Numbered from the stretch's first letter, positions 1-38,537 are shown. The stretch: DNA of 38,537 bases from Actinomycetes bacterium (GCA_021803005.1 JAJZQT010000006.1:1538-40074), one strand, 5' to 3'. The notes: a model not told the origin generated them from the letters alone. Numbers and translations are program-made.

Positions 1-613
1 TCATGCCGCAGCAGGCACGGTTTCTCATTAGGCCTGGGTCCTGCTTCTTTTTGCTGTATCATGCAGTCTCTCCTGGTTCTTTGGAATTGATGCGAAGGCA
101 CGTTTTTGCGATCAGATTCACACTGGGTAGGTGTAGTGGAATCGCCAGCAGCAAAGTCACCGGGGTCGGCCGTTGCCGGACCGTTCATGATGATGCCGTT
201 GCCGTTGCCGACGCAGGTCAAGGTAGAGCTCCTGGCATTGGTCGTGCCCGCATTCCTAAGCGGTCACGCCCGGGACGCTTGGCGGACTGGTATCGTTCAC
301 ATGGCTCATCGGCGAATAGCCGCTTGACGGAGCCGCATCGGCTATATCGTAATCAAAGTGCAGCGTTGTTGTCCATTACATAGACGTCGAGGGTATGCGC
401 ACCCGGTACAGATCGGCCGCGGCCGCGCTGCATTCAAGGTGAGACGCAGTCTGGACCGGGCAGTTATCGAGCATGTTGCCGCCATCCAGATGGACCATTA
501 TGCTGGCGGGGTCGACGCCGCTGCCGCCAACTTCATCACTATAATCAGCCTTGATCACGTTTCTGCGGTTATGCCGGGTTGAATCGTCGCCGTGCTAGTG
601 GCCGGCTTGAATT
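1..613 (-). pseudogene. Decayed fragment of an Ig-like-domain surface protein (runs off left edge)
   Basis: Minus-strand pieces in successive frames read FKPATSTATIQPGITAET / IKADYSDEVGGSGVDPASIMVHLDGGNMLDNCPVQTASHLECSA / PGAHTLDVYVMDNNAAL / HFDYDIADAAPSSGYSPMSHVNDTSPPSVPGVTA. They follow the order of an Ig repeat in the intact 1355-3883 protein but need at least 3 frameshifts. Confidence 0.6.
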
Positions 614-614
614 G

Positions 615-1091
615 TTACTGGTGTTGTGGCTGTGTCGTATCCGAAACGGACTTGCTGCTATAAGCGGCATGTGTCTTGCGGGACGCAGCCCTCAACCAGC
701 CGGCCATGAAGAAGGTGATGATGCCCATCACGATCAGCATCGGCTTGGTTCCGTGGTTGCACGGATCGTCAAGGTTCTGGCAGACGGGGAATACTATCGG
801 TGTCAGGATGACTGCAGCCGCGGCGCCCGCCAGCACGACGGACAACAGCCGGGTGGTCTCGCGTTCCCTGGCGAATAAAATGGTGGTACCGATCAGGCCT
901 ATGATGCCCGCGAGTATGTACGATGCCACGGTCGTATAGTGACAGTGCATGTAATCGGTCCTGCCGTTGGCAAGCTGCATGAATATGCCATTGTACTCGC
1001 ACACCGGGAACAGGAAGCGCGGGGTTATGGCGATGATGCCGCCCAAAGCAATGACTCCGGCGCCGATACCGATCCTGGTAGATTTTTTCAT
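615..1091 (-). CDS. DUF4418-like multi-pass membrane protein with conserved Cys motifs
   Basis: MKKSTRIGIGAGVIALGGIIAITPRFLFPVCEYNG...MHCHYTTVASYILAGIIGLIGTTILFAR...; several TM segments, PVC/HCHY/PVC motifs. Start trimmed to ATG at 1091 because AGGAGG lies just upstream and the longer ORF start falls inside the predicted promoter. Confidence 0.75.
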   Translation of the reverse strand: MKKSTRIGIGAGVIALGGIIAITPRFLFPVCEYNGIFMQLANGRTDYMHCHYTTVASYILAGIIGLIGTTILFARERETTRLLSVVLAGAAAAVILTPIVFPVCQNLDDPCNHGTKPMLIVMGIITFFMAGWLRAASRKTHAAYSSKSVSDTTQPQHQ

Positions 1092-1136
1092 CGATCCTCC
1101 TTTTAATCGGTTATCTGGGGTTTTGGAAGAAAGTAA

Positions 1137-1153
1137 TGCAATTTCCATGCCAA
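1137..1153 (-). promoter_or_regulatory. Sigma-54 (-24/-12) promoter upstream of the DUF4418-like gene
   Basis: Minus strand TTGGCATGGAAATTGCA; GG-N10-GC spacing exact; consensus TTGGCACGNNNNTTGCA. Predicted TSS about 1126, about 35 nt leader with AGGAGG before the ATG at 1091. Confidence 0.8.
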
Positions 1154-1297
1154 GTCAGACGTTTATTTAAGCGATGCCTGAAAAAATTGCAATTCGCAGG
1201 TAGTTATGTCGTCTGTATGCACTGACGCTTATTTATATCTTGCGCAATAGACGGACTCCGGAAGAGGAAGTAATGGTGGAAAAGACGAGTTTTGACG

Positions 1298-1327
1298 CTC
1301 AAAGTGTGTCAAATGGCACAGCTTGAG
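1298..1327. promoter_or_regulatory. Candidate enhancer/UAS dyad for a sigma-54 activator (site 1)
   Basis: CTCAAAGTGTGTCAAATGGCACAGCTTGAG, a 30-bp imperfect dyad with core TGTGTCAAATGGCACA at 1305-1320; centre about 186 bp upstream of the predicted TSS of the 1137-1153 promoter. Confidence 0.55.
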
Positions 1328-1354
1328 AGTCAGGGACCACGGGGGCTCAGCGCT

Positions 1355-3883
1355 TTAGCTGGATGATTCTGGGATCGTTACCCCGGCAAAGGAAACCGAA
1401 CCATCGCTTAGACTGAAGGCGCTCACGGCGATTCCCTCACCCAGGGTGCAGTCGCTGCAAAAGACTTCCACCGGCTCACCCTGTGATCTGTCGATGTCGA
1501 TGGCCTGGGCGCCCTGCGCGGGGATGATAAAGAAATCATTATCCGGGTTGGCGGGATCGCTCAGGCGCTTGCCGGCGATAGTGATCTCGACCCTTCTGTT
1601 CTCGCCTTCGCCGTTGCCGATGAAAAGTTTTGCTGCTTTCCCGGCTACCCCGGCCGCCGCCGGCTCCAGCATGTACCTGTCATTGAGGTGGGAGATTCCC
1701 GATGCCGCGATCACGGCGGCTGAGCCCTGATAGCTGACCTCCAGCCCTGCAATCAGGGGCTGATCGTTGCTACAGGCGATACGCACCGGACCTCCGGCGG
1801 TGTCGGGTATCTGTGAGCGGACAGCGGCGCCGGTTGCGATCGAGAAGTGCCCTTTGAGCGACTCCGGAATGGCCGGGTCCCCGACATAAACGTCAACCGA
1901 CGCATCCTTGCCCCCGGCATTGGCGATCAACAGGGCGGAGTTTCCCTGGCCGCCGGGCTGTGTTTCATACCATGGAAGCAGCAGGGTAGATTCCAGGGCG
2001 TCCTCTGGAACGGCCGGCGTATCACTGACCGCGCCGGCCCCGGTAAGGCGGCCGGTTACCTCCAGCGACTGCCCGGTGGGACAAACGATCCTGACCGGAC
2101 CGCCGGTGGTGCCTGGCATCTCGCAGATCGTGGTGCCGCCCTCGGGAACCTTTCCCTGCCATTTGCCGGCGGCCCCGACGGTGACGGTGACGACTGCTTC
2201 ACCGGCGCCCTGATTGTGAATGAGGATCTCTTCCTTGACCCCGCCAGATGCCGGTCCTGAATCATACCAGGGAAGGTAATAGGTATTAGGGAAGGCCTGG
2301 AAACCCGAGATGGTCCAGCTGCCGATGCCCCCGGCGCCGAAGGCTCCGGATGTCTGCCAGTATCCGTACCCGGTCGTCGCTCCCGATGAGGGAGCCGGCG
2401 CCGGTGCGGCTGGCGGCGGTGAAACGCTGAAGCTCCAGGCCGATGTCTGCCGGTTGCCGGCATGGTCCTGCACGGCCAGTTGCATGCTGTGGGAGCCATA
2501 GGCGAGGCTCTCCCCGGGGGAAAAGGTCATGCCACTCCCGGAAAATGTCGCGGCAGCCGTCAGGTCAACACCGTCGAGGATAAAGCTCGTGGCCGCCGGG
2601 TCGACGCCGCTGCCGCTGTCGGTGAAGCTTGCGGATATGGCCGGCTTGGTCGAGGAGGTGTTTCCCCGCGGCGATGTATTATCGATGCCGGGCGCTACGG
2701 TATCGACGGCAAAGCTCCATTCGCTGTGTCCGCTGTGCCCGGAGTCGTCGTTCACGGTGACGCTGACATGGTGCCATCCTTCCGCCAGCCACGATCCGGG
2801 CGGCACATAACTGATGCCGCCGCCATCGCGATCGGCGTCGCTGCTGACGTCGATTCCATCCACAAGTACAGTTATAGACGAGGCATCGATGACACCGGAA
2901 CCTGCCGGCAGGAAATTCACGCCAATCACGGGCGAGGGCCCGGTAAGCCAGCTGCCGGCTTCGGGCAGTTGCCCGGTCACGCCGATGGCAGCTGTGTCCA
3001 CGGCAAAACTCCAGTTGCTGACCGCATGGTTGCCGACGTTATCGGAGACGCCGACCTGGATAGCATGATTGCCGTCGGCGAGTCCGGAAACCGGGCAGCT
3101 GAGGCCATTCGCGGAAATCAAGCAACCGGATACCGCATCGCCGTCGATGGTGACGGCAGCCGAGGCTGGATCTACTCCCGCACCAGCGCCATCGCTGAAA
3201 ACGGCGCTGAGAACGGCGGTGTGCGAATTAACCGTGCCTGAAGGTTGTGGATTTGAAATGACCGGCGCCGTGGCGTCGACCGTGACATACCAGGTGGCCT
3301 TGCCGCAGTTGAGGTCATTGTCGCAGACGAAGGCCTCGATCATGTGGGTGCCGCCCGTGAGTCCGGTTTTTAAACAGGTTATTCCCGTGGCGGTGGGAAC
3401 GCTGGCGCTTTGATGGCGGTTGTCAATGTGAAGCATCGCCGTTGAGAGTTTGATGCCGCTGGATGGTTCCGGATCGCTGTAGCTGGCGCTGAAATTGACG
3501 GTGGTGCCGGCGATCGAGCCGTTCGCTGGACTGAGGTTGGAAATCACGGGCGCGACTGACTCTCTGGCGGGCACCGGCTGAACGGCGGCTGTGGACGGCG
3601 TCAGATCCCTTGCCTGCGCGCCGGTTACGCCATTAGCGGCGGCTGAGGAGGATGGGGTTGTATCCTGTCCGGCGGCGCCGCTGTAAGATTCCTGCGCGGC
3701 GTTGCCGGATGCAGCGCCGGCCGGTGCTTCGCCGCTTTGTATTCCGCCGGCCTGCGCGGCGCTGCCAGATGTCGCCAGCAGCGATGAAGGCGCCGCCGCG
3801 GCCAGCAGAACGATCGCCAGCAGCAGGGCAGAAGCCGTAGAAATCAGATTTCCGGAATTTCTTGATTTCATTCGTTCATGCAA
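1355..3883 (-). CDS. Secreted protein with Ig-like repeats and C-terminal WY(D/E)...GGPV-type repeats
   Basis: N-terminal signal peptide (LISTASALLLAIVLLAAAAPSSLLA), four Ig-like repeats (SGVDPAS..DG...W.F.VD..AP), then YYLPWYDSG...GGPVRIVCPTGQ and LLLPWYETQ...GGPVRIACSNDQ repeats. Confidence 0.8.
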   Translation of the reverse strand: MHERMKSRNSGNLISTASALLLAIVLLAAAAPSSLLATSGSAAQAGGIQSGEAPAGAASGNAAQESYSGAAGQDTTPSSSAAANGVTGAQARDLTPSTAAVQPVPARESVAPVISNLSPANGSIAGTTVNFSASYSDPEPSSGIKLSTAMLHIDNRHQSASVPTATGITCLKTGLTGGTHMIEAFVCDNDLNCGKATWYVTVDATAPVISNPQPSGTVNSHTAVLSAVFSDGAGAGVDPASAAVTIDGDAVSGCLISANGLSCPVSGLADGNHAIQVGVSDNVGNHAVSNWSFAVDTAAIGVTGQLPEAGSWLTGPSPVIGVNFLPAGSGVIDASSITVLVDGIDVSSDADRDGGGISYVPPGSWLAEGWHHVSVTVNDDSGHSGHSEWSFAVDTVAPGIDNTSPRGNTSSTKPAISASFTDSGSGVDPAATSFILDGVDLTAAATFSGSGMTFSPGESLAYGSHSMQLAVQDHAGNRQTSAWSFSVSPPPAAPAPAPSSGATTGYGYWQTSGAFGAGGIGSWTISGFQAFPNTYYLPWYDSGPASGGVKEEILIHNQGAGEAVVTVTVGAAGKWQGKVPEGGTTICEMPGTTGGPVRIVCPTGQSLEVTGRLTGAGAVSDTPAVPEDALESTLLLPWYETQPGGQGNSALLIANAGGKDASVDVYVGDPAIPESLKGHFSIATGAAVRSQIPDTAGGPVRIACSNDQPLIAGLEVSYQGSAAVIAASGISHLNDRYMLEPAAAGVAGKAAKLFIGNGEGENRRVEITIAGKRLSDPANPDNDFFIIPAQGAQAIDIDRSQGEPVEVFCSDCTLGEGIAVSAFSLSDGSVSFAGVTIPESSS

Positions 3884-3887
3884 AGTC

Positions 3888-4961
3888 TCATTGTGGCGGC
3901 CACGGGCAGCAGGATGGCCATCCCGGGGGCGGCCCGGAACCGGCAGAGCCGCTTCCGGAGTCCGAAGAGCCGCCGGAGCCGCCGCTGGTGTAGACGTAGC
4001 CGCGGTATGTCTGCCCGCCGGCAGCCGCGACGGCGTTGGTGTCGGCTATAAAGCTAAGCGTCATTGTCAGAGGCGCCTCGAGGAAGCTGCCGTTGGCCCC
4101 GTTGGCGCGATTCAGTTTTATGGTGTAATCGCTGCCGCGGTCGAGGCCCGGACAGGTGATGACGATCTTTTCCTTTTCCACGGAAATGCCGGCGTCGGGC
4201 AGAGTCGTCTCCAGCGCCGTCTTGACCGCTGCGGCGTCGGCGAAGGCCGTGTTCGAATCCAGCTCGATTGTCACCGGCCCACCGCTGTCGGCGACCTTGC
4301 CGTAGAGCGACAGGGGCTTTACAACGCTGGCGCGGATCTCTTTGGATTCGAGGGTTGACGTATCGGTCGCGGTGGCTGATATCGCCAGCAGGTGCGTGGC
4401 GCCCTGCTTGAGAGAAACAGTCGGCGGAAAAGTAGCAAGCTCGGGATGGTCGGGATCCAGCTGGAGGTCGACCTTGTCGCTTCCGTCCACCGATACGGAC
4501 GCCTGCACCAGCGGCTTGTTGAAAGTAAAGACGAGGTTGGCCTGGGGCGGGATGCTGTTGCCGGGAACATAGCGGGCGCCGTCGACAGTCATGGCTTCGA
4601 TCTCGATGGGAGGGACCATGGTGAAACTCGAGGTGAATTCCCTGGTGATGCCGATTATCGAGCTGACCTTTGTCTCGATTCTGACCTGCTGCCCCGGTTT
4701 CAGATCGAGGTCGCGAACTAAATCGCCCGTGCCTGTATTGTATTCCAGGGCCAGGGGCTTCCCGTCGGCATAGATAGCGACCTTGCCGATGGAAGCCAGC
4801 GCCGACGAGTTGATCGTTATCGGCTGACCGAGAGCGATGCCTGTCTGCGAGTCCGAGGGGGTAATGGAGGCTGTGGGCACAGCCAGCCAGAAACATAAGG
4901 CCAGGACCGCGATTGCGGCGCCGGCGATAACCGTGAGCTTTTTCTTGTCGGTTGCTTGCAA
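3888..4961 (-). CDS. Exported/membrane-anchored protein with Ig-like domains
   Basis: Follows the sigma-54 leader; candidate TTG start at 4961 gives MQATDKKKLTVIAGAAIAVLALCFWLAVP, a signal/anchor sequence; ORF track starts at TTG 5000, in the loop of a strong hairpin. Start uncertain. Confidence 0.65.
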   Translation of the reverse strand: MQATDKKKLTVIAGAAIAVLALCFWLAVPTASITPSDSQTGIALGQPITINSSALASIGKVAIYADGKPLALEYNTGTGDLVRDLDLKPGQQVRIETKVSSIIGITREFTSSFTMVPPIEIEAMTVDGARYVPGNSIPPQANLVFTFNKPLVQASVSVDGSDKVDLQLDPDHPELATFPPTVSLKQGATHLLAISATATDTSTLESKEIRASVVKPLSLYGKVADSGGPVTIELDSNTAFADAAAVKTALETTLPDAGISVEKEKIVITCPGLDRGSDYTIKLNRANGANGSFLEAPLTMTLSFIADTNAVAAAGGQTYRGYVYTSGGSGGSSDSGSGSAGSGPPPGWPSCCPWPPQ

Positions 4962-4981
4962 AATGACTTGACGAAAAATGG

Positions 4982-5016
4982 TTTCGGACGAGGCCCCCAA
5001 GGGGCCTCGTCCGAAA
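4982..5016 (-). terminator. Perfect 16-bp hairpin in the leader of the Ig-like operon (possible attenuator)
   Basis: TTTCGGACGAGGCCCC-caa-GGGGCCTCGTCCGAAA; on the minus strand it is followed by ACCATTTTTCG. Confidence 0.5.
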
Positions 5017-5125
5017 ATCTTGTCGTTTTCCCCGGCTCCGGTGACCGGCCGGAGCTAAATCGGGTGCGAAATCTCTAGACCCAGACCGATGTGAAGGGCT
5101 AAAGTCGCTGACTGCTTAAAAAAGC

Positions 5126-5142
5126 AGCAAAAATCGTGCCAA
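5126..5142 (-). promoter_or_regulatory. Sigma-54 (-24/-12) promoter upstream of the Ig-like protein operon
   Basis: Minus strand TTGGCACGATTTTTGCT; full match to consensus TTGGCACGNNNNTTGCW with GG-N10-GC spacing; predicted TSS about 5115. Confidence 0.85.
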
Positions 5143-5304
5143 CCAAGGCATTCCCGGGGAAGAGGTGGCCAAATGTAAGATAACATGCCTGCAAATTGCG
5201 ATAATTTATTGAGGAATAATGGATGAATAAAGAAAAGACTCTGGCAATCTGGGAGGAAGATCGAAGGCTGGAACCCTAGAGGGCGCGGATTCTGCCACTA
5301 CGGG

Positions 5305-5320
5305 TGTGGCAAATACCACA
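5305..5320. promoter_or_regulatory. Candidate enhancer/UAS dyad for a sigma-54 activator (site 2)
   Basis: TGTGGCAAATACCACA, inverted repeat TGTGG-N6-CCACA; 13/16 identical to the site-1 core in the same orientation; centre about 197 bp upstream of the predicted TSS. Confidence 0.55.
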
Positions 5321-5366
5321 GGGGGGGTGCTACTGGAGGTTCTAATGTGATGCGGGGGGGGTCAAC

Positions 5367-5684
5367 CTATTCGTCAGGATTGACGCTGACGTCGTATGGA
5401 GAGATCGAGTCCAGCTTGGCATCGGGAGTGAAAGCAATGCGGACCAGGCCTCCGGCTTCGGATTTGTTGTAATACCAGATGATGCTGGGGTTCTGAGGCG
5501 GACCGGTGCGATGGGTGCGGTCCGGCTGGCCCAGGATGCCCTCGACCTGATCGAGTGTCATGCCCTTCTGTACCTGGTTGTACTGGTCATGGCTGATGCC
5601 GCTCTTGCCGCAGCCTGCGGCCGGCAGCGACAACGCCGCCGCCAGCAAGACCATGATGATTATCATCGATATGCGGCGAATCAT
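5367..5684 (-). CDS. SmpA/OmlA(BamE)-like small lipoprotein
   Basis: MIRRISMIIIMVLLAAALSLPAAGCGKSG lipobox; ISHDQYNQVQKGMTLDQVEGILGQPDRTHR...IIWYYN is the BamE-like fold signature. Confidence 0.75.
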   Translation of the reverse strand: MIRRISMIIIMVLLAAALSLPAAGCGKSGISHDQYNQVQKGMTLDQVEGILGQPDRTHRTGPPQNPSIIWYYNKSEAGGLVRIAFTPDAKLDSISPYDVSVNPDE

Positions 5685-5697
5685 TGATTCGTTCCTG

Positions 5698-6384
5698 TCA
5701 GTCCGCATCTTCGGCGAGGTGACCGCGGTTCATGCGCAGCGCCCGCTGTGTCTGCGAAGCCACCGCCCGTGAGTGTGTGGCGATGATGATGGTGATGCCC
5801 TCTGAGTTTATCCGCTTGAAGATTTCGAGGATATCGGCCTCAGTGTCCTCGTCCAGGTCGCCGGTGGGCTCGTCGGCGAGAATGAGTTTGGGTTCGTTCA
5901 TCAGCGTGCGTGCGAGTGCCACCCGCCGCTGCTCGCCGCCCGAGAGTTGCCCGGGGTAGGAATACATCCTGTCCTCGAGGCCGACGAGCTTGAGCAGTCC
6001 GGCGGCGCGGCCGATATCGCCGGAGCCGTTTCTGCTGCCGAAAGTCGAAGGCAGTCTGACGTTGTCGAGAGAGGACAGAGTCGGCAACAGGCTGGCAAAC
6101 TGGAACGAAAACCCTATCTTCTCGTTCCTGAGCGTCGACATTTCCTTGTCCGCGAGGGTCCAGATGTTGGTGCCGTCGATGATGACACGACCCGAGCTTG
6201 GCTTGGTCAAGCCGCCCATCAGGCTCAGGAGCGTGGTTTTGCCCGACCCCGAATGCCCGACAATTGAGACCAGTTGACCCCGCGGAATTTCCAGGTCAAC
6301 ACTGTCTACTGCCCGGACCGTGCTCGGCCCGACCTTGTAAGCCTTGCTCAGATCCTTGAGGACTATCATGGCGTCATCGGTCAT
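5698..6384 (-). CDS. ABC transporter ATP-binding protein, MacB/LolD type
   Basis: Walker A GHSGSGKTTLL, signature LSGGEQRRVALARTL, Walker B LILADEPTGDLD. Confidence 0.95.
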   Translation of the reverse strand: MTDDAMIVLKDLSKAYKVGPSTVRAVDSVDLEIPRGQLVSIVGHSGSGKTTLLSLMGGLTKPSSGRVIIDGTNIWTLADKEMSTLRNEKIGFSFQFASLLPTLSSLDNVRLPSTFGSRNGSGDIGRAAGLLKLVGLEDRMYSYPGQLSGGEQRRVALARTLMNEPKLILADEPTGDLDEDTEADILEIFKRINSEGITIIIATHSRAVASQTQRALRMNRGHLAEDAD

Positions 6385-7587
6385 TTATTCACCCTGCCGG
6401 ATGGCAGCATAGGGTTCCAGCCTGCTGGAGCTCAGGGCCGGATAAAGCGAGGCCAGGGCGCCGCTGATTATCGATAGCAAAAGGGTGCCGCCCATCAACA
6501 TGCCGAAGTACCACAGCGGCGGCCACAGGTAGGGAATTCCCAGGCTCGAGGTAATGACCGCCTTGAAGATGAAAAGGGCGGCGCCGCCCACGAAGATGCC
6601 GGCGATGCCTCCGGCGGCGGTCAGGAAAACCGCCTCGGTCAGCATCAGGCGGAAAACGAATCTGCGGTTCGAACCCATGGCCCGGAGCAGGCCGATCTCG
6701 CGCTGGCGCTCGTTGACGATCATGGAAAAGATGGCGGCGATGGTGAGAAGCGACATCACCCAGACAATGGCGTCGATAGCGATGAAGCCCCTGGTAAAGC
6801 CGGATAGCCGGTCGGTGACCGAACGGCTGAGCTCGTTGGCGGTGATGACCATGGTCCCGGGGACGCTGGTCTTGATGCGCTGTGTCACCTGGTCGATGTT
6901 TGAGCCCGGGGCGATCTTGACCAGCACCGAGGAGATAGTGCCTCGCTTGACGTCGAGGGGAGACTCCGCCACCTGCGCTGATTCTTCCGCCATGGTGTAG
7001 GCGGTGTCGATGTTCATGAAAACGCTCTCATCGGCGCCCATGCCGGTACCGTCCAGCACGCCGGCGACGTCGAAATTATGGCCGTAAAAGTGTACCTGCT
7101 CACCCTTGTTGGCGAGGATCAGAGAACCGATGACGACCTCGTTCTTGTCGAGAGTCCGGTTGAGGTTCTGCGCCAGCCAGGGGCCGATCACAAAATCGCT
7201 GTCCGGATCGTAGCCCACGAGCTGGACGTGACCGGTGCAACATTGCGAGGAGACCATCGACTCGATGAACAGCTGCGGCGATGCCTGGGCGACACCTTTA
7301 ATGTTCCTCACCTGGTCGAGCACGGAGTGATTCATGTAGAAGCTGGTCGGCGCGCCGGTTATCAGCGCCGCCTGCCCGGATTCCTGGTAGCCTTCGGGCA
7401 CGACCAGCAGGTCGGCGCCCAGGCGTTGCATTCCCACTTCGAGGCTGCGATCGACGCTGCCGATCAGCAGGGTCGCTGAGAACAGAGCGCCTGCCGCGAG
7501 TCCGACGATGGCAATGGTTACAAAGCTCCGGAAGGGCTTGCGGCGGAGGTTTTGTGCTCCCAGATAGAGGAGCCCGAGGCGTTTCAT
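6385..7587 (-). CDS. ABC transporter permease, FtsX/MacB type, with CC-containing periplasmic motif
   Basis: N-terminal TM, extracellular MacB-like domain (SSQCCTGHVQLVGYDPDSDFVIGPWL), C-terminal FtsX TMs (NERQREIGLLRAMGSNRRFVFRLMLTEAV); abuts the ATPase gene. Confidence 0.9.
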   Translation of the reverse strand: MKRLGLLYLGAQNLRRKPFRSFVTIAIVGLAAGALFSATLLIGSVDRSLEVGMQRLGADLLVVPEGYQESGQAALITGAPTSFYMNHSVLDQVRNIKGVAQASPQLFIESMVSSQCCTGHVQLVGYDPDSDFVIGPWLAQNLNRTLDKNEVVIGSLILANKGEQVHFYGHNFDVAGVLDGTGMGADESVFMNIDTAYTMAEESAQVAESPLDVKRGTISSVLVKIAPGSNIDQVTQRIKTSVPGTMVITANELSRSVTDRLSGFTRGFIAIDAIVWVMSLLTIAAIFSMIVNERQREIGLLRAMGSNRRFVFRLMLTEAVFLTAAGGIAGIFVGGAALFIFKAVITSSLGIPYLWPPLWYFGMLMGGTLLLSIISGALASLYPALSSSRLEPYAAIRQGE

Positions 7588-7643
7588 GAGATTAGCTTTG
7601 GCTCCTTGGAATGAAACGAAAACAGTTCATAGGGATAATCCCC

Positions 7644-7672
7644 AGAATACATATGTGTTTTGTCAGCGTCAA
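7644..7672 (-). promoter_or_regulatory. Putative housekeeping-sigma promoter for the ABC/lipoprotein operon
   Basis: Minus strand TTGACG-N17-TATTCT upstream of the permease gene. Confidence 0.5.
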
Positions 7673-7739
7673 GCTGGCGGTAGGCAGATAATGGCAGGAG
7701 TTCCAGGCAGATTACCCCGGCGGGTATGCACGAACGCAC

Positions 7740-9083
7740 TCACTTTTCCAGCCCGTATTTTTCGATACGGTACAACAGGGTATGGCGGCTGATGCCGAGA
7801 AGCTCGGCGGCCCTGGTGCGGTTGCCGTCCGTGCGCGCCAGCGCCTGGGAGATCAGCTCACGCTCGACTTTCTCCAGCGCCACTCCTTCGGCCGGCAGGC
7901 GGATGGCATCGCTGGAAAGCGGCGCGCCCAGTCGCACCTCGGCAGGCAGGTCTTCAGGGCCGATGGTCTTGCCCTGACTGAGGATCGTCGCCCTCTCGAT
8001 CATGTTTTGCAGTTCGCGGACATTCCCGGGCCAGTGGTAGGCTTCCAGCAACCGCAGCGAGCCGTCAGGCAGATTTTTGTCGGGGGCGAAGCGCGTCAGA
8101 AAGTGTTTTGCCAGAAGGCTGATGTCGCCGCGCCGCTCGCGGAGCGGCGGCATGTTTATGGGGATGACGTTAAGCCGGTAGAAGAGGTCCTCGCGAAATT
8201 GTCCCTGCTTGATCATCGAGGGCAGGTCGCGGTTGGTGGCGCCGATCAGCCTTACGTCGACATTTATCGTCTTGGAGCCGCCCAGCCTCTCGAAACTCAT
8301 CTGTTCCAGGACCCGCAGAAGTTTCACCTGCACCGTCAGCGAAATGTCGCCGATCTCATCGAGAAAGAGCGTGCCGGTGTCGGCCAGCTCGAAGCGTCCC
8401 GGCTTGGAATCGCCGGCCCCCGTGAAGGCGCCCTTCTCGTAACCGAAGAGCTCGCTTTCCAGCAGGGTCTCCGGCAGGGCGGCACAGCTCAGCTGGATAA
8501 AGGGCTTGCCGCGGCGGGTGCTCTGCTCGTGCAGCGCCCGCGCGATCAGTTCTTTGCCGGTACCGCTCTCGCCATAGATCATCACCGAGGCTTCGGAGGC
8601 GGCGACCCGGGAAACTGTCTCGAGGATCCGCTTCATCTGCGGGCTCTCGCCGATGATGCCGGAAGTATCATAATCACGGTCGAGCTCGCCGCGAAGGTAA
8701 TCGACCTCGCGCTCGAGCTTGCCGACCTTGAGGGCTTTGGCCACGGTGAGCTTGAGCTCCTCGACGTCGAAAGGCTTGGTGAGATACTCGGTGGCGCCGG
8801 CTTTCATCGCCTGGACCGCGCTCTCGACGTTGCCGTGGGCGGTGAGCATGATGACAGGCAGCCCCGGATGTTCCTTCTTGATCTCCGTCAGCGCCGCGAG
8901 CCCGCCCATTCCCGGCATGCGCTGATCGAGGATGACCAGGTCCGGGACCGACTCGTCAAAAGCCGTGAGCGCTTCCTCTCCGGATGAGGCCTGGCGCACC
9001 TCGTGGCCGGCGCCCGAGAGGGCTCTTCCCACGACGAAACGCATGTTCTTCTCGTCATCAACGATGAGGATGTTGCTAGGCAT
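7740..9083 (-). CDS. NtrC-family sigma-54-dependent response regulator (REC-AAA+-Fis)
   Basis: [13 protein letters not shown] receiver; [15 protein letters not shown] Walker [14 protein letters not shown] sigma-54 interaction loop; C-terminal [26 protein letters not shown] Fis HTH. ORF-track N-terminal extension rejected; ATG at 9083. Confidence 0.95.
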
Positions 9084-10653
9084 CGGCGATCTCTTCCGCT
9101 TCCTTGCCTGCGCGGGTGAGGGGAAGGCCGACGATAAAGGTGCTCCCCTTCCCCGCCTCGCTGTCGACGCTGATGAAGCCTTGATGGGAGTCGATGATGC
9201 GATGGACGATTGAAAGTCCCAGGCCGCTTCCTTCCGCCCGGGTTGTATGGAAGGGATCGAAGATCTTTTCCTTCTCCTCAGGCGACAAGCCAATGCCGCT
9301 GTCAGTAAAGGAAATCCTCAGGTAGCCGTCGCGGGCGGCCCCGGCCGTGGTCAGGCTGCCGCCGTCGGGCATCGCCTGAATCGCGTTTGATATCAGATTT
9401 ACGAAAATTTGTTTCAATCGGTCCTCGTCGGCCCAGATATGCGGCAAGCCTTCGGGCAGTTCGTTCCTGACCTCGACATTCTGTTGCTTGGCGAACTGCT
9501 TGGTGAGCAGAACCACTTCGCCCAGGACACGGCCCGCATCCACAGTGCCGAACTGTGACTCAGAGGGGCGGCCGAAGTCAAGCAGCGCGTTGACAACCGA
9601 GTCCAGACGGTCGATCTCCTGGATCATAACATGGGTAAGCTCGGTATCCCCGCATCCGGAATCCATTTCCTGCTCCAGCATCTGCACGCTGGCCTTGATG
9701 ACGCCGAGCGGATTTCGCACCTCGTGCGCGACGCCCGCCACGATTTCGCCCAGGCCGGAAAGCTTGTCAGCGCGGAGCAGCTGTTCCGTTAGGTCCTTGA
9801 CTTCACTGAGGTCCTCGATGGTGATGACGATGCCTACGGTCTGGCCGCGGCTGCGGTGGGGCGCGATGCGCACGGCCGCCGGCAGGGCTCGCCCGTTCGA
9901 TGAAAGTTCTGTCTCCAGGGTTGCCCGTTCCTGCCCACCGGCAAGAATCTGTTCCGCGGCGAGGACGAGGCCGGGGTGCTCCTCGAAGATCTTTGCCATG
10001 GGGAAGGCGACCAGGTCATCCTCGTGGCGGGCCAGCAGCTGGCGGGCGGCGGGGTTGACGGTGACGATGATGCCGCGGCGGTCGCAGGCGATGACACCGC
10101 TGCTGACGCTGCTGAGAACGCTCTCCGTGTACGCCTTCATGTGGCGGATGGCGGTCTCGCGCTCCTCGATCTCGCTGTTGAGCTTAAGGACCTCCTGGTA
10201 GCGCTGTGCCTGGCGCCGCTTGGCTTCGACGACGGCGCCGGTTATCAGCGCCAGAACATTGTAAAGAATGACCTCGAAAAGATTATCCAGCGAGCCGGAG
10301 ACAAACAGGCCGCCCATCGACATGATGGCATGGAAAAGGAAAAAGGCGCTGACCGAGAGTGAGGCCAGCAGTCCTCCCTTGATACCAAAACGGAAGGCGG
10401 AGTAAAGGATCGGCACATAATACAGCCGCCGCAGCAGGATGTGGAAGTCGTCCTGTGTGATGAATTCAAAATGAGGCGGATAGTAATGGAAGTAGGTGAT
10501 GACGACGATCGTCACCGCCACCAGCACGGCGTCGCGGATCTGCGACCAGGCTTTGGTTCCGGCTTCCGCCATCGGACGCTCCGGCGCGATCACGGCATCG
10601 GTGTCGATGTTCATCGGTTTGTCCCTGCCTTCATCGGCTGCCTCGCCGGTCAT
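9076..10653 (-). CDS. Membrane PAS sensor histidine kinase
   Basis: N-terminal TM block, PAS domain (SVLSSVSSGVIACDRRGIIVTVNPAA), H-box GVAHEVRNPLGVIKAS, N/G boxes NLISNAIQAMPDGG, DSGIGLSPEEKEKIFDPFHTTRAEGSGLGLSI. ATGA overlap with the rpoN stop. Confidence 0.93.
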   Translation of the reverse strand: MTGEAADEGRDKPMNIDTDAVIAPERPMAEAGTKAWSQIRDAVLVAVTIVVITYFHYYPPHFEFITQDDFHILLRRLYYVPILYSAFRFGIKGGLLASLSVSAFFLFHAIMSMGGLFVSGSLDNLFEVILYNVLALITGAVVEAKRRQAQRYQEVLKLNSEIEERETAIRHMKAYTESVLSSVSSGVIACDRRGIIVTVNPAARQLLARHEDDLVAFPMAKIFEEHPGLVLAAEQILAGGQERATLETELSSNGRALPAAVRIAPHRSRGQTVGIVITIEDLSEVKDLTEQLLRADKLSGLGEIVAGVAHEVRNPLGVIKASVQMLEQEMDSGCGDTELTHVMIQEIDRLDSVVNALLDFGRPSESQFGTVDAGRVLGEVVLLTKQFAKQQNVEVRNELPEGLPHIWADEDRLKQIFVNLISNAIQAMPDGGSLTTAGAARDGYLRISFTDSGIGLSPEEKEKIFDPFHTTRAEGSGLGLSIVHRIIDSHQGFISVDSEAGKGSTFIVGLPLTRAGKEAEEIADA

Positions 10654-12194
10654 AGGTTTGCCTTGCGCTCCCACGAAGCGGGAATCCCCAGCGCGTCGCG
10701 GTACTTGGCGACCGTCCGGCGCGAGATGTTGACACCATCATTTTTAAGCAGATCAGCCAACTTCTGGTCGGACAGTGGATGACGGGCGTCTTCGTTTGAA
10801 ACCAGCCCGGTAAGCCGCTTTTTGACCGCTGTGGCGGAAAGTCCCTCTCCGCCGGCGGTTGAGTATCCGGCCGAGAAGAAGTAGCGAAACTCGAAGACGC
10901 CGAAAGGTGTGCTCATGTACTTGCCGAGGATGGCCCGGCTGACCGTGGAAGGGTGCACCTCGAGCTTTTTGGCGATGTCTTCCAGCCCTAGCGGACGCAG
11001 GTAGCCTGGCCCCCGCTCGAAGAATTCAGGCTGGGCGTCGGCAATGGCTCTGGCGACTTTTGCCACGGTGGCGCGTCTGTGGTCAATGTCCCGGATGAGC
11101 TGTGAGGCCTTTTTTAGTTTTTTACCGATATAGCGGGCGGTCTCGGCATCGACTGCAGGTTGGGCGCCCGTGGCTGCGCCCGGCGCGAAGGTTTCAGCGC
11201 CCGCTCCGGCATGGCTTTTTGCCTGCGCCTTGCCCGCGGCTGCCATCTGCTGGTACATGCGGCTCAGCCGCAGCGAAGGCATGATCTCTCGATTGGCGAG
11301 GATGCGGACCCGCCCGCGGCCGGGCCGGGCATAGACGTCGGGGATAATAGCCGCCGCCGGGGGGCTGGTGTCAAACAACGATCCCGGTGAAGGGTTCAGC
11401 TCCCGGATCAGGGCGACCGCTCTTCTTACCGTTGCGGCCGTGACTCCCAGGGATTTTGCAATCTCGGCCAGAGCTCCGCTTGCCACCTGGGGCAGGTAAT
11501 CCCGGGCGATGCGTATCGCCGAAACGCCGGCGTTCATCTGCTCGAGTTGGATGGCCAGGCACTCCTCGAGGCTGCGCGCGGCGATGCCGGGGGGATCGAA
11601 GCGATGCATCACCGCAAGCACGGTCTCGATTTCCAGCGCCGGGCGGTTGATCGTGCGGGATAGCTCCTCGACCGACTCGCGCAGGTATCCGTCTTCGTCG
11701 AGGCTGCCGATGATGGCGAGCCCGATGCGGTTCTGCTCCTTGCTCAGGTTGGCCAGATGGAGTTGCAGGGTCAGGTATTCGTCAAGCGTCTCCGGGCTGG
11801 CGGTCAGCTCGCCGGGTGTGGGGGCGGGGCCGCTGACGGCGGTTCCCGAACCTTGTGAGCGGTTTGACCTCTGGAAATCTTCCCAAAGCTCCCTTTCCGT
11901 GGATTGCCCGGGCTCGGCATCGAAATCCGACGGCTCGGGAATTTCCAGGGTGGGATTCTCGTTTAGCTCCTTCTGGATGAGCACCTGCAGCTCGTTCGCG
12001 CCCAGACGCAGTATCCTGAGGCTCTGGTAGAGCCTAGGGGAAAGGACCAGTTGCTGGCTTAAGCCCGGGGTTGTTTTTAGGGATGGTTTGAGTTCCATGA
12101 ACGGGGTTGCGGAAGCTTGCGCGTCCACCTCAATTGGTAAATTCGCTGGCCAGATCGGAACCGCGGCATTGCCGGTATTAAGCATATTACTCAT
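10650..12194 (-). CDS. rpoN: RNA polymerase sigma-54 factor
   Basis: Region I LSQQLVLSPRLYQSLRILRLGANELQVLIQKELNENPTLEI; core-binding region; RpoN box NISRRTVAKYRDALGIPAS. Confidence 0.95.
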   Translation of the reverse strand: MSNMLNTGNAAVPIWPANLPIEVDAQASATPFMELKPSLKTTPGLSQQLVLSPRLYQSLRILRLGANELQVLIQKELNENPTLEIPEPSDFDAEPGQSTERELWEDFQRSNRSQGSGTAVSGPAPTPGELTASPETLDEYLTLQLHLANLSKEQNRIGLAIIGSLDEDGYLRESVEELSRTINRPALEIETVLAVMHRFDPPGIAARSLEECLAIQLEQMNAGVSAIRIARDYLPQVASGALAEIAKSLGVTAATVRRAVALIRELNPSPGSLFDTSPPAAAIIPDVYARPGRGRVRILANREIMPSLRLSRMYQQMAAAGKAQAKSHAGAGAETFAPGAATGAQPAVDAETARYIGKKLKKASQLIRDIDHRRATVAKVARAIADAQPEFFERGPGYLRPLGLEDIAKKLEVHPSTVSRAILGKYMSTPFGVFEFRYFFSAGYSTAGGEGLSATAVKKRLTGLVSNEDARHPLSDQKLADLLKNDGVNISRRTVAKYRDALGIPASWERKANL

Positions 12195-12239
12195 TCAATT
12201 GTAAACGGCGCAGTTACTTTATGGAAATCAGGGAGTCGT

Positions 12240-13058
12240 CTAGTAGTACGCCAGGCTGCCATCCCGCTTGGCCCGAGCGACGGCGTAGCGGAAACAGACC
12301 AGGCTGATTGGAAGGGTGATCAGCGAGAATATCACCAGGGCAATGAGGTCGCCGCCGACTTCGCTGAACCCGGCTCCCTGGAGCAGCGACAGGCGGATGG
12401 CCCGCAGCGAATAAGTGATGGGGAAGAAATACGAGAGGCTCTGGAGCCATCCGGGGAGGATGCTGATGGGATAGTACACGCCGCCGAGCAGCGTCGATGA
12501 AGTCGAGAGCGCAAAAGCGATGGGGTCGCCGCGCTTGAAGATCATGATGAAGCTGGCCGAGATGATGCCGAGGCTGGAAAAAGCAATCACGGTCAGCACC
12601 AGCGCCAGTATCGCCGGCAGTACCGCGGCGCCGGAGAAGCTGACCCCGAAGAAGATCCCGCCGATAAGCAGATAGACGCCGACCCGCAGCGAGGTGAAGG
12701 CAAAACTCCATTGTGATGAGGACAGGACGATGTTGGAAAGCCTCGTCGGCGTCACCAGCATCGCCTCCAGCGTGCCGATCATCTGCTCCGAGCGGATATT
12801 GGTGGAAAAACTTCCCAGTCCCACGGACAGGAAATTGGAAAAGGCAATACCGATCAGCACGAAGGAAAAGTAGTTGCCGCCGTATTCACTGAGGCTGTTT
12901 TGCACCGACGGCGCGTCTCCGAGCAGCTTGGCCACAAAGTAGAACATGACTACCGAGAAGAAGATGCTGGCAAACTGCAGCACGAAGGAAAAGCGGTAGC
13001 TCACCTCCATGAGGAAATCTTTCTTGAGGAATGCCAGCGGTTTTCTCAGTGTCAACAT
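12240..13058 (-). CDS. ABC-2 type transporter permease
   Basis: Multi-pass protein with ABC2_membrane features (RSEQMIGTLEAMLVTPTRLSNIVLSS); TGATG overlap with the upstream ATPase. Confidence 0.88.
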   Translation of the reverse strand: MLTLRKPLAFLKKDFLMEVSYRFSFVLQFASIFFSVVMFYFVAKLLGDAPSVQNSLSEYGGNYFSFVLIGIAFSNFLSVGLGSFSTNIRSEQMIGTLEAMLVTPTRLSNIVLSSSQWSFAFTSLRVGVYLLIGGIFFGVSFSGAAVLPAILALVLTVIAFSSLGIISASFIMIFKRGDPIAFALSTSSTLLGGVYYPISILPGWLQSLSYFFPITYSLRAIRLSLLQGAGFSEVGGDLIALVIFSLITLPISLVCFRYAVARAKRDGSLAYY

Positions 13059-13852
13059 CAGGTTTCCGTTCCCTCTACCATGGTCTGCTCGACCAGGTTG
13101 CGGAAGAAGTCGGACAGTGAGGCGTCGCCGGTAAGTTCCTTGACCGGACCGCTGGCGAGCATTTCGCCGCCGAACATGATGCCGACGCGGTCGCAGATCT
13201 GCTCCGCCTCGGCCAGATGGTGAGTCGCAACGACCACGGTCTTTCCCGAGTCCGCCAGGCTGGTGCGTATGAATTCATGAAGCTGCCAGGTTGCGATGGG
13301 ATCGAGCCCTTTGGTCGGTTCGTCCATGAAGAAGATCTCCGGGTCGGCGAGCAGGCCCCGGGCCAGTCCCATTCGCTGCTTCATCCCGGTAGAATATTCC
13401 TGGAAGCGGCGGTGCGCGGCGTCTTTCATTTCGACGATCTCGAGAACTTCCTCGATGCGCCGCGCCGCGACTTTCTTCGGCAGGCCATGGAGGGCCGCGA
13501 AAAAATCAAGATTCTGTTTTCCGGTCAAGCGCCAGTAGAAGCTCCGCTCCTCGCTTGAGATGAGCGCGATCTTGTTCTTGACCTTTCCCTGCTGCTTTGC
13601 CAGGTCGAAGCCGCAGATGCTGCCGTTGCCGGCGCTGGGCAACACCAGGGTGCAGAGCATCTTGGTAAGGGTGGTCTTGCCGGCGCCGTTGGGGCCGAGA
13701 AGACCGAAGATCTCGCCGCGCCTGACGGTAATATCGATATCCTTGACTGCGGAAAAAACGATCTTTTCGAAAGGATTACGGAGCGAAGAGAATCCCTTGC
13801 GCTTGATAAACTCTTTGGTGAGATTATGAGTTTCGAGAACCACGTCGGCCAT
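13058..13852 (-). CDS. ABC-2 type transporter ATP-binding protein
   Basis: GLLGPNGAGKTTLTKML, YSTGMKQRMGLARGLLADPEIFFMDEPTKGLDP. Start trimmed to MADVVLETHNL at 13852. Confidence 0.93.
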   Translation of the reverse strand: MADVVLETHNLTKEFIKRKGFSSLRNPFEKIVFSAVKDIDITVRRGEIFGLLGPNGAGKTTLTKMLCTLVLPSAGNGSICGFDLAKQQGKVKNKIALISSEERSFYWRLTGKQNLDFFAALHGLPKKVAARRIEEVLEIVEMKDAAHRRFQEYSTGMKQRMGLARGLLADPEIFFMDEPTKGLDPIATWQLHEFIRTSLADSGKTVVVATHHLAEAEQICDRVGIMFGGEMLASGPVKELTGDASLSDFFRNLVEQTMVEGTET

Positions 13853-13868
13853 GTGCCCGTATTCTAAC

Positions 13869-14843
13869 ATGACGCATACTACGTCACATATCAACGAGCC
13901 CTTTAACCTGGGCGTGCTGTTTCTGCCCAACCGGCTGGTGCAGGCGCCCATGGCGGGCATCAGCGGGCGCGCTTTCCGGCTGCAGGCCAGGCGATTCGGC
14001 GCCGGGCTGCTGACCACGGAGATGATTTCCAGCCACGGTGTGTGTTACCGGAACCAGAGGACGCGGTCGATGCTGGCGCTGACAGAAGGGGAGCATCCGG
14101 TTGCCGTGCAGCTGTTCGGTGCGCAGCCTGAAGCCATGGCCGAGGCGGCCCGTCTGGCCGAAGCATCGGGCGCTGACATCATCGATATCAACATGGGCTG
14201 CCCGGTGCGCAAGGTGGTCAAGACGGGAGCCGGGGTAGCCCTGATGGCGGATGAAGCGCTGGCGGTGCGGATCGCCGCCGCCGTCGTGAATGCCGTGCGG
14301 GCGCCGGTCACGGTGAAGCTTCGCTCGGGAGCGGGCCGGGCTGTGACCGCGCTGTCGCTGGCCGGCAAGCTCCAAACGGCCGGAGTGGCGGCGCTTTGCA
14401 TCCATCCGCGTCTTGGCGGCCAGGGTTACAAGGGCCGGGCCGATCATGCCATCAGCGCGGCGCTGGCCGCGGCGGCATCGGTGCCGGTCATCGCCAGCGG
14501 TGACATCGACGGGCCCCAGGCAGCTGAAGCGCTGCTGGCCGAGGGCTGCGCGGCTGTTATGATCGGCCGCGCCTCACAGGGGAATCCCTGGATATACAGG
14601 GACCTGCTCGACGGCGTGGCGCCGTGGCGCCGTCCGATCGACGAAGTTTTGGCGGAGCTGGAACGCTTCTACCGCGATCTGGTCGAGGAGACCGGCAGAG
14701 AGCGCGCCCTGCGGCAGATGAGGAAATTCTATGGCTGGTACTTAAAGCCGTTTAAGCCGGACGCCGAGCTTCGCGACGGATTAAAACGCGCGGATGGATT
14801 TGAGGAGGCTTCGGCGCTGATCGGCCGGTCGATAGCGACGTAA
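13869..14843 (+). CDS. tRNA-dihydrouridine synthase (DusB/NifR3-like)
   Basis: LVQAPMAGISGRAFRLQARRFGAGLLTTEMIS, DIIDINMGCPVRKVVKTGAGVALM, VPVIASGDIDGPQAAE, VMIGRASQGNPWIY. Confidence 0.93.
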   Translation: MTHTTSHINEPFNLGVLFLPNRLVQAPMAGISGRAFRLQARRFGAGLLTTEMISSHGVCYRNQRTRSMLALTEGEHPVAVQLFGAQPEAMAEAARLAEASGADIIDINMGCPVRKVVKTGAGVALMADEALAVRIAAAVVNAVRAPVTVKLRSGAGRAVTALSLAGKLQTAGVAALCIHPRLGGQGYKGRADHAISAALAAAASVPVIASGDIDGPQAAEALLAEGCAAVMIGRASQGNPWIYRDLLDGVAPWRRPIDEVLAELERFYRDLVEETGRERALRQMRKFYGWYLKPFKPDAELRDGLKRADGFEEASALIGRSIAT

Positions 14844-14864
14844 ACGGCAGCCGGCGCCCGTCGT

Positions 14865-15758
14865 TCAGTCGATGGAATCGTAGAGTGAACCAGCCTCGGC
14901 GTCCAGTGTCTCCATCTGTGATTGCAGGCCGGCGTACTGCTGCTGCAAAGGCGCGATCTGATCCTGCCACCAGGGGTCTAGCGGATCGCCGCTGGTAGAA
15001 ATGGCCATCAGCTTGGATTCGATCTGCACCGCGATCTGTTGCGCTCCAGCCTGATCGCCGGCGGCGGCGGCATCAGCCAGGCGGGCGCCCAGGGTCGCCA
15101 GCCCGGAATTATCGGCGGCAGTCTTTGAGAGCTCGTTTAAAAGCGGAAAACCCGCCTGCGAATAGGACTGGTCCAGCTGTTGCTTCACCTGGGCAAACGC
15201 GGCGGCCGTCTGCTGCAGCGAAGCGGAGGCTTCCTGGGGGCTGGACTGCACCTTTCCCATGGAATCCTCGAGCTGCCCCAGCAGCCGGTCCATTTCCTGG
15301 CTCGAGTTGAAGACCACGGGACCGACCGCATACAGTTGATCGAGACGATCGACGGTAGACGCCAGTAAATCAAGCTGCTGCCGGCGGACGCTCGCCGTCT
15401 CCTGTTTCTTCTGCAGATAGGCCCGATAGCTGTCGCCGAGGAGGGGCAGGCCCGCCGCCGCGGCTATATCATCCTCGGCGTCCTTCACGGAGCTGGCGGC
15501 TTCCCCCAGAAGCGGCTTCATGTCCTGCAGGGCCGAGGCGGCCTGGCTGATATTTTCCAGAGACGTGAAGCTGTCGCGGCCGAGCTTGTCGAGTTTCATT
15601 TGCGCCATGACGGCGTCGGCGTCCTGAATGTGGCTGTTGGCATCTTCAAGCAGCATGCCGGCGCGCCTGGCCTCGAACCATCCCAGGCCGAACCAGCCGC
15701 CGGCCGGCACCGCGGCGATCAACAGCAGCGTCAGAATTATCAGGAGTATGCGTCTCAT
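14865..15758 (-). CDS. Membrane-anchored coiled-coil protein of unknown function
   Basis: MRRILLIILTLLLIAAVPAGGWFGLGWFEARR anchor then Gln/Ala-rich helical region. Confidence 0.7.
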   Translation of the reverse strand: MRRILLIILTLLLIAAVPAGGWFGLGWFEARRAGMLLEDANSHIQDADAVMAQMKLDKLGRDSFTSLENISQAASALQDMKPLLGEAASSVKDAEDDIAAAAGLPLLGDSYRAYLQKKQETASVRRQQLDLLASTVDRLDQLYAVGPVVFNSSQEMDRLLGQLEDSMGKVQSSPQEASASLQQTAAAFAQVKQQLDQSYSQAGFPLLNELSKTAADNSGLATLGARLADAAAAGDQAGAQQIAVQIESKLMAISTSGDPLDPWWQDQIAPLQQQYAGLQSQMETLDAEAGSLYDSID

Positions 15759-15773
15759 GTCATGCGTCTCACG

Positions 15774-17093
15774 TCATCCGGCCAGGACATAACTGCGCCA
15801 TTCGCCTTCGAAATCGTTCCAGCTGATCCCCAGGACAGAGCTGAACACGTCGTTGACCAGGGCGTCCTGGCTCTGGCTGTCGTTCTGCCGCCGCTGAAAC
15901 TCACGCAGCAGTTCCATGACCTTGTCGTTGCCGTATTTAGTCTCCAGCAATGAGACCGCCGAGTCAGCCTCCTCGTATGCGAGTGTGGCGGCGTCAGTGG
16001 TAAGCAGCGCTGAAAAGCTTCCCGGTTGATAGATGTCACTAAGCGTGGGGCTGATGGCTCCGCCGCCGCGCAGCCGTTCCCTCAGCAGCGCTGTGTCTTC
16101 AATGCCGCCGACATAATCGGCCAGCCCCTCGACCAGGAAGGGTGGAGTGCGGTTGCCGCTCATCGGGAACAGGGCGATATGCGTGAGCTCATGGGCGATC
16201 ATCTTCCGGTTGTAGCCCGGGGAGGTCCCGGCGGTGCTGGAGAAGACTTCGGCGTCGATGATAATCTCGCCGCCCTGTTCGGCTTTTTCGCCGAGCATGA
16301 GTGAGGCGCCGCCGGTCCATTCCTGCCATTTTCCGGGGAAAGTCTGGTCGATCTCATCCTTGTTTTCATAGATTTTGACCGGCACCTTGGGAAATCTGGC
16401 GCCGGGGAAGACCGATTCCAGGCGCGGCATGGCGGCATCGGTCATTTCCTGGACCTGCCTGGCCACGCCGGCCTGTGCATGGTAAAGAACGATTGAGCGC
16501 TGGCCGCTCAGCACTTCGACCTTGCCGAAATCCTCGAAACGGGCGTAGCGTTTTTTGCCGAGCGCCTGCACGCTGGCGTCGCCCGAGAGTTTCCAGCCGT
16601 CAGGCCGCTTGACCAGGAAGTAGGCCGCGCGCCCGGGACTGGGGAGTTCGCTGAAGCTGCCGCGCAGGGTATATGAGGTGTCGACCTTTGCGGCAACGGT
16701 ATCCGGGGCCGTCTGGCTCTGGCTTACCAGCCGCAGGCTGAACTGGCCGAAGGGCACGGCGGCGAGGTTGTCGAAGCGCTGCAGCTCGGCGGCTGTGAAG
16801 GCCGGGTTGCCGGCATCGAGTACGCTGGCGAAGCTGTCGCGGTTCTTGTCGGTGAGCGCCTTGGCATAGGTGTCAAGAGCCGCCTGGATGCCATTATTAC
16901 TGCCAGCGCCGTTTGAGGCGCCGGTTGCCGTGGGCGTGGCCCAGTCGGTGTTCTGGGCCCTGTCGCCGACGCAGCCCGGCAGGACCAGCAATGCCAGGGA
17001 GGCAAGGGCCGCCAGGCTGGCCGGCAGCAAGCGCGTCAAAAGGATGGCTAAGCGCCTTTTCCTCAAATCCGTCCAGGCTGGGCAGGGCCTCAT
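15774..17093 (-). CDS. Lipoprotein with HExxH peptidase-MA-like domain
   Basis: LVLPGC lipobox; MIAHELTHIALFPMSGNRTPPFLVEGLADYV zinc-metalloprotease pattern. Confidence 0.75.
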   Translation of the reverse strand: MRPCPAWTDLRKRRLAILLTRLLPASLAALASLALLVLPGCVGDRAQNTDWATPTATGASNGAGSNNGIQAALDTYAKALTDKNRDSFASVLDAGNPAFTAAELQRFDNLAAVPFGQFSLRLVSQSQTAPDTVAAKVDTSYTLRGSFSELPSPGRAAYFLVKRPDGWKLSGDASVQALGKKRYARFEDFGKVEVLSGQRSIVLYHAQAGVARQVQEMTDAAMPRLESVFPGARFPKVPVKIYENKDEIDQTFPGKWQEWTGGASLMLGEKAEQGGEIIIDAEVFSSTAGTSPGYNRKMIAHELTHIALFPMSGNRTPPFLVEGLADYVGGIEDTALLRERLRGGGAISPTLSDIYQPGSFSALLTTDAATLAYEEADSAVSLLETKYGNDKVMELLREFQRRQNDSQSQDALVNDVFSSVLGISWNDFEGEWRSYVLAG

Positions 17094-17112
17094 AAGGTGT
17101 CTATCCAGTCTT

Positions 17113-18855
17113 TCACTTTGCAGGTTTTCCCGTTTTCGGACGCTTGAGGAATTTTTCGAGTTTTGCCGTGGTCAAAGTGTTCAGAACGGTGCCAGCCCCG
17201 ATCCAGCCGCGCCGGGCGGTGGCGATGCCATAGCGGAGCATGTCGAAATGAGCCGGCCGGTGAGCATCGCTGTTGATCACCAGCTTCACGCCGGCTTCCT
17301 GGGCCATGCGGGCGTGGCGGTCGTTGAGGTCGAGGCGTTGAAAATGTGAGTTTATCTCCAGGGCTGTTCCGGTGCGGGCGGCCATATCAATTAGTTTATC
17401 AATGTCAACTTCGTAAGGCTCGCGCCTGTTGATGAGCCTGCCGGTAGGATGTCCGATCGAGCGGACATACGGATTCTCCATGGCCGCGCTTAGACGCTTC
17501 ATGATCTGCCGGCGGCTTTGGTTGAAACCGGAATGTATGGATACGGTGACGAAGTCCAGCCGGGCAAGGTATTCATCCGGAAAGTCGAGGGCGCCGTCGG
17601 ACCTGACGTCGACCTCGGCGCTGGCAAACACATGGAAGCCCTTGAGCCTCATGTTGACCCGGGAGATCTCCTCCAGCTGCCCGTCGAGGCGCTCGGGCGT
17701 CAGCCCCTCAACCATTCCCAGCGACTGGGTGTGGTCGGAAATGGCCAGATACTTATAACCGCGTTCCTGGGTGGCGAGCGCCATCTCCTCGATGGTGGCG
17801 TGGCCGTCGCTCCAGTCGGAGTGCACGTGCAGATCGCCCTTGAGATCGCCGGCCTCGATCAGGCGCGGCAGCTTGCCGGCCGCCGCCGCTTCGATCTCGC
17901 CGGTCTCCTCGCGGAGCTCGGGCGGGATGTAATCGAGGCCCAGCAGGGCGTAGACTTCCTCCTCGGTGTCGCACTCGTGCACCTTGCCGGTGCCGGTTTC
18001 CTCAACCCCATACTCACTGACCTTGAGGCCCCTGGAGATGGCCAGCTCGCGCAGGGCCACATTGTGTTCCCTTGATCCGGTGAAATGCTGCAGGAGATTG
18101 CCGTAGAGGCCGTCTGGCACCACGCGCAGGTCGATCTGCAGTCCGGTGTGAGTTCGCACCGAACACTTCGTGGGGCCGCTGCCGATGACCTCGGCGACCA
18201 TGGGTAGTTGGCAGAAAACACCGGTCAGAGCTTCTGGCGCCGAGGCTGTGGCGATGATGTCGAGGTCCTTGACCGTCTCTCTCATGCGCCGGACGCTGCC
18301 GGCATAAGTCACGTTCCTGGCCTCGGGAACCTTCATGAGCGTCGCCACTGATTCTTCGGCGATGGGCAGCACCTCGCCCAGCAGCAGCCGGTGGCCGCGG
18401 GCGCGCAGGCGGCCGATCGCCTTGATGATGTTATCCGCGGATTTCTGGCCCATACCCGGAAGGGCGGCGATGCTGCCGTCGAGGGCGGCGGCCTCGAGTT
18501 CGGCCATGGTGGAAACGCCAAGCTCTTCCCAGACCTTGCGGGCGGTCCTGGGACCAACACCCTGGATCCGCTCGATCTCAACCAGCGCCGGCGGGTATTT
18601 CTGGAAATATTCCTCGAGTTCTCCCAGCTTGCCGGTGGCGACGATCTCTTCGATCTTGGCGGCGATGCTCTTGCCGATGTCGGGGATCTCGGTGAGGGCG
18701 CCGGCCCTGGCGCGCTCTTCAACGGAGTAGTTGAGCCCGGCGATCCGCTTGGCCGCTTTTTCCACGGAGATGACCTTGAACCTGTTGACCTCGTCAAGCT
18801 CCATCATTTCGGCCAGCGTATCCAGGATTTTGGCTATCTCTGTATTGCTGGCCAC
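17113..18855 (-). CDS. polX: DNA polymerase/3'-5' exonuclease PolX (Pol X + PHP)
   Basis: HhH segments (GVGPRTARKVWEELG), YAGSVRRMRETVKDLDIIATA nucleotidyltransferase, PHP KGDLHVHSDWSDGHATIEEMA and VINSDAHRPAHFDML. Confidence 0.95.
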   Translation of the reverse strand: MASNTEIAKILDTLAEMMELDEVNRFKVISVEKAAKRIAGLNYSVEERARAGALTEIPDIGKSIAAKIEEIVATGKLGELEEYFQKYPPALVEIERIQGVGPRTARKVWEELGVSTMAELEAAALDGSIAALPGMGQKSADNIIKAIGRLRARGHRLLLGEVLPIAEESVATLMKVPEARNVTYAGSVRRMRETVKDLDIIATASAPEALTGVFCQLPMVAEVIGSGPTKCSVRTHTGLQIDLRVVPDGLYGNLLQHFTGSREHNVALRELAISRGLKVSEYGVEETGTGKVHECDTEEEVYALLGLDYIPPELREETGEIEAAAAGKLPRLIEAGDLKGDLHVHSDWSDGHATIEEMALATQERGYKYLAISDHTQSLGMVEGLTPERLDGQLEEISRVNMRLKGFHVFASAEVDVRSDGALDFPDEYLARLDFVTVSIHSGFNQSRRQIMKRLSAAMENPYVRSIGHPTGRLINRREPYEVDIDKLIDMAARTGTALEINSHFQRLDLNDRHARMAQEAGVKLVINSDAHRPAHFDMLRYGIATARRGWIGAGTVLNTLTTAKLEKFLKRPKTGKPAK

Positions 18856-18858
18856 CGG

Positions 18859-19968
18859 TCACCCCCTGGATATTACCCGTTCATAGATCTTTCTGGTCTC
18901 GGCGGCCGTTGTCCGCCAGGAATAAATGGCAGACTGCTTCTTGCCCTTTTCGATGAGCTCCAGGCGCATCTCCTGCGAAGACAGCACCATCTCGATGGCT
19001 CCCGCCAGCTCGCCGGCGTTATGGGGATCGATCAGCACGGCGGCTTCCCCGACGATCTCCGGAATGGCGGTGGAGTTGGAGGTTACCACCGGCGTGCCGC
19101 AGGCCATCGCCTCCAGAGGCGGCAGGCCGAACCCTTCGTAAAGGGAAGGGAAAACGAGCACTTTCGCCAGGCTGTATATCGCCGGCATGTCGAAGTCGTG
19201 CACGTAACCGGCAAAGTGGACCCCTTCCAGATCGAGCCCGGCGAACGCCTCCTCGGGGGCGACCCGGCAATAATCGACGCCGGTGATCACCAGGTGCACG
19301 TCGGTGCGAACCCGGCGCAGCTGCCCGAACGCCTTGATCGCGGTGCGGATGTTCTTGCGGGGCTCGGTGGAGCCGACGCAAAGCGCGAAACGCGGCGGCA
19401 ACTGGTAGCGGTTGGTCACCTGCGCCAGTTCCGGCTCGTCGGTGATGGGCCGGAACTTTTCATTGACGCCGTCGGTGATGACGCTGACCTTGCCGGGATC
19501 GATACCGCTCCAGTCGAGGATGTCGCTGCGGGAGAATTCGGAGATGGTAATGACGTGGTCGGCCCCCTCGACCTTTTCCCGCAGGCGGCGCTCGTAGAGC
19601 CGCGCCCGCGAGGGGCTGTAGTAGTCCGACGCCAGCCGTACGAGGATGATGTCATGAAGGGTCATCACGCATGGGCAGGGCAGCCGCGAGGGCTCGGGAA
19701 GACCCATGTCCCGCGGGGAGTGGTAGACGTCGACCTGCCGTTCGGAGAGCTCCAGCGGTAACCGATACTCTTTATAGAGGTAATTGGCGACGCGTTCGGC
19801 ATAAGAGATGTTGTGATAGGAATCCCCCGCCATGCGCTGGTTCCGCGCGAAGAGCAGCACCTGGTCTCCCGGATTCAGCCTCCGCAGGTTCTGTACCAGC
19901 TCATGCGTATAAGTGGAGGTTCCGGTCCGGTGAAACAGGAGAGGGAGGCCTTCGATACCGATTCTCAT
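18859..19968 (-). CDS. GT4-family glycosyltransferase
   Basis: FALCVGSTEPRKNIRTAIKAF, FPSLYEGFGLPPLEAMACGTPVVTSNSTAIPEIVGEAAVLIDP. Confidence 0.93.
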   Translation of the reverse strand: MRIGIEGLPLLFHRTGTSTYTHELVQNLRRLNPGDQVLLFARNQRMAGDSYHNISYAERVANYLYKEYRLPLELSERQVDVYHSPRDMGLPEPSRLPCPCVMTLHDIILVRLASDYYSPSRARLYERRLREKVEGADHVITISEFSRSDILDWSGIDPGKVSVITDGVNEKFRPITDEPELAQVTNRYQLPPRFALCVGSTEPRKNIRTAIKAFGQLRRVRTDVHLVITGVDYCRVAPEEAFAGLDLEGVHFAGYVHDFDMPAIYSLAKVLVFPSLYEGFGLPPLEAMACGTPVVTSNSTAIPEIVGEAAVLIDPHNAGELAGAIEMVLSSQEMRLELIEKGKKQSAIYSWRTTAAETRKIYERVISRG

Positions 19969-20240
19969 GTACCAAATCCTAACGGGTTAGGTGGCGTTTT
20001 TGAAGGATATGGGCATAAGGAGGATAACTCTTTTACAGGTGGCCCGCTGAAAAGGGTTAATACACTGCGCCGTCACTTCACATTTTTACGTGTTGCTTAC
20101 ATAGGAATGATATTAGTTACCGACCGCTGCCCCGAATCGATCACAGGATAGTCCGCAGGCTCCGGAATCTTTGCAGGACGGCCGGCAGTCTCGGGAATCA
20201 TTTGCCAGGGTAGGGGCGGGGCAAGCTCCAAGAGGTATTG

Positions 20241-23200
20241 ATGTTCAAGCGTGGCAAGACAAAAATCCTCACCGGCATCGCCGCGACCGCACTTATTGTT
20301 GCCGCCGCCGTCCTGTTCCTCCCCGGCTTTAGCGGCCGGACACCTCCACCGGAAACAAGCGGCGGTGATGTGGTCAGCGCCGGAGCGGATTTCCGGTCGG
20401 GCGATCTTGAAGGCACCAGCGTAGCGCCCTCCACCCGGGGCGGCGACCTGGCCCTGGCGCTCGACCCTGCCAGGGCGCAGGGCGGCTATGTCTCCGAGCC
20501 AGCCATGGCTGATTACCCCTTCAACGCGCTGGGGCTGCACTGGAAGGCGGACATGCCCGCCGGCACTGATGTCAATGCTGAGGTCCGCTTCAGTCAGGAC
20601 GGCGAGCAGTGGGGCGATTGGCAGCCGGTCGAGAAGAACGGGGACGAATTGCCGGATCACATCGACCAGACCAAATCGGCTGGCGAGACCATCGGCGACC
20701 TGGTGTTCACCGATGCGGCCCGTTACTTCCAGTATCGCCTGAGTCTCACCGGCAACTCCGCCGGGCAGTCTCCGGCCGTGACCAAGATGACGGCCAGCTA
20801 TATCGACGGCAAGGGCTATCACGAGTCGCTGCTATCAGCGACGAATATCGTCCGCAATGTCAGCGCCGCGCTGAGCCCGCCGGAGGCCAGCGCCAATCCC
20901 AATATCATCTCCCGCGCCCAGTGGGGAGCCAACGAAGCTCTTATGACCTGGCCACCGGAATATTTCCAGCCCAAGAAGATAGTCATTCATCATACTGTTA
21001 CAGCGAATGGCGATCCGGACCCGGTAGCCACGATCAAGTCAATATATTATTACCATGCCGTCAGCCTCGGCTGGGGCGATATCGGTTATAACTACCTGAT
21101 CGATCAGCAGGGCAGAATCTACGAGGGCAGGGCGGGCGGAAATGGCGTCAGCGGCGCCCACGCGCTGGGCTGGAACGATGGCAGCATCGGCATCTCCGTG
21201 CTCGGCAACTACCAGGTTGCCGACATCAACGGGGCTATCTACAACGCCATGGTCGATCTGATCACCTACGAAGCTAACTTGAATCACATCAATCCTTCTG
21301 GCTCGGATTATTTTGAATACTACGCGGGATGTAATGGTGGTTGTAATCCCACCGGCATCTACGCGCCCAACATACTTGGGCACCGCGACCTCGCCGGCAA
21401 CTATACTGCATGTCCGGGCCAGTATCTGTATGCTCGCATCCCGCAATTCCGCGCCATTCATTATGGACCCGATTTTGCCAATCCAATGCCATCGAGCTCG
21501 AACGAAACAGCCAGCAACCGTCCGCTGATCAGCGCCGACGTCATCGGCTCGACCATCATTCCGGAAACGATTTCGATGCAGCTCGACGGGGTCGATGTCA
21601 CCGCAGGCGCGACCCGGAACCCGACGTTGGTGAGTTACAGGCCATCGGTTGCGCTTGCCCCGGGAACCCATACCGTACATACGTACGTTGCCGACTCCTG
21701 GGGCTTTACCAAGACTGCGGACTGGTCGTTCACGGTCGCGGCTACCAATTATTCTCCACATGACTACCTCTGGACCTGGTACGACGGCGTCAACAGCCGC
21801 AACTGGGTGTTGATGGCCAACCCGGTTTCGGCCGGCAACGACCTCTTCTTCGATCTCTATGTCGCCGGCAGATATATGAACATGACTCCGTTCGCACAGA
21901 CCGATAGCCAGTGCCCGGGATTCTGCGGGGCCGGCAGGGTACAGGCAGGCAAGAGCATCACGCCGCTTTACAAAGGCATCATGGGCGGCCCGGTGGACGC
22001 CGCGTCGCTTACAGGCGCAAAGGCCATCACCAGCCAGCGCACGATCTGGGGACAGAATTCCTTCGAGGAAGTGCCGGGCTTCGATTCGCAGAGGCTGACC
22101 GACCATTACTACTGGACCTGGTACGACTCGGCCAGTGCCGGCTACAAGAACTGGATCCTGGTCGCCAACCCCAACGCCTCGACGGTCTTTTACAAGATCA
22201 AGATCGCCGGGAATGAGTACCAGCAGGGCACGATCAATCCGGGCGCCAGCGTGACGCCGATCTTCATGGGCATCATGGGTGGGCCGGTCGAGGTGCAGGC
22301 CTGGAGCGATGGCGTCGGTGGCGCCACTCCCGCCAAGATCATGGCTTCACAGCGAGTGCTCTCAAATGGCGGCTCGGCCTTCAACGAGGTTCCGGGCATT
22401 CCCGCGGCAGAGCTGTCCGACCGCTATCTTTGGACCTGGTACGACATGCAATCCGCCGGCGCCAGTGACTGGGTGCTGGTGGCAAATCCCACCAACGCTT
22501 CCGTCTATTACGAGATCTCGGTTGCGGGCCATCTTGTAAATACCGGAACGGTTCCCGCCGGCGGCCGGGTGACGCCGACATTCCCGGGCACGATGGGCGG
22601 TTCCGTCGAGGTGCAGGCCTGGACCGATTCCGGCAAGAGTGCGCCTGCGAATGTCATCGCCTCGCAGCGCGTGGTCTGGGGTCCATCCTTCGAGGAAGTC
22701 CCGGGCTACCCGGTATCTCAACTCAATTCTTCATACGTCTGGACCTGGTATGACCAGAAGAGCGCCGGCGCCACTAACTGGGCGCTGGTTTCCAACCCCA
22801 ACGCCTTCCCGGTCAACTACGAGATCAGGATCGCAGGCAACCTGGTTAACACAGGCACCCTGCAGGCTGGCGCCAGCACGGCCCCGACCTTCCCCGGGGC
22901 TATGGGCGGCCCGGTCGAAGTCAAGGCGACGACGACCTGCCCGTCGCCGCAACCGGCGAATATCCTGGCGTCGCAGCGAGTGCTTTGGAACGGCTACTTC
23001 AATGAGGTGACCGGGACCGTGCTCGACAGTGCCCCGGGAACGGGCAGCGGCTGCGGCAGCACGACCGTGACCTCCGACGCCGCCTTCGAGGTCAGGGACG
23101 GCAACGGCGTCCTGCTGACGACCCTGGCCGCGGGACAGACCGCCACGGTGGCCTACGGCGGCGGCTCTTATCTGGTGCAGACGAGCACCGGCTATTCCCA

Positions 23201-23933
23201 CACCGGCGACTCCTACATCAGGATGGCTTCCCCGACCGGCGGCATCATGCAGGTTACGTCCTATCATGACGTCCCCGGCTGGAACCCGGCGCTTGACGAC
23301 AACAGGTTCCGCGGCGCCATCGAGGTGCGTTACTCATCCGTTTCCGGCAAGGTGTGGGTGGTGAACGACCTGCCCCTCGAGGATTATCTCAGGGGGATCG
23401 CCGAGACCAGCTCCGGCGATTATCCCGAATACCTGAAGACGATGTCGACCGCCGCGCGCGGTTACGCCCTCTGGCACCTGAACAACGGCGGCAAGTACGG
23501 CAGCTCCGAGGTCTTTCAGCTCAAGAACAGCCGCAACGGCAATGGTGACGACCAGCAGTACCGTGGCTTCGGGCTGGAATCGCGATTCCCGGATCTGGTG
23601 ACCGCGGTTACGGCCACCAGCGGGCAGGCGGTGACCTACGGGGGCAACGTGGCGATCACGCCCTATTATTCCAATTCCGACGGCAGGACGCGCTCGGCCC
23701 TGGAAGCCTGGGGTATCGATTACTGGCCCTGGCTGCAGAGCGTTCAGGATCCCGACTGCGCCGGCATGACCCTAAACGGCCATGGCGTCGGCATCAGCGC
23801 CGTCGGGGCGCGGGCCCGCGCCGGCCGCGGCGACAGCTTCCAGACCATCCTCGGTTATTACTACACGGGAACCGCGGTGCAGCCCGTGGATACCAACAAG
23901 GACATCAGGATCGCGATCGCCAGCGTCTCCTGA
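20241..23933 (+). CDS. Secreted PGRP/Amidase_2 - WTWYD repeat - SpoIID/LytB fusion protein
   Basis: Signal sequence; PGRP domain IISRAQWGANE...KKIVIHHTVT...GHRDLAGNYTACPGQYLY; four YxWTWYD...GGPVEV...ASQR...EVPG repeats; SpoIID domain LPLEDYLRGIAETSSGDYPEYLKTMSTAARGYALWH...GHGVGISAVGARARAGRGDSFQTILGYYYTG. Confidence 0.92.
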   Translation: MFKRGKTKILTGIAATALIVAAAVLFLPGFSGRTPPPETSGGDVVSAGADFRSGDLEGTSVAPSTRGGDLALALDPARAQGGYVSEPAMADYPFNALGLHWKADMPAGTDVNAEVRFSQDGEQWGDWQPVEKNGDELPDHIDQTKSAGETIGDLVFTDAARYFQYRLSLTGNSAGQSPAVTKMTASYIDGKGYHESLLSATNIVRNVSAALSPPEASANPNIISRAQWGANEALMTWPPEYFQPKKIVIHHTVTANGDPDPVATIKSIYYYHAVSLGWGDIGYNYLIDQQGRIYEGRAGGNGVSGAHALGWNDGSIGISVLGNYQVADINGAIYNAMVDLITYEANLNHINPSGSDYFEYYAGCNGGCNPTGIYAPNILGHRDLAGNYTACPGQYLYARIPQFRAIHYGPDFANPMPSSSNETASNRPLISADVIGSTIIPETISMQLDGVDVTAGATRNPTLVSYRPSVALAPGTHTVHTYVADSWGFTKTADWSFTVAATNYSPHDYLWTWYDGVNSRNWVLMANPVSAGNDLFFDLYVAGRYMNMTPFAQTDSQCPGFCGAGRVQAGKSITPLYKGIMGGPVDAASLTGAKAITSQRTIWGQNSFEEVPGFDSQRLTDHYYWTWYDSASAGYKNWILVANPNASTVFYKIKIAGNEYQQGTINPGASVTPIFMGIMGGPVEVQAWSDGVGGATPAKIMASQRVLSNGGSAFNEVPGIPAAELSDRYLWTWYDMQSAGASDWVLVANPTNASVYYEISVAGHLVNTGTVPAGGRVTPTFPGTMGGSVEVQAWTDSGKSAPANVIASQRVVWGPSFEEVPGYPVSQLNSSYVWTWYDQKSAGATNWALVSNPNAFPVNYEIRIAGNLVNTGTLQAGASTAPTFPGAMGGPVEVKATTTCPSPQPANILASQRVLWNGYFNEVTGTVLDSAPGTGSGCGSTTVTSDAAFEVRDGNGVLLTTLAAGQTATVAYGGGSYLVQTSTGYSHTGDSYIRMASPTGGIMQVTSYHDVPGWNPALDDNRFRGAIEVRYSSVSGKVWVVNDLPLEDYLRGIAETSSGDYPEYLKTMSTAARGYALWHLNNGGKYGSSEVFQLKNSRNGNGDDQQYRGFGLESRFPDLVTAVTATSGQAVTYGGNVAITPYYSNSDGRTRSALEAWGIDYWPWLQSVQDPDCAGMTLNGHGVGISAVGARARAGRGDSFQTILGYYYTGTAVQPVDTNKDIRIAIASVS
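21762..23030 (+). repeat. Four tandem ~105-aa WTWYD protein repeats encoded in DNA
   Basis: WTWYD codons at about 21771, 22113, 22431 and 22740; each unit continues NW.L.(A/S)NP...I/VAG...GGPVEV...SQR...EVPG. Confidence 0.85.
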
Positions 23934-24056
23934 GGGACTCCAACCCGCCCTCCCACAGCATTGGCGCCTGTTCCAGGTCCACGGGTGCTGCTCTTGTGAT
24001 AAAATCTGCTTCCGCTCCACTAATACTCTTTTCTCCGATGCTGCTTGGCGGAAACA

Positions 24057-25100
24057 ATGGAAACCAGAACCGACATACTCGAGCTGCCTTCAGACCTTTA
24101 TTCCCGGAACATCATCATCTCCGAAGGAATAAAGAAGTTCAAAAAGGATCGGGGCCTGGAAAGGATCAGGGTTCTCGATCTGGGCGGCAGGAACGGCAAG
24201 CTTTCTCTTTTTCTGGACGCGGAAGACGAACTGGCCCTGCTCGATCGGAGGGAAGGCGATGAAGAGAATCTCATCGCCGGCGACGCCACCAACATGCAGT
24301 TCGGGGACGACTCGTTCGACGTGGTCACCTCGGGCGATGTCTTCGAGCATATCCCGCCCGATCGGCGGGACCGATTCATCCGGGAAGCGCTGAGGGTCTC
24401 CAGCGGGCTTGTGATTGTCGCCGCTCCCTTCGCGGATGGCCAGAACGAGTACGCGGAACGGGTAGTGAACGGTTACTATAAACGCCTGACCGGCACAGAC
24501 CACGAATGGCTGGCGGAGCACATAGAGAACGGTCTGCCCAGTGCCGGCGATCTCGAGAGTTTCTTCAGGAGTGAGCGGGTCGGCTACTCGCAGTGCAAAT
24601 CAAACAACACCGACAACTGGATGATCCTGCAGTCCCTGATCTTTTATTTTGTCCACTTCACCGCCTTCCAGAAAAATGACGAGGTTCTCAGGAGCTTCTT
24701 CAGGACCTACAACGAGAACATTGCCTCAATTGAGGACGAGGCGGCGGATTGCTACCGGAGGATCTACTTCATTGCCAAAAATGGGGAATTTGACTACTCC
24801 TTCCCTTATGTTTTTGACCGCAAGGCGAAAATCGACCTGATTGATGAGGCCTTTATCGTCCTGGCTGAAGCCGCTGAGGCGATGACGGCGGAATTTGTCT
24901 CCCTGCACGGCCATATCCGGCAGCAAACCGATGCCATCCACACCCTCGAAAACCAGCTGCGGGAAGCTTACCGGGACGTTCTCAAAGCCCAAAATGCCGC
25001 CAAGCGGCAGGAGCAGGTCATCCTGACCATGAGGGCCTCCAAATTCTGGCAGGCAAGGGAAGCACTGGCAAGAATCGTCTCGTTCGCCAGGCGCCGATAA
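24057..25100 (+). CDS. Class I SAM-dependent methyltransferase with C-terminal coiled-coil
   Basis: RIRVLDLGGRNGKLSLFL, DDSFDVVTSGDVFEHIPPDRRDRFIREALRV; C-terminal helical HTLENQLREAYRDVLKAQNAAKRQEQVILTM. Confidence 0.85.
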   Translation: METRTDILELPSDLYSRNIIISEGIKKFKKDRGLERIRVLDLGGRNGKLSLFLDAEDELALLDRREGDEENLIAGDATNMQFGDDSFDVVTSGDVFEHIPPDRRDRFIREALRVSSGLVIVAAPFADGQNEYAERVVNGYYKRLTGTDHEWLAEHIENGLPSAGDLESFFRSERVGYSQCKSNNTDNWMILQSLIFYFVHFTAFQKNDEVLRSFFRTYNENIASIEDEAADCYRRIYFIAKNGEFDYSFPYVFDRKAKIDLIDEAFIVLAEAAEAMTAEFVSLHGHIRQQTDAIHTLENQLREAYRDVLKAQNAAKRQEQVILTMRASKFWQAREALARIVSFARRR

Positions 25101-25124
25101 TGATGCTCAGCCACAGCCCCCTGT

Positions 25125-25919
25125 ATGAAAAAAATTAACTCACTCCAATATTACGGATTGGTAAGGGAACTAACCCTTACCGATTTCAAACTCAAATACA
25201 AAGCCTCGTTTTTCGGCTATCTCTGGTCACTGGCAAAACCCCTGATGCTCTTCGGTGTGCTGCTGGTCGTATTCTCGAAGTTTCTCAAGCTGGGCGGAAG
25301 CATCCCCGATTATCCAGTCTATCTCCTGCTCGGCATCGTCCTCTGGACTTTCTTCATCGAAGCGACCTTCTCATCGCTGACCTCGATCGTCAGCAAGGGC
25401 GACCTGATCCGGAAGGTTTATTTCCCGCGGATCATCCTGACCATTTCCGCTTCGGTGACAGCGTCGATCACCCTGCTTCTGAACATCGTCGTCGTGCTTA
25501 TATTCATGTTCTTCTCCAAGATCTCACTGACGGTGACGGCGCCGCTGATTCTGGCGCTGATGATCGAGTTCTTCATCCTCACCGCGGGGGTTTCGCTTAT
25601 TCTGGCGTCGCTGTTTGTTCGTTTCCGCGACATCGCCCACATCTGGGAAGTTGCCGCCCAGGTCCTTTTCTATGCGACGCCGATTCTTTACCCCTTGAGC
25701 CTGGTGCCGGAGAGTCTCGGCCAGATCATCATGCTGAACCCTCTGGCCCAGATCATCCAGGACAGCCGCTACGTCCTCATCACCAATGAGACCGGGACCG
25801 TTTTCAACACGCTCTCTTTTCCGCTCAACGTGGTCCCTTATGCGCTGCCGTTTGTTATCTTTGCCGCCGGTTACTGGATCTTCCAGAAAGAAGCCTCCAA
25901 GTTCGCCGAGGAGATCTGA
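25125..25919 (+). CDS. Polysaccharide ABC exporter permease (Wzm-like, ABC-2)
   Basis: Six-TM ABC-2 protein: LVRELTLTDFKLKYKASFFGYLWSLAKPL, NPLAQIIQDSRYVL; translationally coupled to a Wzt-like gene. Confidence 0.9.
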   Translation: MKKINSLQYYGLVRELTLTDFKLKYKASFFGYLWSLAKPLMLFGVLLVVFSKFLKLGGSIPDYPVYLLLGIVLWTFFIEATFSSLTSIVSKGDLIRKVYFPRIILTISASVTASITLLLNIVVVLIFMFFSKISLTVTAPLILALMIEFFILTAGVSLILASLFVRFRDIAHIWEVAAQVLFYATPILYPLSLVPESLGQIIMLNPLAQIIQDSRYVLITNETGTVFNTLSFPLNVVPYALPFVIFAAGYWIFQKEASKFAEEI

Positions 25920-27136
25920 TGGCCAGGGAAGGGGACATCGCCATCAGGGTCGACAACCTGTCCAAGCGTTTCCGGATTCCCCATGAAAAGCACGCCACTT
26001 TGAAAGCGGCGGCGCTCCACCTCTTCGACCAGAAAAGCTACACCGAATTCCAGGCCCTCGATGATGTCAGCTTCGAGGTCAGGAAGGGAGAATTTTTTGG
26101 CATCATCGGCCGCAATGGATGCGGCAAGAGCACGCTGCTGAAGATAATCGCCGGCATTTATGTCCCCACCGGCGGCAGGGTCAAGATCGACGGCCGCATC
26201 TCTCCCTTCCTTGAGCTGGGGGTTGGTTTCAATCCCGAGCTAACCGCCAGGGAGAACATATTCCTCGGCGGCTCGATACTGGGGCTGACCAGAAGGGCGA
26301 TCGAGGAGAAGTTTGACAGAATAGTAGAATTCTCGGAGCTGGCGGATTTCATCGACATGAAGTTCAAGAATTTCTCGTCGGGCATGCAGGTGCGGCTGGC
26401 CTTCGCCCTGGCCATTTATGCCCACGCGGAGATATTGCTGATGGACGAGGTCTTGGCCGTCGGCGACAGCAACTTCCAGAGCAAGTGCCTGGAGGAATTC
26501 AATAACTACCGGGAGGAAGGCAAGACGGTAATCCTGGTCACCCACGACATCTCCGTGGTTCAGAGGTATTGCGACCGGGCCATGCTGCTGCGGGACGGGA
26601 AGATCGTCAAGATGGGGGATCCCGAGGAGATCGGCAACGAGTACATCCTCCAGAACATGAGCGACGAGGAAAAAAGGATCGCAGAAGCCAAGAAGGACGG
26701 CGCCGGCGACGGCATCGACCGCAAGAGGGACGTCGCCATCACCAACGTGGAATTCCTGGATGAAAAAGGGCAGGAAAGAAGCGTATTCGGCACCGGAGAG
26801 GATATAATAGCCCGGATCCATTATTTCTCCAGGCAGACGATCGAGAAGCCGGTTTTCGGGGTGGCGATCCACACCCAGGACAACATCCATATTTCCGGCC
26901 CCAATACCAGGACTTCAAACTTTGACATACCGGAGATACAGGGCGAAGGATACGTGGATTTCATCATCAGAAAAGCGCCCTTTTTCACCGGAACCTTCAA
27001 TCTCACAGTGGCGCTTTTCGACTGGAACCTGGTCATACCGTATTCCTTCCAGGAGCAGAAATACGTCTTCAGGATAAAGTCCGCGGAAGCCAACCAGTAC
27101 GGGGTCGTCAAGCTCGATACCGGCTGGAAGCGATAG
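25919..27136 (+). CDS. Polysaccharide ABC exporter ATPase (Wzt-like) with C-terminal carbohydrate-binding-type domain
   Basis: GIIGRNGCGKSTLLKIIAGIYVPTGG, FSSGMQVRLAFALAIYAHAEILLMDEVLAVGD; about 150-aa C-terminal Wzt_C-like extension. Confidence 0.92.
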   Translation: MAREGDIAIRVDNLSKRFRIPHEKHATLKAAALHLFDQKSYTEFQALDDVSFEVRKGEFFGIIGRNGCGKSTLLKIIAGIYVPTGGRVKIDGRISPFLELGVGFNPELTARENIFLGGSILGLTRRAIEEKFDRIVEFSELADFIDMKFKNFSSGMQVRLAFALAIYAHAEILLMDEVLAVGDSNFQSKCLEEFNNYREEGKTVILVTHDISVVQRYCDRAMLLRDGKIVKMGDPEEIGNEYILQNMSDEEKRIAEAKKDGAGDGIDRKRDVAITNVEFLDEKGQERSVFGTGEDIIARIHYFSRQTIEKPVFGVAIHTQDNIHISGPNTRTSNFDIPEIQGEGYVDFIIRKAPFFTGTFNLTVALFDWNLVIPYSFQEQKYVFRIKSAEANQYGVVKLDTGWKR

Positions 27137-27202
27137 GCGGCCCCGCCGCGCCTGCGACCGGTGCAGTCGCCGGAGCGCCTGGGGAATTCCACCAATAATC
27201 AC

Positions 27203-28960
27203 ATGATAAATCGCATTCTCTATATCATCCGGAACGAGGGGTTAAGCAGCCTGTTGCGGCGGGGATGGCAGCGGCTTCTGTTCGGCGGCGAGAAAGAAGC
27301 CGCATTCCGGAAATGGATCCGGCGGCATGAGGACTGGGACCGTGAGGTAATCAGGTCGCTGACCGGCCACATGGAGCTCCGGCCCCTGATCTCGGTCATC
27401 GTGCCCGTTTACAACACCGACCCGAAGTTCCTGGACGTCTGCATCCAGTCCGTGCTTGACCAGTATTACGAAAACTGGGAGCTCTGCCTTTATGACGACG
27501 CTTCCACGGATGGAGCCACCATCGAATGCCTGCAGAAATGGCAAAACCTCGGCGACGCCCGCGTCAAGACGGCCTTCGGGACCCTAAACCGGCACATCTC
27601 GCTGGCGTCCAACGAGGCGATCTCGATGGCAACCGGGGAATACGTCGCCATTCTCGATCACGACGACGAGCTGGCGCCGGTGGCGCTGTTCGAGACCGTA
27701 AAGCTGTTGAACGAGCATCCCGAGGCGGATCTGATCTACAGCGATCAGGACAAGATCGACGTCAAGGGCAGAAGGTCCGAGCCGCTGTTCAAGCCGGACT
27801 GGTCGCCCGAGCTCCTGATGTCGGTCAACTACATCAATCATCTCTGCGTGATCAGGAAGAAGACCGGCGATCAGGCTGGCTGGTTCCGGGAAGGCTACGA
27901 GGGCTCGCAGGATTTCGATCTCTTTCTGAGGATAACCGCGGTGTCTGACAACATCTTCCACATCCCGGCGATACTGTACCACTGGCGCAGCACCCCGGCC
28001 TCGACGGCGGGTAATATCCTCGCCAAGGATTACTGCACCGACGCCGGCGTCAGGGCGCTTAACGATTACCTGGCCGGGAGGGGCTGGCCGGCCCGGGCTT
28101 ACGCCGGCGAGAACCCGACCGAGTATCACGTCAGGTTCGCGGCGCAGGGGGAACCCCGGGTCTCGATCATCCTGCCGTTCCGGGACAAGGTGGGTCTGCT
28201 GAGGAACTGCCTGCATAGTATCCGGCGTTTGACCACGTATGATAATTACGAGATCGTTCTCGTCGCCAATAATTGCGAGAACAGCGAGACCTTCAATTAT
28301 CTCGATTCCCTGGAGAAGGAAGGCGATCCCAGGATCAGGGTCTTGCGGCACGATGTCGACTTCAACTTCTCCGCAATCAATAACTGGGCGGCGGAGCAGG
28401 CCGAGGGCGAGTTCCTGCTATTTTTAAACAATGACACTGAAGTGATCACGCCGTCGTGGATCGAGGACATGCTGGGTTACGCCCAGAGGGAAGACATCGG
28501 CGCCGTCGGCCCCAAGCTTCTTTTCGAGGAGGGAACGATCCAGCATGCGGGCGTTATCGTCGGCATCGGCGGCTTCGCCGACCACATCTTCACCGGCGGA
28601 ACCGAAAACACTTTCACGTCCTTCGGCAAGGACACCTGGTCGAGGGATTACCTGGCCGTGACCGCCGCCTGCATGATGGTCGAGAGAAAGAAATTCGAGT
28701 CGGTCGGCCGCTTCAACGAGGAGTTCATCGTCTGCGGCAGCGACGTCGAGCTGGGTCTGCGGCTGCACCAGGCCGGACTGCGCAACGTTTACCTGCCGTT
28801 CGTAAAGCTTTATCATTTTGAGTCGCAGACCAGGCGGGAATGGGTCCACGAAAAAGACGTGGAATGTTCCAGGCGTTACTACGCCCCCTTCCTGGAGGCA
28901 GGCGATCCCTATTACAATAAGGCTCTCACCCTGGAAACGACCAGCGGTGAATACAGCTAG
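27203..28960 (+). CDS. GT2-family glycosyltransferase, two-domain
   Basis: PLISVIVPVYNTDPKFLDVCIQSVLDQYYENWELCLYDDASTDG and second domain VSIILPFRDKVGLLRNCLHSIRR...LLFLNNDTEVITPSWIEDML. Start trimmed to MINRILYIIRNEG. Confidence 0.93.
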   Translation: MINRILYIIRNEGLSSLLRRGWQRLLFGGEKEAAFRKWIRRHEDWDREVIRSLTGHMELRPLISVIVPVYNTDPKFLDVCIQSVLDQYYENWELCLYDDASTDGATIECLQKWQNLGDARVKTAFGTLNRHISLASNEAISMATGEYVAILDHDDELAPVALFETVKLLNEHPEADLIYSDQDKIDVKGRRSEPLFKPDWSPELLMSVNYINHLCVIRKKTGDQAGWFREGYEGSQDFDLFLRITAVSDNIFHIPAILYHWRSTPASTAGNILAKDYCTDAGVRALNDYLAGRGWPARAYAGENPTEYHVRFAAQGEPRVSIILPFRDKVGLLRNCLHSIRRLTTYDNYEIVLVANNCENSETFNYLDSLEKEGDPRIRVLRHDVDFNFSAINNWAAEQAEGEFLLFLNNDTEVITPSWIEDMLGYAQREDIGAVGPKLLFEEGTIQHAGVIVGIGGFADHIFTGGTENTFTSFGKDTWSRDYLAVTAACMMVERKKFESVGRFNEEFIVCGSDVELGLRLHQAGLRNVYLPFVKLYHFESQTRREWVHEKDVECSRRYYAPFLEAGDPYYNKALTLETTSGEYS

Positions 28961-28966
28961 GATTCG

Positions 28967-30289
28967 ATGATGCCGGACAATCAGATAAAACTCGCGGGCA
29001 GGGTCTTCGATTATTACCGGGCCAACGGCGCCAAAAAAATGCTGCGCCGCGCCGCCCAGAGAATCGCGCAGGGCCAGGCCGGCGACGAGCCGGCGCCGAT
29101 CGGCTGCTCTCTGCCACCGGAGGCCGCCGCTCTTCCCATCAGACGGGTGGAAAATACGGCAGGCCGCCGCCGGTTGACCCTGGTCATACCCTCGGTCGAG
29201 CGCCAGCATCTCTTCGCCGGCTCCTGGACGGCGCTGAAAGTATTCTGGGAAGCTGCCAGGGCGCATGATTTCCGCGCCCGGATCGTCTGCAACAATACCC
29301 CCTATAACCCCGAGGCTCTCCAGAGCCTCGATTTCATCTCGCCCGCGGAGCTGGCCGGGATCGAATCGTGGGCGCGTCCGGGCGGCGGTTATTGCGAGGT
29401 GGAGGATGACGAGATCTTCATCGCCACCGCCTGGTGGACCGCTTACGCCCTCAGGCGGCTGGAATTGACGCACAAGGTTTTCTACCTGGTTCAGGATTTT
29501 GAGCCGAGTTTTTATCCGTGGTCCCACCAGTATCTGCTGGCGCTGGAGACCTACAAACTCAATTATTCAAAGATCATCAACACCTCGATCCTCTATGATT
29601 TTTTCCGGGATCGTGGCCATCTGCACGGCAGTGAGGCGGTGTTTTTCGAGCCCGCCATCAATACGGAACTGTACCGCCCCGGGGAATCGCGTGATTATGC
29701 CGCGACCGGCAAGGCGACGCTCCTTATCTACGGCCGCCCGAGCGTTCCCCGGAATCTCTTTGACGTCGCCTGCATGAGCCTTCAGCATTTCTTCAGGACC
29801 AATCCCACTTACCGGGAAAAACTCGGCCGCATCATCTCGGTGGGGGAAAAGCACGCCGATTTCTCCGTGGACGGATACGAGGTTGTGTCGCGCGGGAAGA
29901 TGTCGCTGGAGGAATGGGCGGCGCTGGCGAGGTCGAGCGATGTCGGCATATCGCTGATGAGTTCGCCTCATCCAAGCTACATTCCCCTGGAAATGGCCGC
30001 ATCCGGTATGGTGGTCGTCAGCAACAACATGTTCAACAAGGATCTCTCCAGGGTCAACGGTAATTTCGTCACCTCGGCACCTGGTGTCGAGGAAATTGCG
30101 GACTGCATCCGGAGGGCGCTCGACAAGCTTGAAGATCAGGACGAGATCAACGCCAACGCCAGACTCTTTGTTTCCGACGGCCGCGGCGACTGGAGCAGCA
30201 ACCTCAAACACGTGACCGAGTTTATCGCCGGGAACAAAATCCTCGAAGAGGAAACTTCAAAGGACGGTTGCCATGTGGCTGATGGATAA
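28967..30289 (+). CDS. Glycosyltransferase, WsaF-like (rhamnosyltransferase-type)
   Basis: KVFYLVQDFEPSFYPWSHQYLLALETYKLNYSKIINTSILYDFFRDRG; C-terminal DVGISLMSSPHPSYIPLEMAASGMVVVSN. Confidence 0.82.
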   Translation: MMPDNQIKLAGRVFDYYRANGAKKMLRRAAQRIAQGQAGDEPAPIGCSLPPEAAALPIRRVENTAGRRRLTLVIPSVERQHLFAGSWTALKVFWEAARAHDFRARIVCNNTPYNPEALQSLDFISPAELAGIESWARPGGGYCEVEDDEIFIATAWWTAYALRRLELTHKVFYLVQDFEPSFYPWSHQYLLALETYKLNYSKIINTSILYDFFRDRGHLHGSEAVFFEPAINTELYRPGESRDYAATGKATLLIYGRPSVPRNLFDVACMSLQHFFRTNPTYREKLGRIISVGEKHADFSVDGYEVVSRGKMSLEEWAALARSSDVGISLMSSPHPSYIPLEMAASGMVVVSNNMFNKDLSRVNGNFVTSAPGVEEIADCIRRALDKLEDQDEINANARLFVSDGRGDWSSNLKHVTEFIAGNKILEEETSKDGCHVADG

Positions 30290-31181
30290 GCTGAGGAAGC
30301 AGAAATATGCCGGCGGCGCCGGAAGTTCCGCGAAAGGCGGCAATGCCGGCGACACTGGCGCGGGCATGTTCAGCTACAAGGGGTATCTGATACCCAAGGG
30401 GCTGATCAACCTGACCGGCGGCGGTGTTGACACCTGGGATGATATCTCATTAGGTCACCAGGAGCAGCTTCGCCAATACTGTCCCATCGAACCGGGCTGC
30501 GACGTGCTGGAGATCGGCTGCGGCGTCGGCCGTGACGCCATCCAGCTGGCCGACTTTCTCGATGCCGCCGGCAGCTATACGGGCATCGATATCATCAGGC
30601 CCAGCATCGAGTGGTGCCAGGATAATATCTCCCGCAGGCACCCCAATTTCAAATTCCACTATCTGGATATCCAGAGCCAGATCCACAATTCGGCGGGCAG
30701 CCTGAAGACGACCGAGATCAGGCTGCCGGTGGAAGACAGCTCCATCGACCGGATCATCCTGCATTCCGTCTTCACTCACATGTTCGAGGATGACATCGTC
30801 CATTATCTGCACGAGTTCGGCCGGGTCCTCAGGGGCGCCGGCAAGGTGATGGCCTCATTCTTCATCCTCGATGAGGAGACGATGGACCTGGTCCGCCTGC
30901 AAAAACAGAAAGATCCCGAAACCTTTTTGACGTTCGAGCATGATTATGGCAATGGATGCTTCATCAACGACCAGGAGCATCCCGAAGGCGCCGTCGGCTA
31001 CAATACTGAAGCCTTCGAACGAATCCTCGAGAGGGGAAGGATGAGGCTGGTCCGGCCGATCGGTAAAGGCTTCTGGTGCGGCAGGGAAGGCGTTACCGAC
31101 GGGCAGGACATGGCGATCCTTGAGCCGTTTGAGGCTGTGTCTGAGTCTGGCTCCAATGAGGCCGCGCCCGCGGCAGACTGA
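30273..31181 (+). CDS. Class I SAM-dependent methyltransferase
   Basis: CDVLEIGCGVGRDAIQLADFL, YTGIDIIRPSIEWCQDNI, SVFTHMFEDDIVHYLHEFGRVLRGAGKVMASF. Confidence 0.9.
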   Translation: MWLMDKLRKQKYAGGAGSSAKGGNAGDTGAGMFSYKGYLIPKGLINLTGGGVDTWDDISLGHQEQLRQYCPIEPGCDVLEIGCGVGRDAIQLADFLDAAGSYTGIDIIRPSIEWCQDNISRRHPNFKFHYLDIQSQIHNSAGSLKTTEIRLPVEDSSIDRIILHSVFTHMFEDDIVHYLHEFGRVLRGAGKVMASFFILDEETMDLVRLQKQKDPETFLTFEHDYGNGCFINDQEHPEGAVGYNTEAFERILERGRMRLVRPIGKGFWCGREGVTDGQDMAILEPFEAVSESGSNEAAPAAD

Positions 31182-31193
31182 CACCTGGCTCCG

Positions 31194-32519
31194 ATGAGAC
31201 TGCGCCGCTGGCTTTCCGGCAACAGGATCCTGGTAGCCCTGCTGGTCCTGACGGCCGCCAAGTCGCTGCTGTGGGTTGCCGCGATTCCTCCCTGGAGATC
31301 GCCCGATTCGTATCTGCATTTCGGCTACATCGAATTCCTGAGCCGCGAGCACACGGTGCCGGTCAGCGGCAGGCTCGATCACTACCCGGATGTGCTTCAG
31401 TCGCTCGAGCGCACCAATCTCTACGGGGTTTTCGGCCTCTACGACACGCACATGGACCTGGTCACCCCCCAGGTCAACAACGCTGGCGGCCACCCGCCGC
31501 TTTACTACACACTGATGCTGCCGGCGTACTGGGCGGCGAGCGGCGGCTCGATGGAGACGCAGCTCTACGCGGTCATGCTGTTCACTTCCATATTCTCGTT
31601 ACTGCTCGCCTGGGTCGCTTACCGGCTTGCCTGCGAGATCTTCCCGGGGAAGACCTATATGCAGGCCGGCGTCCCCCTTCTGCTCATCTTCCATCCCCAA
31701 CTCGGCTTCATCTCTTCCTCCGCTGTGCAGGATTCGCTACTGGCGCTGCTGTTCACGTGGCTGCTCTACCACCTCGCCGTTTTCGCCAGGGGCGACTTCA
31801 GCTACAGGCGCGGCATTTTCATCGGAGTCGCCGTCGGCCTGGGGATGCTGACAAAAAGTTCTTTTCTGATGGCCTATCCGGTCGGTGCGGCGGTTTTTGC
31901 CGTCATGCTTTACACGCAAAAAGGGCGTCGCCTGCATCTGCTCAAAGTAATGGCGGCGGCGGCTGGGATATCGCTGCTTATCTGCGGCTGGTTCTATGTC
32001 AGGAACTACATCGAGCTGGGGGCGGCGCAGCCGTATGAAAGGACAGAGCGTTATCACGCGGCCAACATCTGGACCCTCTGGTTGAGGACGAGTTTCAGGG
32101 CTGAACTGATCTCCAGTTTCCTCGGAAATTTTTCCTGGTTGAGCATTCCGTTGCCGATCACCGAGCTGTACTGGTTCCGGAGGATTCTGCAGGTGGCGGT
32201 CGCCGGCTTCGTCGCCGCCACCGCGATCGGCTGGTGGAAGCCCGCCTGGCAGATAATGAAGACCTGGGTCGCGGCGCTTCTGGCGGGCACATTCACGGTG
32301 TTCCTCCTGGCCGTGAGCTACTTTGAGATTACCGTGGGAGGATCCCAGGGGCGCTATCTGTTCCCGGCCGTCTTCCCGTTCTGGGCCCTGCTGCTCGCGG
32401 GTCTTGTTGGCTGGATGCCGCCTGCCTGGCGGCCGCGGGCAACAGCGGTGATTGTTACGGTCGCCGGGCTGCTCTTCACCTGGTCGCTACTCATGGAATT
32501 CCTGCCGAGGGTGACATGA
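31194..32519 (+). CDS. DUF2142-like / GT-C-type multi-pass membrane protein
   Basis: PPWRSPDSYLHFGYIEFLSREHTVPV, GGHPPLYYTLMLPAYW, many TM helices, C-terminal SQGRYLFPAVFPFWALLLAGL. Confidence 0.8.
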   Translation: MRLRRWLSGNRILVALLVLTAAKSLLWVAAIPPWRSPDSYLHFGYIEFLSREHTVPVSGRLDHYPDVLQSLERTNLYGVFGLYDTHMDLVTPQVNNAGGHPPLYYTLMLPAYWAASGGSMETQLYAVMLFTSIFSLLLAWVAYRLACEIFPGKTYMQAGVPLLLIFHPQLGFISSSAVQDSLLALLFTWLLYHLAVFARGDFSYRRGIFIGVAVGLGMLTKSSFLMAYPVGAAVFAVMLYTQKGRRLHLLKVMAAAAGISLLICGWFYVRNYIELGAAQPYERTERYHAANIWTLWLRTSFRAELISSFLGNFSWLSIPLPITELYWFRRILQVAVAGFVAATAIGWWKPAWQIMKTWVAALLAGTFTVFLLAVSYFEITVGGSQGRYLFPAVFPFWALLLAGLVGWMPPAWRPRATAVIVTVAGLLFTWSLLMEFLPRVT

Positions 32520-33304
32520 TGCGCCACTACCGCTTCTGGCCCCAGACCATATCCGCCGTCATGCTTCTCGCGGTGGCATCGCTATGGCTGTTCACCGCGA
32601 GCTTTCCCGAACTCGACGAGATCCAGCCGGCGGCGGGCGACGCTGCCGCCACCCTAAATGCCGGCAACGAGTACGTGCAGACATTCACTGCCGAGTCTGA
32701 CAGCATCTCTCGCATCGAGCTTGTCCTCGACAAGATGGACCCCAAGAGCCAGGGGAACATGCGTTTTGAGATCCGTGAGTACAAGGGCATCGACCCTGAG
32801 GGTTCACCGGTTCTGGGGGATGTCCTGCGTGAGGTCACCCTCGATACAGGGTCGTTTGATTACATGGGCGGGCACCGCTTCGAGTTCGACCCGCTGCCGG
32901 TGGCCAACGGCGCGCTCTACGCCATCAGGCTGACCAGCGACAACCCCGAGGACAAGAGCATCTGGGTCATGGGAACGGCGACCAACGACTACAAGGGCAT
33001 CACCTACAAGGGCGGAGCCCTATTCGATAACGGAGAGCCGAATAAGGGTGAGCTGTATTTCGTGATCTATCACAACACGGGCATATCGGAGCTGCTGGCC
33101 AAGATCGTTCCCTTTCGCCCGGAGCCGCTCTCGAGCGCCTTTTTCTTCGAGGCCATCTTTGTCATCGGGGCCGGCAGCTTTGGCTGGCTGCTCTGGGAAG
33201 TAGGATCCGGCGGAAAGGGAGGATCCGGCGGAAAGGGAGGAACCGGCGGAAAGGCAGGATGCGGCGGAAAGGCAGGATGCGGCAGCGGCGAAAAAGAGGA
33301 TTAA
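32516..33304 (+). CDS. Membrane-anchored beta-sandwich-type protein with Gly/Lys/Cys repeat tail
   Basis: N-terminal TM, jelly-roll-like segment (EYVQTFTAESDSISRIELVLDKMDPKSQGNMRFEIRE), second TM, C-terminal (GSGGKG)n tail; start overlaps the previous stop. Confidence 0.65.
   Translation: MMRHYRFWPQTISAVMLLAVASLWLFTASFPELDEIQPAAGDAAATLNAGNEYVQTFTAESDSISRIELVLDKMDPKSQGNMRFEIREYKGIDPEGSPVLGDVLREVTLDTGSFDYMGGHRFEFDPLPVANGALYAIRLTSDNPEDKSIWVMGTATNDYKGITYKGGALFDNGEPNKGELYFVIYHNTGISELLAKIVPFRPEPLSSAFFFEAIFVIGAGSFGWLLWEVGSGGKGGSGGKGGTGGKAGCGGKAGCGSGEKED
33203..33274 (+). repeat. 18-bp in-frame tandem repeat, about 4 copies
   Basis: GGATCCGGCGGAAAGGGA x2, GGAACCGGCGGAAAGGCA, GGATGCGGCGGAAAGGCA, then partial GGATGCGGC. 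Confidence 0.9.
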
Positions 33305-33316
33305 GCCTGGAGATGG

Positions 33317-34627
33317 CTACTGTTTTCCAGCGGCCAGCGTCAGCAGATGCTTCACACAGGCCGGCTCGCCTGCGAATAAAACCTCGTCATCCGGAGCCAG
33401 CTCGGGCCTGACGCCGCGGGACTCCTGCAGCTGCAGGCGGCAGAGGAGCGCCAGCCGCCTGCCTGTCTCCGGGTCGTGCTTCTGTTTGAGCAGCCGCAGA
33501 TATGTGGCCACCAGTGAATCCAGGCAGCGGTCCGGCCGGTAATCGACAGTGTCAAAGAACGCGTCTTCCCCTGCCGCCATTTCGAACACCCTGCTGTCGG
33601 AAACAGTCCTCCGTTGCCGCAGCTGCCGGCGTTCCCGCAGCAGCGCGGGAAGCTCCCGCAGAAAAGTCGCCAGGGTGGAGATATTTGCTCTTATGAAACG
33701 CCTGCGGATGAAGGTGCGGGCAAGCAGGCGGGCGCTGCGGGCCGCCACGGCCTCCAGGACCTGCATCCTGCTCTCGAAGGTGCGCACGACCAGCTTGAGC
33801 GTGTTCAGCTCGATGAGGCGGTATTTAAAATCATGCGACTCATTGCGGGCGACGCCTGAATGCAGATGCAACACCACCGAATCGGGAACGGTCAGAAACC
33901 GGTATCCCTGGCTGGCGGCGCGCATGCACCAGTCAGAATCCTCAAAATAAAGGAAGTAGCCTTCGTACAGCCGGCCGACGGCGTCCCCTTCGAAAAGCCG
34001 GCGCCGGAGCAGCGCCGCCCCGAAGCAGACTCCCGCGACCTCGTCGCTAATGTCATACTGGCCCAGATCGCACTGGCCGATGCCGCGGTTGAATCCGGCG
34101 CCGCTCCTTGGCATGACGGTGCCGACGGCATCGATGATGCCCTCGTGGGCGCTGGACATCATTTTTGGCGCCACGCCGGCGCAATCATCGCCGGCTGCGT
34201 CCAGCGCCGACGTCATCGCCTCGAGCGCGCCGGGCGTGAGCACGGCGTCCGTGTTCAGCATCAGCACATAAGGCTCGGTGACCTTCTCCAGACCTCTGTT
34301 CACGGCCGCGGCGAAGCCGGCGTTACGGCCGAGTTCGATGACCGTGACTTCGGGGAATTCAGCCCGGACGCGTCCGGTGATCCCATCATCAGAACCGTTG
34401 TCTACGAGGATGACACGGCCGCCGTCGCCGGCGGCCTTATCGCCATCGTCTCCTCCCAGCGACCTCAGGCATCGCTCCAGCATCTCCCAGGGGGAGCGGT
34501 AGTTGACCAGGATGCAGGCGACACGGCTGGCGTTCTCCCTGTCGTTCGCGCCGTCACTGTCGCTGCCGCCCTCACTGCCGGCGCTGTTCCGAAAAGCTTC
34601 TATAGCAGCCTCCTTGCAATCGCCCAA
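33317..34627 (-). CDS. GT2-family glycosyltransferase (rhamnosyltransferase-like)
   Basis: ACILVNYRSPWEMLERCLRSLGG...LVDNGSDDGITGRVRAEFPEVTVIELGRNAGFAAAVNRGLEKVTEPYVLMLNTDAVLTPGALEAM. ORF-track N-terminus is antisense to the upstream gene; start uncertain (TTG 34627 or ATA 34603). Confidence 0.85.
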   Translation of the reverse strand: MGDCKEAAIEAFRNSAGSEGGSDSDGANDRENASRVACILVNYRSPWEMLERCLRSLGGDDGDKAAGDGGRVILVDNGSDDGITGRVRAEFPEVTVIELGRNAGFAAAVNRGLEKVTEPYVLMLNTDAVLTPGALEAMTSALDAAGDDCAGVAPKMMSSAHEGIIDAVGTVMPRSGAGFNRGIGQCDLGQYDISDEVAGVCFGAALLRRRLFEGDAVGRLYEGYFLYFEDSDWCMRAASQGYRFLTVPDSVVLHLHSGVARNESHDFKYRLIELNTLKLVVRTFESRMQVLEAVAARSARLLARTFIRRRFIRANISTLATFLRELPALLRERRQLRQRRTVSDSRVFEMAAGEDAFFDTVDYRPDRCLDSLVATYLRLLKQKHDPETGRRLALLCRLQLQESRGVRPELAPDDEVLFAGEPACVKHLLTLAAGKQ

Positions 34628-35685
34628 TAGAGCGCTGAAACCGGGTTGGCGATTCTGGCAAGCGGTGAGTCGGCGAGATCGGCGAAGCCCATGCGGTCGG
34701 TCCAGTAACCGGCAACGGCGGCATCGGGCAGCCGGCGCGTGGCCTGGACCTGCCGCCGCTTTTCCAGTATCCGGTCGAGGTTGCGCAAAAGGTAGAGATA
34801 GGCCCTGAGCTTTTGACGGAACCAGCCGCCGGCGACCGAGTAGGCGAGCATCGCCAGCTCGGCGCCCAGGAAGGCCGGCGCCAGCACCAGCAGGCTGCGG
34901 CCGCTGTAGTTCTTGAGGGAGACGATGATGCGGTTGCGTTCCAGGAAATAAAACTTCCGCGAATTGCGGCTGAAGGAATAACTGTGGAAGATGCGCGACT
35001 TCGGAGCCAGCACCACGCGCCAGCCGGCCAGGCGCGCCCGCCAGCTGAGGTCGAGGTCCTCCTGATACATGAAGAGGTCTTCGTCCAGCAGCCCGATGGC
35101 GTCGATGAGCTCGCGGCGCACCAGCATGGAGGAGCCGCTGGCGAAGGGAACGTCGGTGACGCCGGTGAACTGTCCCCGGTCCGGCTCGCGGTAATGTCCG
35201 CAAAAACCAAAGCCCAGGAAGTGGGATTCGTTGCCGGCGCTGTTGATCAGCCCCTGGTCGTCGGCGAGAAGGATGAACGACTGGCAGATGCCGATCGACA
35301 GGTCTTCTTCAGCCGCTTTCACGAGCTCGGCCAGCCACTCCCGGCCGGCACGGACATCGCTATTGACCAGCACGAAATATTTGGCAGCGGTTTTGAGTTC
35401 CCGTTTCAAACCGGAGTTGCATCCGCCGGCATAGCCGGTGTTGCGGCTGTTCTCAACGACCTCGACGCCGGGAAAGTCATGTTTGACGATCTCCACGGAA
35501 TGATCCGCCGAGGCGTTGTCCACCACGGTGACGGAATAGTTGCCGTAGCTCTGGTCAAGAATCGAAGTGAGGCACGTGGTTAGGTATTCCTCGCCGTTGA
35601 AGTTGGGGATGATGACGGCGACGCGGGGTTCGCCGGCGTCTGGTGATATCGGACTGCTCTCAGTGGCGATACTCACGGGCGGCAA
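34600..35685 (-). CDS. GT2-family glycosyltransferase
   Basis: RVAVIIPNFNGEEYLTTCLTSILDQSYGNYSVTVVDNASADHSVEIV...NTGYAGGCNSGLK...YFVLVNSDVRAGREWLAELV. Confidence 0.93.
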   Translation of the reverse strand: MPPVSIATESSPISPDAGEPRVAVIIPNFNGEEYLTTCLTSILDQSYGNYSVTVVDNASADHSVEIVKHDFPGVEVVENSRNTGYAGGCNSGLKRELKTAAKYFVLVNSDVRAGREWLAELVKAAEEDLSIGICQSFILLADDQGLINSAGNESHFLGFGFCGHYREPDRGQFTGVTDVPFASGSSMLVRRELIDAIGLLDEDLFMYQEDLDLSWRARLAGWRVVLAPKSRIFHSYSFSRNSRKFYFLERNRIIVSLKNYSGRSLLVLAPAFLGAELAMLAYSVAGGWFRQKLRAYLYLLRNLDRILEKRRQVQATRRLPDAAVAGYWTDRMGFADLADSPLARIANPVSALYWAIARRLL

Positions 35686-35694
35686 TCGATGAGG

Positions 35695-36420
35695 TCAGCC
35701 GGTCCGAAGTGTGGCAATGAGCAGCACATCCTGCTGCAGGTACATCCAGCCGCGGTAATAGAGGTCGCGGCGCTCGGGGTTGCGGGCCAACAGCTGGGCG
35801 GTCCGCAAAACAAATGGGCGCGAGCCGGCCCTGGCGGCCAGGCGCCGGGCGCCGGTGTAATGCCCGCAAAGCTTGTGGCCTTCCCTCACCTGGAAGCCGG
35901 CGTCGGCGAGCGCCTGGGCCACGCGCCGCTCGGTGGTCGGCCAGGTGTGGGTATAATCACAATTCCAGAACTGGCTGCCCATGGCCATGGCGTCGGGGAA
36001 CAGCAGCGCCAGCACCCCTCCGGGCGCCAGCAGCCGCGGGCAATCAGCGAGCAGCTCGTGCACCATCTCGCTGCCGGCCAGGTGCTCGATCAGGTGGGCG
36101 CTGTAAACCAGCCCATAGCCGCCGTCTCCAAGCTCGCCGCCGGCGGGGGCGGGAGGGACACGGGCGCAGGTGACGCCGATTCCCTGCGCTTCGAGTTCAC
36201 GGCACTGCCCGGCGTTGGCCTCGACGCCGTGATAGGGATGCCCGTGCCCGATGCAGGTCCGGGCAAACCAGCCCTTGCCCACGCCCAGCTCCAGGACAGC
36301 AGCCCCCGCCGGCAGGTACGGCTGCAGCAGGGAATAGACGAGCTCGTTTTTGGCCTTGATGCGCTCCGAGCTCCCCTCGATCTCCTTTGATGAGAAATAA
36401 TATTTGTAGTAGTCGTTCAC
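35695..36420 (-). CDS. Class I SAM-dependent methyltransferase
   Basis: AAVLELGVGKGWFARTCIGHGHPYHGVEANAGQ, YGLVYSAHLIEHLAGSEMVHELLADCPRLLAPGGVLALLFPD. Confidence 0.88.
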   Translation of the reverse strand: MNDYYKYYFSSKEIEGSSERIKAKNELVYSLLQPYLPAGAAVLELGVGKGWFARTCIGHGHPYHGVEANAGQCRELEAQGIGVTCARVPPAPAGGELGDGGYGLVYSAHLIEHLAGSEMVHELLADCPRLLAPGGVLALLFPDAMAMGSQFWNCDYTHTWPTTERRVAQALADAGFQVREGHKLCGHYTGARRLAARAGSRPFVLRTAQLLARNPERRDLYYRGWMYLQQDVLLIATLRTG

Positions 36421-36423
36421 CGG

Positions 36424-37149
36424 TTACGCTTTCTCTTTCAGCTTGGGCGAATGGCGGCGTGAGGCGACCACGAGCAGCGCCAGCAGCACCTTTACCATGT
36501 AATAGACGGAACGGAAACTGTTGATCGACGAGCGGCCGCCGCCGCGGCTGCGCATGGCAACCGGCACTTCGCGGATACGATAGCGCGCCAGATGGACTAT
36601 CAGCAGCACCTCGACCTCGGGATAATCCCGCGGATAATCGTGGGCAAAGAGTTCGATCAGGTTGCGGTTGATGGCGCGGAAACCCGAGGTGGCGTCGGTC
36701 AGCTTCTCGCGGGTCATCAGCGACAGTATCCGCGAGAAGATGGCGGTGCCGGCGCGCCTGCAGGCCGAGCCGCTGTAGCTGCCGCGCTCGAGGTAGCGCG
36801 AGCCTATGGCCAGATCGCATTCGCCGTTGACGACCGGCTCGAGGATCAGCGGCAGCTCGGCGGGGTCGTGCTGGCCGTCGCCGTCGACCTGCACGGCGAT
36901 GTCGTAACCGCCGCGGCGGGCATATTTGAAGCCGGTCTGCATGGTGCTGCCGATGCCGAGATTGAAGGGCATGCTCAGCAGCTCCGCGTTCTCCTGAAGC
37001 GCGATTGCCGCGGTATCATCGGTCGAGCCGTCATCCACGACGACGATGTCGGCCCTGACCGCGGCGCGGATCTCGCCGATGACGCGGGCGAGGCTGTCAG
37101 CCTCGTTGTGAGCCGGTATGATGATCAGGATGCGCGGATCTTCAGCCAT
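36424..37149 (-). CDS. GT2-family glycosyltransferase, DPM1-like
   Basis: ILIIIPAHNEADSLARVIGEIRAAVRADIVVVDDGSTDDTAAIA, AVQVDGDGQHDPAELPLIL, two C-terminal hydrophobic segments. Confidence 0.92.
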   Translation of the reverse strand: MAEDPRILIIIPAHNEADSLARVIGEIRAAVRADIVVVDDGSTDDTAAIALQENAELLSMPFNLGIGSTMQTGFKYARRGGYDIAVQVDGDGQHDPAELPLILEPVVNGECDLAIGSRYLERGSYSGSACRRAGTAIFSRILSLMTREKLTDATSGFRAINRNLIELFAHDYPRDYPEVEVLLIVHLARYRIREVPVAMRSRGGGRSSINSFRSVYYMVKVLLALLVVASRRHSPKLKEKA

Positions 37150-38281
37150 CGGTTTCCTCCGCAATAGCTCGTGCGCCGCCGCTTCCGGTTTCCGCTAACG
37201 AAAAAGGGCCGCTCTCCTCCTTCTCGATGGCCAGCGCCTCTTCCTCCGTGAGCGGCGGCGTCGAGCGGTCGAACAGATAGAAGGCACCGCCCGCCAGGCT
37301 GACTACGCTTATCACCACAAAACTGAGGAAGGAAAGGGAAATAGCCAGGGTTCTGGCAAGCTCCGGGTCCTCGATAACCTGCCGGAAAAGAAGGACCCAG
37401 GTCACCTCGCGCGTCCCCACGCCGTTTAACGAAATCGGCAGCATGGTCACCGCCATGACCACTGGAACAAAAAGGAAATAATAATAAGCAGGAATTTCAA
37501 TGTCGAGCGCCAGGGCGACGAAATACACCGTCAGGATATGAAGCGCCTGATAGATCAGCGACCATATCATAAAAAGGGCGAGGGTTAACTTGTGTTCCCG
37601 GAACTGGTAGAGCGAGTAATAAAAGGACTTCAGGTGTTTCCGCAAACCGAAGGGGTCGGCGCGGAACAGCCTGAACCGCCCCAGTGCCCGTACCGCCCTC
37701 TCGCTCGACAGAAAGGCGATGAGCAGCACCGCGATGAAGAACATCGCAAAAATCGGCACTGCCACATTCGGTCCCAGCTGACTCAGCCGGAACATGGTGG
37801 GAACCAGAGCGAGTAAAAGAATTCCCAGGGTCGAGCCGGCGCGGTCGATCACGACGGAGCTGACCGCGTCGTGCCCCTTGCCCGTGACCTTGGAGAGCTT
37901 CCAGATCTTGACGACGTCGCCGCCGATGTTCGTCGGCAGGAAGTTGTTGAAGAAGAGCCCCATGTAATAGAGCTTGGTGAGATAGACGTTCGAGACCTGC
38001 AGACCCTGTTTCCGGATGATCAGCTGCCACTTGTAGACATTGACCAGGTTGCAGATCAGGAATATCAGGAAGGCGACGGCAAGCATGCTGAAGGAAACGC
38101 CGCGCAGCGTATCGCCCAGCTGCGACAGGTCGGTTCGGACCAGGAGCAGCGCCAGCAACGCGACGCTGATTCCCGCGCGCAGCAGGCGCGAGCTCAGGAC
38201 CGCCTTGAGCCGGTGCCTGCCGCTGGAGGTCTGAGGCGGGGCCTGCATCCCCTGGCTGCCGGCCGACTCAGTCACGTGCAT
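37142..38281 (-). CDS. Lysylphosphatidylglycerol synthase TM-region / UPF0104-family membrane protein
   Basis: Multi-pass, LYYMGLFFNNFLPTNIGGDVVKIWKLSKVTG and MLPISLNGVGTREVTWVLLF motifs. Start trimmed to MHVTESAG at 38281. Confidence 0.88.
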   Translation of the reverse strand: MHVTESAGSQGMQAPPQTSSGRHRLKAVLSSRLLRAGISVALLALLLVRTDLSQLGDTLRGVSFSMLAVAFLIFLICNLVNVYKWQLIIRKQGLQVSNVYLTKLYYMGLFFNNFLPTNIGGDVVKIWKLSKVTGKGHDAVSSVVIDRAGSTLGILLLALVPTMFRLSQLGPNVAVPIFAMFFIAVLLIAFLSSERAVRALGRFRLFRADPFGLRKHLKSFYYSLYQFREHKLTLALFMIWSLIYQALHILTVYFVALALDIEIPAYYYFLFVPVVMAVTMLPISLNGVGTREVTWVLLFRQVIEDPELARTLAISLSFLSFVVISVVSLAGGAFYLFDRSTPPLTEEEALAIEKEESGPFSLAETGSGGARAIAEETDG

Positions 38282-38537
38282 CGGAACCGTCTGGCGCCGC
38301 CGGGTTAGCGTCTGACACCATCGGGTTAGCGTCTGCCACAACCGGGTCTTCGAGGTCTTCCATGGTGCCCGCCATCGGGCCATCCGCGCCGTCCTCCCCG
38401 GAGCTCTCCGGTTGCGCGCGCAGGTCGTGCTCGAGCAGCGCCACTTTCTGGGCCAGCATCTTGCTCTGGTCGGTCAGGCGCGAAACCAGCAGCGAGAAGT
38501 GCAGGGCCAGGCCGAACAGGAAGAGGATCGCCAGCAC
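38268..38537 (-). CDS. DUF2304-like small membrane protein (N-terminus outside window)
   Basis: LAILFLFGLALHFSLLVSRLTDQSKMLAQKVALLEHDLRAQ, TM followed by coiled-coil, next to DPM1-like GT2 and UPF0104 genes. Confidence 0.65.
   Translation of the reverse strand: MLAILFLFGLALHFSLLVSRLTDQSKMLAQKVALLEHDLRAQPESSGEDGADGPMAGTMEDLEDPVVADANPMVSDANPAAPDGSDARD

Follow-up and report, generated by a model that had tools for sequence, protein, structure and literature searches.

An exported PGRP amidase–SpoIID fusion predicted in an actinobacterial family, with relatives in Patescibacteria and Omnitrophota

Dependence of SpoIID – a glycan-cleaving wall protein – on a partner amidase is so far known solely from two-protein systems. 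SpoIID of C. difficile needs amidase action beforehand, is inactivated by the substitution E101A, and is the only SpoIID from which a zinc-binding C/H cluster has been reported (PMC6221140). The chlamydial SpoIID has a septal role, and that of Waddlia acts as a lytic transglycosylase on intact peptidoglycan and as a muramidase on bare glycans (PMC6635528). LytB of B. subtilis, also a SpoIID-domain protein, has minute activity alone, boosts the amidase LytC, and can also target adjacent cells (PMC7176660); its gene and lytC lie side by side among those for wall teichoic acid (PMC8753576).

Here, we describe a gene in which an amidase domain and a SpoIID-type domain are encoded together. It lies within a window (the whole stretch of DNA analysed, 38,537 nucleotides) from an Actinomycetes bacterium; the relatives in its family that have named records are MAGs assigned to Actinomycetes/Thermoleophilia, BMS3Abin01 among them. 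The gene is one unbroken frame of 1230 aa on the plus strand, running from an ATG at 20241 to a stop that ends at 23933; AAGAGG sits immediately 5′ of the ATG, and an in-frame TTG is present ahead of it at 20238. The original prediction of a single polypeptide with both a PGRP amidase and a SpoIID domain is borne out by the uninterrupted frame and by two domains that score above curated cut-offs, and the four repeats that it placed between them were located. The layout is as follows:

20241..23933, plus strand: complete gene for the fusion of PGRP amidase, spacer and compact SpoIID (frame, Pfam, NCBIfam, orthologues)
20241..20321, plus strand: basic/hydrophobic N-terminal segment, aa 1-27, predicted signal peptide or signal anchor (hydrophobic core 9-27)
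20343..20855, plus strand: beta-rich N-terminal region, aa 35-205 (alignments of unfused homologues; boundaries by eye)
20895..21455, plus strand: PGRP/Amidase_2 zinc amidase domain, aa 219-405 (Pfam, phmmer against PDB, residue alignment)
21468..21740, plus strand: Ig-like stretch, aa 410-500 (weak Big_13 match, E 0.087)
21750..22100, plus strand: WTWYD repeat 1, aa 504-620
22101..22418, plus strand: WTWYD repeat 2, aa 621-726
22419..22727, plus strand: WTWYD repeat 3, aa 727-829 (modelled beta-sandwich, pLDDT 91)
22728..23027, plus strand: WTWYD repeat 4, aa 830-929
23055..23345, plus strand: beta-rich N-terminal extension of the compact SpoIID, aa 939-1035 (conserved together with the SpoIID core)
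23346..23888, plus strand: compact SpoIID catalytic core, aa 1036-1216 (Glu E1055 at 23403-23405; SNSDGRT and GHGVG motifs)

Because residues 9-27 are the sole strongly hydrophobic stretch of the fusion, the protein would be exported or N-terminally tethered, and is probably an exported, membrane-tethered one. The beta-rich region that follows (aa 35-205) has no Pfam match in a profile search of the fusion protein; it also stands ahead of the PGRP domain in unfused actinobacterial PGRPs and in Microgenomates fusions, and unfused homologues align to the fusion from aa 13-114 onward.

The amidase domain matches Pfam Amidase_2 at residues 243-394 (E 3.3e-17, 63.5 bits against a cut-off of 26) and PGRP structures in the PDB with E-values down to 2.5e-17 (phmmer). 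The H/H/C zinc ligands foreseen in the motifs IHHT, GHRD and ACPG correspond to H250 (20988), H381 (21381) and C391 (21411), with Y283 (21087) and T389 (21405) as catalytic partners, and the five positions are kept in 43-44 of 44 distinct fused proteins. These comparisons confirm the N-terminal domain as a predicted PGRP/Amidase_2 zinc amidase, and it is the lone Amidase_2 in the genome (1.77 Mb, 90% complete). An exception is the PGRP domain of an Omnitrophota fusion (L060, 3763-6729), which has IHDT, with Asp replacing the Cys ligand; its ligands may form an H/H/D set as in AmpD.

The C-terminal domain was predicted to be of SpoIID type, and this stands as to family, fold and catalytic Glu, although it is a compact subtype and not a SpoIID orthologue. 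Residues 1036-1133 score 33 bits against Pfam PF08486 (cut-off 23), and the match to the SpoIID_LytB family TIGR02669 of NCBIfam reaches 88.6 bits (cut-off 83.3); the score against the sporulation SpoIID equivalog TIGR02870 is 67.3, far under its cut-off of 234.75, which places the domain in the SpoIID/LytB family rather than among SpoIID orthologues. A phmmer search of the PDB matches it to Bacillus anthracis SpoIID (4rwr), and an AlphaFold2 model (pLDDT 91.5) is matched by Foldseek to 5i1t and 4rwr (E 3e-12 to 2e-9, probability 1.0) as well as to the spore-germination lytic transglycosylase SleC (9h68), with a global TM-score to SpoIID of about 0.5. About 85 residues found between the two motif blocks of solved SpoIIDs are missing: the gap from SVxDP to GHGVG is ~10 residues versus 85-95 in the B. 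anthracis and C. difficile proteins, a middle segment that is not known as a requirement of the SpoIID/LytB family and whose absence marks the compact subtype. E1055 aligns with the catalytic E101 of C. difficile SpoIID (5txu) and so corresponds to the Glu that characterizes SpoIID/LytB enzymes (E88 in B. subtilis); it is present in 44/44 fused proteins and is invariant throughout the alignment of compact SpoIIDs. The catalytic residues are thus intact in the amidase (H/Y/H/T/C) and in the modelled SpoIID fold. A zinc site of the C. difficile type (H134, C140, H145, C146) was sought and is absent, the window domain having only C938 and C1173. This SpoIID is the sole one in the genome. Standalone compact SpoIIDs without PGRP occur in other actinobacteria and in Patescibacteria, and fusion is therefore not required.

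The spacer between the two catalytic domains is ~630 aa. It includes four WTWYD repeats (~100 aa each), and the one modelled, repeat 3, is predicted as a seven-stranded beta-sandwich; the repeat belongs to no Pfam family, with weak DUF5719 matches in 2 of 26, and the model has no Foldseek match below E 0.001, the best ones being lectin- or CBM-like. WTWYD-type repeats (window 21750-23027) are also an abundant surface-protein module in many other proteins of this family's genomes, and a large protein at 1355-3883 on the minus strand of the window, with several Ig-like (Big_13) stretches, is probably a surface protein. Among fused proteins the catalytic ends are constant and the spacers unrelated and swapped: WTWYD repeats in the window, nine LGFP repeats (L026), NBR1-type Ig domains (L054), YPDG/LIENGKKR-type repeats (L064, L071), and others. 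The WTWYD repeats would fit a generic wall- or glycan-binding arm, the models offering a hint only of glycan binding.

The fusion is present as one ORF in at least ten genomes of the window's Thermoleophilia family, with full-length orthologues ~60% identical in other genera; two family genomes of 97-98% completeness (G008 and G015) lack both domains. Fused ORFs occur in three phyla, and a scan of named genomes recovered them from Microgenomates, Paceibacterota and Omnitrophota. Of 380 Patescibacteria genomes sampled, at least 39 encode both domains in one ORF (matched by contig, position and frame length), and all 20 candidates retrieved were confirmed as single ORFs; the compact SpoIID profile matches 190 of the 380, part of these being classical SpoIIDs, and Amidase_2 is found in 95. 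The architecture is thus not peculiar to the window, being shared by the Thermoleophilia family, Omnitrophota and Patescibacteria, and the ~60% identical orthologues together with two-domain ORFs in other phyla show that it is not a chance fusion. We found no description of it in the open-access literature, although domain-architecture databases may well list it automatically.

Other arrangements of the two domains were also observed. In BMS3Abin01 (G011, L032) the halves are neighbouring secreted proteins (5737-8550 and 1049-4933, both minus strand) with matching GWAIDPD repeats, and the SpoIID half carries at its N-terminus a new lysozyme-like region that matches no Pfam family. A protein from another family of the same class (L042, 1943-5857) combines a PGRP domain, four near-identical Ig-like repeats and a classical SpoIID that is circularly permuted, with the GHGVG block ahead of the catalytic block; its PGRP derives from the actinobacterial clade. 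In a further actinobacterial lineage (L111, 410-4999, minus strand) a PGRP gene lies 88 bp upstream of a classical SpoIID gene on one strand. The separate fusion and the adjacent genes indicate that the pairing apparently arose more than once. In the trees of the two domains the window's family falls close to fused sequences from Patescibacteria, and in the PGRP tree it groups with Microgenomates fusions (support 83); this tree was rejected as proof of transfer from Patescibacteria, since vertical actinobacterial ancestry is compatible with the data (AU test p 0.556). A phage origin was likewise set aside, no relative having been confirmed in the viral contigs scanned.

The neighbourhood of the fusion includes surface-glycan genes:

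17113-18855: polX, beside the GT4 gene
18859..19968, minus strand: GT4 glycosyltransferase, divergent from the fusion (neighbour in 8/8 family genomes, with polX)
25125..27136, plus strand: Wzm/Wzt-type polysaccharide ABC exporter (ABC2_membrane; ABC_tran and Wzt_C)
28967..30289, plus strand: WsaF-type rhamnosyltransferase of the same surface-glycan cluster

The cluster also holds GT2s and methyltransferases, and the exporter lies downstream of the fusion in six of the seven family genomes with downstream sequence. The GT4 gene and the PolX-type DNA polymerase/PHP gene (17113-19968) are conserved divergent neighbours family-wide. None of the 19 family genomes has SpoIIP or Spo0A. The non-sporulation, cell-surface setting that had been proposed is therefore upheld, by these absences and by the recurrence of GT4-polX, the exporter and the surface-glycan genes. 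Amidase_3, the type to which LytC belongs, is present in every family genome in one to three copies. Genes for GT2 (L060, L064, L068, L071), WecG/TagA (L062) or the O-antigen ligase Wzy_C (L054) are found close to individual fused copies in distant lineages, although glycosyltransferase genes are common. A sigma-54 promoter was considered for the fusion gene and rejected, the only consensus match (5127-5141, minus strand, exact -24/-12) being far from it, and the upstream intergenic region has no sigma-70 match; the window also carries rpoN, a sigma-54 response regulator and a histidine kinase (7740-12194).

The Wzm/Wzt and glycosyltransferase neighbourhood suggests that the fusion may be linked to the export or attachment of surface polysaccharide. 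We consider it fairly probable that it is a two-step autolysin serving surface-glycan assembly, with domain activities and an order of action that we infer from domains, catalytic residues, predicted export signal, and conserved architecture and context, all read from sequence. The PGRP zinc amidase would cut the MurNAc-L-Ala bond and strip the stem peptides, and the compact SpoIID would then, via Glu1055, cleave the MurNAc-GlcNAc bond of the bared strand. Between the two domains the repeats would serve as an interchangeable arm, binding wall or glycan and holding both sites on one wall patch, a tethering role that, like the polysaccharide-linked function, we infer. The fusion would in this way do in cis what SpoIIP and SpoIID, or LytC and LytB, do in trans, opening or remodelling the wall where surface polysaccharide is exported or attached. 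In favour of two steps are the recurrence of the pairing as fusion or adjacent genes, the lack of SpoIIP in the family, and the sole Amidase_2 and sole SpoIID being those of the fusion; against it are the ~85 missing residues and TM-score of ~0.5 of the compact SpoIID, the existence of such domains without PGRP, and the family's Amidase_3 enzymes, which could supply bare glycans. The premise that SpoIID acts on stripped glycans holds for C. difficile (PMC6221140), but the Waddlia homologue cuts intact peptidoglycan too (PMC6635528) and LytB is an enhancer (PMC7176660), so that amidase first and SpoIID second would be the leading model only.

The main rival is a LytB-like role, in which the SpoIID domain is chiefly a binding module or enhancer that docks the PGRP amidase on glycan with little or no cleavage of its own. 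The minute activity of LytB alone and its boosting of LytC (PMC7176660), the place of lytB and lytC in the teichoic acid region (PMC8753576), and the truncation of the compact domain relative to SpoIID are all consistent with it; we nevertheless regard it as unlikely, as a Glu invariant in 44/44 fused proteins and in compact SpoIIDs would be needless in a pure binding domain, and standalone compact SpoIIDs exist without a PGRP partner. Two independent activities on different wall regions or substrates, joined only so that one export signal and one wall anchor serve both, would be permitted by the ~630-aa spacer and by the action of Waddlia SpoIID on both intact peptidoglycan and bare glycans (PMC6635528). 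This reading appears rather improbable given the pairing of SpoIID with an amidase, fused or neighbouring, in several lineages and the dependence of classical SpoIID on an amidase (PMC6221140).

Function elsewhere than at sites of polysaccharide assembly has also to be weighed. An autolysin that separates daughter cells at the septum, its polysaccharide neighbourhood being coincidental, would accord with the septal location of chlamydial SpoIID (PMC6635528) and with the fusion holding the genome's sole SpoIID, but the conserved neighbours are an exporter and glycosyltransferases, not division genes, and G008 and G015, without both domains, indicate that cells of this family can divide without it; we think such a role about as improbable as the LytB-like one. 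An outward-directed lysin acting on the walls of neighbouring or host cells could explain the spread among Patescibacteria (at least 39 of 380 genomes), and the varied surface-type spacers and the reach of LytB to neighbouring cells (PMC7176660) speak for it. This is very unlikely: the fusion is conserved in a family with Amidase_3 wall enzymes of its own, no immunity or secretion-system gene adjoins it in the window, and no relative was confirmed in the viral collection scanned. The two-step autolysin can be extended to a widespread class of single-chain bifunctional enzymes – amidase then SpoIID in cis, with swappable arms, found in an actinobacterial order as well as in Patescibacteria and Omnitrophota, whose dedicated task would be to open the wall for surface-polysaccharide export – a generalization that we put forward tentatively, as possible rather than probable.

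That the pair has been fused, apparently more than once, with both active sites kept across phyla, argues strongly, if circumstantially, for the importance of the sequential reaction outside sporulation. With a single-chain enzyme, channelling, the part played by tethering and the sequence of the two reactions become open to direct test, and Patescibacteria, about whose wall turnover little is known, gain a candidate wall-remodelling enzyme.

Among described systems, the SpoIIP and SpoIID pair of the engulfment DMP complex resembles the proposed action of the fusion in that an amidase and a SpoIID enzyme work one after the other on the same glycan, and has the same catalytic Glu and SpoIID fold, but consists of separate proteins held by SpoIIM, employs the amidase SpoIIP rather than a PGRP, and is sporulation-specific. 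LytC and LytB (CwlB/CwbA) of Bacillus subtilis are likewise a vegetative amidase and a SpoIID-domain partner encoded beside wall-glycopolymer genes (PMC8753576, PMC7176660), but are two proteins, and LytB is a described enhancer with cell-wall-binding repeats of another type, which have no Pfam match in the fusion and in whose place stand the unrelated WTWYD repeats. Waddlia chondrophila SpoIID with AmiA provides glycan cleavage after an amidase in a non-sporulating organism (PMC6635528), although the proteins are separate and septal and SpoIID is a domain alone. Secreted PGRP/Amidase_2 amidases of Actinomycetota have the same amidase domain, often with the same beta-rich region ahead, and those examined from other families lack a SpoIID domain except for the independent fusion L042. 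The Patescibacteria and Omnitrophota fusions differ from that of the window in their spacers and, for L060, in an H/H/D-like ligand set, and share with it the domain order, the compact SpoIID and the catalytic residues.
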